Shown here: positions 1 through 64,000 of the stretch, piece after piece
Layout of the letters: each line of letters begins with the position of its first letter
Position numbering within the stretch: the first letter of the stretch is position 1
Assembly (NCBI GenBank): GCA_003709165.1
Contig: RDRZ01000001.1
Coordinates: 94,473-158,472 of the forward strand
Length of the DNA stretch: 64,000 nucleotides
DNA from: Flavobacteriaceae bacterium PRS1
GTDB lineage: Bacteria; Bacteroidota; Bacteroidia; Flavobacteriales; Flavobacteriaceae
Direction of reading: 5' to 3'
The notes under the pieces: generated by a model
The model's database searches: none
The model's input: only the letters and a program-made list of their open reading frames with translations
What the model was told of the DNA's origin: nothing
Position numbers and translations under genes: made by a program

Positions 1-132
1 TTAGATATTGTAGAGAATGTAATTGATGTAAAAATGAAATTACCTAAGCAAATAAAATCTGTGATTGATGAAAAGAAAGTTTCGATTAAAATTAATAATT
101 ATAAAGGATTGAAAACATACCTATTAAAATAA
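1..132 (+). CDS. C-terminal end of an unidentified protein (partial)
   Basis: Frame 1 is open from the first base of the window and ends at a TAA at 130-132, giving 43 codons. The visible tail is lysine-rich and ends in KTYLLK. No domain can be recognised in so short a piece. It is oriented like the following gene, but a 150-bp AT-rich gap separates them. The start lies outside the window, so neither length nor family can be judged. Confidence 0.5.
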   Translation, partial: LDIVENVIDVKMKLPKQIKSVIDEKKVSIKINNYKGLKTYLLK

Positions 133-286
133 TTATTTATCTACTCACTTTTGGTGCTTTGAGTTTCGCTTGATTTTAAAACTTTAAAAATGTAATTTCG
201 CCTATCGAACGATATAAACCATTAAATCGAATAATATTATAACATTGTAGACAATTTTACTTTAAACTTTAAACAATATATTAACT

Positions 287-1756
287 ATGTTAAAACTGTA
301 TTTTGCTTGTTTATGCATGATATTACTATTTGGGTGTGAACAAAACAATAATAAATCAATTACTCTCAAAAAATCTGAAATACTGCTGATTAAAGGAACC
401 GCAATATACTCTGGAGCAGAATTACCCTTGGAGTTGTTTATTGATAAAAAAGGTATGTTTATAGCTAAAATAGGCGGTTGGGTTAATCAAATTACTGGAT
501 TTGATGGAGAAAGTTTATGGAGAATCGATAATGGCGTGGGACCATTTGATATAGATTTTTCTGAAAAAGAATTAATGTTATTTGCTCATTTATCATTAAT
601 TAAAAATTGGAGAGAGATTAAAATGATGAACATTTATAATGACACTTTGCAACTAGACAATGGATTATTGAAAATGATGTCTAAGTACCACGAGGGGACG
701 TTAAAAGAGTTGACAGCAGTTAATTCGTATTATAAAGAAACCATAAGCTTTATTGGAAATTTACGGAATGGTTCCATTGAAATTCCTCAAGAAATAAAAT
801 TTGATATAGCATTCCCATTAAGTTCTTACTCTTTCAAATCTGTTGAAAAAAATATAAAATCAGATAATTGGTTTGAAAAACCGGATTATCGGGCGGTAGG
901 TGTTTCCTACAATAGCGAAATACCACCAAAAATTGAAGTTCTAAAAACAGCCTCAGGCAACCTTTTTATTAAACCAAGGATAAATGGGCATGAGGTTGGC
1001 TGGTTTTTATTTGATACCGGTGCCGGGATTTCATTGATAGAAGAAGAAGCTATTAAGGGTTTCAATTTTCCTGTCGTTGGCAAGCAAATTATTGGAGGTA
1101 TTGGAGGGCGGTTAATGGAAAAAGAGGTAATTACAGTGGATAATATAAGTTTAGGTTCACTTACAATTGATAAACTAAATTTTATTAAATCCGAAAAAAC
1201 ATTGGATGAAATACGTAATAGTAAGGCAAGCAAAATTTTAGGAGAACCTGTGATGGGTGTCCTTGGCTGGGACATTTTACTTCGGTCCATTGTAGAAATG
1301 GATATGCACAATGGTACAATAACTATTAATAATCCAGCCAATTATGAACTGGACAAGAAGTATGTCGAAAAATTGTTTCTACATTGGAATGTGCCTTATG
1401 TAATGGCGACCTTTGAAGGGAATAAAAAAGGTTATTTTCTTATTGATAGTGGCGCTGGCAATAAAGGACCCATTTTCCATTCTATGGCTGTAGATCGATT
1501 AGACTTACTCAACAATCGTAAAACTAAAAGTGGTAAAGTGATAGGAGCTGGAGGGGAAGCAGACGTTGAAATTGGAATGCTTGAGTGGATTCAAGTAGGT
1601 GGACATAGAACCAATAATATCACTTCAATTTTTTTACGAGGAGATGATGGTGAGGCTGATTTATTTACTAGTGGATTTCTTGGAGGAAAAGTAATTCAAT
1701 CACAAATAATAGTATTTGATTATGCTCATAATGAAATTGGTTTTATTCCTAGATAA
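287..1756 (+). CDS. Retropepsin-like aspartyl protease lipoprotein with two DxGAG motifs
   Basis: This 489-residue protein starts with a lipoprotein signal peptide whose lipobox ends at Cys17 (LLFGC), so it is probably anchored in a membrane facing the periplasm or cell surface. Two retropepsin-type active-site motifs are visible: FDTGAG near residue 243 and IDSGAG near residue 387. Each is followed by a hydrophobic-glycine stretch typical of a protease lobe. The two motifs suggest a tandem single-chain aspartyl protease, as seen in Bacteroidota 'aspartyl protease family' proteins, which often also carry a PDZ domain; I see no clear PDZ here. Residues 20-200 are not recognised. It stands alone, and its substrate is unknown. 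Confidence 0.8.
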   Translation: MLKLYFACLCMILLFGCEQNNNKSITLKKSEILLIKGTAIYSGAELPLELFIDKKGMFIAKIGGWVNQITGFDGESLWRIDNGVGPFDIDFSEKELMLFAHLSLIKNWREIKMMNIYNDTLQLDNGLLKMMSKYHEGTLKELTAVNSYYKETISFIGNLRNGSIEIPQEIKFDIAFPLSSYSFKSVEKNIKSDNWFEKPDYRAVGVSYNSEIPPKIEVLKTASGNLFIKPRINGHEVGWFLFDTGAGISLIEEEAIKGFNFPVVGKQIIGGIGGRLMEKEVITVDNISLGSLTIDKLNFIKSEKTLDEIRNSKASKILGEPVMGVLGWDILLRSIVEMDMHNGTITINNPANYELDKKYVEKLFLHWNVPYVMATFEGNKKGYFLIDSGAGNKGPIFHSMAVDRLDLLNNRKTKSGKVIGAGGEADVEIGMLEWIQVGGHRTNNITSIFLRGDDGEADLFTSGFLGGKVIQSQIIVFDYAHNEIGFIPR

Positions 1757-1807
1757 TCATTTTGTTATTTAATAGTAAAGCGATTTATCAAACTGTCAAC
1801 AACAATA

Positions 1808-1835
1808 AATAAAAGGCATTAAAACGCCCCTTATT
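1808..1835. terminator. Hairpin between convergent genes, probable bidirectional terminator
   Basis: AATAAAAGGC (1808-1817) and GCCCCTTATT (1826-1835) form a stem around the loop ATTAAAAC, between the convergent ends of the protease gene and the Xaa-Pro aminopeptidase gene. The loop and general shape closely resemble the hairpin at 10885-10913. It probably ends transcription from both sides. Confidence 0.5.
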
Positions 1836-1873
1836 CAAAACGATAAGCGTAACTCCAAAAAACGCCAAAAAAA

Positions 1874-3367
1874 CTAATCCAACTTAGGTAATTTATAAGA
1901 ACCAAAAATACTAGACTGTTTCATTAAGGCTTCAATGTCTTCAGATTTACGAGGTGCTTCAGCCGATAAATTTACTGGCCCGTCTTTGGTAATTAAAATA
2001 TCGTCTTCAATACGTACAGCAATTCCCCACCATTTTTTATCACAATCACTTCCGTCAGGAATATAAATTCCTGGTTCTACAGTAATAACCATATTGGGAC
2101 CATAATTTCCACGTAAATTTAGATCATGCACATCTAAACCAATATGATGAGAGGTGCCATGAGGAAAATAACTATGTCTTTGATTAATGGAATCTATAAT
2201 TCTTAATTTTAATAATCCTTCATTTATCACCTTTTTGGCAGCATTGTGTGTTGAACTTCCATTATTGCCAATTATAGCTGCTGCAATTCCTGCTTCTTGT
2301 GCCTCATAAACAATATCGTAAATAGCTTTTTGTTCAGGGCTAAATTTTCCACTTGCAGGAATGGTTCTGGTAACATCTGCTGTATAACCATGATACTCTG
2401 CGCCTAAATCCATTAACACCAATTCACCCTCAATTTTCATCTTATTGTTTTCAACATAATGTAACACACAACCATTATTACCAGCGCCAACTATAGATGG
2501 GTAACCTTCGTATTCGCTACCGTATTTTTTATAAACGAATTCATGGATACCTTGTAATTCGGTTTCAGACATTCCAGAATGCATGGCTTTCATGACTTCA
2601 ATTTGCCCTTGAGCAGAAATACGAATAGCTTTAGTTAATAAAACCATTTCTTCTGGTGTTTTGGTTTCTCGTAATCCAGCCATAAACGTTCTTAACGAAC
2701 TAGTGTTGGTAGTAGCTTTTTGAATCGCAATACTTGTTTCCTTATTCATTTCAACTCTTAACAAATCATTTGTTTCAGCTTTAGTTTCTTCTAAATAATA
2801 ACCAATTTGAGTTTTAAAAGATGCAACCAAATCATACATATCTGCTTTATTACGCTTATCGTCTCTATAATCGTCTTTAAACTCATTGAATAAAACTTCA
2901 TCATATTTAGTGAAATCTATTTCAGAATTTAAAAATTCTTTCCCATTAAAAGCCATTTCAAAACCCAATTCATTTTTGGCACCTTCAGTTCCTAAACGAC
3001 GTCCTGTCCACATTTCCCAAAGTGCATTTCGTTCTTGTACATATAATATTTCATTATAAGTTTTGTCTTCAGAATTAGTCTGCATTTCAGAAAAAATAAC
3101 CAAAACAGCATGAGGTTCTTTATAACCCGTTAAATAATAAAAATTTGGGTCTTGGTGATACACATATTCCACATCGTTGGCACGATTTCTAACGGGATTT
3201 GCGAAAAATACAGCTACAGTATTTGTAGACATTTTGTCTCGCAGCACTTCTCTCCTACTTTTATGAAATTCGGAAGACAAGTAATCTTGTGGAAGGCTTT
3301 CTTGTGCTGTTAGCAGAATAGTAACGCTAAAAAGTAAAAAAAGTGTTGAAAAAATCTTCATATACAA
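1874..3367 (-). CDS. Secreted Xaa-Pro aminopeptidase (peptidase M24B)
   Basis: The 497-residue product removes an N-terminal residue preceding proline. It has an N-terminal hydrophobic signal sequence (FSTLFLLFSVTILLTAQ), then an aminopeptidase-P N-terminal domain, then a pita-bread catalytic domain. The five metal ligands of the family are visible: two Asp in LMDLG...YTADVTRT (about 320 and 331), His in HHIGLDVHD (about 408), Glu in TVEPGIYIP (about 430) and Glu in VRIEDD (about 451). The length fits the family. The signal peptide points to a periplasmic or exported enzyme acting on peptides. An alternative ATG lies two codons downstream of the chosen start. Confidence 0.9.
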   Translation of the reverse strand: MYMKIFSTLFLLFSVTILLTAQESLPQDYLSSEFHKSRREVLRDKMSTNTVAVFFANPVRNRANDVEYVYHQDPNFYYLTGYKEPHAVLVIFSEMQTNSEDKTYNEILYVQERNALWEMWTGRRLGTEGAKNELGFEMAFNGKEFLNSEIDFTKYDEVLFNEFKDDYRDDKRNKADMYDLVASFKTQIGYYLEETKAETNDLLRVEMNKETSIAIQKATTNTSSLRTFMAGLRETKTPEEMVLLTKAIRISAQGQIEVMKAMHSGMSETELQGIHEFVYKKYGSEYEGYPSIVGAGNNGCVLHYVENNKMKIEGELVLMDLGAEYHGYTADVTRTIPASGKFSPEQKAIYDIVYEAQEAGIAAAIIGNNGSSTHNAAKKVINEGLLKLRIIDSINQRHSYFPHGTSHHIGLDVHDLNLRGNYGPNMVITVEPGIYIPDGSDCDKKWWGIAVRIEDDILITKDGPVNLSAEAPRKSEDIEALMKQSSIFGSYKLPKLD

Positions 3368-3450
3368 AGGTTTTTATAGAAACTTAAAATTACAAATTAT
3401 AATGAATACAACCTTCAAGGAAATTCAAAATTAACATATCTTCACATTAG

Positions 3451-3505
3451 TGTCAGACTAAAGACGTAAGACTGCTTCGCTGCAAGAACAAAGAATCAAG
3501 ACTGC
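3451..3505. repeat. Dispersed intergenic repeat, copy 1
   Basis: The stretch around TAAGACTGCTTCGCTGCAAG is similar to one at 5773-5826 (TAAGACCGCTTTGCTGAAAG) in order and spacing, including a following AAGA...AAGAC block. Both copies lie in gaps between genes. The rest of the 439-bp gap 3368-3806 is AT-rich with no gene that I can support. Confidence 0.45.
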
Positions 3506-3782
3506 ATTGTAACTAATTGACAACAAATTAGTTAAAAATCACAAACTCAATAACTCGTTTTTTTTTGCTTATGACTAAAAGCAAGGTGTCAATTTTCTGA
3601 AATCCTTAAACTAAAACAAACACACTGCATTAGCGACTTATTTAATTTTTTACTCGAACAACAATGATATCTTTAATCGATTTTATATTCAAGACTATTC
3701 ATAATTTTCAATACTTTTGTGTTTCAAACAGCGAAAGTATCTTTACCAAGCTGTTTTAAAAATAATGTTTATTTAAATAAGA

Positions 3783-3800
3783 TTTCCGCCTACGCGGAAA
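3783..3800. repeat. Short palindrome just upstream of gcvT
   Basis: TTTCCGC-ctac-GCGGAAA forms a 7-bp perfect stem ending six bases before the gcvT start codon. A nearly identical palindrome lies just before groEL at 30791-30806, so this is either a mobile REP-like unit or an mRNA leader structure. Confidence 0.5.
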
Positions 3801-3806
3801 ATATGC

Positions 3807-4889
3807 ATGAAAAATATAGCCTTACACTCTACGCACGTAAATCTTGGTGCAAAAATGGTGCCTTTTGCCGGTTACAATATGCCTGTGCAATACGAAGGCG
3901 TAAATATTGAGCACCAAACCGTTAGAAATACAGTTGGTGTGTTTGACGTTTCGCACATGGGCGAATTTTTAATTGAAGGCAAAAATGCTTTGGCTTTAAT
4001 ACAAAAAGTTTGCAGTAATGACTCTTCAAAATTAACAGTTGGAAAAGCGCAATACAGTTATTTTCCAAATGATGATGGTGGTATTGTGGACGACCTTATT
4101 GTGTATAAAATAAAAGAAGAAACCTACCTTTTAGTTGTTAATGCAAATAATATTGAAAAGGATTGGAATTGGATTCAATCTAAAAACGATGTTGGTGCAA
4201 CTATGAGAAATGTTTCGGAAGGTTACTCCTTGCTGGCAATTCAAGGTCCAAAAGCCATTAAAGCTATGCAGCCATTAAGCAGTCATGACCTTTCTGAAAT
4301 AAAATTCTATAATTTTATAGTTGGCGATTTCGCAGGAATAGAAAACGTCATTATCTCGGCAACTGGTTACACAGGAAGCGGTGGATTTGAAATCTATTGC
4401 AAGAATAACGAAGTACAGCAAGTTTGGGATAAAGTGTTTGAAGCAGGTGCTTCTTATGGAATTAAACCCGTTGGTTTGGCTGCTCGTGATACCTTGCGTT
4501 TAGAAATGGGGTATTGCTTATATGGAAATGATATTGACGAAACCACTTCACCTATTGAAGCAGGTTTGGGATGGATTACAAAATTCACTAAAGAATTTAC
4601 AAACTGCAAAGCTCTTAAAGCAGAAAAAGAAAACGGAACTAAACGCAAATTGGTTGCTTTTGAATTGAACGAACGTGGCATTCCACGTCATGGTTACGAT
4701 ATAATTGACAATAGCGGAAATAAAATTGGCGTGGTTACTTCAGGCACGATGTCGCCTTCGCTTAGAAAAGGTATTGGTTTAGGTTATGTGACTTTTGCTT
4801 TTGCAAGTTTAGATGGCAAAATTAATATTCAGATTCGTAAAAATGCGATTTCTGCAACTATAATTAAACTTCCATTTTATAAGGGATAA
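3807..4889 (+). CDS. gcvT: Aminomethyltransferase, T protein of the glycine cleavage system
   Basis: The 360-residue protein matches GcvT from end to end: [12 protein letters not shown] near the start, [10 protein letters not shown] at about 45, [14 protein letters not shown] in the folate-binding core, [17 protein letters not shown] and [10 protein letters not shown] in the second half, then a C-terminal barrel with [11 protein letters not shown]. It transfers the aminomethyl group from H-protein to tetrahydrofolate, releasing ammonia, in the cytoplasm. The genes for the P and H proteins are not in this window. A TACTTTTG element at 3712-3719 could be the -7 promoter box. The ATG at 3807 is chosen because the conserved N-terminus begins right there. 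Confidence 0.96.
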
Positions 4890-4920
4890 CAAAAATTTTA
4901 CTTTATTTTGAAATGATGTA

Positions 4921-5751
4921 ATGAAGAAGATTATCAGTAAACATAAAATTTTAATTTTAGGAGCAAGCGGATTTATTGGCAATGCCATTTATAAAGAGCT
5001 ATGCTCCTATTTTAACACCTTTGGTACGTATTTTACCAACGATATTTCATTCAATGGCAACCATCATTTTTTTCAGTATAACATAGAAGAAGATGATATT
5101 TTAGATATTCTCGAAGCCGTTAAACCAACGATTATTATTTCTTCACTACGTGGCGATTTTTCGGCACAAATAACTGCACATCTTCGCATTATAGAATATT
5201 TAGCTCATCATAAATGTAAACTTATTTTTATATCGTCTGCTAATGTTTTTGATGCCTACAGCAAGTATCCAAGTTATGAAAACGATAAAACTCTAAGCGA
5301 AAGTATTTTCGGTCGTTTAAAAATTAAGATTGAAAATATGCTGTTGCGGTTACCAAAACGCAAATATGCAATTCTAAGATTACCAATGGTATTTGGTGTA
5401 ACGTCACCAAGAATTGAAGAAATAAAAAAGCAACTAAAAGAAAACAAATCTATTGAAGTGTTTCCGAAATTAGTAATGAATGTTACAACAGATAAAAGAC
5501 TCTCACAACAAATTCATTACATTATAAATAGAAATAAATCAGGGGTTTTTCATTTGGGAAGCAAAGATTTGGTGCATCATGACGATTTTATAATAGAAAT
5601 TATAAATAAACTTGGAGATTACCAACCTATTTTTAAACACGTTTATACAACTAACGAAGACCGATACTTGGCAGTATTGCCAAAAACTAATCCATTACCA
5701 AAACATTTACAGCTTTATAGTTTAGAAATTTTATCAGATTTAGAACTATAA
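4921..5751 (+). CDS. RmlD-like NAD(P)-dependent sugar-nucleotide reductase/epimerase
   Basis: This 276-residue short-chain (extended type) protein has the Rossmann motif ILGASGFIGNAIYKEL at residues 11-26 and a family-like region IFISSANVFDAYSKYPSYE at about 101-119, with Tyr and Lys nearby. It resembles dTDP-4-dehydrorhamnose reductase-like proteins. It begins 31 bp after gcvT and may be co-transcribed with it. Which sugar or other substrate it uses cannot be read from the sequence. Confidence 0.75.
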   Translation: MKKIISKHKILILGASGFIGNAIYKELCSYFNTFGTYFTNDISFNGNHHFFQYNIEEDDILDILEAVKPTIIISSLRGDFSAQITAHLRIIEYLAHHKCKLIFISSANVFDAYSKYPSYENDKTLSESIFGRLKIKIENMLLRLPKRKYAILRLPMVFGVTSPRIEEIKKQLKENKSIEVFPKLVMNVTTDKRLSQQIHYIINRNKSGVFHLGSKDLVHHDDFIIEIINKLGDYQPIFKHVYTTNEDRYLAVLPKTNPLPKHLQLYSLEILSDLEL

Positions 5752-5772
5752 TTGTATATTAAAGACCATTGT

Positions 5773-5826
5773 TGTCAGGTATAGATATAAGACCGCTTTG
5801 CTGAAAGAAAAAAGATAAAAGACTTG
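5773..5826. repeat. Dispersed intergenic repeat, copy 2
   Basis: Second copy of the unit at 3451-3505: TAAGACCGCTTTGCTGAAAG followed by AAAAAAGATAAAAGAC. It lies in a 278-bp gap that otherwise contains only a 30-codon open frame. Confidence 0.45.
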
Positions 5827-5906
5827 TTTTTAGATAATTATTAAACAGTTGAATACAAATTATAAAAAAGTAAAATTGCAATAATCAAAAATAAAAAGTT
5901 AAATTT

Positions 5907-5999
5907 ATGAAAAACAAGTTTTCTAAAATAAAAACTCTTGAATTAGTTGATTTTATTGTCGAAAGTGAAGTTTCAAAATTTTTAAACGAACAAAAATAA
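5907..5999 (+). CDS. Possible 30-residue protein of unknown function
   Basis: ATG at 5907 opens a short frame ending at TAA 5997-5999. The peptide is charged with hydrophobic spacing (LELVDFIVESEVSKFL), which would suit a small helix. It lies 30 bp upstream of the pterin dehydratase gene in the same orientation. It could be a real small protein, a leader peptide or chance; I recognise no family. Confidence 0.25.
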   Translation: MKNKFSKIKTLELVDFIVESEVSKFLNEQK

Positions 6000-6029
6000 T
6001 TAGATATCTAAACTTAAAAAACCAAGATT

Positions 6030-6320
6030 ATGAAAAAACTTTCAGAAGAAGATATAGAAAAACGCCTTTTACGATTTCCGGATTGGGAATATTATGACAA
6101 TGCTATTCATACCGAATTTGAATTCGATAATTTTAAAGATTGCTTTAGTGCTATGAGCCGAATTGCCTTTGAATGTGAAGCATTAAATCATCATCCGGAT
6201 TGGACAAACGTTTACAATACCTTAAACATTTCGTTGTCAACTCATGATGCCAATGGTGTAACCGAAAAAGATTTTAAACTCGCCGAAGCTATTGAAAGCA
6301 TTGTTGAGGTTGAAGAATAG
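6030..6320 (+). CDS. Pterin-4a-carbinolamine dehydratase
   Basis: The 96-residue product has the family signature EALNHHPDWTNVYNTLNI at residues 50-67, containing the catalytic His-His pair and the Pro-Asp-Trp that follows, and ends with LAEAIE. The enzyme dehydrates 4a-hydroxytetrahydrobiopterin so that the pterin cofactor of aromatic amino-acid hydroxylases can be recycled. No hydroxylase is in view. Length is normal for the family. Confidence 0.9.
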   Translation: MKKLSEEDIEKRLLRFPDWEYYDNAIHTEFEFDNFKDCFSAMSRIAFECEALNHHPDWTNVYNTLNISLSTHDANGVTEKDFKLAEAIESIVEVEE

Positions 6321-6343
6321 AAAAAAGTCATCACTAAGCAGTG

Positions 6344-6375
6344 GCAGTTTGTAGTTTGTAGTTTGTAGTTTGCAG
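6344..6375. repeat. Short tandem repeat, 7-bp unit
   Basis: Four and a half copies of GTAGTTT (the first and last with GCAG) follow the pterin dehydratase gene. It is probably slippage-prone non-coding DNA; nothing ties it to regulation. Confidence 0.7.
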
Positions 6376-6515
6376 TTTTTCTAATTTTTAATTAAAACCT
6401 TTTATACGTTTCAGGGTTTCATTTCTCCATGCTTTTTTTAATTTTGTGATACAATTCTCAACTTTAAAAACAAACAACTTTTATCTTTAGGCACTTTTGA
6501 ATTTTAACTTAAAAA

Positions 6516-7235
6516 ATGGGAAGAGCATTTGAATTTCGTAAAGCACGTAAAATGAAACGTTGGTCAGCAATGAGCAAGGCTTTTACACGTATTGGCAAAG
6601 ACATTGTAATGGCAGTAAAAGAAGGTGGTCCAGACCCAAACAGCAATTCACGTTTACGCGCAGTTATTCAAAATGCAAAGGCGGTAAATATGCCTAAAGA
6701 CAATGTAGAACGTGCCATAAAACGTGCCAGCGATAAAAGTCTTGGCGATTATAAAGAAGTCTTGTTTGAAGGTTATGCACCTCATGGTATTGCCATACTT
6801 GTTGAAACTGCAACCGATAATAACACAAGAACAGTAGCCAATGTACGTAGCTATTTTAATAAGTATAATGGCAGTCTTGGTACTTCGGGCTCAGTAGTTT
6901 TTATGTTCGACCATACCTGCAATTTTAGGATTCCGAGTGAAGGTTTAGATGCTGAAGAAATAGAACTGGAATTCATAGATTTTGGAGCAGAAGAAGTTTT
7001 TGCAGATGATGATGGTATTTTAATTTACGCCCCCTTTGAAAGTTTTGGAGCTATCCAAGCTGAACTTGAAAAACGTGAGATAGAAATCTTGTCTTCTGGT
7101 TTTGAACGCATTCCGCAAGTTACCAAACAACTATCTGCCGAAGATGCAACTGATGTAGAAAAACTTCTGGATAAAATTGAAGAAGATGATGATGTTCAAA
7201 ACGTATATCATACGATGGAAGAAGTTACAGATTAA
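6516..7235 (+). CDS. YebC/PmpR (TACO1) family DNA-binding or translation-associated protein
   Basis: The 239-residue product starts with the conserved family N-terminus (MGRAFEFRKARKMKRWSAMS) and continues with the usual landmarks: KAFTRIGKDI, GGPDPNSNSRLRAVIQNAK, NMPKDNVERAIKRA, then GTSGSVVFMF in the second domain. Family members were described as transcriptional regulators and more recently as relieving ribosome stalling at proline stretches. It appears monocistronic, with TATCTTTA at about 6483 as a possible -7 element. Confidence 0.92.
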   Translation: MGRAFEFRKARKMKRWSAMSKAFTRIGKDIVMAVKEGGPDPNSNSRLRAVIQNAKAVNMPKDNVERAIKRASDKSLGDYKEVLFEGYAPHGIAILVETATDNNTRTVANVRSYFNKYNGSLGTSGSVVFMFDHTCNFRIPSEGLDAEEIELEFIDFGAEEVFADDDGILIYAPFESFGAIQAELEKREIEILSSGFERIPQVTKQLSAEDATDVEKLLDKIEEDDDVQNVYHTMEEVTD

Positions 7236-7258
7236 TTACAACCAACATCCAATCAAAA

Positions 7259-8320
7259 TTACTTTACACGTTTAAAACGAAACATTTTCAGCATCCAAAT
7301 AGGCAAAGGATGATGGCCTCTTTTTCTGAAATCAATATACCATCCTAACTTTTTTACTAACGGAATTTTATGAGTTTCCACAAACTCGATCAAAGTGCCT
7401 TCTGGTGCTTGAATATATGCAAAATCTCCTGCTGCGTCACCCATATCAAAGGTATCCATAGCACGAGCACTATCTACAGTAAATGGACATCCCAAGGCTT
7501 TTACTTTTTCTCTAAAGCTATCCATACCATTAATATCAAAACATAAGTGAATAAAACCTGGATCACCCCAAATTCTGCCTTTATAAATATCTTTAGGCAC
7601 TCTATTTAGTACTTGTACCAATTCAATTACAGACTCACCAAATAATGTGCTAAAAGCACCACACTTAACATCTGAATGTTTTAAAAGTACTCTCCTAAAC
7701 TCTTTATCGCCACCAGGAATGCCAGCAAAATCATCAAAAGTACCAGTTTTGTCGTAAACTACTTCGTCGTATTGTAGAATTTCTTGATAAATTTTCAGGC
7801 TTTCTTCCATATTCTTCACGCCAATTACGGTACCTAGCACTCCACCATTTACCGACTTTTCTTTCATAAAAACGTTATCATTGTAGTTTACCTCCCAGAT
7901 GTTTCCGTAGATATCTTTCAAATAAAAATGTTCATTATTTGAAGGGTCTTTTTGAATTGTACTTAATAAATTTAAACCCGATTCTTTATACTTTAAATAA
8001 GTAGCTTCAACATTATCGCTTTTAATTTTTCCAATATTAATTCCTAAATCACCTAGTTGAATTTCAAAATTAATAGTTTCAGGTTTTTTACCTGTATGTT
8101 GCCAAATTTCGAAACCTCCACCACCTCTCATGTTAAGTGCCAAAACTGCATATCTCGATCTTGGTTTACCATCTGTATGTGCCAGCATGAGTTCGGCTAC
8201 AGCTTCTTCCTCGAACATTAAAATATCCATAGAAAAATGCTTTCGATACCATTTCCAGGCTTCTTCTACATTTTCTACACCAATTCCTAATTGTTGAATT
8301 CCGTTAATTCTTGCTGACAT
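7259..8320 (-). CDS. Two-domain VOC (glyoxalase/dioxygenase superfamily) protein
   Basis: This 353-residue protein contains two vicinal-oxygen-chelate modules. The first (residues 5-130) begins GIQQLGIGVENVEEAWKWY, and the second (about 160-320) begins VIGVKNMEESLKIYQEIL and closes with IQAPEGTLIEFVE. Such duplicated modules occur in glyoxalase, 4-hydroxyphenylpyruvate dioxygenase and extradiol dioxygenase families. No single substrate can be assigned. It lies 20 bp upstream of the SDR gene's stop, in the same orientation, which suggests a two-gene unit with the SDR enzyme transcribed second. Confidence 0.75.
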   Translation of the reverse strand: MSARINGIQQLGIGVENVEEAWKWYRKHFSMDILMFEEEAVAELMLAHTDGKPRSRYAVLALNMRGGGGFEIWQHTGKKPETINFEIQLGDLGINIGKIKSDNVEATYLKYKESGLNLLSTIQKDPSNNEHFYLKDIYGNIWEVNYNDNVFMKEKSVNGGVLGTVIGVKNMEESLKIYQEILQYDEVVYDKTGTFDDFAGIPGGDKEFRRVLLKHSDVKCGAFSTLFGESVIELVQVLNRVPKDIYKGRIWGDPGFIHLCFDINGMDSFREKVKALGCPFTVDSARAMDTFDMGDAAGDFAYIQAPEGTLIEFVETHKIPLVKKLGWYIDFRKRGHHPLPIWMLKMFRFKRVK

Positions 8321-8339
8321 TATTATTTTTATTTCAAAT

Positions 8340-9134
8340 TTAAAAAGGTTTTACTCTCGAAGCCAAGTAATAGTACAAACTTGGCAAAAACCTCCGAATA
8401 TAAACCATTACTAGCTCCTTTCCTCCTACTAAAATTTCTTTTTTCTCACGTTGTAATTTTTTGCAAATAACTTTTGCGGTCGCATCAACCGATTTTCCAT
8501 AATCTTGACCTTCATCCATTTTTGAATGATTATTTCCTTCTTTATCAATTGCATTAACAGAAATATTGGTCTTAATACGTCCTGGAATAATTATCGAAAC
8601 ACGAATATTATTTTTTATGTTTTCTGCTCTTAAGCTTTCAAAAAAACCATGTAATGCATGTTTTGAAGCAGAATATGACGAACGATATGGAAAACCAAAT
8701 TTACCTACAATACTACTTGTTACAGCTATTTGCCCTCCGCCATTTTTAATCATACTCGGTAAAACAGCTTTAGTTAGCGCAATGGTTCCAAAAAAATTAA
8801 CTTCAAATATCTTTCTATCTACAAATAACGGTGTTTCACTTACAAACGATCGTTGACTAATACCTCCAAAGTGAAATAAACAATCAACTTTTGTTTCAGC
8901 ATCCAACACGGATTTAGCAGCTTGTTCTATCGATTTTTCGTCGCTTAAATCGAAAAGTACTACTTTTACAGAACTCCCATTTTCCTGACAAATTGTGGCA
9001 ACTTTATTTAAAGCTTCTTCTTTTCTGCCAGAAAGAATTAAATGTGTGCTATTGACCGATAATTCTATAGCTACAGCTTTTCCGATTCCTGAAGAAGCTC
9101 CTGTAATCCAAATCGTTTTTCCTATAAAATCCAT
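8340..9134 (-). CDS. Short-chain dehydrogenase/reductase
   Basis: From the ATG at 9134 the product is 264 residues, typical of classical SDR enzymes. The cofactor motif TGASSGIGKAVAIEL lies at residues 10-24. The catalytic Ser and Tyr-x-x-x-Lys are visible in AVTSSIVGKFGFPYRSSYSA followed by SKH. The frame stays open for 29 more codons upstream, but that extension is not SDR-like, so the internal ATG is preferred. The protein probably oxidises or reduces a small alcohol or ketone in the cytosol. It is followed by the VOC gene. Confidence 0.85.
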   Translation of the reverse strand: MDFIGKTIWITGASSGIGKAVAIELSVNSTHLILSGRKEEALNKVATICQENGSSVKVVLFDLSDEKSIEQAAKSVLDAETKVDCLFHFGGISQRSFVSETPLFVDRKIFEVNFFGTIALTKAVLPSMIKNGGGQIAVTSSIVGKFGFPYRSSYSASKHALHGFFESLRAENIKNNIRVSIIIPGRIKTNISVNAIDKEGNNHSKMDEGQDYGKSVDATAKVICKKLQREKKEILVGGKELVMVYIRRFLPSLYYYLASRVKPF

Positions 9135-9272
9135 TTTATTATATTCAGAAAGTGACGAAGATAGCAGATAATTTATATTTAAAAAATATATCCTGTTTGT
9201 AATTGAGCATAATCTTAACAATTTTAGTAAATTATAGACTTATAATTTATAAAACAATCAAAAACATAAAAA

Positions 9273-10868
9273 ATGATAATCTCTACTACTGACAAAGTTC
9301 CCAACAAAGACATTACAGAAATATTAGGTATCGCAAAAGGAAATAGCGTAAGAGCGCGACATATTGGGAGAGACTTTTTTGCCGGACTAAAAAATATTAT
9401 TGGTGGTGAAATTGAAAAATTAGTTTTGACAGGATCAGCCATAAATGGAGCTTCTGCATGGCAGAGAAGATGGAGACCGTATGCAGTTCATGGTTCCTTT
9501 ATAAGCCAGAATGATATAAACACTGAAATTACTGTTTATGAAGTAACAGTATTATCTCATGAATTAGATTCATATCAAGTTATGACTACAGAATTTGGCT
9601 ACATTGGTTCGCCAAATCAGAGAAACTCACAAGGACTAAAGGGATTAAACTTTTCATTATGGTCTTATGGCGCTAATGACCCTCAACCACCTCATAATGA
9701 ATTAAGTCACTTAATAGCTGTTGGGGGTGCTGGTAATGGATTCGGAAGATATGGCCACGAAGGAACTGGAGTGAAACCAAGAGGTTTTGATCCATTTGAT
9801 AGTTCTCCCGTTTATACATTTACTGTTGCTTTAAGAAAGCAGCCTGGGACTATATACAATACCTATTGGTGTTATTATTTTGATCCAGTTGATTCTAACT
9901 GGAAACTCTATGGTTCTGGAAAAAAGTTCAACAGTAGTGGAAATTTAAATTACCTTAATACAACAGGTGGATTTCTTGAAATAGTAGGAGCTCCTAACGT
10001 AGCAAGAACAGGTCACAGAACGAGAGCCATTGAATATAAGGGTTGGAGAATGCAAAATGATGGGTATTGGAATGTAATAGATGAGGTAAATCCTGTCTAT
10101 AATTCAGAAACGAGTCTGAGTTACAAAGAATGGACACAAAATAGTGCTGGAGATAAATTCATATTTAAAGCTGGTGGGTTTTTGGATTCTGGACCTGATC
10201 CCGGAATAATTCAATTAAATAATCCATCCGCTCTACCTTTTTACTTACAAGGTAATTATGGTAATCAACTGTACAAAATGCCTGCAGATTTCAATACCTT
10301 GGTTCCTTCTATGATTTCATCTGATGAAGTTGAATTAAAATTCAATATTCAAAATCTTGGAACCAATCCTGAAATCAAGATTTTCTATGGAACAGAATAT
10401 GGTTTAACAGAGGGTATTCATACTAATTATGTGATTGACGAAGTGTGGCAAGAAGAACAAAATGTTCCATTAAGCTTAATTAGTAATGGTGTCCTGTCTG
10501 TTTCATTAACAAATCTAACACCAGATACAGAATACTTTTATAGGTTGAGGATAAAAAATGATGAAGGCATAACTTGGTCATTTGATACAGAATCATTTGA
10601 TACAGAATCATTTCTTTCCAATGTGGATATTTTACAAACTGAAAATCAATTAGTCATTTACCCGAACCCCACAAGTTCTCAACTTAATATTAAATATGGT
10701 CAATTAGATGATACAGAAGTTAAATTTTATAACTCAAATGGTCAATTCATCTCATCACGGATAATAGAAAATAATAGAATAAATATTCACGGTCTAGCGA
10801 ATGGCATCTATTTCCTAAAGCTAGAATTTCCTGAAGGATTTAAAATAGTGAAGGTTGTTAAACAATAA
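9273..10868 (+). CDS. Chimeric gene: UPF0145 (YbjQ-type) N-terminus fused to a DUF3472-like T9SS cargo
   Basis: Residues 1-50 (STTDKVPNKDITEILGIA ... ARHIGRDFFAGLKN, IIGGEIE) are a textbook UPF0145 N-terminus, a cytoplasmic family of about 105 residues. After about residue 50 the sequence changes abruptly to an extracellular-type protein rich in Trp, Tyr and Gly (residues 55-330, resembling the DUF3472-like protein at 51755). A fibronectin-like stretch follows, then a type IX sorting domain (VIYPNPTSSQLNI ... NGIYFLKLEF). There is no signal peptide, which T9SS cargo needs for Sec export. The gene is therefore best read as a recombination product, probably not exported. A 15-bp tandem duplication (10578-10607) gives FDTESFDTESF. 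Confidence 0.7.
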   Translation: MIISTTDKVPNKDITEILGIAKGNSVRARHIGRDFFAGLKNIIGGEIEKLVLTGSAINGASAWQRRWRPYAVHGSFISQNDINTEITVYEVTVLSHELDSYQVMTTEFGYIGSPNQRNSQGLKGLNFSLWSYGANDPQPPHNELSHLIAVGGAGNGFGRYGHEGTGVKPRGFDPFDSSPVYTFTVALRKQPGTIYNTYWCYYFDPVDSNWKLYGSGKKFNSSGNLNYLNTTGGFLEIVGAPNVARTGHRTRAIEYKGWRMQNDGYWNVIDEVNPVYNSETSLSYKEWTQNSAGDKFIFKAGGFLDSGPDPGIIQLNNPSALPFYLQGNYGNQLYKMPADFNTLVPSMISSDEVELKFNIQNLGTNPEIKIFYGTEYGLTEGIHTNYVIDEVWQEEQNVPLSLISNGVLSVSLTNLTPDTEYFYRLRIKNDEGITWSFDTESFDTESFLSNVDILQTENQLVIYPNPTSSQLNIKYGQLDDTEVKFYNSNGQFISSRIIENNRINIHGLANGIYFLKLEFPEGFKIVKVVKQ

Positions 10869-10874
10869 ACTTTT

Positions 10875-10920
10875 GCTAACAAAAAATAAACGCCATTAAA
10901 ACGAGCGTTTATTCAGACCG
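10875..10920 (+). repeat. attC-like recombination site following the chimeric gene
   Basis: Left box GCTAAC at 10875-10880, a perfect stem AATAAACGC/GCGTTTATT at 10885-10913, and right end GACCG at 10916-10920 followed by TTGTGAG. The layout copies the sites at 50.6-55.0 kb: left box ending AAC, hairpin, CCG^TT. The hairpin would also act as a terminator for the gene just upstream. Confidence 0.55.
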
Positions 10921-11107
10921 TTGTGAGTAATTGCACAAGTGACGTGTTACTACGCCGCAAAAACCAGCACTCGCATGAATAGATGGTTTTCACGGCTCCC
11001 ATAACACTCAATCACTCACAACGGTCAGGGAATAACTGCGCATCTCAGACAATGGTTTTATTTTTCAACCTTTTTGGATTAACTTGTGAAACGTTCGCAC
11101 AACAATG
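10921..11107 (+). repeat. Non-coding repeat X, copy 1 (chimeric at its right end)
   Basis: Almost identical to 50750-51012 and 53331-53591 over its first 187 bp. It starts TTGTGAGTAATTG and contains the inverted copy CAATCACTCACAA at 11000-11013, making a long palindrome. After GCACAACAATG (11097-11107) it switches to the left arm of the 50.6-kb site instead of continuing like the other copies. No gene is seen inside. Confidence 0.8.
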
Positions 11108-11626
11108 TATATAAAAAATAAGCGAGATAGCAGTAATATCAAGGCTTGCAGCCCGTTTGAACTTTCTTGTAAGTTGAAAGTTTTGTGCTTCGAAATCAAA
11201 GGCTTCACTCAAAGTCATGCCTAGCTCCTCCCCAATAGCTCTTATATTGCCATTTATCTGATGTTCTAGAATTTGTGGTGATGATACTTCTTTAGAATTT
11301 AGCTTATGATACAATTCAGAATTGTCAGCGTATGGATTATACCCTTGTTTAAGTAATTTGAGAAGTGTTTTTCTATAAACCACCAAAACCTCCAATCTTT
11401 CTTCTTTGGTTTTATACTTATTCGCATTACCATAGAATGGAGTTAGTCTCTTTAATTTCCCATTATCGGGTTCTCGGAAAGAAAAATAAACATACCAGCG
11501 TTTTTTTAAATCGCCGTTCGCAGAATAGATTTTGGGGTTGGAAAAACTTCTTTTTAGGGACAAATCGTATGCACTTTCGTATTCATTCTTGCATTCAAAT
11601 GTAAGTAATTCTTTTAAGTTAAACAT
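11045..11626 (-). pseudogene. Truncated phage/island-type tyrosine integrase (N-terminal part)
   Basis: The first roughly 143 residues (FNLKELLTFECKNEYESAYD, GDLKKRWYVYFSFR, KEERLEVL) match the arm-type DNA-binding region common in Bacteroidota site-specific integrases. The true coding similarity ends near 11197; beyond it the frame merely reads through the repeat to a stop at 11045. The core-binding and catalytic domains are missing. The gene sits just downstream of an initiator tRNA-Met gene, a usual target for such integrases, so this is the remnant of an integrated element that was cut by the repeat. Confidence 0.75.
11101..11197 (+). repeat. Left half of a second attC-like site, fused to an integrase fragment
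   Basis: About 96 bp match 50631-50726 with scattered substitutions, starting AACAATGTATATAAAAAATA and ending GTGCTTCGAAATC. At 50.7 kb the match continues into the complementary right arm. Here it stops and integrase coding sequence begins on the minus strand, so only a half-site remains. Confidence 0.75.
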
Positions 11627-11679
11627 AAAAAACGGTTTAGAGAAAACTAAACCGTTGTTTTTAAAGGACTTAAACTTAG

Positions 11680-11752
<73 letters not shown>

Positions 11753-11876
11753 ATATAGGATTGCAAATATACAACGCTTTTAATTTATTGCAAGTATAAT
11801 GTCTAAAAAAATGTCACTTCAAATATGAAATGACATTTTACCAATATAAAAATAATTACTATGATTAATTTTTTAT

Positions 11877-12779
11877 CTAATCTGTATCAACCAATACCGA
11901 ATTGCTTGTTTCGTTTAAATTAATATATTCAAATTGTAACATTGTAGGAATGCTTTTAGCCAATGCAGCAAAATCACCTTTTAAGTCGTTATTGTTAAGC
12001 ATTAACACTTTTAATTTTGTAAGATTTGAAAGCTCCGTTGGAATCGTTCCGTAGAACAAATTGTCGGATAAAATCAACTCTTCTAAATTTACTAAATCTC
12101 CTAGAATAGAAGGCACAACACCAAACAGGCTATTATCGAAAAGACTTAATTTTTCTAATAAAACCAGGTTCTTAAAAGTTGAAGGGATTTTACCTGACAA
12201 ACGGTTGCTACTCAAAGATATTTCTTTAAGTTTAGTGAGCGAACCTATTTCAACAGGTATTTAGCCATGAAAATCGTTGTTAAACATTTCTAGTTTTTCT
12301 AAATTAATTAAACCACTAATTGTACATGGAATATTTCCTTCTAACCGATTCATGAACAACTCTAACTTTACAAGTTTATTTAAGTTTCCTATACTATTAG
12401 GGAGATTTCCTTCAAGGCTATTAAAAGCAATATTCAATTCTTGTAACTCAACCAAATTTCCAATAGAACTTGGTATGAATCCAGTAATTTTATTTCTGAA
12501 TAGATTAAGGGTTCTCAAGTTTACAAGATCTCCTATTTCGATAGGTAAAGTTCCTACCAGATTATTAAAACTCAAATCCAGTGCAACAACCTTATCTTGC
12601 TCTACAGTAACACCATTCCAAGTAGAAACTGGTGTATTTGTATTCCAAGACACAGTCCAGTTTTCGCCATTTGTTGCGTTACATATTGCTAATAAAGCAT
12701 TCTTCTCCTTTGTTGAAATGTTACAAAATGCCAAAGTGGTAATTAAACAGAATAATAGTGTCAATTTTATGGTTTTCAT
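11877..12779 (-). pseudogene. Secreted leucine-rich-repeat protein interrupted by one in-frame stop
   Basis: From ATG 12779 the frame encodes a signal peptide (MKTIKLTLLFCLITTLAFC), a plant-like LRR N-cap (NATNGENWTVSWN) and about nine 24-residue repeats of the form LxxLxxLxLxxNxLxGxIPxx. A TAA at 12261-12263 interrupts the repeat that would read FHG-x-IPVEIG. After it the same frame resumes at once with perfect repeats to TAA 11877. The normal residue there is Lys or similar, so a single substitution explains the stop. The two halves would each be partial, and an intact product would be about 300 residues. Function unknown, probably surface binding. Confidence 0.8.
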
Positions 12780-12881
12780 AGTAGTATATTTTAATTGGGT
12801 TATTAATCTTATGACGAACATTCAAATAATTCGACAAACTACCAAGTTTTTTCGACGAACGGTAAATAAGTGAGAAGCATA

Positions 12882-14795
12882 CTACATTTTAATTTCTTCA
12901 ATTTCTAACTGAATATCTTCCCAAATTTTCATTAATAAATTAAGATTTTCCTTCTTTTTTTGATATTCATCAAAGAATAACGGGTTAGAAACAATAGCAT
13001 CATAATTTATTTCTAATTCAACATCAATATCTTTTATTTCTATCTCTAATTGATGAATTTGGGCTTCTACTTTACTTAATTTATTATTAATAGATTTAAG
13101 TTTTTTTTGATCATGATAGGATCGTTTGTTATTCCCTTTTGTGACCTCTTTTTCTATTACATCCCGTTTTTCCACATCTCTTAAGTTTTGAATATTTCGC
13201 TGCTCTAAATAAAAATCGATATCACCTAAATACTCTTTAATACGCTGGTCTTTAAATTCGTAAACTTTATTGGTTAATCCCTTAAGAAAATCTCTATCGT
13301 GCGAAACCACAATTAATGTACCTTCAAACTTTTTTAAAGCTTGTTTCAACACATTTTTTGATGTAATATCGAGATGGTTGGTTGGTTCGTCCATCACTAA
13401 AAAATTTAAAGGCTGTAATAATAATTTAGCTAGTGCTAAACGGTTACGTTCGCCTCCCGAAAGTACTCTCACATATTTTTCCACATCATCGCCACGAAAT
13501 AAAAATGCTCCTAGAATATCTCGCACTTTACTTCTATTGGTTTTATTTGCAGCATCAATCATGGTATCCAAAACTGTTTTACTGCCATCTAAAAAATCAA
13601 CTTGATTTTGAGCAAAATATCCAATCTGTACATTATGTCCCAATTTTAGGTTTCCGTCAAAAGGAATTTCGTTGACAATTATTTTTGCCAACGTAGTTTT
13701 GCCTTGACCATTTTGTCCGACAAATGCAATTTTACTCTTTCGCTCTACAAGTAGATTTACATTTTTCAAAACCTGTAATTCTCCATAATTTTTTACGATG
13801 TTTTCTGATTCTAATACCACTTTCCCAGGTGTAATAGAAATAGGAAAATGCAATGACATAATCTTATTATCTTCTTCATCTACTTCAATGCGTTCAAGTT
13901 TATCCAATTTTTTTATAAGAGATTGTGCCATGGTAGCTTTAGTAGCTTTGGCTCTGAATTTTTCTATAAGCTTCTCGGTATGTTGTATTTGCTTTTGCTG
14001 ATTTTTTTGCGAGGCTAATTGCTGTGCTCTGATTTCTGAACGTAATATTAAGTATTCCGAATACGGTTTAGGATAATCATAAATTCTGCCTAAAGATATT
14101 TCTATAGTACGATTTGTTACATTATCCAAAACCATTTTATCATGCGACACAATTACAATGGCTCCAGTATAGTTTTTCAAAAACCCTTCCAACCAAATAA
14201 TAGATTCAATATCGAGATGATTGGTTGGCTCATCTAATAACAGCACATCGTTATTTTGTAGTAACAATTTTGCCAATTCAATACGCATACGCCAACCACC
14301 AGAAAAAGTATCTGTAAGTTTATTAAAATCTTCACGTTTAAAACCTAAACCCTGAAGGATCTTTTCGGTTTCGCCTTGATAGTTATAACCTCCTATTATT
14401 TCGTACTGATGCTGAATTTCATTTACATCTATCATTAATTGATGATAGGCTTCGCTTTCATAATCAGTTCGTTCTACAAGTAGCTTGTTTATATTTTCAA
14501 TTTTGGCTTCTAGTATTTTTATTTCTGTGAATGCTTGATACGATTCTTCCAATACTGTTCTTCCGTAAACAAAATCTATATCTTGCTTTAAAAAGCCAAT
14601 TGAAACTTCTTTTTCAGTGGCAATTTGCCCGGAATCATATTCCATTTCTCCAGACAAAATTTTTAACAATGTTGACTTTCCTGCTCCATTTTTTCCAACC
14701 AAACCAACACGATCGCCATTTCCTAACCGAAAGGTAATATCCTCGAATAAATAATCGCCTTGAAATGAGATAGATACCTTGTGTATATTAAGCAT
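12882..14795 (-). CDS. ABC-F family ATP-binding protein
   Basis: The 637-residue protein has two ABC ATPase domains and no membrane segment. Walker A motifs are GKNGAGKST (about 35) and GQNGQGKTT (about 358). Signature motifs FSGGWRMR and LSGGERNR are each followed by LLLDEPTNHLD or LVMDEPTNHLD. A charged linker (residues 240-310) joins the two, and a C-terminal coiled coil begins at about 555 (KKLKSINNKLSKVEAQIHQL). ABC-F proteins act on ribosomes rather than in transport. Several subfamilies share this shape, and I cannot choose among them. Confidence 0.92.
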   Translation of the reverse strand: MLNIHKVSISFQGDYLFEDITFRLGNGDRVGLVGKNGAGKSTLLKILSGEMEYDSGQIATEKEVSIGFLKQDIDFVYGRTVLEESYQAFTEIKILEAKIENINKLLVERTDYESEAYHQLMIDVNEIQHQYEIIGGYNYQGETEKILQGLGFKREDFNKLTDTFSGGWRMRIELAKLLLQNNDVLLLDEPTNHLDIESIIWLEGFLKNYTGAIVIVSHDKMVLDNVTNRTIEISLGRIYDYPKPYSEYLILRSEIRAQQLASQKNQQKQIQHTEKLIEKFRAKATKATMAQSLIKKLDKLERIEVDEEDNKIMSLHFPISITPGKVVLESENIVKNYGELQVLKNVNLLVERKSKIAFVGQNGQGKTTLAKIIVNEIPFDGNLKLGHNVQIGYFAQNQVDFLDGSKTVLDTMIDAANKTNRSKVRDILGAFLFRGDDVEKYVRVLSGGERNRLALAKLLLQPLNFLVMDEPTNHLDITSKNVLKQALKKFEGTLIVVSHDRDFLKGLTNKVYEFKDQRIKEYLGDIDFYLEQRNIQNLRDVEKRDVIEKEVTKGNNKRSYHDQKKLKSINNKLSKVEAQIHQLEIEIKDIDVELEINYDAIVSNPLFFDEYQKKKENLNLLMKIWEDIQLEIEEIKM

Positions 14796-14885
14796 TTTTG
14801 TTACAATAGTTAAACCGATTAAAAAGATTGATTTTGCAATTACTAAAACGCAAAAATAGTATAATTGTTCTTGTAAAAAAATAAT

Positions 14886-15935
14886 TTATTTTTTGTTAAA
14901 CCTACTAATATCAATCTCACTTTCTAAAGAGTTTCCGTATTCTATATAATTGAATAATTGCTCTGCAACATAAGGTGCTATCATAACACCACGTGTTCCT
15001 AAACCATTTAAAATAAACATATTTTTATGTTGTTGATGTTGCCCAACTATAGGTCTCCTATCTTTAACTGTTGGTCTAATTCCTGCTACTTGGTCTATGA
15101 CTTTATATTCACAATTTAAAAATTTATCCAGCTTGTTTAAAAGTTCTTTTTTTGCTTTTACTGTAATATTTGGACTCATATCATCCCAATCATAAGTGGC
15201 TCCTACATGATATAAATCATTTCCCAAAGGAATTAAAAATAAACTGGATTTTAACACAAAATCAATCTTTAAATCTGGTGCGTGAATGGTTAAAAGTTCG
15301 CCTTTAGTTGGTTTTAATGGCAAGTAATTAAAAAATGGATTATCTGTTACCCCAAACCCTTCAGCAAAAACAATATGTTTGGCTTTAAAATCATTATAAG
15401 ACACTTGAGTTTGTTTACAGATAAGTTCACCATAAACAAACGTTTCTTTAATAAGTTGTTTGTTATTTTGAAGACGTTCTCTATAACTTTTTACAAGTGT
15501 TGCTGTATCTATTCGACCTGTTTCAAGCACTTTTCCAAAACCAAAATTATTTTTAATAGCTGAATTATCTATATGAAATATTTCTGAAGAGAGAAATTGA
15601 GATAGGTTTGGCTTATCACAGGCTTCAAACCAATTGTTTTGTTCTTCTATTGATGCAAATAAGCGATAGACTGGAATTTTATAGTCGAGTTTAATATTTA
15701 AACGTTGTTCTAATTGATGATATATTGGCAAACCTAAATCAAGCTGTTCTTTTGCTTTCCAGACTTGTGTAAACCGTTTTAAAACAACCGGGTTGTACAA
15801 TCCTCCTGCTACAGTTGAAGAATACTGTGAATCATTTTCGAACACTACAAAAGATTTGTTATGCCGTTTTAACACTTCACATAATAGAATTCCTGCAAGT
15901 CCGGAACCAACTATTATAAAATCTACTTTTCTCAT
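14886..15935 (-). CDS. FAD-dependent oxidoreductase of the DAO (glycine oxidase/DadA-like) family
   Basis: This 349-residue protein begins with the dinucleotide-binding motif FIIVGSGLAGILLCEVL (residues 6-22) and ends with the family's C-terminal FAD contact region (NGLGTRGVMIAPYVAEQL). An acceptor region with GIRPTVKDRRPIVG precedes it. DAO-family enzymes oxidise amine groups on small substrates or, in MnmC, on a modified tRNA base. The short form here gives no clear substrate. It is transcribed alone. Confidence 0.8.
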   Translation of the reverse strand: MRKVDFIIVGSGLAGILLCEVLKRHNKSFVVFENDSQYSSTVAGGLYNPVVLKRFTQVWKAKEQLDLGLPIYHQLEQRLNIKLDYKIPVYRLFASIEEQNNWFEACDKPNLSQFLSSEIFHIDNSAIKNNFGFGKVLETGRIDTATLVKSYRERLQNNKQLIKETFVYGELICKQTQVSYNDFKAKHIVFAEGFGVTDNPFFNYLPLKPTKGELLTIHAPDLKIDFVLKSSLFLIPLGNDLYHVGATYDWDDMSPNITVKAKKELLNKLDKFLNCEYKVIDQVAGIRPTVKDRRPIVGQHQQHKNMFILNGLGTRGVMIAPYVAEQLFNYIEYGNSLESEIDISRFNKK

Positions 15936-15998
15936 AGGTATGCTAATATAAATAGATTTAATTTCTTAAAATAAATAAAATGCTATGCTAAATAGATG

Positions 15999-16022
15999 GA
16001 TTCCTGCTTTCACAGGAATGAC
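15999..16022. repeat. REP-like palindrome (TTCCTG...CAGGAA family)
   Basis: ATTCCTG-ctttca-CAGGAAT followed by GAC resembles the units at 26974-27032 and 30641-30667 (GTCATTCCTGC ... GCAGGAATCTC). All lie between genes. Confidence 0.55.
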
Positions 16023-16029
16023 AATAAAA

Positions 16030-16058
16030 AAAACGCTTACAAATCATTGTAAGCGTTT
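16030..16058 (-). terminator. Terminator of the gldKLMN operon
   Basis: AAACGCTTACAA-atca-TTGTAAGCGTTT is a 12-bp perfect stem lying 25 bp after the gldN stop, with A-runs and T-runs on either side. It fits a rho-independent terminator. Confidence 0.8.
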
Positions 16059-16082
16059 TAAATTATTGTTTCCACTACTTTT

Positions 16083-16973
16083 TTAGTAGCTCCACATATC
16101 TTGTTCGAAATTTCGAATCTTTTCTATAATTCTGTCCGATTCTAAAAGTTGCATTAATGCATTATTGCTAATGTATTCGCTAACTGCTCTATCGCTTTGT
16201 ATATTCTCTTCTCTAAACACATAGCCATTAAAACGCCTGGAATTTAAGAGGTGATCGAATGATATAGGCATAGCACTGTTTTTTCCATTAAAAGCCTTTG
16301 CTTTATGCAAGATTCCTCTTGCGTCTGGAAAGAATACCCAAAATAAAGGCACTAAATCGCTTTCGTCGGTATCTATAAAGTTAACATCAGGTGCTACTGG
16401 AGCAATACCCAATAAACGATATCTTAACTCACTTAAACGCTTATCGAAATACCAAAGTCCTTTAATGTGGTACTCAACAATATCTGCAGCTGTAATTTCT
16501 CTTGTATTAATATATTCAGCAGAGAGCTCTTCGCCTGCGTTTATTTGTTCAATACCTAACTCGGTTGTATCAACCATTTTTAAAGCACCTTCAATATCCT
16601 TTAGTGTACGTTTGGCCGTAAAATAAGAATCGTCATAAATATTTTCGATGTCGCCATTTTTAACACTTGTCATTAACACATCGAATAAAGAGCGCCTATT
16701 TCTGCCAATATTATTAGTATCGACTGGGTAATACAATGGGAAGTTTATACGTTCGTCAAGAACTATTTTTTCCCATATCATTCTGGAATATAGGATATCT
16801 CTATCATCGACATATCCATATTCTAATGGTTTATCGTTGTCTAATGCTATTTGTGCGTCTGTTTTAACACCAATTTCATCCGGACTCTTTGCATTTAAAA
16901 TATTTGCTTGAGCAAACGAACTTGTTATAGCAAAAACACATAAAACGATAACTATTAAACTTTTTAATTTCAT
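16083..16973 (-). CDS. gldN: Gliding motility / type IX secretion protein GldN (PorN)
   Basis: The 296-residue exported protein has a Sec signal peptide (LIVIVLCVFAITSSFA) and the GldN landmarks: DDRDILYSRMIWEKI, FPLYYP, ALMQLLESDRIIEKIR and a final EQDMWSY. GldN forms a periplasmic ring with GldK under the outer membrane as part of the T9SS. It is the last gene of the K-L-M-N operon, 55 bp after gldM, and is followed by a strong terminator. Confidence 0.95.
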   Translation of the reverse strand: MKLKSLIVIVLCVFAITSSFAQANILNAKSPDEIGVKTDAQIALDNDKPLEYGYVDDRDILYSRMIWEKIVLDERINFPLYYPVDTNNIGRNRRSLFDVLMTSVKNGDIENIYDDSYFTAKRTLKDIEGALKMVDTTELGIEQINAGEELSAEYINTREITAADIVEYHIKGLWYFDKRLSELRYRLLGIAPVAPDVNFIDTDESDLVPLFWVFFPDARGILHKAKAFNGKNSAMPISFDHLLNSRRFNGYVFREENIQSDRAVSEYISNNALMQLLESDRIIEKIRNFEQDMWSY

Positions 16974-17028
16974 CTTCTTTCTTTAAGATTAATTACAATT
17001 ATAGGACATAATAATTTCTCTGTCTTTT

Positions 17029-18591
17029 TTAATTTGTTAGCTCAATAAAGACAGGTGATACTTTTTTAAGTATTATACTAACACCTTTTGCTTTCGCTTC
17101 TATATTAAATATCTGTACTGCAGAACCACGTTTTGCTTTACGCAACGCAGATTTTGCTCTACTATTTAACTTATTACCACTAACATTTATTGTTGGCTGT
17201 CCCGGAACTTTAAATTTAAATCCTTTAACATTCAAAGGTAATTCAAAATCAAAATCTTCAAATTTTGCACCAATAGTTGAAATTTCAAGGCTTTTACGTT
17301 GCATTTTTATCAAGCCGCTTTCGCCTCTTAAAGTCCCTGTTGGTCTTGGTAAGTCTTTGATTCTAAATTTTGCACCATCACTAACTCTTTCTCCACCAGG
17401 TAGTATTCCTGTTACATTAATCGTAACCTCTCTGCCTTTAACTTTAGTAACATCAATAATATACTTGCTTTTTTTAATTCTTATTAAACCAGCTGCTGTA
17501 GCTTTAACGTTATTGTCAGAAATACCTGCAAACGAAATCGTCATTGGGTTTTTCACACCACGATATACCACATTCATCTTATCGGCAGAAATTGTAGCCG
17601 AATTAGGTTTAGGAACTGTTACAAAAGATTGATCTACAAGAACTTCCGTAGGCACTCCATCTTCCATGAAAATTAATTTTCCTTCAATTTTATGTTCTCC
17701 GGGATTTCCTGTACCAAAATTTAGCTTTACCTTACCTTTTTCAATAGAATATTCGGAATCTGAAAGTGGTCTACCATCTAAAGTTAACTCTACACTATTT
17801 GGTTTAGTTGTATCATCTTTTCTACCTAACACAATTTGACCGTCAAACTGCTCACCATTAAAGTAAGCTGACTTTGAAGTTTCCAGTAGAGTCATATAAT
17901 TAGTCATAGAAACTTCACTAGTAAGTTTTCCTTGTAACATAACTCCTAAAACTTCCGATTGGGTTGTTTTAATATCTGCTTGTAGTTGCGTCATTTTAGT
18001 TAATGATGCTACTAAAGGAAATTCTCTATAATGATAAATTAACCATGATCGTACATTACCATCTCTGTCAGTTATTGGTTCTGTAGAAAACTTCTTTTTA
18101 ACAGCGTTAGATATGTCGTTATATTTAGAACCGTCGCTTAATACTTTAACAACACCATCTCTAAATTTAGTAATTTCGTCTAAAAAACGTTGTCCTTCAT
18201 CTTTCAATTTTTCTCCAGTAAAAAACTCGTCATCTAAAAAATCAGGTCTATCCATGATTTCATAATCTTGTGGATCGTCTAAAGATGCTGTCATTTTAGA
18301 CTTAATCTCTTCTAAATAAGAATTGAATCCATCTGATAGAGATGAGATTTGGTCTGCCTTGTCTTTTAATGGTTTATACTTTGCTGGTTGATCTTTAGCT
18401 TTTTCAGCTAAACCATCCATAAACGCTTTATTTCTTGTCGTTGCTGCTTCGTTAGATTCGGTTAATCTTTCATTCATTAAACCGAATGCCGACAGCACTT
18501 CTTTCGACATATTTAATGCTAACATTGCTATAAATATTAAATACATCAAGTTTATCATTTTCTGCCTTGCAGATAATTTTGCTCCTGCCAT
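17029..18591 (-). CDS. gldM: Gliding motility / T9SS motor protein GldM (PorM)
   Basis: The 520-residue protein opens with LSARQKMINLMYLIFIAML, its single inner-membrane helix, followed by a long periplasmic part with helical D1 and later beta-rich domains (VFRGVKNP-like motif VYRGVKNPMTISFAG at about 345). GldM pairs with GldL to form the proton-driven motor that powers secretion and gliding. The charged residue (Arg/Lys) just before the helix and the operon position agree with family knowledge. Confidence 0.96.
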   Translation of the reverse strand: MAGAKLSARQKMINLMYLIFIAMLALNMSKEVLSAFGLMNERLTESNEAATTRNKAFMDGLAEKAKDQPAKYKPLKDKADQISSLSDGFNSYLEEIKSKMTASLDDPQDYEIMDRPDFLDDEFFTGEKLKDEGQRFLDEITKFRDGVVKVLSDGSKYNDISNAVKKKFSTEPITDRDGNVRSWLIYHYREFPLVASLTKMTQLQADIKTTQSEVLGVMLQGKLTSEVSMTNYMTLLETSKSAYFNGEQFDGQIVLGRKDDTTKPNSVELTLDGRPLSDSEYSIEKGKVKLNFGTGNPGEHKIEGKLIFMEDGVPTEVLVDQSFVTVPKPNSATISADKMNVVYRGVKNPMTISFAGISDNNVKATAAGLIRIKKSKYIIDVTKVKGREVTINVTGILPGGERVSDGAKFRIKDLPRPTGTLRGESGLIKMQRKSLEISTIGAKFEDFDFELPLNVKGFKFKVPGQPTINVSGNKLNSRAKSALRKAKRGSAVQIFNIEAKAKGVSIILKKVSPVFIELTN

Positions 18592-18624
18592 AACTGATTA
18601 GTTTTTGGTTAAAAAGGATTAAAT

Positions 18625-19263
18625 TTAGCTTTTGTTCATAGCAGAAAGCATTCCACCATATACACCATTTAATGATGATAAGTTAGTAGCTAATGAAGCC
18701 ATTTGCTCTTTTAATTTAGCAGCATTTTCTACAGCTTCTTCATTAACTGAAGTTTGACGGTTAACAGTTTCTAACTGCACTTTATACAAACTGTTTAAAG
18801 ATTCCATTTGTGCAGCAGCAAGAGCCATTTCTTCGTTATATTTTTTAGTAGCATGCATTCCGTCAATAGTAGGAGTCATACTTTTGGCAGCACCTTCAAA
18901 GTTTTTAATGCTATCTCCAAGACTTGCCATAAGTTCGGCATCTATTTGTGCATCTTTAAGTAATTCATCTAATTTTTTAGATAAAATCCCTTCTGCATCT
19001 TGGGGACCTTCTGCTTTATCAGATTTTCCTCCTTGTAATTCAGGATATACTAAAGCCCAGTCTAAATCGTCGTCAACCGGTTCGAAAGCTGAAATCGCAA
19101 AAATAATTGCTTCGGTAATTAAACCAATAGATAACATTACATTACCAGTAAGTGGTCCTATATTAAAATGAATAATTTTAAATAGTGCTCCAATAATTAC
19201 TATCGATGCTCCAAATCCGTAGGACATATTCATGAATTTCCTCATTGCTCTTGATTGTGCCAT
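18625..19263 (-). CDS. gldL: Gliding motility / T9SS motor protein GldL (PorL)
   Basis: This 212-residue protein has two N-terminal transmembrane helices (MSYGFGASIVIIGALFKIIH and MLSIGLITEAIIFAISAFEP) followed by a cytoplasmic helical tail. The conserved Glu in the second helix (ITEAIIF), essential in family members for proton use, is present. GldL pentamers surround a GldM dimer. It lies 33 bp before gldM and 50 bp after gldK. Confidence 0.96.
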   Translation of the reverse strand: MAQSRAMRKFMNMSYGFGASIVIIGALFKIIHFNIGPLTGNVMLSIGLITEAIIFAISAFEPVDDDLDWALVYPELQGGKSDKAEGPQDAEGILSKKLDELLKDAQIDAELMASLGDSIKNFEGAAKSMTPTIDGMHATKKYNEEMALAAAQMESLNSLYKVQLETVNRQTSVNEEAVENAAKLKEQMASLATNLSSLNGVYGGMLSAMNKS

Positions 19264-19313
19264 AATTTTTAGTTTTAAGTAAAGGTTAAGGTTAAATTTT
19301 GTAGGTTAATAAA

Positions 19314-20699
19314 TTATCTTTTAAATTTCTTTCTGAGTTTTCTTGCATTCAAGGTTACTTCTGTTCCCATATAATCTTGAACAGTTCTAAAACCAATATA
19401 GCTTCTTGCAGAATCTGCATATTCATAGTCTCTGGAACTTACCTGTAAGAAATACGCAACATCTTTCCAGGAACCTCCTCTTACAACTTTACGTTCGTTT
19501 TCTTCATCATCAACATTTGGGTTTATGGTTGAAGAATACTCGTAAGAATTAGGATCGTAGGACGACATTACCCATTCCGATACATTTCCTGCCATATTAT
19601 ATAAGTCGTAATCATTTGGCTCGTAAGATTTTGCTTCTACAGTATATAATGCCTGATCTGCGGCATAATCACCACGTAATGGTTTAAAGTTTGCCATAAA
19701 ACAACCTCTGTCGTTTTTTGCATAAGGTCCTCCCCAAGGAAATGTTGCACCCTGAAGTCCACCTCTTGCTGCGTACTCCCATTCTGCTTCAGATGGTAGC
19801 CTAAACTTATTTATATTTCTTGCAGATTTTGACTTTTGGTATCCATTTTTATAAATAGTTCGCCATTGACAGAAAGCATTAGCTTGTTTCCATGTAATCC
19901 CAACAACAGGGTATTCGCCATATGCGTCATGCCAGAAATAATCGTTATGCATAGGCTCATTATACGAATACGAAAAATCTCTAATCCATACTGTTGTATC
20001 CGGATAAACTTCTATAGATTCTCTGTATATAACATCGCTACGTTTTAATTCTCTATATTTTGCAGCCGTTTTTATATCCATCGTAGTATATTGAAATTTA
20101 AATTTTGACACGTCCCAAGTACGTTCGTTATTATAAGACTCTTCCATTGGAAGGTACATAGTGTCCATAACTTCTGCATAGTACTCATCTGGATATTCGT
20201 CAGTATCAAATATTAAGTCAACATCATGATTTAACTTTCTACCTTCATAACCTGTTTCTCCTAAACCAGTATAATTATCCAACATATATTTTTCGTAAAC
20301 ACTCATATCTGTAGTGTCAGTATCTTTAAATGCAAATTGACCAATTCCATCAGAATCTAAATCGGTTTCTCCAACTTCGTCTGCAAGAATTGCAAGTTTG
20401 GTTCTAATAATAGAATCTCTTACCCAATTAACAAATTGGCGATACTCGCTATTTGTAATTTCGGTTTCATCCATATAGAATGCTCTAACAGTAACTGTTC
20501 TCGTAGGCGCATTTTTTACTCCAGCTAAATCATCGTCCGATTTACCCATAATAAAAGCACCACCTGGAATTAATGTCATTCCATAAGGTTTTTCCGGATG
20601 CCATTTTTTGCCTTTAACGCCAACCAATTCTCCTCTGTCTCCAGAACCACAACTGGTTAATATAGCTAGAACTGCGATTAATAATACAAACTTTTTCAT
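19314..20699 (-). CDS. gldK: Gliding motility / T9SS lipoprotein GldK (PorK)
   Basis: The 461-residue lipoprotein has a lipobox LTSC with Cys17 and a formylglycine-generating-enzyme-like fold: MTLIPGGAFIMGKSDDD near residue 42, DETEITNSEYRQFVNW, FRLPSEAEWEYAARGG, NVSEWV and RKVVRGGSWKD. The enzyme-like domain is structural here: GldK forms the outer-membrane-associated ring with GldN. It is the first gene of the operon. Confidence 0.96.
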   Translation of the reverse strand: MKKFVLLIAVLAILTSCGSGDRGELVGVKGKKWHPEKPYGMTLIPGGAFIMGKSDDDLAGVKNAPTRTVTVRAFYMDETEITNSEYRQFVNWVRDSIIRTKLAILADEVGETDLDSDGIGQFAFKDTDTTDMSVYEKYMLDNYTGLGETGYEGRKLNHDVDLIFDTDEYPDEYYAEVMDTMYLPMEESYNNERTWDVSKFKFQYTTMDIKTAAKYRELKRSDVIYRESIEVYPDTTVWIRDFSYSYNEPMHNDYFWHDAYGEYPVVGITWKQANAFCQWRTIYKNGYQKSKSARNINKFRLPSEAEWEYAARGGLQGATFPWGGPYAKNDRGCFMANFKPLRGDYAADQALYTVEAKSYEPNDYDLYNMAGNVSEWVMSSYDPNSYEYSSTINPNVDDEENERKVVRGGSWKDVAYFLQVSSRDYEYADSARSYIGFRTVQDYMGTEVTLNARKLRKKFKR

Positions 20700-20730
20700 G
20701 TCTATGAATTCGAGGTTAATTTTGAGAGTG

Positions 20731-20761
20731 TAAACATATTTATATATTTTGACAAAAACAA
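20731..20761 (-). promoter_or_regulatory. Probable gldK operon promoter
   Basis: On the minus strand a TTG (20759-20761) is followed 20 bases later by TATGTTTA (20731-20738), close to the Bacteroidota -33 TTG / -7 TAnnTTTG consensus. It lies about 35 bp upstream of the gldK start in a 136-bp gap. Confidence 0.4.
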
Positions 20762-20835
20762 CTTTTTTGGTAAAAAATGTGTATTTTAACCTAAATATTT
20801 GCGTTTAGTCGATGTAATTCATTGATTATATGTCT

Positions 20836-22002
20836 TTAAACGCTATTTTTTTTGTAGGCTTTATACCATCTTTTAGGTATTTTCCCATTACTGGCTTCTA
20901 TATAATCTTCGTGCATGCAAGGTAATAACGTAAGTTGCTTTAATTTATTATTAAAATTCGGTAAAAAAGGAATTTCTATCCACCAACGACCAATTTTATT
21001 ACTTTTATAAAAGACAAGTTCTTCATTATCAATTAAAACAGTAAATTTTTGATAACTTTCTTTATCTGAAAAATCATCATCTGTTATCCTACAATTTACA
21101 CCTTCGATAAAATACCAAATCATTTGTGCTATTAGCATTGACGTTGCGTCATCATCCTTTGAAGGTTTATAGCCAAAAATTCCAAAAGAAGAGACCTTAT
21201 TGCTAATACCTGCATATCTTGTAACAGCACAAACTTCTTTCCCGTCGAAACCATTAGGCGAATATTTTTGCCGTGTACTTACTTCTGAAGACCTAATACT
21301 GCACAAATCCAAACTCACAATATTAGCGTCTCTCATTATAGGTTCAACACTATTAATGTTATTAATAATCTCTCCTAACCTATGCGCTTCAAAATAGAGC
21401 TTTTCCATTAAATCTATTTCTTCTTGTGAGTTAAAATAGGTTTGATAGCCTAATGTACAATAATTAAATAAGTTATAGGGTTGTTCTAAAATTATTTTTC
21501 CAAGGTAACTATTGTCTTTAATTGGTCTGGAGGAGTCTCCTAAATCGAATTTACTATCTACATTTACAATATTAACCATTGGTAAAAAATTGTCGTAAGC
21601 CCTGTAAACAGCATAAGTAAGGTCTTGACTACCGCCAATAATAATTGGTATAATACCCTTTTCTAATAAGATAGTTATTGTTGTTTGTAAAGCAAAATAG
21701 GTGTCTTCAACTGTTTCACCTTTTAGAATATCTCCAAGATCTGCAACTGTAAAATGCCAGTTACCTGGAAATAAAGCATACAATGATTTCCGCACTTCGC
21801 TTAACTGAAAGTCTTCACCTATATAATTAACATCATTTCTATTTTCAAGTACACCAACTATGGCAATTTGCACATCTTCTAAATCCGGAATACCATTTTG
21901 TTGAGAATGAATCTTTAATTTTCTTCCAAGCACTTGTGTTGATAATAGTTCAATATGAGCTAAAACCAAATTCTGAACAGGTGAGAGAAAACTAAAGTTC
22001 AT
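20836..22002 (-). CDS. Arginase/formimidoylglutamase superfamily protein
   Basis: The 388-residue protein carries ureohydrolase-type motifs: IIIGGSQDLTYAVYRAYD at about 118 (the family usually has GGxH), NVDSKFDLGD at about 146 (usually DAHxD), and SLDLCSIRSSE at about 242 (usually SxDxDxxDP). Several metal ligands differ from active enzymes, so it may be an inactive or altered relative. This type of gene next to gldK and topA is familiar from Flavobacteriia. It lies 4 bp from topA and is probably co-transcribed. Confidence 0.7.
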   Translation of the reverse strand: MNFSFLSPVQNLVLAHIELLSTQVLGRKLKIHSQQNGIPDLEDVQIAIVGVLENRNDVNYIGEDFQLSEVRKSLYALFPGNWHFTVADLGDILKGETVEDTYFALQTTITILLEKGIIPIIIGGSQDLTYAVYRAYDNFLPMVNIVNVDSKFDLGDSSRPIKDNSYLGKIILEQPYNLFNYCTLGYQTYFNSQEEIDLMEKLYFEAHRLGEIINNINSVEPIMRDANIVSLDLCSIRSSEVSTRQKYSPNGFDGKEVCAVTRYAGISNKVSSFGIFGYKPSKDDDATSMLIAQMIWYFIEGVNCRITDDDFSDKESYQKFTVLIDNEELVFYKSNKIGRWWIEIPFLPNFNNKLKQLTLLPCMHEDYIEASNGKIPKRWYKAYKKNSV

Positions 22003-22005
22003 AAA

Positions 22006-24474
22006 TTACTTCTTTTTTGTAGCTTTTTTCTTTGGAGTTTTTTTATCGATAATATCTAAAGCGTCTTCAAGTGTAAATTTAGAAACATCTATCGTTTTAG
22101 GCAACTCTATTTTTATTTTTCCTTTTAATATAGTATGTCTTCCCCATCGTGCTTTTTCAACTCGAATGCCTTCGGCTTCCCAATGGTGGATTAATTTATC
22201 TTTTTCTTTTTGGATTTTATCTTCAATTAATTCAATAATATCCATTTCGGATAAATTGTCCCAATCGTATTTTCTATTCACGTTAATAAACATATTATTC
22301 CATTTTATAAATGGCCCAAAACGTCCTTTTCCTTTTTGTACTGGTAATTCTTGATACATATATATAGGTGCATCAGCTTTTTCCTTTTCTTTTATAAGAA
22401 TTATAGCTTCTTCAAGTTCAATACTTAAAGGATTCATTCCTTTAGGCAAGGACACGAATTTTTTCCCGAATTTAACATAAGGTCCAAACCTACCGTTATT
22501 AACTTCTATTTCTTCACCTTCATAAGCTCCTAGTTTTTTTGGAAGCTGAAATAAATCCATCGCTTCGTCGTAAGTAATGGTATTAATTTGTTGTTCTGGA
22601 GATAAACTTGCAAATTGAGGTTTTTCTTCATCATCAATGGTTCCTATTTGTACCATTGGTCCAAATTTACCGAGACGAACACTTACTTGTCTTCCATTAG
22701 AATCTTCTCCAAGAATACGTTTTCCTGATTCTCGTTCTGCATTTGCCTGTACGCTTTCAACTTTTGGGTGAAAGTCTTTATAAAAATCCTTCATCATTTT
22801 AGTCCAACTCTGTTTTCCTGCAGCAATATCATCGAATTGATCTTCAACTTTAGCGGTAAAATTATAGTCTAAAATAGTTTCGAAATGATTCACTAAAAAG
22901 TCATTTACAATCATTCCAATATCTGTTGGAACTAATTTGCCTTTATCTGATCCTACCTTTTCGGTTAATAAATTATCTTTTACATTCCCATTTTGAAGTG
23001 TAAGTTGCGAATATTTACGTTCTACGCCTTCAACTGCTCCTTTTTCTATATAACCTCTGTTTTGAATCGTGGAAATTGTTGGTGCATACGTCGATGGACG
23101 ACCAATACCAAGTTCTTCTAATTTTTTAACTAAAGATGCTTCGCTAAATCTATAAGGTGGACGAGTATAGCGTTCGGTAGCTGTAATATAATTATAATGA
23201 AGTATTTGGTTTACTTCTAAAATTGGTAGCATTCCTTCTTGTTCTTGCTTTTCGTCATCAGTACTTTCAAGATATACCTTTAAAAAACCATCAAATTTAA
23301 TTACTTCTCCATTCACCATAAACGTGTCATTATGAGTTGAAGCACTAATATTTACAATGGTAAGTTCTAACTGTGCTTCGCTCATTTGAGAAGCAATGGC
23401 GCGTTTCCAAATCAATTCGTACAATCGTGCTTGGTCTCTATCAATATTTACAGAGCTACGAGAAAAATCGGTTGGACGAATTGCCTCGTGAGCTTCTTGT
23501 GCACCTTTAGATTTTCCTTTATAATTACGCGGTTTGCTATATTGCGAACCATAAGTATTTTTAATTTCTAACTCGGCTGCTTGTCTTGCATCATTAGATA
23601 AATTAACACTATCTGTTCTCATATAAGTAATAAAACCTGCTTCGTAAAGACGCTGCGCCATAGTCATCGTTTTACTTACTGAAAAATACAGTTTACGAGA
23701 TGCTTCTTGTTGTAATGTTGATGTTGTGAAAGGTGCAGCTGGTGATTTTTTTGCAGGCTTTTTTTCTAAATCTGAAACTTTAAATTCTGCTGAAGTATTA
23801 GTGCCTAAAAATTTATGTGCATCTTCTTTTGTTGCAAATGTTTTTGAAAGTTTAGCTTTAAATAATTGCCCGCTTTCAGTAGAAAATTCAGCATCTATTC
23901 TATATGATACTTTAGCTTGAAAATTTTGAATTTCTCTTTCACGTTCTACAATTAAACGCACAGATACCGATTGCACTCTTCCAGCCGATAAACCTCCTTT
24001 TATTTTACGCCAAAGTATTGGAGAGAGTTCGTAACCAACAATTCTATCCAATACACGTCGTGCTTGTTGTGCATCTACTAAATCGTAATCAATACCTCGT
24101 GGATTTTTTATAGCATTCTGAATTGCGGTTTTTGTTATTTCATGAAATACAATACGTTTGGTTTTTGCTTTATCAAGTTTTAATGTTTCTGCCAAATGCC
24201 ATGCAATAGCTTCTCCTTCTCTATCTTCATCACTAGCCAACCAAACCATATCAGCTTTTTTGGCTAAATCTTTTAATTTTTTTACTACTGCTTTTTTGTC
24301 TTTAGAAACTTCATACTTTGGTTTAAAATCCCCTACAACATCAACGCCTAATTCTTTTGAAGGCAAGTCGGCAATATGTCCAAAACTGGACTCAACTTTA
24401 AAGTCTTTTCCAAGAAATTTTTCGATAGTTTTTGCTTTTGCAGGTGATTCAACAATCACTAAATTCTTCGCCAT
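22006..24474 (-). CDS. topA: DNA topoisomerase I (type IA)
   Basis: The 822-residue enzyme relaxes negative supercoils. Residues 1-120 form the TOPRIM domain (VESPAKAKTIEKFLG, then SDEDREGEAIAWHL with the acidic metal ligands). The active-site Tyr is in AGFITYMRTDSVNLS at about 285, and ELGIGRPSTYAPTI follows. The C-terminus holds repeats with NGRFGPYVKFG and KGRFGPFIKW in place of zinc fingers, then a lysine-rich tail (KKTPKKKATKKK). The length is usual for the phylum. Confidence 0.97.
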   Translation of the reverse strand: MAKNLVIVESPAKAKTIEKFLGKDFKVESSFGHIADLPSKELGVDVVGDFKPKYEVSKDKKAVVKKLKDLAKKADMVWLASDEDREGEAIAWHLAETLKLDKAKTKRIVFHEITKTAIQNAIKNPRGIDYDLVDAQQARRVLDRIVGYELSPILWRKIKGGLSAGRVQSVSVRLIVEREREIQNFQAKVSYRIDAEFSTESGQLFKAKLSKTFATKEDAHKFLGTNTSAEFKVSDLEKKPAKKSPAAPFTTSTLQQEASRKLYFSVSKTMTMAQRLYEAGFITYMRTDSVNLSNDARQAAELEIKNTYGSQYSKPRNYKGKSKGAQEAHEAIRPTDFSRSSVNIDRDQARLYELIWKRAIASQMSEAQLELTIVNISASTHNDTFMVNGEVIKFDGFLKVYLESTDDEKQEQEGMLPILEVNQILHYNYITATERYTRPPYRFSEASLVKKLEELGIGRPSTYAPTISTIQNRGYIEKGAVEGVERKYSQLTLQNGNVKDNLLTEKVGSDKGKLVPTDIGMIVNDFLVNHFETILDYNFTAKVEDQFDDIAAGKQSWTKMMKDFYKDFHPKVESVQANAERESGKRILGEDSNGRQVSVRLGKFGPMVQIGTIDDEEKPQFASLSPEQQINTITYDEAMDLFQLPKKLGAYEGEEIEVNNGRFGPYVKFGKKFVSLPKGMNPLSIELEEAIILIKEKEKADAPIYMYQELPVQKGKGRFGPFIKWNNMFINVNRKYDWDNLSEMDIIELIEDKIQKEKDKLIHHWEAEGIRVEKARWGRHTILKGKIKIELPKTIDVSKFTLEDALDIIDKKTPKKKATKKK

Positions 24475-24543
24475 AGTTCTATTTTATAAAGCTACAAATG
24501 TATATTATTTTTTTATTATCAAATTTAATTTTGAAAATGGTAC

Positions 24544-24570
24544 AAAAAAACCTGCCAGAGACAGGTTTTT
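24544..24570. terminator. Rho-independent terminator
   Basis: AAAAACCTG-ccagaga-CAGGTTTTT forms a stem with A/T runs on both sides, 24 bp downstream of the membrane-protein gene on the minus strand. Confidence 0.75.
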
Positions 24571-24593
24571 AATATCTAATAATTTATTAAGTT

Positions 24594-25376
24594 TTATTCA
24601 TTTGTTTCTCTATTGGTGCTAATTTCATCATCATTATCAAAACCAATAACTTCTTTATATATTAAATACGTTGGATGATACACAAATGCAGCAGTAAACA
24701 GAGTACCAATTCCACATAAAATAAAACCTACAACTTGAGCCAATAATGAACAAACAAATATTAACCCGAATATGAGTAACCATTTTTTATGACCTAATTT
24801 AAAACTGATTTTTACAATATCTCCAACGTTTAATTCTGGGTTAAACGCAAAAATTAATGCAAAAAGTGAGAAAGGAACCATCATATAAATTAAAGGAATA
24901 TAAAATAATAATACTGAAGGAATCGCTATCAAAACAGTAACCAACATTAACATAAAAGTTTTACTTAAATATTTTCCATTAATAAAACAAAAGAAGTCTG
25001 ATGTCTTTATAGTTTCACCTTCATCTAAAGTTCTCATTATTCTAAAAAAGGCTGCATTTAAAGCTACCGAAACTGCTCCTAAAACAAAAACACCTACAAT
25101 TACAAAGAGAATATAAAGAAAAGACATTCCTACAAAAAAATCGCTAAACATTTCAGGATTACTATTGCCACTCTTTGCTTGTGCAAAAATGAATGTAAAT
25201 AATGGTATATATAATACAATGATTAGTGGCAACATTATTATAATGTTAAACAATTGTAATAAAAACCCTTGCAACCAAGTCTTTTTAAACAACTCTATAG
25301 ATGCATTAAAAATAGTTCCGAAATCTAATTCTTTTGCATTATTTATTTTTTCTTGTAAATAGTCAATAGTGTTCAT
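24594..25376 (-). CDS. Polytopic membrane protein of unknown function
   Basis: From the ATG at 25376 (MNTIDYLQEKINNAKELDFG) the product is 260 residues with about six hydrophobic segments, among them FLLQLFNIIIMLPLIIVLYI, LYILFVIVGVFVLGAVSV and LLIFGLIFVCSLLAQVVGFI. A soluble amphipathic start is followed by an IFNASIELFKKTW element. The layout is of the type found in many Bacteroidota membrane proteins loosely labelled as 'beta-carotene monooxygenase', a label with no catalytic support here. An alternative start ten codons upstream is possible. Confidence 0.65.
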   Translation of the reverse strand: MNTIDYLQEKINNAKELDFGTIFNASIELFKKTWLQGFLLQLFNIIIMLPLIIVLYIPLFTFIFAQAKSGNSNPEMFSDFFVGMSFLYILFVIVGVFVLGAVSVALNAAFFRIMRTLDEGETIKTSDFFCFINGKYLSKTFMLMLVTVLIAIPSVLLFYIPLIYMMVPFSLFALIFAFNPELNVGDIVKISFKLGHKKWLLIFGLIFVCSLLAQVVGFILCGIGTLFTAAFVYHPTYLIYKEVIGFDNDDEISTNRETNE

Positions 25377-25456
25377 ACTGATTAGCTGTGTTAAGTTAGT
25401 ACTCAAAAGTAAATGGTTTACAGCTACTTTACAAATAAAACTTTAAATCTGACACT

Positions 25457-25488
25457 TTGTCATAATATTTAAAATAATTGTATCTTTG
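25457..25488 (+). promoter_or_regulatory. Promoter of miaB
   Basis: TTG at 25457-25459 is followed by TATCTTTG at 25481-25488, a perfect match to the Bacteroidota -7 element TAnnTTTG (spacing 21). Transcription would start about 30 bases before the miaB ATG at 25525. Confidence 0.6.
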
Positions 25489-25524
25489 CAGACTTATTGA
25501 TTGAAACACCTTTTCAATACCCGA

Positions 25525-26970
25525 ATGGAAAAGATTATAGACGAGAATAAACAAGGCGAAACCCTAGTTTTAGAAGCAAAACAAAACAACCAACGTAAAC
25601 TTTTTATAGAGAGTTATGGTTGCGCCATGAACTTTAGTGATAGCGAAATTGTAGCTTCTATTTTAGCTAACGAAGGGTTTAATACCACTCAAAACCTTGA
25701 AGAAGCCGATTTGGTTTTAGTAAACACCTGCTCTATACGTGATAAGGCAGAGCAAACCATTAGAAAACGTTTAGAAAAATACAACGCCGTTAAAAAAATA
25801 AACCCAAAAATGAAAGTTGGCGTTTTGGGTTGTATGGCAGAACGCTTAAAAGAAAAATTTCTTGAAGAAGAAAAAATTGTGGATTTAGTAGTTGGCCCTG
25901 ATGCTTATAAAGATTTACCAAACCTTATTGCCGAAGTTGAAGATGGCAGAAACGCCGTTAATGTTATCCTCTCTAAAGACGAAACTTATGGCGATATTTC
26001 TCCCGTTCGTTTAAACAGTAATGGTGTAACTGCATTTATATCCATAACTCGTGGTTGCGATAATATGTGTACGTTTTGCGTAGTTCCTTTTACTCGTGGT
26101 CGCGAACGCAGCAGAAATCCACAAAGTATTATTGAAGAAGTTAATGACCTTTGGAATAAAGGCTATAAAGAAATTACTTTATTAGGTCAAAATGTTGATA
26201 GCTTCCTTTGGTATGGTGGCGGATTGAAAAAAGATTTTGCAAAAGCATCTGAAATTCAACAAGCAACAGCAACTAACTTTTCACAATTATTATCCCTTTG
26301 TGCAGAAGCGCAACCCAAAATGCGTATCCGTTTTTCTACATCAAACCCCCAGGATATCTCGTTAGATGTTATTAAAACTATGGCAACGTATAATAACATC
26401 TGTAATTACATTCATATTCCTGTTCAAAGCGGAAGCAATCGTATTTTAAAAGCGATGAATCGTTTACACACACGTGAAGAATACTTTGAATTGATTGACA
26501 ACATTAAACGCATTATTCCAGATTGTACAATCAGCCACGATTTAATTATCGGTTTTCCTACTGAAACCGAAGAAGACCATCGAGATACATTATCGTTAAT
26601 GGACTATGTAAAATACTCCTTTGGCTATATTTTTACATATTCAGAACGACCCGGAACACTTGCAGCACGCAAAATGAAAGACGATGTGCCTAAAGAAGTT
26701 AAAAAACGACGCTTTAATGAAATCCTTCAACTACAACAAAAACACAGCATGTATCGAACACAACAAGATTTAAACAAAGTTGTAGAAGTCTTGATTGAAA
26801 AAGAATCTAAAAAATCGTCGGCACATTGGTCTGGACGCAACGAACATAACACAGTTGTAGTGTTTCCAAAGGAACATTATAAAATTGGTGATTTTGTGAA
26901 TGTAAAAACAACCGAATGTACAAGTGCTACGCTTATTGGTGAAGCAGTTGGATATTCTGAAAATAATTGA
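25525..26970 (+). CDS. miaB: tRNA-2-methylthio-N6-dimethylallyladenosine synthase
   Basis: MiaB is a radical-SAM methylthiotransferase that modifies A37 of tRNAs reading UNN codons. The N-terminal UPF0004 domain has the three cluster cysteines in SYGCAMN, NTCSIRDKA and LGCMAER. The radical-SAM cluster is in TRGCDNMCTFCVVPF, and a TRAM domain closes the protein (about 481 residues). The frame extends to a TTG at 25501, but the ATG at 25525 fits the promoter and family length better. REP-like DNA separates it from the next gene. Confidence 0.96.
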   Translation: MEKIIDENKQGETLVLEAKQNNQRKLFIESYGCAMNFSDSEIVASILANEGFNTTQNLEEADLVLVNTCSIRDKAEQTIRKRLEKYNAVKKINPKMKVGVLGCMAERLKEKFLEEEKIVDLVVGPDAYKDLPNLIAEVEDGRNAVNVILSKDETYGDISPVRLNSNGVTAFISITRGCDNMCTFCVVPFTRGRERSRNPQSIIEEVNDLWNKGYKEITLLGQNVDSFLWYGGGLKKDFAKASEIQQATATNFSQLLSLCAEAQPKMRIRFSTSNPQDISLDVIKTMATYNNICNYIHIPVQSGSNRILKAMNRLHTREEYFELIDNIKRIIPDCTISHDLIIGFPTETEEDHRDTLSLMDYVKYSFGYIFTYSERPGTLAARKMKDDVPKEVKKRRFNEILQLQQKHSMYRTQQDLNKVVEVLIEKESKKSSAHWSGRNEHNTVVVFPKEHYKIGDFVNVKTTECTSATLIGEAVGYSENN

Positions 26971-26973
26971 CTT

Positions 26974-27032
26974 GTCATTCCTGCGTCCACATGCCGCTGA
27001 AGCTTTAGCGGAGACGCAAGGCAGGAATCTCA
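26974..27032. repeat. REP-like nested palindrome
   Basis: Outer arms GTCATTCCTGCGTC and GACGCAAGGCAGGAATCTC enclose an inner stem CCGCTGAAGCTTTAGCGG. It belongs with the units at 15999-16022 and 30641-30667 and lies in the gap after miaB. Confidence 0.6.
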
Positions 27033-27080
27033 TGAAGAACTAATAAATTAAAAAGATTCTCACTTTCGTGGGAAATAAAT

Positions 27081-28340
27081 ATGGAATCAGTACAAGCTAT
27101 AAAACAACGTTTCGGAATTATTGGAAATGATACTTCTTTAAATCGTGCTATCGAAAAAGCGATTCAGGTATCACCTACAGATATTTCGGTTATAGTTACA
27201 GGCGAAAGTGGTGTTGGTAAAGAAAGTATCCCAAAAATCATCCATCAACTTTCTCACAGAAAACACAGTAAATATATTGCTGTAAACTGTGGCGCTATTC
27301 CCGAAGGCACTATAGATAGTGAATTATTTGGTCACGAAAAAGGGTCATTTACAGGAGCCACACAAACCCGTAATGGTTATTTTGAAGTTGCCGATGGTGG
27401 CACCATTTTTCTAGATGAAGTTGGAGAATTACCTTTAACCACTCAAGTGCGTTTACTACGTGTTTTAGAAAACGGTGAGTTCATTAAAGTAGGTTCCAGC
27501 AAAACGCAACAAACAGATATCCGTATTGTAGCAGCCACAAACACTAATATGTTTGAAGCTATACGAAAAGGGAAATTTAGAGAAGACTTATATTATCGGT
27601 TAAGCACTGTGGAGATAAACATTCCGCCTTTGCGAAACCGAAAAGAAGACATTCATTTACTCTTCAGGAAATTTGCCAGCGATTTTGCGCTTAAATACAA
27701 AATGCCTACCATTAAACTAGCTGACGAAGCCATACATTTACTTCTTAAATACAGATGGAGCGGAAACATTCGTCAATTACGTAACGTAGCCGAGCAAATT
27801 TCGGTATTAGAACATAGCCGAACAATAACAGGAAATACATTACGCAACTATTTACCAGATATTGGTCGAAATTTACCAGCTGTTATTAATGTGCCAAAAT
27901 CGGAAAGTGATTTTAGTAACGAACGTGAAATTTTATATAAAGTTTTATTCGATATGAAACAAGATCTTAACGATTTAAAAAAGCTCACGATGGAGATTAT
28001 GCGAAGCGGAAATTCTCAGGATGTTCAAAAAAACAATGAAGGTTTAATCCGAAAAATATATAGAGAAGAAGACAACCAAGACGATGTTAAAAGTGACATG
28101 GAAGTATTAACCATTCAACAACAAAACGACGCTTCTGTTGAAATAATAGAAAACACTCAAGACAACTATAGTTTTGTCGAAGATGTTGAGGAAGAAGAAA
28201 CTTTATCACTTCATGACAAAGAATTAGAATTGATAAAAAAATCTCTTGAGCGTTACAAAGGAAAGCGTAAATTAGCAGCTGCCGAACTCGGTATTAGCGA
28301 ACGCACACTGTACAGAAAAATTAAACAATTTGACCTTTAA
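27081..28340 (+). CDS. Sigma-54-interacting transcriptional activator without receiver domain
   Basis: The 419-residue protein begins directly with an AAA+ domain (Walker A GESGVGKE at about 42, sensor loop GSFTGA at about 92, Walker B GGTIFLDEVGELP, arginine finger region FREDLYYRLS). A Glu-rich linker of about 90 residues follows, then a Fis-type helix-turn-helix at the C-terminus (LAAAELGISERTLYRKIKQF). It should remodel sigma-54 RNA polymerase at -24/-12 promoters. The loop reads GSFTGA rather than GAFTGA. With no sensory domain, its activity must be controlled by expression or by a partner. The following genes lptE, 28952 and secG may belong to the same transcript. Confidence 0.9.
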   Translation: MESVQAIKQRFGIIGNDTSLNRAIEKAIQVSPTDISVIVTGESGVGKESIPKIIHQLSHRKHSKYIAVNCGAIPEGTIDSELFGHEKGSFTGATQTRNGYFEVADGGTIFLDEVGELPLTTQVRLLRVLENGEFIKVGSSKTQQTDIRIVAATNTNMFEAIRKGKFREDLYYRLSTVEINIPPLRNRKEDIHLLFRKFASDFALKYKMPTIKLADEAIHLLLKYRWSGNIRQLRNVAEQISVLEHSRTITGNTLRNYLPDIGRNLPAVINVPKSESDFSNEREILYKVLFDMKQDLNDLKKLTMEIMRSGNSQDVQKNNEGLIRKIYREEDNQDDVKSDMEVLTIQQQNDASVEIIENTQDNYSFVEDVEEEETLSLHDKELELIKKSLERYKGKRKLAAAELGISERTLYRKIKQFDL

Positions 28341-28360
28341 TAAAGCGTTATCCTTTAAAT

Positions 28361-28867
28361 ATGAGATTTTTTAAATACATTTTATTATTTACAGTTCTTT
28401 TAACCATTTTAGCTTGTGGCGCATATTCGTTTACTGGAGCGTCAATTTCATCTAATACTAAAACATTTCAGGTTAATTATTTTCAAAATAATGCACGTTT
28501 AATCGAGCCGGGTTTAGATAGAGGTTTTACTATTGCTCTTCAAGACTTAATTCAAAATCAAACAAGTTTGAGCTTGGTAAACTCTAATGGCGATTTGGTT
28601 TACGAAGGCGAAATTGTTGAATACCGAATATCGCCAACAACAGCTACTGCACAAAACACAGCAGCACAAAACAGATTAACCATAGCCGTAAACGTTAGGT
28701 TTTTTGATAAAAATGATGATGATGCCGAGTTTGAACAACGCTTCTCTTTCTATTTTGATTATGCAGGAAGTGCCCAACTTATAGGAAGCCAAAAAACTAC
28801 AGCCATTGATGAAATATTTGAACGCATTACACAAGATATATTTAATGCTTCGTTGGCAAAATGGTAG
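28361..28867 (+). CDS. lptE: LPS-assembly lipoprotein LptE
   Basis: The 168-residue lipoprotein has lipobox LAC at Cys19 directly followed by GAYSFTGASIS, the typical Bacteroidota LptE start. The rest alternates strands and helices, with AAQNRLTIAVNVRFFDK near residue 105. LptE plugs the LptD barrel that places lipopolysaccharide in the outer membrane. It starts 21 bp after the activator gene. Confidence 0.85.
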   Translation: MRFFKYILLFTVLLTILACGAYSFTGASISSNTKTFQVNYFQNNARLIEPGLDRGFTIALQDLIQNQTSLSLVNSNGDLVYEGEIVEYRISPTTATAQNTAAQNRLTIAVNVRFFDKNDDDAEFEQRFSFYFDYAGSAQLIGSQKTTAIDEIFERITQDIFNASLAKW

Positions 28868-28951
28868 TGATGAGTGATGAGTTAAAAATTAATACATTTT
28901 AGAATAACTAAAACCTTCCCCTTTGGGAAAATGCCAGAAAGGCAATAGGGA

Positions 28952-29854
28952 ATGAACACAACAGATTTTATATCTTTATTACAGCATCCGCAAACTATAA
29001 ATGCAAAACAAACTGATGCAGTAAAAGTCATTCTTGATGAGTTTCCTTATTTTCAATCGGCAAGAGCAGTATATCTTAGAGGGCTTAAAAACGAGGATAG
29101 TTTTAAGTATAATCAAGAACTCAAAATAACTGCCGCTTACACTACCGACAGAAGTATTTTATTCGATTATATCACTTCTAAAGAATTTTTACAAAACGAA
29201 ATTTCACAACATATAAAGCAAAACACAGAGCACTTAAAAGAGATTGAAGTTAACGACATAGAAGATATTTCTATTAATAAAAGTATGATTATTGATGATG
29301 CTTTAAGACAACATATAAAAGATGCTGAACCTATTTTAGATCCAAATTTATTTGAAGAAAAAAAAGAAGCCATTGTTGTTACTACTAAGGATATTATCGA
29401 GTTTGATACCAAACAAATAGAACAAACTCCAGAAGAAAAATTGGAGATTGGCAAACCACTTACTTTCGATAAAAACGAAGTGTACTCCTTTAGAGAATGG
29501 TTGAAAATTACAAGTTTTAAACCCATAATTCGTGATGAGAATAAGTCTCAAAAAAAATCACAAGGCAATTCAAAAGCAAAGAAGTTCGAGCTTATAGATA
29601 AGTTTATATCAGCGAGCCCTAAAATTAAACCCGTCAATAAAGAAGGCTCCACATTTAATATAGCCAACGCCCAAATGTTACCACCTGAAACTTTGATGAC
29701 CGAAACGTTAGCACGGATTTATCTTGAGCAAAAAAATTACAAAAGTGCTATTCAATCTTACAAAATTTTAAGTTTGAAATATCCAGAAAAAAGTGGTTTC
29801 TTTGCAGACCGAATTCAAGCAGTAAAAAAAATACAAAAACAAAATAATATATAG
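28952..29854 (+). CDS. Conserved Bacteroidota protein with TPR-like C-terminus
   Basis: A 300-residue soluble, strongly charged protein. Residues 15-65 (DEFPYFQSARAVYLRGLKNE) look like a helical repeat, the middle is low-complexity and acidic, and the end (TETLARIYLEQKNYKSAIQS YKILSLKYPEKSGFF) is a TPR-like hairpin. No catalytic motif is visible. The location between lptE and secG is conserved in many Flavobacteriia, and its stop is only 2 bp from the secG start, which suggests an envelope-related role. Confidence 0.65.
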   Translation: MNTTDFISLLQHPQTINAKQTDAVKVILDEFPYFQSARAVYLRGLKNEDSFKYNQELKITAAYTTDRSILFDYITSKEFLQNEISQHIKQNTEHLKEIEVNDIEDISINKSMIIDDALRQHIKDAEPILDPNLFEEKKEAIVVTTKDIIEFDTKQIEQTPEEKLEIGKPLTFDKNEVYSFREWLKITSFKPIIRDENKSQKKSQGNSKAKKFELIDKFISASPKIKPVNKEGSTFNIANAQMLPPETLMTETLARIYLEQKNYKSAIQSYKILSLKYPEKSGFFADRIQAVKKIQKQNNI

Positions 29855-29856
29855 TA

Positions 29857-30219
29857 ATGAGTACGTTTTCAATATTTTTAATCCTTATCGTTATAGTAGC
29901 ATTTTTATTAGTAGTAGTAATTATGGTACAAAACCCAAAAGGTGGAGGTTTAGGCTCTTCTTTTGGAGGTGGAAGTTCACAACAAATTGGAGGTGTAAAA
30001 AAGACAACAGACTTTTTAGATAAAAGCACATGGGCTTTGGCAACTTTATTATTGGTTTTAATTTTATTATCTAATGTTGCAATTGGCGGACCAGATGGTA
30101 ACATTGAATCTAAAGCGTTAGACCTAAATGAAACGACAGCACAACCATTACCAGATGTACAACCTTTGGATAACACTACTACTCCAATAAATGAAACTAG
30201 TAATGATTCAACTAATTAA
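29857..30219 (+). CDS. secG: Preprotein translocase subunit SecG
   Basis: The 120-residue protein has two transmembrane helices (IFLILIVIVAFLLVVVIMV and TWALATLLLVLILLSNVAI) separated by the glycine-rich loop NPKGGGLGSSFGGGSSQQIG that marks SecG. A polar Thr/Asn-rich tail follows. SecG assists the SecYE channel. A terminator follows at once. Confidence 0.93.
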   Translation: MSTFSIFLILIVIVAFLLVVVIMVQNPKGGGLGSSFGGGSSQQIGGVKKTTDFLDKSTWALATLLLVLILLSNVAIGGPDGNIESKALDLNETTAQPLPDVQPLDNTTTPINETSNDSTN

Positions 30220-30244
30220 AACAAAGCTATAAAAAATAAAAAAC

Positions 30245-30271
30245 ATGCCAACTTAAACGTTGGCATTTTTT
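30245..30271 (+). terminator. Terminator after secG
   Basis: ATGCCAAC-ttaaac-GTTGGCAT followed by TTTTT, a classical rho-independent terminator 25 bp after the stop codon. Confidence 0.9.
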
Positions 30272-30300
30272 ATAAATGAAAATTTGTCAGTTATTTTGAG

Positions 30301-30323
30301 TTGGCACAATTTTAGAACGATGC
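30301..30323 (+). promoter_or_regulatory. Possible sigma-54-like element upstream of groES
   Basis: TTGGCACAATTTT matches the -24 half of a sigma-54 promoter, but the -12 GC is replaced by GA at the expected spacing, so the match is incomplete. No CIRCE operator is seen here. It lies 40 bp before groES and is recorded because a sigma-54 activator gene is 2 kb upstream. Confidence 0.2.
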
Positions 30324-30362
30324 TTTACTATTAAACATAATTTAATTAAAAAAATAAAACAA

Positions 30363-30638
30363 ATGGGCTTAAAAATTAAACCATTAGCAGATAGAGTTCT
30401 TATAGAACCTTTAGAAGCTGAAACTACTACTGCATCAGGAATTATTATTCCAGACAATGCAAAAGAAAAACCACAAAACGGAACTGTTGTTGCTGTCGGA
30501 AAAGGCACAAAAGACGATCCAATAACTGTTAAAGTTGGTAACAAAGTTTTGTATGGAAAATATGCAGGAACAGAATTAAAATTAGAAGGTAAAGACTATT
30601 TAATAATGCGGGAAAGCGATATTCTGGCAATCGTTTAA
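30363..30638 (+). CDS. groES: Co-chaperonin GroES
   Basis: The 91-residue protein shows the whole GroES pattern: [15 protein letters not shown], a mobile loop [20 protein letters not shown], then VAVGKG and a final [14 protein letters not shown]. It caps GroEL during folding. groEL follows after a 185-bp gap containing a REP-like unit and a palindrome, but no clear terminator. Confidence 0.97.
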
Positions 30639-30640
30639 TT

Positions 30641-30667
30641 GTCATTCCTACGAAGGCAGGAATCTCA
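30641..30667. repeat. REP-like palindrome between groES and groEL
   Basis: GTCATTCCTacgaaGGCAGGAATCTC, the compact member of the family at 15999 and 26974. The remainder of the gap is AT-rich. Confidence 0.6.
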
Positions 30668-30787
30668 AAATACAAATTCCAAAAAAACTAAAACAAAACC
30701 CAAAGACTTTCATAGTAAGTTATCAGTTCCAAAATCGGAATTTGATATTTGAAAATTGAGAGTTTAAAATAAAGTATAACATAATAA

Positions 30788-32455
<1,668 letters not shown>

Positions 32456-32486
32456 TGTAAAAAGTATTTATAGACGATAAATTATT

Positions 32487-32516
32487 AAAAAGGCTTCATA
32501 TTATTGAAGCCTTTTT
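32487..32516. terminator. Bidirectional terminator between groEL and the exosortase genes
   Basis: AAAAAGGCTTCA-tatta-TTGAAGCCTTTTT is a long perfect stem with A and T runs. It serves groEL on the plus strand and the exosortase pair on the minus strand. Confidence 0.9.
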
Positions 32517-32570
32517 CTGTTTTATACTACTAAAAAAGGTTCACTTACTAATTTAATTATTGAATTGGTT

Positions 32571-33005
32571 TTACTTTGTAGTTTGTTGCTTATGATAATA
32601 CAATGCTGGTAATAACAATAATAAAATAACAGGTTGAATTAAAAACCGACGAATATTAAAAAAGATATAATAATTTTCTTGTTTCGGGTTAATCACAAAA
32701 AACAAAAATAATAGTAATAGAATAATATAAGAGACAACATAAATTCCTACTGAAAACTTTAGCATAGCCTTATCCTTATAAAACACATATATTATGCAAA
32801 GCGATATTATGGAATTTAGCACATATCGCAAACTGGTATATTCCGAAAGTTTAAAAACCTCTCTTCTTGGATTGTCTATATACAAATAATCATTTTTAAA
32901 GAATTGCAAATACGGATCGTAAAATAACACATCTTCAAAAACTCTAATTAATATCAATAGAAAAAATAAGACAAAAAGTAATATGAATTTTCCGTAATTA
33001 CTCAT
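32571..33005 (-). CDS. Exosortase F system-associated membrane protein
   Basis: The 144-residue protein has four hydrophobic helices and the motif LFYDPYLQFFKNDYLY at residues 28-43, characteristic of the small partner always found with XrtF in Flavobacteriia. A conserved RRFLIQPVILLLLLPALYY ends it. Its start overlaps the end of xrtF by 8 bp, so the two are translationally coupled. Its exact role in exosortase F sorting is not known. Confidence 0.9.
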   Translation of the reverse strand: MSNYGKFILLFVLFFLLILIRVFEDVLFYDPYLQFFKNDYLYIDNPRREVFKLSEYTSLRYVLNSIISLCIIYVFYKDKAMLKFSVGIYVVSYIILLLLFLFFVINPKQENYYIFFNIRRFLIQPVILLLLLPALYYHKQQTTK

Positions 33006-33489
33006 TTTTGGTTTTTAAGTTTACAAACCGATACACCCAAAACATCCATAACAAAAACATCAATCCATAAATAATTAATGGAAAAATAACCGAGTGCAAA
33101 ATTTCTCTCCGCCATGGATAATGATATAAACCTACCGTCAATATTACAATACGCATTAAATTAACTATATATATAAGCACACATCCAAAAATCAAATAAA
33201 AAAAAGTAGTTTTAATTTTTCCTGCATAAGCAATAATAAAAGACACAAAAAGTATAATAATACTTATCGAATTGCACCCTTCTATAATCCTTGCAACAAA
33301 CTTATTGTTAATAAAAAGTTTCATTGATGCTTCATTAGGATGCGGTGAAATTTGAGCTTTATAACCTGATGCTTCTATTAAAGACTGGGTTTGCCTTGCT
33401 ACTAAATTAGTAACATAATCAGGAAAAAATTTGGAATCATGAGAATTGTCTAAATAAAATTTATATGCCATAGTGAGCATACTATACAC
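32998..33489 (-). CDS. xrtF: Exosortase F (XrtF), start codon uncertain
   Basis: A transpeptidase-like membrane enzyme that processes and sorts proteins with a cognate C-terminal signal. The catalytic triad is visible: Cys in IEGCNSISI, Arg in NLMRIV and His in LHSVIFP. From the GTG at 33489 it is 163 residues, but the same frame continues upstream through YKPVLKFILTFLF, which looks like the family's first helix, up to an AUA codon at 33529-33531 just after a stop. No ATG, GTG or TTG exists there, so the original ATG has probably become ATA, and translation uses either ATA or the downstream GTG. Confidence 0.85.
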   Translation of the reverse strand: MYSMLTMAYKFYLDNSHDSKFFPDYVTNLVARQTQSLIEASGYKAQISPHPNEASMKLFINNKFVARIIEGCNSISIIILFVSFIIAYAGKIKTTFFYLIFGCVLIYIVNLMRIVILTVGLYHYPWRREILHSVIFPLIIYGLMFLLWMFWVYRFVNLKTKNE

Positions 33490-33642
33490 AAATAAAAAAG
33501 TAAGTATAAATTTTAATACAGGCTTATATATTTTTTATAAGTTTCTTCAAATAGATTTAGGATAATTCAACTATAAAATTAAATAAAAGATTTACTGATT
33601 TTTAGTCGATTTTAAATACTTTTAACAAAAAAAATAACATAA

Positions 33643-34098
33643 ATGCTACGTATTTTAGAATCAAAAGTAACCGAAATTGTTTCAAATACAAATGAAACAG
33701 TTGAAAAACGGCTTTTATCAATTTGCGAATTACTTGAGTCTAATGTTTCGTATTACAATTGGGTTGGATTTTATTTTAAGAATGGAGACAAAAACGAATT
33801 AAAGCTCGGACCTTATGTTGGTGCACCAACCGACCATATTATTATACCTTTTGGAAAAGGAATTTGCGGACAAGTTGCTTTAAGTAATAAAAATTTTGTA
33901 GTATCAGATGTTTCGGCACAAGACAATTATTTAGCCTGTAGTATTAACGTAAAAGCAGAAATTGTTGTACCCATTTTTGTAAACGGAAAAAATATTGGGC
34001 AAATAGATATCGACTCTAACACCATTAACCCTTTTACTAATGCTGATGAATCTTTTTTAGAGTTTGTTTGTACTCAAGTATCTAAAATGCTTACTTGA
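33643..34098 (+). CDS. Free methionine-(R)-sulfoxide reductase (GAF domain)
   Basis: The 151-residue GAF-domain protein has the conserved cysteines of fRMsr enzymes in KGICGQVA (about 92) and YLACSINVKAEIVVPIF (about 118), and the motif NWVGFYF near residue 38. It reduces free methionine-R-sulfoxide with thioredoxin, protecting against oxidants. It is monocistronic, between xrtF and purH. Confidence 0.88.
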   Translation: MLRILESKVTEIVSNTNETVEKRLLSICELLESNVSYYNWVGFYFKNGDKNELKLGPYVGAPTDHIIIPFGKGICGQVALSNKNFVVSDVSAQDNYLACSINVKAEIVVPIFVNGKNIGQIDIDSNTINPFTNADESFLEFVCTQVSKMLT

Positions 34099-34239
34099 AA
34101 TTCCTTTATTCTCTTAAATCAAACAAAGTGTTTTTGGATTTTAGTCTTTTATATTTGGAATTTTAAACCTCTTGTTAATAACTCGTCATTATAGTTAAAA
34201 ACCTATTTACAATAATTTATTAAAAACTCATTATATCGT

Positions 34240-34247
34240 TATTTTTG
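34240..34247 (+). promoter_or_regulatory. Possible purH -7 promoter element
   Basis: TATTTTTG fits TAnnTTTG and lies 20 bp before the purH start codon. The upstream TTG half is not clear. Confidence 0.35.
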
Positions 34248-34267
34248 TCACTCAACACACAACAACA

Positions 34268-35800
34268 ATGAGCAACACTAAAACTATTAAATCTGCACTA
34301 ATTTCGGTTTTTAACAAGGAAGGATTAGCACCAATTGTAAAACAATTAAGCAAACTTGGTGTTACTATTTACTCAACCGGAGGCACTCAAAAATTTATCA
34401 ATGATTTAGGAATTAATGTTATTCCTGTTGAAGAAATTACATCTTATCCTTCCATTCTCGGAGGTCGCGTAAAAACATTGCATCCTAAAATATTTGGTGG
34501 TATTTTAAATCGCCACGATAATCCTCAAGATGTTGCAGAATTAATCGAATACAATATTCCACAAATTGATGCTGTTATTGTAGATTTATATCCTTTCGAA
34601 AAAACAGTTAGTTCTGGTGCATGTGATGAAGATATAATTGAAAAAATTGATATTGGTGGTATTTCATTAATTCGTGCAGCTGCCAAAAATTTTACCGATG
34701 TTATTTGTGTGTCTTCAGTTGATGATTACACCGAGTTTTTAGAACTTATCACAAACAATAACGGAAGCATTTCCGAAGAAGACAGAAAGCGTTTTGCCAC
34801 GAAGTCGTTTAACGTATCTTCTCATTATGATAGCGCAATATTTAACTACTTCAATAAAAATCATGAAATAGCAACATTAAAAATTAGCGAAACCAATGGA
34901 AAGGTGTTACGCTATGGCGAAAATCCACATCAAAAAGGATTTTTCTTTGGAAATTTTGACGACTTATTTACGAAGCTTCATGGAAAAGAATTAAGCTATA
35001 ACAATTTATTAGATGTAGATGCAGCAGTAAATTTAATGAATGAGTTTAAAAACGACACTCCAACTTTTGCTATTTTAAAACACAACAATGCTTGTGGTTT
35101 ATCAATTAGACCAACAATCCATCAAGCCTATGTTGATGCATTAGCCGGAGATCCTGTCTCGGCTTTTGGAGGAGTTTTAATTAGTAATACTGAAATTGAT
35201 GTCGCTACTGCAACCGAAATTCACAGTCTTTTTTGTGAAGTTGTAATAGCTCCTTCATTTTCGGAAGCAGGATTAGAAATTTTAAAAGGCAAGAAGAATA
35301 GAATTTTATTAATTCTTCACGATATCGAATTTCCTAAAACTACTGTCAGAAGTTGTTTAAATGGAACATTAGTTCAGTTCAGAGATAATAAAACTGACAC
35401 TGTTGAAAACTTAACTAAAGTAACAAGAAACTCACCAAATGTAAACGAATTAGAAGATTTGATCTTTGCTTCAAAAATTTGCAAGCACACCAAATCTAAC
35501 ACTATAGTTTTGGTTAAAAACAAACAGTTATGTGCCAGCGGAACAGGGCAAACAAGCCGGGTAGATGCATTAAACCAAGCCATACATAAAGCACAATCCT
35601 TCAGCTTTAATTTAAAAGGTGCTGCTATGGCGAGTGATGCTTTTTTTCCGTTTCCAGATTGTGTAGAAATCGCAGGTAAAGCAGGCGTGACGGCAGTAAT
35701 TCAACCTGGTGGTTCTATAAAAGACCAGTTGAGTATCGATTATTGCGATGAACATAATATTGCAATGGTTTTTACAGGAACACGTCATTTTAAACATTAA
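34268..35800 (+). CDS. purH: Bifunctional AICAR transformylase / IMP cyclohydrolase
   Basis: The 510-residue enzyme carries out the last two steps of IMP synthesis. The N-terminal MGS-like cyclohydrolase domain contains STGGTQKFI and GGRVKTLHPKIFGGIL (about 68). The C-terminal formyltransferase domain contains YGENPHQKGFF, the catalytic KHNNACG (about 275) and DAFFPFPDCVEIAG (about 458). Length and order are standard. Confidence 0.97.
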   Translation: MSNTKTIKSALISVFNKEGLAPIVKQLSKLGVTIYSTGGTQKFINDLGINVIPVEEITSYPSILGGRVKTLHPKIFGGILNRHDNPQDVAELIEYNIPQIDAVIVDLYPFEKTVSSGACDEDIIEKIDIGGISLIRAAAKNFTDVICVSSVDDYTEFLELITNNNGSISEEDRKRFATKSFNVSSHYDSAIFNYFNKNHEIATLKISETNGKVLRYGENPHQKGFFFGNFDDLFTKLHGKELSYNNLLDVDAAVNLMNEFKNDTPTFAILKHNNACGLSIRPTIHQAYVDALAGDPVSAFGGVLISNTEIDVATATEIHSLFCEVVIAPSFSEAGLEILKGKKNRILLILHDIEFPKTTVRSCLNGTLVQFRDNKTDTVENLTKVTRNSPNVNELEDLIFASKICKHTKSNTIVLVKNKQLCASGTGQTSRVDALNQAIHKAQSFSFNLKGAAMASDAFFPFPDCVEIAGKAGVTAVIQPGGSIKDQLSIDYCDEHNIAMVFTGTRHFKH

Positions 35801-35986
35801 AAATTATAGTTTTAAAAGTCTATAACAATACAATTAGCGTATATTATATTTTAATAATTGTTATGTTTTAAAAACTTTAAATACTTTTAACTTTAGTACA
35901 CTTTAAGTTCTTATTAGTAACGTATATTTTATTACATTTACAGTTATTCAAAAAAAACAATGTAACAACATCCAAATAATTTAAGT

Positions 35987-37015
35987 ATGGGATTTTTTGA
36001 TTTCTTTACCGAAGAAATTGCAATAGATTTAGGCACAGCAAACACGCTTATTATATATAATGATAAAGTGGTTGTAGATAGCCCATCTATTGTTGCTAAA
36101 GATAGAATTACAGGTAAAATTATAGCCGTTGGGAAAGAAGCCAGCTTAATGCAAGGCAAAACACACGAAAACATTAAAATAATCAGACCTCTTAAAGATG
36201 GCGTAATTGCAGATTTTGATGCTTCGGAGCAAATGATAAATACATTTATAAAAAATATCCCTGCATTTAAAAAAAGGCTGTTCGCTCCTGCATTACGAAT
36301 GGTAATTTGTATTCCTTCAGGAATTACCGAAGTAGAAATGCGTGCAGTAAAAGAATCGGCAGAACGTGTTAACGGAAAAGATATTTATTTAATTCATGAA
36401 CCTATGGCAGCAGCTATAGGAATTGGTATTGATATCATGCAACCTAAAGGTAACATGGTTGTTGATATAGGTGGTGGAACAACCGAAATTGCGGTAATTG
36501 CGCTGGGTGGGATTGTATGCGACAAATCTATTAAAGTTGCTGGAGATGTTTTTACCAACGATATTATTTCTTATATGCGTACGCAACACAATCTTTATAT
36601 TGGAGAACGTACTGCTGAAAAAATTAAAATTCAAATTGGCGCAGCTACCGAAGATTTAGATATTCCTCCAGAAAACATGAGCGTTCAAGGACGTGATTTA
36701 CTTACCGGAAAACCTAAACAGGTTCAAACCTCATTTAGAGAAATTGCAAAATCTTTAGACAAATCTATATTGCGTGTTGAAGATGCAGTAATGGAAACTT
36801 TATCGAAAACACCACCGGAACTTGCATCAGATATTTACAATACAGGAATGTACTTGGTTGGTGGTGGCTCAATGCTTCGTGGATTAGATAAGCGCCTGTC
36901 TCAAAAAACCGACTTACCTGTTTATATTGCAGAAGACCCTTTAAGAACCGTTGTTAGAGGCACCGGAATTGTATTAAAAAACATAACTAAATATAGAAAC
37001 GTGTTGATTAAATAG
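35987..37015 (+). CDS. mreB: Rod-shape-determining protein MreB
   Basis: The 342-residue actin homologue begins with MGFFDFFTEEIAIDLGTANT (phosphate-1 loop), followed by VVDIGGGTTEIAVIALGGIV (phosphate 2) and LVGGGSMLRGLDKRL near the end (adenosine motif). MreB filaments guide elongasome movement. It is the first of five genes, mreB-mreC-mreD-PBP2-rodA, with spacings of 10 bp or less, clearly one operon. Confidence 0.97.
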   Translation: MGFFDFFTEEIAIDLGTANTLIIYNDKVVVDSPSIVAKDRITGKIIAVGKEASLMQGKTHENIKIIRPLKDGVIADFDASEQMINTFIKNIPAFKKRLFAPALRMVICIPSGITEVEMRAVKESAERVNGKDIYLIHEPMAAAIGIGIDIMQPKGNMVVDIGGGTTEIAVIALGGIVCDKSIKVAGDVFTNDIISYMRTQHNLYIGERTAEKIKIQIGAATEDLDIPPENMSVQGRDLLTGKPKQVQTSFREIAKSLDKSILRVEDAVMETLSKTPPELASDIYNTGMYLVGGGSMLRGLDKRLSQKTDLPVYIAEDPLRTVVRGTGIVLKNITKYRNVLIK

Positions 37016-37025
37016 AGCTTAACTA

Positions 37026-37844
37026 ATGCAACAAATCATTAACTTTTTAATAAAAAACAAAACTTTTATTTTGTTTTTATTATTGTTTTCTTTTTCTGTT
37101 TTTCTAACTTTTCAATCACACTCCTACCATAAAAGCAAGTTTATTAATTCGGCTAATTTTTTAACCGGTGGGATTTACAAATCCGTAAATAATATTAAAC
37201 AATACTTCGGTTTAAAAGAGGAAAATGAAATTCTATTAGAAGAGAACAATCGGTTAAAATCTATTTTATTTAATACTGAAAATGGAGAATTAAAACAGCC
37301 TTTTTCAGATAAAAAGACTTCAATTAATTACAAATTAATTGCTGCACAAGTTTATAAAAACAGCTATTCGGCAGCTAACAACTACCTCACAATAAATAAA
37401 GGCATAAAAGATAGTGTTAAACAAGATTTGGGTGTAATTACTTCCAAAGGCATCGTTGGCATTATTGATAACACATCAAAAAAATATGCAAGAGTAATGT
37501 CTATTTTAAACACGAACAGTAGGATTAACTCTCAACTTAAAAAGTCTGATCATTTTGGAACACTTAAATGGAATGCAGAGTCTCCGCAAATTGTACAACT
37601 CTTAGATGTCCCAAAACTTGCTCCTGTTGCTGTTGGAGATACAATTATTACTGGAGGACGCTCAACTATTTTCCCAAAGGGAATAGGTATTGGCAAAGTC
37701 GTTTCTTTTCAATTAGATGAAACTGAAAACTACTATATTATTGATGTAAAATTGTTTAACGACATGACAAACATAGGTCATGTTTATATTATAGAAAATC
37801 TTGATGCTGAAGAAATTTCAACTTTATATAAACAAGATGAATAG
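37026..37844 (+). CDS. mreC: Rod-shape-determining protein MreC
   Basis: This 272-residue protein has one N-terminal membrane helix (FILFLLLFSFSVFLTFQSH), a coiled coil (LKEENEILLEENNRLKS), then the periplasmic beta domain with NNYLTINKGIKDSV, GVITSKGIVGII and GDTIITGG. It bridges MreB and the periplasmic synthases. It overlaps mreD by eight bases. Confidence 0.93.
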   Translation: MQQIINFLIKNKTFILFLLLFSFSVFLTFQSHSYHKSKFINSANFLTGGIYKSVNNIKQYFGLKEENEILLEENNRLKSILFNTENGELKQPFSDKKTSINYKLIAAQVYKNSYSAANNYLTINKGIKDSVKQDLGVITSKGIVGIIDNTSKKYARVMSILNTNSRINSQLKKSDHFGTLKWNAESPQIVQLLDVPKLAPVAVGDTIITGGRSTIFPKGIGIGKVVSFQLDETENYYIIDVKLFNDMTNIGHVYIIENLDAEEISTLYKQDE

Positions 37845-38343
37845 TATTGCTACCACACATATTATTCGCTTTATAATCTTGGTTCTCATACAAGCTTTGG
37901 TGTTAAACAATATTAATTTTTTAGGTTTTATAAACCCTTATATCTACATTTTATTTATTATCCTTTATCCTATTAAGAATAATCGTCTTCTCTTTATTTT
38001 CTTAAGTTTTTTATTAGGGCTAACGGTCGATTTATTTTTAGATTCAGGTGGTGTTCATGCTGCTGCATGTGTTACCATTGCTTATGCACGTCCTGTTTTT
38101 TTAAGGTCTATTTTTGGTGCGACATACGATCACCAAACCATTAAATTTTCCTCAACCGATTTTGGGCAACGAATTACCTATTTTTCGATTATAACACTAA
38201 TTCATCATCTTATTTTATTTAGCCTCGAAATTTTTAACACATCAAAAATAATTTTAATCCTTAAAAAGTCGTTATTCTCAAGTATCTTTACAATACTGCT
38301 TTGTATTTTAATAACAATCTTATTCAGCAGAAAAAATAAATGA
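37837..38343 (+). CDS. mreD: Rod-shape-determining protein MreD
   Basis: From the ATG at 37837, which overlaps the mreC end, the product is 168 residues with about five membrane segments (IIRFIILVLIQALVLNNINF, LLFIFLSFLLGLTVDLFLD and others). The FLLGLTVDLF ... GVHAAAC motif is the MreD signature. It overlaps the PBP2 gene by 4 bp (ATGA). A TTG start 36 bp upstream is possible but would lie deeper in mreC. Confidence 0.9.
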   Translation: MNSIATTHIIRFIILVLIQALVLNNINFLGFINPYIYILFIILYPIKNNRLLFIFLSFLLGLTVDLFLDSGGVHAAACVTIAYARPVFLRSIFGATYDHQTIKFSSTDFGQRITYFSIITLIHHLILFSLEIFNTSKIILILKKSLFSSIFTILLCILITILFSRKNK

Positions 38344-40199
38344 GAAAACTACTCCTCTTTTCTATTGTAATATTAGTTGGAATACTTTTTATTACGAGGT
38401 TATTTTACCTTCAAGTATCTTCAAATAAAGCTTATACTATTTATGAAGACAATGCTATACGGAAAGTTTTTCATTATCCGAAAAGAGGTTATGTTTACGA
38501 TAGGAATGGAGAATTATTGGTAGCTAATCAACCATCTTATGATGTTATGATTATTCCTCGAGAAGTAAAATATATAGACACGCTTGAGTTTTGTTCACTT
38601 TTAAAAATTACCAAAGAAGATTATATAAAAACCTACAATAAATCGTATCGCTATTCGCCACGACTACCTTCTGTTTTTTTAGCGCATCTTTCAAAAGAAG
38701 ATTATGCTTTTCTTTCAGAAAAAATGCGAAAATACAAAGGGTTTTATATCCAAAAACGTTCGCTTAGAGATTATCAAACCTCTATTGGAGCAAATGTTTT
38801 AGGATTTATTGCCGAAGCTAACCAAAGAGACATAAAAAAAGATCCTTATTACAAAATGGGAGACCTTATTGGAAAGCAAGGTGTGGAGATTTCTTATGAA
38901 AAGGTGTTACGTGGTATTAAAGGAGTGAAGTTTATTCAGAAAGACAGGTTTAATCGTGATATTAGTTCCTACAAAAATGGTGATTTTGATATCATTCCAA
39001 TACCTGGAAAAGACATCACTATAACTATTGACGCTAAGCTTCAGGCTTATGGAGAACTTTTAATGCAAAACAAAATGGGTGGCATTGTAGCTATTGAACC
39101 CAGTACGGGAGAAATATTAAGTTTAGTGTCTGCTCCTTCATATAATCCCAACCTTTTAGTAGGCAGAAAACGTTCAGCAAACTATACCAAACTGCATAAT
39201 GATTCCATACATCTACCTTTAATTGATAAAGGCTTATTACGAATGCACGAACCTGGTTCTCCTTTTAAATCTTTAATTGCTTTAGCGGCACTTCAAGAGG
39301 GCGTTATAGACCTAACCACAACCATAACGTGTACAGGCGAATATCATTATGGTGGCAAACGTACAATACGCTGTCATTGTGGTACTGGAAGACGAAACTT
39401 AAATAGCGGTATTTCTCAATCTTGTAACTCTTATTTCGCAACTACATACAGAAAAACCATTGATAAATATGATGATGCCAGTCATGCCATGGATGCTTGG
39501 AGCAATCATATTAAAAGTTTTGGTCTTGGAGATTATTTGAATAACGATTTATCAGTAGGCAAAAAAGGAAACATTCCTAATGGTGCTTATTACGACAAGT
39601 GGTATCCAGATTTTAAATGGGGTTCTACTACAACTATTTCTAATGCTATTGGGCAAGGTGAAATCTTGGTTACACCAATTCAATTAGCAAACGTTATGGC
39701 AGCCATTGCCAACAGAGGGTTTTATTATACGCCTCATATTATTAAGGACATTGAAGGGGTCTCAATTCCTGAAAAATACAAAACACTTCATCAAACAACT
39801 ATTGACAAACGACATTTCGAACCTGTTATACAAGGACTTTATGACGTATATAATGAAGGTACTGCATGGTTTTTAAAAGTTCCGGGGATTGAAATTTGTG
39901 GCAAAACCGGAACTGCCGAAAATTTTATAAAAATTGATGGTAAGCGAACACAATTAACCGACCATTCTATTTTTGTTGCTTTTGCGCCAAAAGAAAACCC
40001 GAAAATTGCCATTGCTGTTTTGGTTGAAAATGGTTATTTTGGAGCTCGTTGGGCTGGACGTATTGCAAGTTTGATGATAGAGAAATACATAAAAGGAGAT
40101 GTTACATTAAAACAAATGGAACAACTCGTTCTCAATAAAAGCTTAGAAGAAGAATACCTAAAACCTTATAGTGGAAAACCTTTTAAGATTAACCAATAA
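38340..40199 (+). CDS. mrdA: Penicillin-binding protein 2 (elongasome transpeptidase)
   Basis: The 619-residue protein has an N-terminal anchor (LFSIVILVGILFITRLFYL), a dimerisation domain (VFHYPKRGYVYDRNGELL) and a transpeptidase domain with all three active-site motifs: SPFK (about 307, nucleophile Ser), SCN (about 361) and KTG in CGKTGTAEN (about 522). It cross-links peptidoglycan during elongation in complex with RodA, encoded next. Confidence 0.95.
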   Translation: MRKLLLFSIVILVGILFITRLFYLQVSSNKAYTIYEDNAIRKVFHYPKRGYVYDRNGELLVANQPSYDVMIIPREVKYIDTLEFCSLLKITKEDYIKTYNKSYRYSPRLPSVFLAHLSKEDYAFLSEKMRKYKGFYIQKRSLRDYQTSIGANVLGFIAEANQRDIKKDPYYKMGDLIGKQGVEISYEKVLRGIKGVKFIQKDRFNRDISSYKNGDFDIIPIPGKDITITIDAKLQAYGELLMQNKMGGIVAIEPSTGEILSLVSAPSYNPNLLVGRKRSANYTKLHNDSIHLPLIDKGLLRMHEPGSPFKSLIALAALQEGVIDLTTTITCTGEYHYGGKRTIRCHCGTGRRNLNSGISQSCNSYFATTYRKTIDKYDDASHAMDAWSNHIKSFGLGDYLNNDLSVGKKGNIPNGAYYDKWYPDFKWGSTTTISNAIGQGEILVTPIQLANVMAAIANRGFYYTPHIIKDIEGVSIPEKYKTLHQTTIDKRHFEPVIQGLYDVYNEGTAWFLKVPGIEICGKTGTAENFIKIDGKRTQLTDHSIFVAFAPKENPKIAIAVLVENGYFGARWAGRIASLMIEKYIKGDVTLKQMEQLVLNKSLEEEYLKPYSGKPFKINQ

Positions 40200-41480
40200 A
40201 TGAATTTAAGCAGAAACAGAGGGTTTAAAGTTGATTGGATTACCATAATCCTTTTTATGTTACTTGTTGGTTTTGGCTGGATAAATATCTTTTCAGCTTC
40301 ACTTTCGGGAGAGGTTACAAGTTACTTTGATTTTAGTCAACCTTATGGTAAACAACTTGTTTTTATTATGTTCTCTTTAGCTTTAATTATTTTAGTTTTT
40401 TCTCTTGAAGCCAAAATTTACAAACGCTTTGCGAGTATTATTTATTTGGTTTCCATACTGTCACTTATTGGCTTATTTATTTTCGGGAAAACAGTTTCAG
40501 GAGCAACTTCGTGGTATGCCATTGGTGGCATAACCATCCAGCCAAGCGAATTTGCCAAAGTAGCCACTGTATTGGCAGTCGCAAAATACATAAGTGATAT
40601 ACAAACCAATATTAAAACAATAAAAGACCAATTAAAAACTGTTTTAATTATTAGTATTCCAGCACTATTAATCTTATTGCAAAACGATGCAGGAAGCACC
40701 ATAGTTTATGCTTCATTCTTTTTTGTGTTTTATAGAGAAGGTATTCCACATATTTATTTATTAATAGGGTTTGGACTATTAATTTTAGGAATTTCTTCAC
40801 TCAAGTTTTTGGCTTTACCAACATCTGTTGTGGTTGCTGTATTAATTTTTATACATCATTTTTTTATAAAGAAAAAAAAGCGATCTATCCTCAACCCTAT
40901 CGCTATTGCTTTAGTATGTGCTATGTTTTCTTTTGGAATCCAATTTTTTTACACAACTATTTTACAGCCTCACCAACAAGATAGAATAAGTTTATGGTTA
41001 CGCTTGGAAAAAGATCCTGAAAAGCTTGAAAGCCTTAAGCGTACAATTTTATATAACCTTAACGAATCTGAAAAAGCCATAAGTTCGGGAGGTTTTACAG
41101 GAAAAGGATTTCTGGAAGGTACTCGCACTATAGGAAAGTTTGTACCTGAACAACATACCGATTATATATTCAGTACAGTTGGCGAAGAATGGGGATTTCT
41201 TGGGAGTACTTTTGTAGTCCTTTTATTTGTGCTTTTAATACTTCGGGTTTTATATATTGCCGAATTACAAAAATCTCAGTTTAGCCGGGTTTATGGTTAT
41301 GGCGTAGCATCCATTTTATTCTTCCATTTTATGATAAATATAGGCATGGTTATGGGTTTAATACCAACCATAGGGATTCCGCTACCATTCTTTAGCTATG
41401 GTGGCTCCGGGCTTTGGGGTTTTACTTTACTCCTCTTTATTTTTATTAAATTAGATTCGAATAGAATCAATGAATGGTAA
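40200..41480 (+). CDS. rodA: Rod-shape-determining protein RodA (SEDS glycosyltransferase)
   Basis: A 426-residue protein with about ten membrane helices and SEDS landmarks: TIQPSEFAKVATVLAVAKYI at about 117, EQHTDYIFSTVGEEWGFLG at about 317 containing the conserved Asp, and IPLPFFSYGGSGLWGF near the end. RodA polymerises glycan strands. It starts one base after the PBP2 stop. Its tail converges with the aminotransferase gene, leaving only a 3-bp gap with no terminator. Confidence 0.96.
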   Translation: MNLSRNRGFKVDWITIILFMLLVGFGWINIFSASLSGEVTSYFDFSQPYGKQLVFIMFSLALIILVFSLEAKIYKRFASIIYLVSILSLIGLFIFGKTVSGATSWYAIGGITIQPSEFAKVATVLAVAKYISDIQTNIKTIKDQLKTVLIISIPALLILLQNDAGSTIVYASFFFVFYREGIPHIYLLIGFGLLILGISSLKFLALPTSVVVAVLIFIHHFFIKKKKRSILNPIAIALVCAMFSFGIQFFYTTILQPHQQDRISLWLRLEKDPEKLESLKRTILYNLNESEKAISSGGFTGKGFLEGTRTIGKFVPEQHTDYIFSTVGEEWGFLGSTFVVLLFVLLILRVLYIAELQKSQFSRVYGYGVASILFFHFMINIGMVMGLIPTIGIPLPFFSYGGSGLWGFTLLLFIFIKLDSNRINEW

Positions 41481-41483
41481 ACT

Positions 41484-42746
41484 TTATGAAGCCATTTCTT
41501 TTAAAGCATTTACAAATACATCTAACTCCTCGGTAAGTGTAAAAACATTTGGAGAAATTCGGCATCCTTTTACGTTGGCATAATCGATAGCAACCGTAAA
41601 GATTTTATAATCGTCCATTAAACGCTTTGCAAATTCAGCAGGTTTCATATTTTTTATTCCAACATTAGCAATACCACAAGCTCTATGAGATTCTTTCGGA
41701 GTATTGACAATAATATTTGGATGGTTTCGAACTTGAGACGACCAATATTCCTGTAAATATCGCAGTCGTGATTCTTTACGTTCAGCGCCAAGCATATTAT
41801 AATAATCTATAGCATTTTCAATACTTAGGTCATGATACACAGGATGTGTGCCTGTATGATTTAATCTGGATATATCTCCAGGTTCCCGATTAAATTCAGC
41901 AAAAATTGGCCATAATGTATCGATATGCTTATCGTTTACATATAATAACCCTGTACCTAATGGAACGGCTAACCATTTATGTAAACTCGATCCGTAATAA
42001 TCACATCCTAAATCTTCGATATTAAATTTAAAATGACCAACGCAATGCGCTCCATCTACCATAACTTGAACACCTCTTTTATGTGCCATCTGGCATATTT
42101 TTTTTATTGGAAGAATATGTCCCGTAATATTAATCATATGGCACACCATAAGTAATTTTGTATTAGGTGTTATAGCATTGGCATAAAGGTTTACAATCTC
42201 TTCATCAGATTTTGGATGATTAGGTACAGAAACTATTTTATTTACCATCCCAAAACGTTTTGAAACTTGTTCGAACATAATTTTCATTGCTCCATAATCT
42301 TGTTCAGCAAAAATAGCTTCATCGCCTTTTTTCCAAGGAAATCCTTTAATAACCATATCTAAAGATTCGGTTGTATTTCTTGTAATAATTACATTTTTAG
42401 AAGTACAACCAATAACCTGTGCCAGTTTTTGTGTCATGCGTTTTTTATTGTCCCATTGTACAGTTCTCATATAATATGAACCTTCGTAATTCACCATTTT
42501 TGCATGTTCAATCATTCCATTAAGTGTTTGTTGCGGAATGATATTGTAGTAACCACTTTCCAGATTAATATAGTCGGGCTTTAGTTTATAATCCTGTCTT
42601 ATTTTTAACCAGAAATCTTCGGTTGATGAAAGTTTATCGACTGGTAAATATTCAAATTCCTGAAGCCAAGTTTCTAAAGCACTTACCGAAAAAGGTGTTG
42701 ATAGAGCAGCCAGGCTTAATGTTTTAATAAAGTCTCTTTTTTTCAT
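41484..42746 (-). CDS. Class V aminotransferase (isopenicillin-N epimerase / cysteine desulfurase-like), exported
   Basis: The 420-residue PLP enzyme contains the cofactor Lys in GSSLHKWLAVPLGTGLLYV (about 250), a DGAHCVGHF motif (about 230) and TRNTTESLDMV near the start of the fold. The N-terminus MKKRDFIKTLSLAALSTPF looks like a Tat-like signal of the 'RDFIK' kind, so the protein may be exported folded. The reaction cannot be assigned. It is the last chromosomal gene before the accessory island. Confidence 0.8.
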   Translation of the reverse strand: MKKRDFIKTLSLAALSTPFSVSALETWLQEFEYLPVDKLSSTEDFWLKIRQDYKLKPDYINLESGYYNIIPQQTLNGMIEHAKMVNYEGSYYMRTVQWDNKKRMTQKLAQVIGCTSKNVIITRNTTESLDMVIKGFPWKKGDEAIFAEQDYGAMKIMFEQVSKRFGMVNKIVSVPNHPKSDEEIVNLYANAITPNTKLLMVCHMINITGHILPIKKICQMAHKRGVQVMVDGAHCVGHFKFNIEDLGCDYYGSSLHKWLAVPLGTGLLYVNDKHIDTLWPIFAEFNREPGDISRLNHTGTHPVYHDLSIENAIDYYNMLGAERKESRLRYLQEYWSSQVRNHPNIIVNTPKESHRACGIANVGIKNMKPAEFAKRLMDDYKIFTVAIDYANVKGCRISPNVFTLTEELDVFVNALKEMAS

Positions 42747-42989
42747 GTGTATAAATTTTATTTTTTAGCTGAACACATACTGTTCGCTATTAATCATTCC
42801 CTTTAGTGATAAACTTTTAGCATGCTCGTTTCATAATGGTTGGTTGTTTTTCTAAAGATAGCGTTTTTTGAACTAAAAAATATTCAGATTCATAACAATG
42901 TAATGTTTCAAAGAAAATATATAGGTTTTAAAAGAAATACGGTGCTACGAAACTTATTTTAGTTATCTTTAAACTATAATCTATTTAAA

Positions 42990-44441
42990 TTGAGTAAATT
43001 ACCTTTAATAACGTTATCGAAAAAATTTCATAGAAACGAACATCAAATATTGATAGAGTTCGATTATAATCTTATACTTATTAATATTGTTAAACAAATT
43101 TCGTATACCAGATGGAGTTCCAGTTTAAAAAGTTGGTATATAAGAAATAACCCTAATAATTTAAAATAAATTTTTTCTGCCTTTAAAGGGCACACTTATA
43201 TAAATAGCCAAAATTTATATAAAAAAGCAATGAAAAAGTCTAGGCTTTACACCAAGCGTATTCGTGTTTTATCAGAAGAGAACAAAACTGTTTTAAATAA
43301 TTTTTATAAGTATTTAAAAGGAAAACGTTACAGTATAAGTACTATAAGAATTTATACTTTTTTTGTTGCAGATTTTATTGAATATCATAATAGCAGGACT
43401 ATAGAATCATTAACAAACAAAGATGTAGAATTATTTGTAGAGAATAGTTTTATTAAACGAGGTTATTCTATAAACCTGAGCTCGACCTAAGATTTAATTT
43501 ACAGAATACAAAGAAAAGGTAAGATTTGAAATGTGAAATTTGAAGGAATATCTAGATATTTTAAAAGTTTCACATAAAAAAGATTATTTTTCTTTGTATT
43601 TCCTTTGGATTTAGTGAATTTTCCTCAATTCTCGTCAAATTTTCTCAAATTAACCAGTTGGTCTTTCAAAAATCTGACTTCGAATTGAATAAAAATTCAT
43701 CTAAACTGTAAACAGATATTAGGTCGAACTCAGGTTATAAGTACGCATCGGCAATTTGTAAGTGCAATTAAACTTTTTGCTAATTTTAAACCTGAATGCA
43801 ATATTGATAATTTAAATCTACAACGCCCAAAAAAGTCTATTAAATTACCAAATGTTTTGTCTCAAGAAGAGATTATAGATTTAATACGATGTACACAAAA
43901 CTTAAAACACAGAGCTATTATTGCATTATTATATTCTTGTGGATTAAGAGTAAGTGAATTAATAAATTTAAAGTTAACAAATATAAATATTGACAGAAAG
44001 CAACTATTTATTGAAAACAGTAAAGGCAGAAAAGATCGTTATGTTAGTTTTGCTAACAGCTTTATTCCGATTCTCAATAATTATTTTTTAAGTTATAGAC
44101 CCAAGTATTATTTTGTTGAAGGTGTAAAAGACAAAAAATATAGTGCAGAAAGTATTAGGCAATTCATAAAACGAAATTGCAAATTAGCGCAAATTCACAA
44201 ACCTGTTACACCACATACCTTAAGGCATAGTTACGCTACTCATTTACTTGAAAATGGTGTTGATGTTCGTTATATACAATCGTTATTGGGTCATGCAAGA
44301 CCAGAAACTACAATGATTTATACACATATAAGAAGAAAATATTTAATGCAAATTTCAAATCCTTTAGATACTGCTTTATTAAAAACAAGAAACGCGGATA
44401 AAACCAATACAAACATTCTGTTATCCCGAAACTATAAATGA
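42990..44441 (+). pseudogene. Integron-like tyrosine recombinase, inactivated by a nonsense codon and a MITE
   Basis: One frame can be followed from TTG 42990 (LSKLPLITLSKKFHRNEHQI) to TAA 44441. It is broken twice. TAA at 43167-43169 replaces what should be Leu in NLK-x-IFSAFKG. A 264-bp element at 43473-43736 plus an ATA duplication interrupts YSI/STHRQF. Without them it would be about 394 residues: an extra N-terminal domain, a SAM-like core-binding domain (KRYSISTIRIYTFFVADFI) and a catalytic domain with Arg in CGLRVSEL, HTLRHSYATHLLE, LGHA and Tyr in MIYTHI. STHRQ, PHTLRHS, TTMIYTH and a following NPLD resemble integron integrases, but I see no IntI-specific insertion before the HxxR box. 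It is co-oriented with the cassettes downstream. Confidence 0.85.
43473..43736. mobile_element. 264-bp MITE with 18-bp terminal inverted repeats inside the recombinase gene
   Basis: Left end AACCTGAGCTCGACCTAA and right end TTAGGTCGAACTCAGGTT are inverted repeats with one mismatch. The element is flanked by the direct repeat ATA (43470-43472 and 43737-43739). Removing the element and one ATA restores the recombinase frame exactly (Tyr-Ser-Ile-Ser-Thr-His-Arg). It encodes nothing, so it must have been moved by a transposase elsewhere. Confidence 0.9.
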
Positions 44442-44460
44442 TAAATCCATATATTTGTTT

Positions 44461-44480
44461 GGATATAACGAGTTACCTGC
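44461..44480 (+). other. attI-like junction at the recombinase end of the array
   Basis: AACGAG^TTACCTGC: the crossover G is 44472, and the first cassette starts with TTACCTGC at 44473. The reverse complement, GCAGGTAA, is found at 50625-50632 as the left box of that cassette's 3' site. The junction is 31 bp after the recombinase stop, where an attachment site is expected when the recombinase points toward the cassettes. Confidence 0.65.
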
Positions 44481-44694
44481 AAGGCTGAAAAAAATAGATA
44501 GAGTACAAATATTGAAAAGAAAAATAGACCAAATAAATAAACAATTGACTGACTGGGAAGATTTTGTTTTTGCCGACCCGCAATTAAATGAAGCCAACGC
44601 ACATTGCACACATTTGCAAATCGCACAAGCCGACCCACAGTCCGAAATTTGCAAAAGAGTGCAATTTCTTCCACCAACACTCAATTAGACCTTA

Positions 44695-45117
44695 ATGACA
44701 GATGTACATGATATAGAAACCAGAAGCTTTAACATGTCAATGATTAAAGGAAAAAACACAAAACCTGAAATAGTAGTGAGGAAATTCCTTTTTCAGAATG
44801 GTTTTAGGTATCGCTTGAATTATTCAAAACTACCAGGGAAACCAGATATTGTTCTTCCTAAGTACAAAACAGTAATATTTGTCAATGGTTGTTTCTGGCA
44901 TGGACATGAAGAATGTAAATATTATGTTGTTCCAAAGACAAGGACTAAATGGTGGTTAAACAAAATAAATGAAACAAAAAAACGAGATAAAACTAAGGCT
45001 GTGAAATTAAAGGAACTAGGATGGAAAATACAAGTTATTTGGGAGTGCGAGTTAAAACCAGTAAATGTAGAGGAAACATTAAATGATTTGTTATTTAAAT
45101 TAATGGAAGAAAATTAA
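44695..45117 (+). CDS. vsr: Vsr-family (very short patch repair type) DNA endonuclease
   Basis: The 140-residue protein has the family pattern: RSFNMSMIKGKNTKPEIVVRK at the start, KLPGKPDIVLPKYKTVIFV with the catalytic Asp, NGCFWHGHEECKYY with Cys and His ligands, then TKWWLNKINETKKRDK. Vsr proteins nick at T:G mismatches produced by deamination of 5-methylcytosine and normally accompany a C5 methyltransferase. Here the methyltransferase begins within the stop region (TAATG), so the pair is translationally coupled. In a locus without another obvious nuclease, it might also serve as the effector; that is conjecture. Confidence 0.92.
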   Translation: MTDVHDIETRSFNMSMIKGKNTKPEIVVRKFLFQNGFRYRLNYSKLPGKPDIVLPKYKTVIFVNGCFWHGHEECKYYVVPKTRTKWWLNKINETKKRDKTKAVKLKELGWKIQVIWECELKPVNVEETLNDLLFKLMEEN

Positions 45118-46742
45118 TGAGTATACCAGTAATAGATATATTTGCAGGACCCGGAGGTTTAGGAGAGGGATTTACATCATTGCTTGATGAGGATGGTAAC
45201 AGAATTTTTAATATTAAGTTGTCTATCGAAAAAGATGAACATGCTCACCAAACACTCAGATTAAGAAGCTTTTATAGGCAATTTAAGAAAGATAATGTTC
45301 CTGATATTTATTATTCTTATATCAAAGAGAATAATAGGAAATTACAAGAAGCAATACTTAAGAAAATACAAACCGATTATCCTGATGAATGGAAGAAAGC
45401 TGAAAAAGAAGCATGGCATTTCGAATTACCATTTGAATTGGAAAAAAAGAAACGAAACGGAAAAGAATATACAATTGGATACACGCCTAAACAGATAATT
45501 GGAAAACATAAGGAATTAGATGAAAAGATAAAAGACTGTTTGCCAGAAAATAGGGACTTTTTACTAATAGGTGGGCCTCCTTGTCAAGCATACTCTTTAG
45601 TAGGTCGTTCCAGAAACCAAGGAATTTCAAATGATGATCATAGAGTACACTTGTATAAAGAATATCTGAGAATTATTGCAAAACATCATCCTGCAGTATT
45701 CGTAATGGAAAATGTTAAGGGACTTCTTTCAGCTAAAGTTGAAGGAGAAAAGGTATTTAACTTAATTAGAAAAGACTTACAAAATCCTGGTTCTGTATTT
45801 TCCGGTCTTAACTCTCCAAAATATAAAATCTATTCATTTGTTAATAAACCTGATGATTATGATGAAAATGGTTTTCCTGTTTATTTTGATAATAAGAAGT
45901 ATTTAATAAAAACAGAGAAATATCAAATCCCTCAAAAACGACACCGTGTAATTCTTTTAGGTATAAGAGAAGATATTGTAGTTGAATCTACAGGAGTAAT
46001 CGAACCGCAGGAAGAAATTAACCTAAGGACAGTAATCGATAATTTGCCACCCTTAAGAAGTGGAATTGGTAGAGAGATTTCGGGGGAAAATGAAAAAGGA
46101 AACCATATATATTCTAAAATTGAAAATACTCAAAAAAATTGGGAAACAGCAGTATCTGAATCCTTCAACAATTTAAGAAACATATTTACAGAACTGAATT
46201 TTGAAAGAGAAATTGAATTTCCTAGTTCAGAAGGAGCAAATTTTCTTGAGTTTAATTTAGTTGACAATACAAATCCACTTTATAACAAGTGGTTTAGAGA
46301 TGAAAAACTAAATGGGGTCCTTAATCATGAAACAAGAACACACCTAAGGGAAGATTTATGCAGATATCTTTTCTCTTCACTTTGGCGTAAACAAAAAGGT
46401 GATTTCCCTAAACTGAGAGATTATCCGGATTGGTTACTTCCAAAACATAAAAATGCAAAGAGTGGAAAATTTGCAGACAGATTCAGGACCCAGCGGCCTG
46501 ATGAACCTGCAACAACTGTTACCAGTCATATTTCTAAGGATGGGCATTATTTTATACATTACGATTCAGTTCAATGTAGAAGTTTAACAGTACGTGAAGC
46601 TGCGAGGATTCAAACTTTCCCTGATAATTATTATTTCTGCGGAAGTAGAACGCACCAATATCATCAGGTTGGCAATGCTGTACCTCCATTTCTAGCTATA
46701 CAGATTGCTAAAATTGTATATGAAATATTTCGTCATATATAA
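45117..46742 (+). CDS. DNA (cytosine-5-)-methyltransferase
   Basis: The 541-residue enzyme has all main C5-MTase motifs: I DIFAGPGGLGEGF (residues 6-18), IV GGPPCQAYSLVGRSR with the catalytic Cys (about 160), VI MENVKG (about 198), VIII QKRHRVILLGIR (about 277), IX RPDEPATTV (about 462) and X HQVGNAVPPFLA near the end. A charged insertion of about 120 residues lies between motifs I and IV. The recognition sequence cannot be predicted. No in-frame damage is seen, so it is probably active. A second promoter follows it. Confidence 0.95.
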   Translation: MSIPVIDIFAGPGGLGEGFTSLLDEDGNRIFNIKLSIEKDEHAHQTLRLRSFYRQFKKDNVPDIYYSYIKENNRKLQEAILKKIQTDYPDEWKKAEKEAWHFELPFELEKKKRNGKEYTIGYTPKQIIGKHKELDEKIKDCLPENRDFLLIGGPPCQAYSLVGRSRNQGISNDDHRVHLYKEYLRIIAKHHPAVFVMENVKGLLSAKVEGEKVFNLIRKDLQNPGSVFSGLNSPKYKIYSFVNKPDDYDENGFPVYFDNKKYLIKTEKYQIPQKRHRVILLGIREDIVVESTGVIEPQEEINLRTVIDNLPPLRSGIGREISGENEKGNHIYSKIENTQKNWETAVSESFNNLRNIFTELNFEREIEFPSSEGANFLEFNLVDNTNPLYNKWFRDEKLNGVLNHETRTHLREDLCRYLFSSLWRKQKGDFPKLRDYPDWLLPKHKNAKSGKFADRFRTQRPDEPATTVTSHISKDGHYFIHYDSVQCRSLTVREAARIQTFPDNYYFCGSRTHQYHQVGNAVPPFLAIQIAKIVYEIFRHI

Positions 46743-46781
46743 ATAATATAAACTATATTGTAATAATATAGTATACTATTC

Positions 46782-46812
46782 TTGCATATAATTATAATAT
46801 GCGATATATTTG
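46782..46812 (+). promoter_or_regulatory. Internal promoter for the ATPase half of the defence cassette
   Basis: TTG (46782-46784), 20 bases, then TATATTTG (46805-46812) match the Bacteroidota consensus closely. Transcription would start about 10 bases before the ATG of the 74-residue protein, so the second half of the operon can be expressed apart from the methyltransferase. Confidence 0.6.
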
Positions 46813-46828
46813 CAGAAATTAAATTATT

Positions 46829-47053
46829 ATGAATGAGAAAAGACAACGATTCGAAAGAGTTGCAGGAAACAGAGTTCAGGCAATAAATGAAAAGATTGAT
46901 AGTTTAGCGAAATGTTCAAATAAAAATAACTATTCTTATTCTCAACAAGATGTAAAAAAAATGTTTTCATCAATTAAAGCAAAAGTAAAATATGCAGAAC
47001 AAAAGTTCTATGTTGAGTTGGGAGTCAAAAATGGCAATAAATTCACTTTTTAA
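46829..47053 (+). CDS. Small conserved-looking protein in the defence locus
   Basis: A 74-residue basic, helical protein. The N-terminus (RFERVAGNRVQAINEKIDSL) and centre (YSYSQQDVKKMFSSIKAKV) both look amphipathic, with no membrane segment or known catalytic motif. The family is not identified. It begins just after a good promoter and ends 2 bp before the ATPase gene, implying coupled translation and perhaps a physical partnership or regulatory role. Confidence 0.7.
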   Translation: MNEKRQRFERVAGNRVQAINEKIDSLAKCSNKNNYSYSQQDVKKMFSSIKAKVKYAEQKFYVELGVKNGNKFTF

Positions 47054-47055
47054 CT

Positions 47056-48918
47056 ATGGATAATTTACAATGGAAATTTGCTCCCACAGGAGGTGGTTCA
47101 ATTGATGGAGTTAACAATCCGATGATTAGTCACTTTACTGGAAATTACAACTACCATCTGGCAAGAGAAATAATTCAGAATTCACTTGATGCAAAACTGG
47201 ATGATTCAAAACCTGTTGTAGTCAAGTTTAATATTGAAACTTTTTCTAAAAGTGATTTTCCTGGTCACGATCAATTATTGAAAATATTTCAATAATGTCA
47301 GCAATTCTGGCCACAAAAAAATACAGATGCACATTCTTTTATTAAGACAGCAATTAAATGTCTGAATCAGGACGAAATATCATTTTTAAAGTGCTCTGAT
47401 TATAATACGATTGGTTTATCAGGAAGTGATGACGATTTAACGAGCAGTTGGTTTAATTTGATTAAATCAAGAGGTTCAAGTTCAAAATACAAGGGAGAAG
47501 GTGGTTCGTTTGGAATTGGGAAAGGAGCGCCTTTTGCAGCGTCTGATATAAGAACACTTTTCTATTTTACAAAAAACAAGCAAGGATTTTCAATTTTTCA
47601 AGGTGTTGCTGAGCTTTTAAGTTTTAAAGAAGAGGACGAAATAAGACGAGGTTGCGGATCTTATGGGAAAAATGGCCATGCCTCATTACGAGACTTAAGA
47701 GAAGAAATACCAGAAAGATTTTGGAGAAAATCAGATGTATCTTCCGGCCTTGACATATATATTGCGGGGTTCAAAAAGCAAAATAATTGGAAAGCAGAAT
47801 TAATACAATCAGTCCTCCGTAATTTCTGGTATGCTATTTACAAGAAAGAATTAATTGTTGAAGTAGAGGAGGTCATAATTAGCAAAAACACCCTTGAAAA
47901 GCATCTTGTTAAAAATTTTTTCGGTGAAAGTTTAAAGGATGATGTTGAGCCTACAGGAAATCCACTAAAATATTATAAGTCTGTTAAAAACGGAAAATAT
48001 CATACAGAAAACCTAAAATCATTGGGGAATGTTGAATTCTATTTTTTAGAAATAGAAGAGCATATGAATTATGTTGCCATGATGCGTAAACCTCATATGG
48101 CTGTTTTCTCCAAAGCTTATCGTTATCCGGGAACATATTGTGGTTTGTTTATTTGTGATGACAAAAAAGGAAATCAGATTCTGAGAAAAATGGAACCACC
48201 AACCCATAATAGGTGGGAACCTGATTCTTATGGTTCTACAGGATCAAAAATACTAAATGAGATACATGAATGGATTCGCTTAATCCTAAAATCCCAACAA
48301 AAAATACAACGAAAAGGAAAACTAGATATACCTGATATTTATAAATATCTTCCGTTTGATGATGGGTTAGAAAAAGGAGATGGAAAAGGAAATAAAGACT
48401 ATTCAGGACAGGAATCTGAAAAAGAAACAGCAAGATTACTACAAAAGAAAGAAGAACCAGAAGTAAATATCAAAATATCTCCTTACAGAGTTTCAATTAT
48501 TAATCAACCTGAAAAAACTGGCTTGGGTGGTGGATTAAGAGGAACAGGGACAAAGAAAAAAAAGGGAAAAGGTAAAGGAATTGGTGGGCAAGATGGGCCT
48601 AAAAAAGCTTTGACTTTTCAGGAAATAAATGTAATACCTATAATAACAAAGAAAGTACGAGATGGTTATGAATATCTGGTTAAAATTAAAAGCAACGAGG
48701 AAAGAACATGTCGATTAAACTTCTTTGCTGTTGGCGATGAAGGAACTGATAGGGTCAATTTATTAAAAGCAACTGATGAATTAGGGCATGACATTCACAT
48801 CACAAGTAATAAAATCAGTCATGTTAAACTTTATAAAAACATAGAGTATAAAATGTTTATTCACATTGAATCCAGCAATAAGTATGCATTAAAAGTAAAC
48901 GCTTATGAATTACAATAA
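47056..48918 (+). pseudogene. GHKL-type ATPase of a restriction/defence locus, split by an in-frame TAA
   Basis: The frame runs 620 codons with a single TAA at 47293-47295. Upstream is the N box (LAREIIQNSLDAKLDD, about 34-49). Downstream, with no frame change, is the G1-like glycine motif GEGGSFGIGKGAPFAAS (about 145), then a long region rich in Lys/Gly (GTGTKKKKGKGKGIGG, about 500). GHKL ATPases of the MutL/MORC-like kind are known companions of methyltransferases in defence loci. The stop separates the N box from the ATP lid, so neither half alone can be an ATPase. Either the gene is dead or the TAA is suppressed or a sequencing error. Confidence 0.8.
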
Positions 48919-49723
48919 CAGAACTTATCCTCATCCTGTTTTGGGAATTGAAAATAACATAAACGACTCATTTGAAATAAATTTTAATGTTTCAACAGAC
49001 AAAGGATTAATAGGTATTAATTTAGAATATAAACTTTCTAATAAAGATCTTACTAAACTTATTGAGTCCCGTCTTGCAACTTACTGCATACAAATATATT
49101 GCAAAGGCACGTTGTACAGAGAAGTATTTAGGTCTTATAAACCCTTACCTCAGAAAATAGAAATACCTTCAACTAGGTTACATGACCAGGTTGATGCTGA
49201 TTTTTTTATTTGCGCGTGCGATGAAATCGTCAATTATACAAATTCATCCGTCAGTGATGATTATAAAGGATATAAATTCTTAATTGAAAAAGGAGATATT
49301 CTTGCTTACGGTGGTAAAGGTATATTTTACGCAAACAAATCTTACGAAGAATTAAAATCAGTTTCGGCATTTATGAATATTGATGCGGGTGAGAGAAAAA
49401 CTATGCCGATGTATAATGATTATGAAGGAGATAAAATAACTATTTATTTATCACAATCTTCATATGAGTTATATCAAAAGATTAAAAACCAAGAGTTCTA
49501 TTTTGACACATTACATAGCTCATTAGTTTTACCTGCTTTAATAGAAGCTATCCGGTTTGCTCAATCTGATGAATCTGAAGATTATCAGGACAGGAAATGA
49601 TACAATTTACTTGATAAGTTAATTCAGTCAAATGATATTGGTGATCCATTACAAATTGCACAAAAAATCCTGGACTATCCAGTTAACCGCTCATTTGCCT
49701 CTTTGTATGAAATAATTAAATAA
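48905..49723 (+). pseudogene. Unknown defence-locus protein with an in-frame TGA near its end
   Basis: The open part (231 residues) overlaps the ATPase end by 14 bp. At 49598-49600 a TGA follows EDYQDRK. The same frame then runs on for 40 codons (YNLLDKLIQSNDIGDPLQI ... SFASLYEIIK) to TAA 49721-49723, nine bases before the next start. TGG (Trp) changed to TGA by one base would explain it. No family is recognised. The protein is soluble and beta-rich at the start, helical at the end. It may still work without the last 40 residues. Confidence 0.7.
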
Positions 49724-49731
49724 AATTAGCG

Positions 49732-50445
49732 ATGGCCTCAAAAATAGAAATTCCTCTTTTTACAACTAACTATACAACCAGACTATTCAAAAACCTAGAG
49801 AATGAAACGTATATAGAAAATTATAGGTCAGAGAAGTTTATTTTCGATTCAAATTTTGCATCAGGTACTAGTGGAATTTTCATTAAATCGGATTTCAAAT
49901 TAAATCCAAATGATCATATTTCAACGAATTCCATAAACCTGTATGAAAATCTACAAATTAATGAAACTCATGCATCAGATAGGAGACTATGGACTTATCT
50001 TACACATGTTCATTTTTGGACATATATGAAAAAAGATTGGGCTATTGATTTTTCAAAAGATAAAGCCAAAATTGTTGATTTTATCCGAGATAGATACTTT
50101 TTGAATACATTGAATATTCGCTCATTGACTCATAATGGAATTTCTCGTTTATGGTGGTATACACATTTGACAATTGATGACAGCAGAAAAGATAAATATG
50201 AATTAACTAAAGTACTTTTAAGCCTACAAGATATACCTGTATCACTTCTTGAAAGGTCAATTGGCAGTAATAGTAAGGTAAGAAAAGCTGTATTGGAATT
50301 TTTACTGGAAAATCCAGAAATTAAAACCAGCAAGAATGTTCAGAATTTATTGAAACAAGTAAACTTAGCAGGTGGAGTCAAAAATATTCCAATGTTAAAG
50401 CTTAATGAAATTAAATCTCTTTTAAATGGTGTCAAATTGATTTAA
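49732..50445 (+). CDS. DUF6339-like protein of the defence locus
   Basis: A 237-residue soluble protein. The centre RRLWTYLTHVHFWTYMKKDW and THNGISRLWWYTHLTID, rich in Trp and His, resembles what I remember of the DUF6339 family, which is also found near ATPases and methyltransferases in other genomes. The C-terminus is helical (KLNEIKSLLNGVKLI). No catalytic motif can be pointed to. It is the last gene of cassette 1, and the cassette's recombination site begins 180 bp after it. Confidence 0.6.
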   Translation: MASKIEIPLFTTNYTTRLFKNLENETYIENYRSEKFIFDSNFASGTSGIFIKSDFKLNPNDHISTNSINLYENLQINETHASDRRLWTYLTHVHFWTYMKKDWAIDFSKDKAKIVDFIRDRYFLNTLNIRSLTHNGISRLWWYTHLTIDDSRKDKYELTKVLLSLQDIPVSLLERSIGSNSKVRKAVLEFLLENPEIKTSKNVQNLLKQVNLAGGVKNIPMLKLNEIKSLLNGVKLI

Positions 50446-50624
50446 AAAGATAATAAATGAAAGCCCACGTACACAGCCAAACACATTTGCAATTCGCACC
50501 TGCCAACGCTAAAGCCAAAAATTGCAAAAGAGTCTGTCAGTCTGCCAACTCTTTTTTGCCGACCCGAAAAAGCAAAATCAGGTTAGTGCTAAAAAATGTA
50601 ATGATGGAAATGAATAAAGCCCAG

Positions 50625-50749
50625 CAGGTAACAATGTATATAAAAAATAAGCGAGATAGTAGTAGTATTAAGGTTTGTAGCACGTTTCACCTTTCTTGTA
50701 AGTTGAAAGATTTGTGCTTCGAAATCGCTTACTTTTCATATACTTAACG
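50625..50749 (+). repeat. attC-like site of cassette 1
   Basis: Left box GCAGGTAAC, spacer AAT, arm GTATATAAAAAATAAGCGA. The right arm TCGCTTACTTTTCATATAC (50725-50743) is followed by TTAACG^TT. The arms pair fully apart from A:C at positions 7 and 12. An inner stem CTTTCTTGTAAGTTGAAAG lies in the apical part. Confidence 0.75.
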
Positions 50750-51012
50750 TTATGAGTAATTGCACAAGTGACGTGTTACTACGCCGCAAAAACCAGCACT
50801 CGCATGAATAGATGGTTTTCACGGCTCCCATAACACTCAATCACTCACAACGGTCAGGGAATAACTGCGCATCTCAGACAATGGTTTTATTTTTCAACCT
50901 TTTTTGATTAACTTGTGAAACGTTCGCACAACAATGGATATACTATATAGATGCGCAGCCAATGCTCTAAACGTGTATGCTGCGCATCCACAGAGCATAA
51001 TCCCTGTGACCG
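50750..51012 (+). mobile_element. Cassette 2: non-coding repeat X, copy 2
   Basis: A 263-bp cassette starting TTATGAGTAATTG, with the inverted copy CAATCACTCACAA inside. Its own 3' site is 50926-51012: left box GCACAAC, arms rich in GATGCGCAGC/GCTGCGCATC, end GACCG. It is nearly identical to 53331-53591 throughout. No coding frame is supportable, so it may supply a promoter, a structured RNA or only a recombination site. Confidence 0.75.
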
Positions 51013-51089
51013 TTAGCAAAAATTAGAACAGACAAACGGGCAAGCCGAAAACCGATTAGTGTAGGCAAATATTTTATTAATTTATTTTT

Positions 51090-51635
51090 ATGAAATCAAT
51101 CAATTTTATTACCAAAGTAATTTTTGTTCTACTCTTATCCATTTCTATGTTAAGCTGTAAAAACGAAACAGTAAATGAGCCATCTGCTGAACATCTAGAA
51201 TTAGAAAGAGCTGATAAACAATTAGCGGATAACCTGAAAATGTATGAAACTGTCTGGGACGACATTATCAACAAACGAGAAATTGATAAAATAAACGAAA
51301 CGAATTTTGACAATAATATCACGTTGATTACAGCACCAGAAAATGTAGTTGGAATTCAAGGTTTCAAGGCTTACTATCAAAATTATCTGACTGGATTTTC
51401 AGATGTGACATTCACCATTGTTGATGTTTTTGGACAAGGCGATAAAATTGTAAAACACTGGAATTTTAAAGGCACGCATTCAGGTGAATTTTTCGGAATC
51501 CCAGCTTCTGGAAAAAAAGTGGACATTGACGGAGTTACACTTGTCAAAATGAAAGATGGTAAAATAGCGCAAGAACAGGATTTCTTGGATAATTTGTCGT
51601 TTTATCAGCAACTTGGATTAATCCCAACTGAATAA
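51090..51635 (+). CDS. SnoaL-like (NTF2-fold) lipoprotein, cassette 3
   Basis: The 181-residue protein has a lipobox LSC at Cys23 (VLLLSISMLSC) and a SnoaL-type ester-cyclase fold: WDDIINKREIDKINETNFD, GIQGFKAYYQNYLTGFSD, HWNFKGTHSGEFFGIPASG and a terminal LSFYQQLGLIP. SnoaL-like proteins include polyketide cyclases and many domains with unknown ligands; here the lipid anchor puts it in the envelope. It is the only gene of its cassette, 77 bp from the upstream crossover. Confidence 0.85.
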   Translation: MKSINFITKVIFVLLLSISMLSCKNETVNEPSAEHLELERADKQLADNLKMYETVWDDIINKREIDKINETNFDNNITLITAPENVVGIQGFKAYYQNYLTGFSDVTFTIVDVFGQGDKIVKHWNFKGTHSGEFFGIPASGKKVDIDGVTLVKMKDGKIAQEQDFLDNLSFYQQLGLIPTE

Positions 51636-51647
51636 AATAAAAACTAC

Positions 51648-51736
51648 TGCTAACAATGGCTATAAGTAATTGCTTGTTCTCGCCTACTTCTGAAAATCCT
51701 CGCGGATTCTAAGTTGCACAAATCATACACAACCCG
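51648..51736 (+). repeat. attC-like site of cassette 3
   Basis: Left box TGCTAAC complements TTAGCA at the cassette start 51013-51018. Arms are GGCTATAAGTAATTGC and a weaker partner ending CATACACAACCCG^TT. This arm is the same as in the site at 54867, although the right arm has diverged. An inner hairpin GAAAATCCTCGCGGATTC forms the tip. Confidence 0.65.
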
Positions 51737-51754
51737 TTAGCAAATATAAAAATT

Positions 51755-53134
51755 ATGAAGAAAAGATTATTAATAGCATTTGTCTTATTGAGCCAATTAG
51801 GGTTTTCTCAAAACAGAGCTCCCTCTTGTTGGCTTCGATACCAAGACAATTTTCAAGGAGACATATTAATTAATACCGTTAGAGTTCAATCTCCGTCCCC
51901 AACTTACACATACTACTGTAATTTACAGTGGAATGCTGGAATGGAAGGAGGTGGGTACTGTGGTATTCAGGAACATCCAGATGGAAGAAATTTTATATTC
52001 TCAATTTGGGATCCAATTAGTTCAACAGATGCTATTACAGCTCCATATACACATTCAGGAACACAAATTCAATCTTTTGGAGGTGAAGGAACTGGTTTAA
52101 AATCATGGAACTTTGATATTGGCTGGGAAACAGATCAATGGTATTCTTTTGTTGCTAGAGCTTGGAATGATAATACGCATACAATGTTTGGATATTGGGT
52201 ATTTAGTCATTCTAATCAAGAATGGTATCACCTTGTAACAATGGATTACCCTGTAGCTAATGTTCGTTTCAACTCATCTACCGGTTCATTTATCGAAGAT
52301 TGGTTTGGGAATGGCTGGAACACTAGAGAAGTTCATCATAAAGAAGGATGGAAAAGAAAAACAGGTGATTTATCTTGGAATCCATTAACAAATTCTTTCT
52401 TTAATAGGGTTAGCCCTGATGCTGGAGCTATAAACTATATTGATAATTATGATGGAGGAGTAGCAACAGATTATTACTTCATGAAAAGTGGAGGATCTGT
52501 TTCTCCTGTAACAAATACTTCAGGGACAATGCTTTCCCTTGGTAACAGCAATAGTGATCACGGATTCCCTGTAGGAGAAATAACGGGGTTGAATACAGCT
52601 ATTATTGCAAACCTTTTGACATTGGAATGGGACGTAGATCTATCTAAGTCCCCTCAGTTTTCTTACCATATAGAGATTTATGATAACCCTGCTTTTTCAG
52701 GAAGTCCAATAATTCAATTGGAACAGAATACTCCTCATGCAAGAACTTCAGATATAGATATTAGTTCTTTGGTTAATGGTAATGAATATTATATTCGATT
52801 TTATATCATTGATATTTTTGATAACCAATCCACACCCATTACCGATAATTTTATTGGCGAAAATCTAAGTATTGATGAAACAGGTAACCAGTTCTCTATT
52901 AGTTATTATCCAAACCCTTTTCAAGATAAAATCTATTTGAAGTTTAACAATAAATTCGACAAATGTAATATTGAATTACTGAATATTTTAGGAAGATCTA
53001 TTTTTTCAAACGAATATTATATGAGCTCTGAAATAGAACTTAACTTCCCTAATAATATGGAAAAAGGAGTGTACTTTTTAAGAATAACTTGTCAAGAAAA
53101 AAAATCACAAACTATTAAATTGATTATGAATTAA
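51755..53134 (+). CDS. T9SS-exported DUF3472-like protein, cassette 4
   Basis: The 459-residue protein starts with a clear signal peptide (KKRLLIAFVLLSQLGFSQ). The body is a Trp/Gly-rich DUF3472-like domain (GGGYCGIQEHPDGRNFIFSI, FGGEGTGLKSW, IEDWFGNGW). A fibronectin-like part comes next and a C-terminal sorting domain (ISYYPNPFQDKIYLKF ... KGVYFLRITC) last. It should be secreted or displayed on the cell surface by the T9SS encoded at 16-21 kb. It is the intact relative of the chimeric protein at 9273. Confidence 0.85.
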   Translation: MKKRLLIAFVLLSQLGFSQNRAPSCWLRYQDNFQGDILINTVRVQSPSPTYTYYCNLQWNAGMEGGGYCGIQEHPDGRNFIFSIWDPISSTDAITAPYTHSGTQIQSFGGEGTGLKSWNFDIGWETDQWYSFVARAWNDNTHTMFGYWVFSHSNQEWYHLVTMDYPVANVRFNSSTGSFIEDWFGNGWNTREVHHKEGWKRKTGDLSWNPLTNSFFNRVSPDAGAINYIDNYDGGVATDYYFMKSGGSVSPVTNTSGTMLSLGNSNSDHGFPVGEITGLNTAIIANLLTLEWDVDLSKSPQFSYHIEIYDNPAFSGSPIIQLEQNTPHARTSDIDISSLVNGNEYYIRFYIIDIFDNQSTPITDNFIGENLSIDETGNQFSISYYPNPFQDKIYLKFNNKFDKCNIELLNILGRSIFSNEYYMSSEIELNFPNNMEKGVYFLRITCQEKKSQTIKLIMN

Positions 53135-53142
53135 AACCATTT

Positions 53143-53330
53143 GCTAACACTGTATATAGCAAATAGGGCTTCAGTGGTTTACGAAAGTTCAGTATTATTT
53201 ACAAACACCGCCAAATCGTTGATTTGGCTTTTAAGAAATGAATAAATTAAAAACAAAATACAACGTTTTGACTCAGAGCAAACCTGAAAGTTTATCGCTT
53301 TCTACTGCCCTACTTGCCATATACTAATCG
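53143..53330 (+). repeat. attC-like site of cassette 4
   Basis: Left box ATTTGCTAA (53139-53147) is the exact complement of TTAGCAAAT at the cassette start 51737-51745, nine bases. The arm GTATATAGCAAATAGGGC pairs with GCCCTACTTGCCATATAC, with A:C at positions 7 and 12. The right end is TAATCG^TT. The 110-bp apical region is non-coding. Confidence 0.78.
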
Positions 53331-53591
53331 TTGTGAGTAATTGCACAAGTGACGTGTTACTACGCCACGAAAACCAGCACTCGCATGAATAGATGGTTTT
53401 CACGGCTCCCATAACACTCAATCACTCACAACGGTCAGGGAATAACTGCGCATCTCAGACAATGGTTTTATTTTTCAACCTTTTTTGATTAACTTGTGAA
53501 ACGTTCGCACAACAATGGATATACTATATAGATGCGCAGCCAATGCTCTAAACGTGTATGCTGCGCATCCACAGAGCATAATTCCTGACCG
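53331..53591 (+). mobile_element. Cassette 5: non-coding repeat X, copy 3
   Basis: A 261-bp near-identical copy of 50750-51012, differing at a few bases (GCCACGAAAA for GCCGCAAAAA). The recombination site is 53507-53591, ending CCTGACCG^TT. Two copies with different neighbours in one array show that X moves or is copied as a unit. Confidence 0.78.
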
Positions 53592-53711
53592 TTGTGCAAC
53601 ATTTGTCTACTCACCCAAAAAAATGAACTTGGAGATAATTCAACTCAAAAAAACATATTGTATTACGCGTAGATTTTTTTTAAACCAAATCATGTATAAG
53701 GATAAATACTA

Positions 53712-54827
53712 ATGAAAAAAATAATTATAATAACAGCTTTTATTTTTGGAACATTCAATGCCATAGCTCAAATAGCGAACGTTGAAGAGAAGTTTGATTT
53801 ACCAATAATATTAAGTGAATCATCAGGGGCTATATTTTTTAATGATAAACTTATTATTCATAATGATTCGGGTAATGAAAATAAACTTTATGAGTTAGAT
53901 ACAATTTCTGGGTTAGTTACTAGAACAGTTACAGTTACCAACGCCACAAATGTAGATTGGGAAGATATTGCACAAGATAACACATCAATATATATTGGCG
54001 ATATAGGCAACAACAGTGGAGATAGAACCGATTTAAAAATTTACAAAATAAATAAAAGTGATTATCTAAGTTCCACCAATGTAACAGCAGAAATTATAAA
54101 CTTTAGCTATTCAGATCAAATAGATTTTGCCCCTAACCCTAATATCACAGAATGGGATGCAGAAGCGCTAATTTCTTTTGACGCAAATAACTTGATTTTG
54201 TTTACTAAAAATTGGGTTAATGGCACAACAAAAGCCTACTCAATACCAAAAAACAGCGGAACATTTACTATAGACTCATTAACAACAACTTTATCTAGCG
54301 GAGGGTTAATAACTGGGGCTACCTACAATCCATCAACAGAAAAAGTATATTCAATAGGTTATAATTCGGTATTACAACCTTTTGTTTGGGTTAGTGAAAA
54401 CTTTACAAATAATGATGTTTTTTCAGGCACTAACACACAAACATTACTTACAAGCTTAGGGTTTGAACAAGCAGAGGCTATAACATATATTGAAGCTAAT
54501 AGGTATTTTATTACATCCGAATCATTTAATATCCCTCCCTTTTCCGATAATGGAAAATTAGTTTCATTTACAACAAATGACAACGTATTATCTATTAGAG
54601 AACAGGCAACTAGAGTAGTTAGTTTATATCCAAATCCTGTCAAAGATGTGTTATTCATTAATGACCTAGAGTTTACTTCAATTGAAATTTATGATACCAA
54701 GTCTGCACTTGCTTATCGAGGATACAACCAAAAAATAAATGTTTCAGAACTTAATAAAGGGCTTTATTTGGTTAAGATTAATTTAAAAGATCATACATAT
54801 ATTATCAAGAAAATAATTAAGGATTAA
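53712..54827 (+). CDS. T9SS-exported beta-propeller-like protein, cassette 6
   Basis: The 371-residue protein has a signal peptide (KKIIIITAFIFGTFNAIA), repeated blade-like strands (LIIHNDSGNENKLYELD, VDWEDIAQDNTSIYIGDIGN, KVYSIGYNS) and a C-terminal sorting domain (SLYPNPVKDVLFI ... KGLYLVKINL). It is likely exported to the surface or medium. Its ligand is not known. The gene starts 120 bp after the cassette boundary and is the only gene in it. Confidence 0.82.
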   Translation: MKKIIIITAFIFGTFNAIAQIANVEEKFDLPIILSESSGAIFFNDKLIIHNDSGNENKLYELDTISGLVTRTVTVTNATNVDWEDIAQDNTSIYIGDIGNNSGDRTDLKIYKINKSDYLSSTNVTAEIINFSYSDQIDFAPNPNITEWDAEALISFDANNLILFTKNWVNGTTKAYSIPKNSGTFTIDSLTTTLSSGGLITGATYNPSTEKVYSIGYNSVLQPFVWVSENFTNNDVFSGTNTQTLLTSLGFEQAEAITYIEANRYFITSESFNIPPFSDNGKLVSFTTNDNVLSIREQATRVVSLYPNPVKDVLFINDLEFTSIEIYDTKSALAYRGYNQKINVSELNKGLYLVKINLKDHTYIIKKIIKD

Positions 54828-54866
54828 TTGAATATTGTTTTAAAAACTAAAAAAATATATAACATT

Positions 54867-54991
54867 GCACAACAATGGCTATAAGTAATTGCTTGCTCTC
54901 GCCTACTTCTGAAAATCCTTGCGGATTTTCAGTTTGGTGGGTTCTTGTACAATTAAGTGCGAAACCACGCAACTACTCATAGCCGAGACCG
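54867..54991 (+). repeat. attC-like site of cassette 6, end of the visible array
   Basis: Left box TTGCACAA (54865-54872) complements TTGTGCAA at 53592-53599. The arm GGCTATAAGTAATTGC pairs with GCAACTACTCATAGCC, A:C at positions 7 and 12, and the right end is GAGACCG^TT. The next bases, TTGTGAGTAA, begin another X-type repeat that is cut off after ten bases at 55002. Confidence 0.78.
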
Positions 54992-55002
54992 TTGTGAGTA
55001 AC

Positions 55003-55020
55003 TTTGACTCGTCCTAAAAT
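55003..55020 (+). mobile_element. Relic of an insertion-sequence end
   Basis: TTTGACTCGTCCTAAAAT is repeated exactly at 63944-63961, where it is followed by an apparent transposase start. Here the rest of the element is missing, so this is the scar of a past insertion or deletion. It coincides with the sudden end of the cassette array. Confidence 0.6.
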
Positions 55021-55693
55021 TATCAATTCATCAAAATTCTTACATCACATTTTAGCATGGGGTCTTAGAAGATTTGTCAGTCCAGATGCCAACTTACTTA
55101 TATTTAGTCACTTCCATGTCGGCACAGAGATTTTACAGTTTATAGCGGGGAATATTCCTAATTTAGAAATAGTTGGAAACCCTTTAAAACCTAAAGATTT
55201 TAAGGATGTAAAAGATGATTTGTTTTTGAATCATGATTTGAACTTATACAATTTTGTTATTAGCTTAAATAGTCAATTGAAAGAGAAAGACATTACGATT
55301 AGCCCTCCCGAAAAAATTAATTTAGACATGATTACGGAAGATCAATTTGATCATATAGAATTCCCTAATAAGTGGACAAACATTTTGGATTTACGTTCAG
55401 CTATTGAACTTTTCACGCCTTTTTATCAATTGTTTTTAACCTTTAATGATTTCGTAAGAGCTTCAAATTCATTGCAATTAGACGAAACAATTGCGATTTA
55501 TACATCACAAATTTTAGGAACTCCTAGTCATTTAGGATTAGTTAATAATAAACACCCTATGGTACCTGTTACTACCTACAGTTCCGCTTATCGGTTGGTT
55601 TTACATGGTCTATCAGCTGAAACACTACATGAAGTATTGGTGAGAATAAAGCTTAACAAAAACATTGATGGTGTTATTATTCCAAAAAAATAA
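55004..55693 (+). CDS. Unknown protein, probably lacking its original 5' end
   Basis: The frame (229 residues from a TTG inside the 18-bp relic) is protein-like throughout: HHILAWGLRRFVSPDANLLI, FSHFHVGTEILQFIAGNIP, ELFTPFYQLFLTFNDFV, YSSAYRLVLHGLSAETLHE. No family is recognised. The frame begins within foreign DNA, and no ATG or RBS is placed near a plausible N-terminus, so the natural start was probably removed by the rearrangement. It is followed 14 bp later by a membrane-protein gene, suggesting a former operon. Confidence 0.5.
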   Translation: MTRPKIINSSKFLHHILAWGLRRFVSPDANLLIFSHFHVGTEILQFIAGNIPNLEIVGNPLKPKDFKDVKDDLFLNHDLNLYNFVISLNSQLKEKDITISPPEKINLDMITEDQFDHIEFPNKWTNILDLRSAIELFTPFYQLFLTFNDFVRASNSLQLDETIAIYTSQILGTPSHLGLVNNKHPMVPVTTYSSAYRLVLHGLSAETLHEVLVRIKLNKNIDGVIIPKK

Positions 55694-55707
55694 AACTTTT
55701 TACAACT

Positions 55708-56130
55708 ATGGAACTTATAATTCTTGCATATTTAGGTATTTTTTATACTAGTCTTATATTTGGCCAATGGTTATGTTGTAAAGTCAACTTTATCTCTGAA
55801 TTAGGTGAAAAAATCTATACTAAAAAACTTAACCAGTTAAAAATCTCCTTTTTTTTTGGTCCATTGCGAAAAGCCATTAATAAATCTTCTTTGGTAAAAG
55901 CAATCGTCTTTATTTTTCCCTTAATACTTTTAAAGTCTATTGCTTATTATTATATGTCGCTTGTTCTTATCACACCAATTGTTCTAATTGGTCAAGGTAT
56001 TATTATGGGCAGTTTGTTTTTTTTCAATGACAAACAAACAAACAATGATCAGAGCTTAAAAACCATAACATTTTGGCAACTTTCGAGTCATATTATTGCT
56101 GGAAGTTATGGAACGCTTAAAGGCTTATAA
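55708..56130 (+). CDS. Small membrane protein of unknown function
   Basis: A 140-residue protein with three hydrophobic segments (LIILAYLGIFYTSLIFGQWL, AIVFIFPLILLKSIAYYYMS and LVLITPIVLIGQGIIMGSLF) and a polar Asn/Gln loop. No family is recognised. Its 3' end overlaps the cut end of the convergent DUF2911 gene, so the original C-terminus may also have been altered at the junction near 56126. Confidence 0.55.
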   Translation: MELIILAYLGIFYTSLIFGQWLCCKVNFISELGEKIYTKKLNQLKISFFFGPLRKAINKSSLVKAIVFIFPLILLKSIAYYYMSLVLITPIVLIGQGIIMGSLFFFNDKQTNNDQSLKTITFWQLSSHIIAGSYGTLKGL

Positions 56131-56448
56131 TGGTTGTCCTTCAATTTTTACATCATCTGCAAATTTGATAAAAGTATTTTCGTTAGCTCCTGCTCTCCAA
56201 GGAGATTCTGTAGCTGTTCCAAAACCAAGGTTGTTCATACCATAAGGCACTAATTTTCCCCAAATCTCACGATTATTTACACTTGGTCTTGAATAATTAA
56301 TATAAATTTTTGAGATTCCAACGGTTTGCGACACCGAAGCTTTTTGACTGCCTTGTGGAATGTTTAACTGTGCATTAGCGTCAATAGTTACAAAGAACAT
56401 GGGTAAAATTAATGTTCCAAAAAATACAAAATGGTTGATTTTTTTCAT
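56125..56448 (-). pseudogene. 3'-truncated DUF2911 protein
   Basis: The 107 residues match the start of DUF2911 proteins: signal peptide, NIPQGSQKASVSQTVG, ISKIYINYSRPSVNNREIWG, NENTFIKFADDVKIEGQPL. Family members known to me continue for well over a hundred residues past this last motif, but here a stop follows at once. The DNA beyond belongs to the convergent membrane-protein gene. The gene was therefore cut at about 56126. Confidence 0.8.
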
Positions 56449-56525
56449 GAGAATTTTGGTTTTAGTTATATAGCTTTAAAGTTAATAACTAAATGATTTG
56501 AAGATATTAGAGTTGTGTTAATTAA

Positions 56526-57737
56526 CTATTCTTTAAGAAGCTGGTTTACAAAGTCCTTGAACTCTTCTTGAAAAGACACGTATTTATCGCCAGTCGCGGG
56601 ACCATTAAAACCAGTATGTATTTTTCTAACCACTCCTTTCTTATCCACAAAAATAGTTGTTGGGTAAGACAAAACATGATTTAACATTGGCAGTTTTTCT
56701 TGAGCTTTAGTTTTATTTGAGCTGCCAAATTGTGCCAATAGAATTGGATAATCAATCCCAACTCTATCTTTCATTCGTGCAATACTATTAAAGGCTTTTT
56801 CTTTGGTTTTTGCATACTCAAAAGCCAAGGCTACGATTTCAAAATCCTTGTCCTTGTTATTCTTATAAAACTCGGCATAGTATTTACTTTCGTCCAGACA
56901 ATTAGGACACCAGCTACCCATAATTTGTACTAAAACAACTTTATTTTTAAAACGTTCATCAGTTAAAGATATTATATCCCCTTGTACATCTGGAAAAGAA
57001 AAAGCAAAAGCATCATAGTCTTTTTTTAAAAAAGTGAGTGTATTTGGGTTTGGCAACTCAAAACTATCATTTCGTTTTGCCACAAAAGGTTCTTGAAAAT
57101 GATTTCCTGAATAAAAAACGCCTTGCAATGTCGAGTCTGTAACAGTTGCTGTAAACAAAAATGCGTGTGCACCATCAAAAGCAGAAAGTTTCATTTGGTT
57201 TCCATCCATAACACCTTCAAGAAAACGATAATCACCTGTTTTAGTTCTTATTGTTCCTGTTATTTTATTTCCATCTTGTGAGAAAACTCCTTTGGCAATA
57301 TATTCATCTTCTTCTATGTTTTGGCTAAAAATCATTTCCCAATTTCCTGTCATGTTTTGAGAAGGTTCAGAAGTTACTAAAAATCGTTCTTTATTTTTTT
57401 CGGTATAAAACGGAACTATGAGATCTAAACTTTCTTTTATAAAGTTTCCCTTTAAATTTCCGCTTTCAAATATTGCAGCAATATAACCTTCGTAAAAAGG
57501 TAATTTTATAAAAATCGAATCGTTTCTATATTCAATTTCATCTACAAAAATCTTTTCTTCGGCATTGAATATGGTTAATGTACTGTCTGTTTCAACTTCA
57601 AAAATAAAAGGCAATTCTTTATTGTCCTGTACTTGTAAAACAGCTCTGTAAGTACCAGGTTTTAATTTCTGAATTGGTTTTTCGCTATTACAAGAAACTA
57701 ATATAATTAAGGATAGAAACAAGCTTACTTTTTGCAT
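56526..57737 (-). CDS. Thioredoxin-like (TlpA/ResA-type) lipoprotein
   Basis: The 403-residue protein has lipobox VSC at Cys16. An N-terminal beta-rich region of about 230 residues (LKPGTYRAVLQVQDNKELPF, TGNWEMIFSQ) is followed by a thioredoxin domain with the active site GSWCPNCLDESKYY (about 278) and the cis-Pro region SYPTTIFVDKKGVVRKIHTG. It probably reduces disulphides in the periplasm. The N-terminal part resembles domains found in Bacteroidota TlpA-like proteins. It is transcribed alone and divergently from pheT. Confidence 0.88.
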   Translation of the reverse strand: MQKVSLFLSLIILVSCNSEKPIQKLKPGTYRAVLQVQDNKELPFIFEVETDSTLTIFNAEEKIFVDEIEYRNDSIFIKLPFYEGYIAAIFESGNLKGNFIKESLDLIVPFYTEKNKERFLVTSEPSQNMTGNWEMIFSQNIEEDEYIAKGVFSQDGNKITGTIRTKTGDYRFLEGVMDGNQMKLSAFDGAHAFLFTATVTDSTLQGVFYSGNHFQEPFVAKRNDSFELPNPNTLTFLKKDYDAFAFSFPDVQGDIISLTDERFKNKVVLVQIMGSWCPNCLDESKYYAEFYKNNKDKDFEIVALAFEYAKTKEKAFNSIARMKDRVGIDYPILLAQFGSSNKTKAQEKLPMLNHVLSYPTTIFVDKKGVVRKIHTGFNGPATGDKYVSFQEEFKDFVNQLLKE

Positions 57738-57826
57738 GATTTTATATTTGTTTTAGAGTAATCGAATAAACAATAAAATACTTACATAAAAAAATTGATT
57801 GGATTTCATAAACATTGAACTATTCT

Positions 57827-57834
57827 TATCTTTG
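57827..57834 (+). promoter_or_regulatory. pheT -7 promoter element
   Basis: TATCTTTG fits TAnnTTTG and lies 21 bp before the pheT start codon, so the mRNA leader would be very short. A TTG at 57799-57801 is somewhat too far away to be an ideal -33 box. Confidence 0.5.
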
Positions 57835-57855
57835 TCCTTGTGTAAAATATAGCAA

Positions 57856-60282
57856 ATGAAGATTTCATACAATTGGTTAAAACAATTTATTAAAACAGAT
57901 TGGAACGCAGAAAAAACAGGAGAACTTCTTACCGATTTAGGTCTCGAAGTTGAAGATATAGAACACTTCCAATCTGTAAAAGGAGGTTTAGATGGTGTTG
58001 TTGTTGGCGAAGTTTTAACCTGTATAAAGCATCCTAATGCAGATAAACTAAAACTCACTACTGTAACTATTGGTGGCGATTTACCTCTGCAAATTGTTTG
58101 TGGCGCTCCAAATGTTGCAATAGGACAGAAGGTACCTGTGGCTACTATTGGAACTACATTGTATACCGAAGATGGCGAAGCGTGGAAAATTAAGAAAGGT
58201 AAAATTAGAGGCCAAGAAAGCTATGGAATGATTTGCGCCGAAGACGAGCTCGGTCTTGGTACATCACACGAAGGCATTTTGGTTTTGGATGAAGATATTG
58301 AAGTCGGAACTCCAGTTTCTGAAATATTTGAAATTGAAAATGATCAGATTTTTGAAATTGGCTTAACTCCAAATCGTGCCGATGCCATGAGCCATTTGGG
58401 TGTCGCTCGCGACCTCAAAGCTGGTTTTTTACAAAAGGACATTAATTTAGAACTCATAACACCATCTGTAAGTGCATTTCATATTGACAACCGAACTTTA
58501 AAAATAGATGTTGAGGTAATAAATAAAGAATTAGCACCTCGATATTGTGGAGTAACTATTTCTGGAATTACAGTAGAAGATTCTCCAGTTTGGCTACAAA
58601 ATCGTTTAAAAGCTATTGGTTTAACGCCAATAAATAATGTGGTCGATGCTACCAATTATGTGTTACATGAGCTTGGGCAACCGCTTCATGCTTTTGATGC
58701 TGTGAAAATTTCAGGAAACAAAATTATAGTTAAAACCCTTAAAGTAGGAACCAAATTTATTACCCTCGATGGTGTAGAACGAGAGTTACATGAAGAAGAC
58801 CTCATGATATGCGATGGCAAAAAGCCGTTGTGTATTGCCGGAGTTTTTGGTGGCATCGATTCTGGTGTTAGCGAAAGTACCACAAGTATCTTTTTAGAGA
58901 GTGCTTATTTTAATCCTATAAGTATTCGTAAAAGTGCCAAACGTCATGGATTAAATACAGATGCATCGTTTCGGTTTGAACGTGGTTTAGACCCTAATAT
59001 TACTGAATATGCCTTAAAACGTGCTGCTTTGTTAATTCAAGATTTAGCAGGTGGAGAGATTACAAGCGATGTTATTGATATTTATCCAAAAAAGATTGAA
59101 AATTTTCAGGTACGTTTAAGTTTCGATAATGCCAAACGATTGATTGGTGAAGAAATTCCACGTGAAGTGATTAAACGTATTTTAACATCTCTCGATATTA
59201 AAGTAAATAATGTTACCGAAACAGGTTTAGGGTTGACTGTTCCCGCCTTTAGAAACGATGTGAAACGTGAAGCAGATATTATTGAAGAAATTTTACGCGT
59301 GTATGGCTATAACAATATTAAAACGACTGAAAAATTAAACGCTTCCATTTCAAACACATCACGATTTGAAGACCATAAAATTCAAAATATTATAGGCAAT
59401 CAATTAGTTTCTCAAGGTTATTTTGAGATATTGTCAAATTCGCTCACGACTCCAAATTATATTGAGTTGAGCGAACAACTTAAAGTAGAGCATAATGTTG
59501 TAATGCTTAATCCGTTAAGCAAGGACTTGTCAGTTATGCGACAATCTTTACTGTTTTCCGGATTGGAAGCAGTAGCACATAATATAAACCGAAAACGAAA
59601 CGACCTTAAATTATTTGAATTTGGCAAAACCTATCACGATTACGATGGTACTCGTGAAGAACATAAGCATTTAAGCATTTTAGTTTCAGGCAATAAAACA
59701 GCTGAACGTTGGACTACTCCTTCACAAAAAACAGATTTCTTCTATTTAAAAGGAACGATTACGGCAACATTAGAGCGTCTCGGAATCTCTCGGTTTAAAG
59801 AAACCACAGCTACAAACGATGTTTTTAGCGAAGGCTTGCAAATTAGTTTTGGCAAAACCAATCTCGTAGAATTTGGCTTAGTTAAGAAATCTGTTTTAAA
59901 ACATTTCGGAATCTCACAAGAAGTATTATATGCAGATTTTAAATGGGATGCTGTGTTAGAAGCTGCAAAACACATTACTATAAAATTTAAAGACATTCCA
60001 AAATATCCTGCAGTAAAACGTGATTTTGCATTGCTTCTTGATGATGCCGTAAGTTTTAGTGATATACAAACTATTGCCAAACAAACCGAAAAGCAATTAC
60101 TAAAGAATATTAATCTTTTTGATGTTTACCAAGGCAAGAACTTGCCCAAAGGCAAAAAGAGTTATGCTGTTAGTTTTACACTTCAAGACGAACGCAAAAC
60201 ACTTACTGATAAGCAAATAGATAAGATTATGAATAAGTTACAAGCTAATTTTGAAAAACAGCTTGGAGCTGAGTTGAGGTAA
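57856..60282 (+). CDS. pheT: Phenylalanyl-tRNA synthetase beta subunit
   Basis: The 808-residue protein shows the full bacterial PheT layout: an N-terminal EMAP-type tRNA-binding domain (VVVGEVLTCIKHPNADKLKL, about 50), B3/B4 editing domain (TPNRADAMSHLGVARDL), B5 domain, catalytic-like core (MNPLSKDLSVMRQSLLFSGL-like LNPLSKDLSVMRQSLL) and C-terminal ferredoxin-fold anticodon-binding domain (KYPAVKRDFALLLDDAVSF). With PheS, not in this window, it charges tRNA-Phe. Confidence 0.97.
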   Translation: MKISYNWLKQFIKTDWNAEKTGELLTDLGLEVEDIEHFQSVKGGLDGVVVGEVLTCIKHPNADKLKLTTVTIGGDLPLQIVCGAPNVAIGQKVPVATIGTTLYTEDGEAWKIKKGKIRGQESYGMICAEDELGLGTSHEGILVLDEDIEVGTPVSEIFEIENDQIFEIGLTPNRADAMSHLGVARDLKAGFLQKDINLELITPSVSAFHIDNRTLKIDVEVINKELAPRYCGVTISGITVEDSPVWLQNRLKAIGLTPINNVVDATNYVLHELGQPLHAFDAVKISGNKIIVKTLKVGTKFITLDGVERELHEEDLMICDGKKPLCIAGVFGGIDSGVSESTTSIFLESAYFNPISIRKSAKRHGLNTDASFRFERGLDPNITEYALKRAALLIQDLAGGEITSDVIDIYPKKIENFQVRLSFDNAKRLIGEEIPREVIKRILTSLDIKVNNVTETGLGLTVPAFRNDVKREADIIEEILRVYGYNNIKTTEKLNASISNTSRFEDHKIQNIIGNQLVSQGYFEILSNSLTTPNYIELSEQLKVEHNVVMLNPLSKDLSVMRQSLLFSGLEAVAHNINRKRNDLKLFEFGKTYHDYDGTREEHKHLSILVSGNKTAERWTTPSQKTDFFYLKGTITATLERLGISRFKETTATNDVFSEGLQISFGKTNLVEFGLVKKSVLKHFGISQEVLYADFKWDAVLEAAKHITIKFKDIPKYPAVKRDFALLLDDAVSFSDIQTIAKQTEKQLLKNINLFDVYQGKNLPKGKKSYAVSFTLQDERKTLTDKQIDKIMNKLQANFEKQLGAELR

Positions 60283-60306
60283 AATATAATAGTTTATTTG
60301 TTCAGG

Positions 60307-60762
60307 TTATTCAAGGTTTGTTTTCATTACTCGACCTTGTTTTTCTGCATTGGTATCTTTAGTCCTGCCAATTACTAAACCTATTAGCATTCCTAATGAA
60401 ATTCCAATAGCAAGACCTATTGATTCACCAAAACTTGCACCAATGGCAACTCCAAGACTCATTCCCATACTCATACAATTGGCTGTATAATAGCCTTCAG
60501 ATATTAGAGAAAGCTCTTTTTGTAAATACTTTTTAAATTCGTTGAGCTTTTTACTGAAGTATCTTTTCTTATTTTTAGGATTCGATTTTAAATTCAAAGT
60601 TTCAAGCGCTATTTCTATAGATTGAAATTGCTCTTCGGTTAATTCTCTATCACTTAAATCGGAAAGAGTTGCAATAAAGTTTTCATAGATTTTTATTTCA
60701 GATTTTTTGTCTGTTTTAATTAGTAAACTTTCGAAAAAGATTATTGTATTATTTATTGTCAT
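60307..60762 (-). CDS. Hypothetical protein with glycine-zipper membrane segment
   Basis: A 151-residue protein. Residues 1-85 are helical and charged (LSDLSDRELTEEQFQSIEIA). Residues 95-133 are a Gly-every-four-residues hydrophobic stretch (GMSLGVAIGASFGESIGLAI, GISLGMLIGLVIG) typical of glycine-zipper helix pairs that pack in membranes. No family can be named. It converges with pheT and shares its orientation with the ECF sigma locus upstream. Confidence 0.6.
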   Translation of the reverse strand: MTINNTIIFFESLLIKTDKKSEIKIYENFIATLSDLSDRELTEEQFQSIEIALETLNLKSNPKNKKRYFSKKLNEFKKYLQKELSLISEGYYTANCMSMGMSLGVAIGASFGESIGLAIGISLGMLIGLVIGRTKDTNAEKQGRVMKTNLE

Positions 60763-60827
60763 TATATATGTTTTAATTAATTAGTAGTGGCTTAAAACTT
60801 AAATTATTACACTCATTAATATGTTTT

Positions 60828-61472
60828 TTAATTTGAAGCTCTTAACTCCTCCATATCTGCAAGAGTTTCATCCAGTTTTTTTAATATTCGCCCATAAACA
60901 ATATTCAAATCCCACTTGTAAATACGGCCTCCAAAAATCGCTAACAATATAACTATGAATAATATTCCAAGCACCCAAAATACAGGAATTCCATATACCA
61001 TATAAGCTTGATAGTTTCCAAATATTCTATTTAATGTTTCTTGGAAATCGCTTGAAAACCAAAACCCTGAAATCATTGCAAGAAAGATGTAAGGATAAAT
61101 ATATCGAGACATTTTCATATTAATCGAGATTTGTTCTTTCATCCAATTATCAAAAGATTTAAGGTATAAATAACTACTTACGTTTTTATCAATATTATTT
61201 AATCCTTTCAATAGTTTTTTATTAACAATAACAATTGTATTGAATAGTATAAACATGAGTACACCTAAAACTGGAATTTTCACAAAAAAAGCAACAACTA
61301 AAACAACAAAAGAAAACACAACAAGTGCGTTCAAGTTTATTTTAAACATTCTTTTAAATTTATTGATGATATGTATCGATTTTTGATTGTATAAATCATT
61401 TAATTTTGGAGCTACTAATGCATCATTTTTCAAAAAACCCTCTTTCCAAATTGTTTCAATTGATTTTTCCAT
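60828..61472 (-). CDS. Membrane protein encoded with an ECF sigma factor, candidate anti-sigma partner
   Basis: The 214-residue protein has a cytoplasmic start (MEKSIETIWKEGFLKNDALV) and four hydrophobic segments (LVVFSFVVLVVAFFVKIPVL, VLMFILFNTIVIVNK, YIYPYIFLAMISGFWF, VFWVLGILFIVILLAIFGG). Its start overlaps the sigma-factor end by 17 bp, indicating coupled translation. By position it could restrain the sigma factor, but no known anti-sigma domain is visible. Confidence 0.7.
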   Translation of the reverse strand: MEKSIETIWKEGFLKNDALVAPKLNDLYNQKSIHIINKFKRMFKINLNALVVFSFVVLVVAFFVKIPVLGVLMFILFNTIVIVNKKLLKGLNNIDKNVSSYLYLKSFDNWMKEQISINMKMSRYIYPYIFLAMISGFWFSSDFQETLNRIFGNYQAYMVYGIPVFWVLGILFIVILLAIFGGRIYKWDLNIVYGRILKKLDETLADMEELRASN

Positions 61473-61950
61473 CCAATAATTTTTTTAATCGTTCTTTAAT
61501 TCTATTAACACGTACACCAATGTTGTTTGGAGTTGTTCCAATTATTTCAGCGATTTCTTTGTTTGGTTTTTCTTCCAGATACAATAAAATCACAGCTCTG
61601 TCAACCTCTGTCAATTTTCGTATTGCATCATAGAGTAAATTAAGAGATTCGTCTGAAAAAGCATGATTATCTTCAGTCGCTTCTGCTGTCAACTCGTGAT
61701 TGGAAGCATGATGCTGGCGTTTTTTTTTCTTTTTCTTAATTAAGGTCAAACATATATTCAAAGACAAACGATATATCCAGGTTGACCATTTCGAATCTCC
61801 ACGAAATCTGTCTTTACTTCTCCAAATTTGTAAACAAACCTCTTGATAGTAATCTTCAAAATCCTCTTGTGTATCAGTATATGCCCTACAAATTTTTATG
61901 ATTATTCCGGAATAGGGTAAAATTGATGATGTATAAAAATCACTACACAA
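61456..61950 (-). CDS. ECF-type RNA polymerase sigma factor
   Basis: A 164-residue sigma-70 family protein. Region 2 is at residues 15-75 (YTDTQEDFEDYYQEVCLQIW, RGDSKWSTWIYRLSLNICLT). A lysine-rich linker (KKKKKKRQ) follows, then region 4 (DRAVILLYLEEKPNKEIAEI, GVRVNRIKERLKKLL). The frame starts at TTG 61950, and no ATG lies upstream before a stop, so TTG is probably used. The downstream membrane protein is its likely partner. Confidence 0.9.
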   Translation of the reverse strand: MCSDFYTSSILPYSGIIIKICRAYTDTQEDFEDYYQEVCLQIWRSKDRFRGDSKWSTWIYRLSLNICLTLIKKKKKKRQHHASNHELTAEATEDNHAFSDESLNLLYDAIRKLTEVDRAVILLYLEEKPNKEIAEIIGTTPNNIGVRVNRIKERLKKLLDGKIN

Positions 61951-62036
61951 TAATTGTTTTTTTTAATTAGTGGTAGAAGTTAACCATTATTACAGGTTGA
62001 TGAAGATTTTTTTTGAAATCTTTATTTCAAAATATA

Positions 62037-63482
62037 TTATATCGAACTGTCTTCAACAACTTTTCTCACTCTGTCAATCATAGCAATAGCTTTATCAATA
62101 GTGTCCAATTTTGTTCTAAACGATAAGATTGCTAAACGTATTACAAACTTACCTTTAATGGTTGTAGAGCTTAAAAATATTTGTCCGTCGTTATGAATTT
62201 CTTGCATAAGCTTCTCGTTAAAAATATTTTTATCAACACTATTAGAAGGGTACCAAAAATAACTTACCGATAAATCGGGTTCTGGTCCCAATTTAAAACC
62301 AATCTCTAAAAGTCGTTCTCTAAAATAAGTGGTGAGCAATAGTTTTTCTTCCAAACAGGCAACAAAAGGGGCAATGCCATGTAACTGCAACGGTAACCAC
62401 AAACGTAAGCCTCTAAAATGTTTGGTGAGTTCTGGCGAAACATCAGCTGGATTTACTGGCATACTATCGCCAATTGCATCTTGCATATAATTTGCTCTAT
62501 AATGATGCGAATGATACACAGAAGCTTTGTCTTTTACTAAAACTGCTCCTAATCCGTAAGGTAAAAACAAACCTTTATGAGGATCGATAACCAGAGAATC
62601 GGCCAGTTCAATGCCTTTAAATGCTTCTTTTTTTGATTCAGTTAAAATAAAAAATCCACCATAAGCTGCATCTATATGATACCATAAGTTATTTACTTTA
62701 GCTATGTTACCAATAGTTTGCAAAGGGTCAATCGCTCCTGTATCTGTAGTGCCTGAAGAGGCAATTACCAAAAACGGATTTAAACCTTCTGCTTTGTCCA
62801 TTTCAATTTTAGCCTGTAAATTTTCAGTTATAATTCTGGAGTTTTCATCCAGTTCTATATAGCGAATAATAACATCTTCTAAACCAATAATTCGCAGAGC
62901 TTTATTTATACAATGGTGTACTTGTTCACTTAAATAAATAACACTCTTCTCAATATTAGCGTTCTTTATTCCATGTTTATCACGAGCTGAAGTAAGTGCA
63001 ATTAAAGTGGCAATTGATCCTCCAGAAGTTAAATTACCAATAGCAGTTTTTGGAAAACCAAAAATAGATTTCATCCAATCAATGAGTTCGTTTTCCATCG
63101 TTACTGCTCCAGGAGAAGCAAAATACATTCCTGAATATTCGTTAGTTACGTCTGCGAGATAATCTGCAATAGCAGCTGTGTAAATTCCGCCTCCTGGAAT
63201 ATAACCAATATGTCCTCCAGAAGCCGGGTTTATGCCTTTAGCAGCAACCTCATCGGCATAAATTTTGAGAATTTCCTGAAGTGTTTTCTTTTTAGAAGTA
63301 ATGGCAAACACATTATCCGATTCCTTTTCATCTGAATAGGCATTGGTGTCTTTCAACTCATTAATAAAACTGTTTGTGTAATTATTTACTTGTGTTATAT
63401 ATTTGTTACGTTGTGCTTCAGTTGGTTCTAAATCTTCAGATATATGTTGTAAATCTAAAATTTTCTGTTTAAGGTTGCTCAC
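62037..63482 (-). CDS. Group II PLP-dependent amino-acid decarboxylase
   Basis: The 481-residue enzyme has PYL-type decarboxylase landmarks: GHIGYIPGGGIYTAAIADYL (about 105), LTSGGSIATLIALTSARD (about 160), HIDAAYGGFFILTE (about 270) and the PLP Lys in DPHKGLFLPYGLGAVLVKD (about 303). Such enzymes decarboxylate aromatic amino acids, glutamate or related compounds; the substrate cannot be decided. It is preceded by a 175-bp gap with only repeat-like sequence (CATTTCGACTGCGCTCAATG). Confidence 0.9.
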   Translation of the reverse strand: MSNLKQKILDLQHISEDLEPTEAQRNKYITQVNNYTNSFINELKDTNAYSDEKESDNVFAITSKKKTLQEILKIYADEVAAKGINPASGGHIGYIPGGGIYTAAIADYLADVTNEYSGMYFASPGAVTMENELIDWMKSIFGFPKTAIGNLTSGGSIATLIALTSARDKHGIKNANIEKSVIYLSEQVHHCINKALRIIGLEDVIIRYIELDENSRIITENLQAKIEMDKAEGLNPFLVIASSGTTDTGAIDPLQTIGNIAKVNNLWYHIDAAYGGFFILTESKKEAFKGIELADSLVIDPHKGLFLPYGLGAVLVKDKASVYHSHHYRANYMQDAIGDSMPVNPADVSPELTKHFRGLRLWLPLQLHGIAPFVACLEEKLLLTTYFRERLLEIGFKLGPEPDLSVSYFWYPSNSVDKNIFNEKLMQEIHNDGQIFLSSTTIKGKFVIRLAILSFRTKLDTIDKAIAMIDRVRKVVEDSSI

Positions 63483-63657
63483 TTTTTAGTAGTTTTAAAT
63501 AAGTCATTCTCAATACAGTTTTTCTTCATTTCGACTGCGCTCAATGTAACAGAATAACCTTTCGGAATAACGATTTATTTTTTAATTCGTTGTGCAAAAT
63601 TACACAAATTGATTTGTTTTTTTGTATCTTTAAAAGGGAACTTAAATTTTTCGAGCT

Positions 63658-63906
63658 TTGGAAACACATTATACAAAAATATACACGGGAAATTTTATTT
63701 TAGTTCAGCTTATAGTTTCAAGACTTGATGATATTGGTATTTCTGCAATCGTTAAAGACGAATCGGAATCTGGACGACTTGCAGGTTTTGGAGCTTCTAT
63801 ACAAGGACATCAAGAACTTTTTGTTCATAATGATGAATTAGATAAAGCTATTCAAATTGTTGAAAGTATTAAAGCCGAAATGGAAGTTCAAACCAAAAAT
63901 AATTAA
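63658..63906 (+). CDS. DUF2007 family protein
   Basis: An 82-residue protein matching the small DUF2007 family (putative signal-transducing or PII-like fold): YTGNFILVQLIVSRLDDIGI, ISAIVKDESESGRLAGFG, QELFVHNDELDKAIQIVES. The conserved N-terminus begins at a TTG at 63658, and no ATG is close, so TTG is probably the start. TATCTTTA at about 63625 is a possible promoter. The cellular role is not established. Confidence 0.85.
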   Translation: METHYTKIYTGNFILVQLIVSRLDDIGISAIVKDESESGRLAGFGASIQGHQELFVHNDELDKAIQIVESIKAEMEVQTKNN

Positions 63907-63943
63907 ACAGTTACTACATACATTTTATCACGTAGTGCTTTAA

Positions 63944-64000
63944 TTTGACTCGTCCTAAAATATGTATACACAAAACAACAAGTATATGTATAAAAACGAC
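63944..64000 (+). mobile_element. Left end of an insertion sequence with transposase start (cut by the window)
   Basis: TTTGACTCGTCCTAAAAT at 63944 is identical to the relic at 55003. Twenty-five bases later ATG at 63986 opens MYKND, running to the last base. From memory, MYKND is how IS3-like OrfA transposases of Bacteroidota often begin. The five codons alone do not prove it. Confidence 0.45.

What the first reader, a model, noticed from the sequence alone, without database searches (positions are those of the whole stretch)
42990..54991. An integron-like cassette array driven by a recombinase without the IntI insertion
Downstream of a tyrosine recombinase gene, five consecutive units end at the same G^TT crossover type (after G at 44472, 50749, 51012, 51736, 53330, 53591 and 54991). 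The first bases of each unit are complementary to the left box of its own 3' hairpin, not of its neighbour: TTACCTGC/GCAGGTAA, TTAGCA/TGCTAA, TTAGCAAAT/ATTTGCTAA, TTGTGCAA/TTGCACAA, and TTGTG/CACAA for the X cassette (the X copy at 50750 starts TTATG, one mismatch). In integrons this arises because each circular cassette is opened inside its own attC and carries the last bases to its front. The recombinase shares STHRQ, PHTLRHS and TTMIYTH with IntI proteins but lacks a visible IntI-specific insertion, so this may be an independent or divergent integron class.
Basis: partly seen in the sequence, partly recalled or inferred. Interest (0 to 1): 0.95.

Follow-up and report, generated by a model that had tools for sequence, protein, structure and literature searches.

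The report
Integrons run by a non-IntI recombinase
A marine flavobacterium carries a row of gene cassettes, each ending in a DNA hairpin, behind a now broken recombinase gene, and 53 of 60 sampled genera of its family carry such hairpin sites, in rows of up to about 70,000 bases; this is likely an overlooked second kind of integron whose enzyme lacks the part held to be essential in integrons.

Summary
All seven G^TT boundaries are in the window. A covariance model trained only on other genomes ends on the same six sites, two of them weakly. In 71 of 80 related loci the recombinase gene is followed by a conserved attI-like sequence that stops at G^TT, then variable DNA. Behind the gene lie same-orientation hairpin sites (177 downstream, 4 upstream). 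In 136 of 164 cassettes the first bases match the cassette's own 3' box exactly, against 4 for the neighbour. Near-identical cassettes in different places stay identical up to G^TT and part there (82 of 85 pairs). Arrays reach about 70 kb with 56-82 sites. The recombinase lacks the IntI insertion (58-59 against about 100 residues). IntI itself is found in 0 of 149 Flavobacteriaceae genomes. The recombinases form a branch beside IntI. The window's own recombinase is dead: one stop codon and a 268-bp insert. Hairpin (single-strand) recombination by this enzyme is inferred, not shown. Nine paper searches found no description of it.

The parts
42990..44441 (+). Recombinase gene, pseudogene here: N-terminal domain, core-binding domain (PF13495) and tyrosine-recombinase catalytic domain (PF00589), in pieces
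   Evidence: pieces searched apart
43167..43169 (+). In-frame stop codon inside the recombinase
43471..43738 (.). 268-bp element with inverted ends inserted in the recombinase; four further near-full copies (84-95%) and two partial ones in the genome
44441..44472 (+). attI-like site (..ATATATTTGTTTGGATATAACGAG^TT)
   Evidence: same motif after the gene in 71 of 80 loci
44473..50749 (+). Cassette 1 (6.3 kb): Vsr, C5-cytosine methyltransferase, candidate defence genes PDC-M33A (split)/B/C (DUF6339)
50630..50751 (+). attC-like hairpin of cassette 1
   Evidence: R1 52.5 bits
50750..51012 (+). Cassette X, copy 1
50930..51014 (+). attC-like hairpin of X copy 1
   Evidence: R1 16.8 bits, weak
51013..51736 (+). 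Cassette 3: SnoaL-like protein (51090-51635)
51652..51738 (+). attC-like hairpin of cassette 3
   Evidence: R1 38.1 bits
51737..53330 (+). Cassette 4: DUF3472 protein with T9SS sorting domain (51755-53134)
53146..53332 (+). attC-like hairpin of cassette 4 (long form)
   Evidence: R1 46.3 bits
53331..53591 (+). Cassette X, copy 2 (98.4% identical to copy 1)
53511..53593 (+). attC-like hairpin of X copy 2
   Evidence: R1 23.0 bits, weak
53592..54991 (+). Cassette 6: T9SS-sorted protein (53712-54827)
54871..54993 (+). attC-like hairpin of cassette 6; bottom strand folds with z -7.1
   Evidence: R1 87.9 bits
54992..55693 (+). DNA after the last crossover: DUF6999 gene that matches only positions 63-275 of the family

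Best explanation
The window holds a six-cassette integron-type array, likely built by the tyrosine recombinase beside it, which lacks the IntI insertion, through recombination of hairpin attC-like sites with an attI-like site at G^TT. Shown by sequence, mostly in relatives: an attI-like site directly behind the gene, tandem same-orientation cassettes each ending in a covarying hairpin, cassette fronts that belong to the cassette's own hairpin, and cassette copies whose identity ends at G^TT. Inferred: that the adjacent recombinase does the work; that, as in integrons, a cassette leaves as a circle, opens inside its own attC and re-enters at attI; and that the substrate is the folded single strand. 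In the window's own genome the recombinase is inactivated, so this array is likely frozen unless an enzyme is supplied from elsewhere.
For: attI-like motif within 280 nt of the gene end in 71 of 80 loci against 46 of 3,950 random upstream windows; conserved up to G^TT plus a purine, then variable but for an A at +9. PWM sites: 177 on the gene's strand downstream in 43 of 55 regions (258 kb), 1 on the other strand there, 3 and 1 in 641 kb upstream. Own-box match 6/6 in 136 of 164 cassettes, next box 4 of 164, shuffled mean 2.25 of 6; the bases tested lie outside the PWM. In G040, 73 of 81 own and 0 next; G014 array 1, 46 of 50 own and 4 next; array 2, 37 of 42 own and 4 next; G024, 3 of 4 and 0; G025, 1 of 4 and 1. 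Cassette pairs at 97% or more (85 pairs among 42 cassettes, most within G014 and G040): identity 1.0 through G^TT, then 0.47, 0.42, 0.33, 0.24; 82 of 85 under 0.6 beyond. Hairpin: 94.2% of 977 cells paired, 193 cells changed on both sides against 51.7 shuffled and 28-39 when slid; G-U in only 3 cells, which suits DNA rather than RNA. ORFs: 320 on the array strand, 4 opposite, 27 none, of 351 cassettes. Sites in 43 of 44 genomes with a recombinase relative and 10 of 16 without (Fisher p 0.0009). IntI in 0 of 149 Flavobacteriaceae genomes, while the same model rings in 57 of 198 genomes of the phylum sample. In G014, XerC, XerD and this enzyme are the only matches of the XerD profile at E<=1e-30.
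Against: No recombination was observed. Ten of 16 genomes without a detected recombinase still have sites, and one genome with it (G008) has none. G014 has a second 45-site cluster with no recombinase beside it. In the window, units 3 and 5 do not favour their own box over the next, and the X hairpins score weakly. In G025 the own-box rule holds in only 1 of 4. PWM and R1 were trained on arrays chosen for lying behind the gene. For 3 of 8 bottom strands (L033, L013, L121) the lowest-energy fold is not the consensus stem. R1 also hits 42 genomes outside the family, and of the 36 of these that one search tested, 15 carry IntI, so R1 may partly see classical attC sites. The window's recombinase is dead.
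Confidence: 0.93

Rival explanations
1. The array is a CALIN: classical cassettes once gathered by a true IntI (or by one visiting on a plasmid), and the neighbouring recombinase is unrelated.
For: The window's recombinase is broken; sites also occur without a detected recombinase in 10 of 16 genomes; true IntI occurs in other families of the phylum, and 15 of 36 tested non-Flavobacteriaceae genomes with R1 hits carry it.
Against: 0 of 149 Flavobacteriaceae genomes have IntI at E<=1e-40. R1 finds no site in four IntI loci (68 kb; it is not known how many cassettes these hold). The attI-like site follows this recombinase in 71 of 80 loci, and arrays start directly at it.
Confidence: 0.05
2. Cassettes are modules flanked by XerC/XerD (pdif-like) sites, moved by the housekeeping XerC/XerD.
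For: Profile matches of XerC/XerD type are present in the three array-bearing genomes tested; the recombinase family is Xer-like.
Against: Sites are mostly ~123-nt covarying hairpins, not ~28-bp dif sites (recalled). Each cassette's front belongs to its own 3' hairpin. Arrays begin at a site next to this recombinase.
Confidence: 0.02
3. The hairpins are repeats (MITE-like or terminators) spread by transposition between genes, and the integron look is a by-product.
For: Hairpins are repeated, and some single sites are scattered over the own genome.
Against: One strand only behind the gene (177 against 1); complete cassettes, not hairpins alone, are the copied units and end at G^TT; own-box complementarity has no reason under this reading.
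Confidence: 0.01

Closest known systems
Integrons with IntI (chromosomal superintegrons of Vibrio; mobile class 1)
   Same: Integrase gene, attI-like site, tandem same-orientation cassettes, hairpin attC-like sites, crossover at G^TT, own-attC front, arrays of about 70 kb, near-identical sites in one array (G040), cassette genes mostly without Pfam match (10 families among 78 ORFs of G040)
   Different: Recombinase lacks the IntI insertion and fails the IntI model; in the main clades the gene points towards its array instead of away from it; core site is GTTR without a clear GTTRRRY (consensus recalled); R1 found no site in four IntI loci, though it has some hits in IntI-bearing genomes
XerA-type tyrosine recombinases (NF040815)
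   Different: Other side of the tree; the main clades carry an extra N-terminal domain of about 75 residues; associated with cassette arrays
CALIN in lytic phages, including Polaribacter phage P12002L (PMC9892861, passages read)
   Same: Cassette-like units in a flavobacterial phage; one attC of that phage was recombined by IntI1
   Different: Our model hits P12002L once, at 14503-14624, not near the methyltransferase genes (29-32 kb and 38 kb) of the published cluster

Membership tests
Integron (platform: integrase, attI, attC cassette array) | Site-specific tyrosine recombinase gene next to the array | tested here: met
   broken copy in the window
Integron (platform: integrase, attI, attC cassette array) | attI site at the array head | tested here: met
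   conserved motif in 71 of 80 loci, 46 of 3,950 control windows
Integron (platform: integrase, attI, attC cassette array) | Cassettes end in attC: variable sequence, conserved foldback structure, crossover G^TT | tested here: met
Integron (platform: integrase, attI, attC cassette array) | Recombination of the folded single strand of attC by the integrase | not testable with these tools
   only indirect: covariation almost without G-U; bottom strands fold better than shuffles, z -2.2 to -7.1 for 8 sites, though 3 of 8 not into the consensus stem
IntI integron integrase | IntI-specific insertion in the catalytic domain (used to define IntI, PMC9668308 passages) | tested here: not met
   58-59 residues between R260 and H319 in all 118 flavobacterial sequences measured; IntI median 100 (12 full rows 85 or more, the cut IntI4 row not usable); XerC/XerD 64-69
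IntI integron integrase | NCBIfam TIGR02249 above cut-off 265 | tested here: not met
   193-212 bits for six relatives; 0 of 149 genomes at E<=1e-40
IntI integron integrase | Falls inside the IntI clade | tested here: not met
   13 IntI rows are one clade at 100/100; the flavobacterial group is beside them
XerC/XerD | Falls with XerC or XerD | tested here: not met
   Xer rows on the other side of a 99/94 branch
HARP / XPB damage-recognition type domain (N-terminus) | Sequence or fold match | tested here: inconclusive

The most novel reading that the evidence does not exclude
Flavobacteriaceae carry a second lineage of integrons, widespread and of superintegron size, whose integrases never had the IntI insertion and form the sister branch of IntI. 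The insertion would then not be what makes folded-DNA cassette recombination possible, and these enzymes may show the state from which IntI arose. In the main clades a HARP/XPB-like N-terminal domain may read the folded site instead.
Probability: 0.65. Interest if true: 0.96.

Novelty: new variant of a known kind. Interest (0 to 1): 0.93.

Why it matters
The IntI insertion is used as the definition of an integron integrase and is called necessary for integron recombination (PMC9668308, passages read); a recombinase survey calls it essential for integron function, while noting that it is not fully conserved in its integron-like subgroup (PMC8138268, passages read). IntegronFinder finds IntI by a profile of that domain (PMC9668308). 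Its survey reports one complete integron in Bacteroidetes proper, in Salinibacter ruber (PMC9024848, passage). Here 53 of 60 sampled Flavobacteriaceae genera have the sites, and arrays of 56-82 sites stand in single-contig genomes. An abundant group of marine bacteria would thus have a large cassette-capture system that integrase searches of this kind would be expected to miss, and the origin of integrons becomes directly testable with enzymes that lack the insertion.

Tried and rejected
Strain comparison: the one genome of the same genus met (G381) has only a truncated recombinase near a contig end, and the left flanking gene finds only a 29% match there, so no empty-site comparison was possible. 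Conserved chromosomal location: the commonest upstream gene family is shared by only 9 of 77 loci. Link to published phage attC sites: R1 does not hit the published P12002L cluster. N-terminal domain as the general replacement of the IntI insertion: considered, but recombinases without it (272 and 277 aa, L171, L172) also stand beside arrays, so it cannot be required. Defence role of the cassettes: 0 of 78 G040 cassette ORFs match PADLOC, although window cassette 1 does. Rfam has no family for these sites in the window. L159, from another family, falls in the flavobacterial branch, but R1 finds no site in 16 kb around it. The AU tests do not decide whether IntI plus the flavobacterial rows without L159 are one clade (p 0.098 and 0.196) or the flavobacterial rows alone (p 0.322 and 0.424). 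In one genus (g61) only 5 of 17 genomes have R1 sites, so the spread is patchy. Nine paper searches on this question (one search listed 25 of 430 hits) gave no paper on this system; a tenth was on the N-terminal domain. Most subscription papers and preprints are not held. Passages only were read of PMC8138268, PMC8618304, PMC9892861, PMC9024848, PMC8565304 and PMC9668308.

Rows dropped before counts: one search left out 9 sequences (broken or short copies L091, L096, L084, L111, L113, and L154, L155, L156, L158, extra fetches of the array recombinases of three genomes); one search left out 23 further rows (long branches and thinning); one search thinned flavoInt1 and flavoInt2 and left out long branches; searches counted only cassettes under 2.5 kb; in G040 the PWM found only 4 sites, so the R1 ends were used; one search found a stop inside L046 and no ORF in 5 loci. 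In one search a first measure of the insertion failed for most rows, and one search replaced it. One search scored at most 58 candidates a genome and at most 11, so their counts are lower bounds.
Full report
What was checked. The seven G^TT boundaries are in the sequence. I built a covariance model (R1) from 70 sites of other Flavobacteriaceae, less than 80% alike, with no window site in it. Inside the window alone the own-box rule is reached by 4 of 720 permutations, but units 3 and 5 do not prefer their own box.

The recombinase. The gene spans 42990-44441 and is dead in this genome: an in-frame stop at 43167-43169 and a 268-bp inverted-repeat element at 43471-43738, with four near-full and two partial copies elsewhere in the genome. 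Close intact relatives exist (P0001, 393 aa, 97% identical to the C-terminal query). The query gave 7,999 scored hits; the 120 listed are 66-97% identical, and the genera named there are Flavobacteriaceae as far as I recall. Six relatives score 193-212 bits with the IntI model (cut-off 265) and 208-225 with the XerA model (cut-off 220). Between the conserved R260 and H319 all 118 flavobacterial sequences measured have 58-59 residues, IntI a median of 100, XerC/XerD 64-69. So the IntI insertion is absent.

attI-like site. In the 80 loci kept of 558 confirmed, 71 have TATAA[C/T]-N-N-G^[T/C]T behind the gene, embedded in a conserved stretch of about 30 bases; conservation ends at TT plus a purine, apart from an A at +9. 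Random upstream windows have the short motif in 46 of 3,950. Contigs break within 3 kb downstream of the gene in 50 of 80 loci, but upstream in only 4 of 80, as repeated sites would cause.

attC-like sites. A two-box PWM, seeded from the window and refined on regions behind the gene, finds 177 sites on the gene's strand in 43 of 55 regions (54 loci and the window), 1 on the other strand, and 3 plus 1 in 641 kb upstream. In the window itself this PWM finds only one of the six sites; R1 finds all. Sites are mostly about 123 nt, some about 188. The inner stem covaries: 12 of 14 pairs change on both sides, 94.2% of cells paired, 193 double changes against 51.7 in shuffles; G-U occurs in 3 of 977 cells, which suits DNA pairing. 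A dyad read by protein on double-stranded DNA would also avoid G-U. Eight bottom strands fold better than shuffles (z -2.2 to -7.1; 0-5 of 200 shuffles as good), but for L033, L013 and L121 the lowest-energy fold is not the consensus stem.

Cassette logic. For 164 cassettes in these loci the first bases match the cassette's own left box 6/6 in 136, the next box in 4, shuffled mean 2.25 of 6. The bases compared lie outside the PWM, so this is an independent test. In other genomes: G014 array 1, 46 of 50 (next 4); array 2, 37 of 42 (next 4); G024, 3 of 4 (next 0); G025, 1 of 4 (next 1); G040, 73 of 81 (next 0). Of 351 cassettes the longest ORF of 60 aa or more is on the array strand in 320, opposite in 4, absent in 27.

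Mobility. Among the 351 cassettes 85 pairs, made by 42 cassettes and mostly within G014 and G040, are 97% or more identical. Identity is 0.99 over the last 60 bases, 1.0 through G^TT, then 0.47, 0.42, 0.33 and 0.24; 82 of 85 are under 0.6 in the next 100 bases. Cassettes of 558-1,677 bp that are 100% identical occur in both G014 arrays, roughly half a megabase apart. The site of cassette X recurs three times on another contig of the window's genome. Only 3 pairs cross genomes. This is what site-specific cassette shuffling at G^TT leaves; it is not a direct observation of the reaction.

Scale and spread. G040: 82 sites in about 69 kb behind the recombinase; G014: 56 sites in about 70 kb, plus a 45-site cluster. 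In one genome per genus, 53 of 60 Flavobacteriaceae have sites at E<=1e-6 and 44 of 60 have a recombinase relative at E<=1e-60; sites in 43 of 44 with and 10 of 16 without (Fisher p 0.0009). In the phylum 60 of 296 genomes have sites, 18 of them Flavobacteriaceae; of the other 42, one search tested 36, and 15 of these carry IntI, so part of the hits outside the family may be classical attC sites.

Several recombinase types share the sites. Two co-directional clades and divergent ones as in classical integrons (L171, L172, L173, L174, with 3, 5, 2 and 4 sites on the opposite strand upstream and none downstream) occur; L171 and L172 lack the N-terminal domain. Of the 17 loci examined in that call, 11 had at least one site in one of these two arrangements and 6 had none; no site lay in the other two positions.

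Phylogeny. With XerA, XerC and XerD on one side (99/94), 13 IntI rows are one clade (100/100) and the flavobacterial rows plus L159 another (98/91) (in one search IntI plus flavobacterial rows plus L159 98/92). The tree is unrooted and holds no phage integrases. IntI is absent from 149 Flavobacteriaceae genomes at E<=1e-40; the controls of that call were silent too, but the same model rings in 57 of 198 genomes of the phylum.

Known work. IntegronFinder 2.0 (passages) reports one complete integron in Bacteroidetes proper; the archaeal-integron paper (passages) defines IntI by the insertion, and a recombinase survey calls it essential though not fully conserved (passages). Nine paper searches found no description of flavobacterial integrons with insertion-free recombinases; preprints and most subscription papers were not searchable.

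Verdict. It works like an integron by the sequence tests available. Its enzyme is not IntI by three tested features. I file it as a new variant of a known kind, a second integrase lineage. The unproven step is the reaction itself.

Noticed in passing
L128 (phage P12002L) about 14505-15196, minus strand: A lone cassette in a lytic Polaribacter phage: an R1 site (64.6 bits) behind gp24, and a unit start TTGTGTACA that by eye equals the complement of its own left box.
   Followed up: partly
window 43471-43738: 268-bp inverted-repeat, MITE-like element with four near-full and two partial further copies in the genome; it splits the recombinase.
   Followed up: partly
window 50750-51012 and 53331-53591; L164: Cassette X, about 262 bp, twice in the window; its 83-nt site recurs three times on contig C23 of the same genome.
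   Followed up: partly
window 44695-50445: Cassette 1 carries Vsr, a cytosine methyltransferase and a candidate defence system (PDC-M33A split, B, C) in one 6.3-kb unit.
   Followed up: partly
window 55004-55693: The gene right after the last crossover matches DUF6999 only from position 63, as if its front were lost at the array end.
   Followed up: no
L121-L124 (G040): Many sites of one array are nearly identical to each other while their outer boxes vary, as in Vibrio VCR arrays (comparison recalled).
   Followed up: partly
L011, L034, L035 (Tenacibaculum pelagium): Three contigs of one assembly hold the recombinase near or at a contig end, so there may be several copies.
   Followed up: no
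window 10878-10922: A 45-nt weak R1 match (24.5 bits, E 0.004) far from the array; R1 also gives short matches of this kind in L127.
   Followed up: no
viral contigs L198-L200: Exact matches of a site pattern in three public viral contigs; cassettes may travel in phages.
   Followed up: no
phylum sample: True IntI over the model's cut-off in 57 of 198 genomes of the phylum, all of those listed outside Flavobacteriaceae; more than the one Bacteroidetes case of the survey passage would suggest (taxonomies differ).
   Followed up: no
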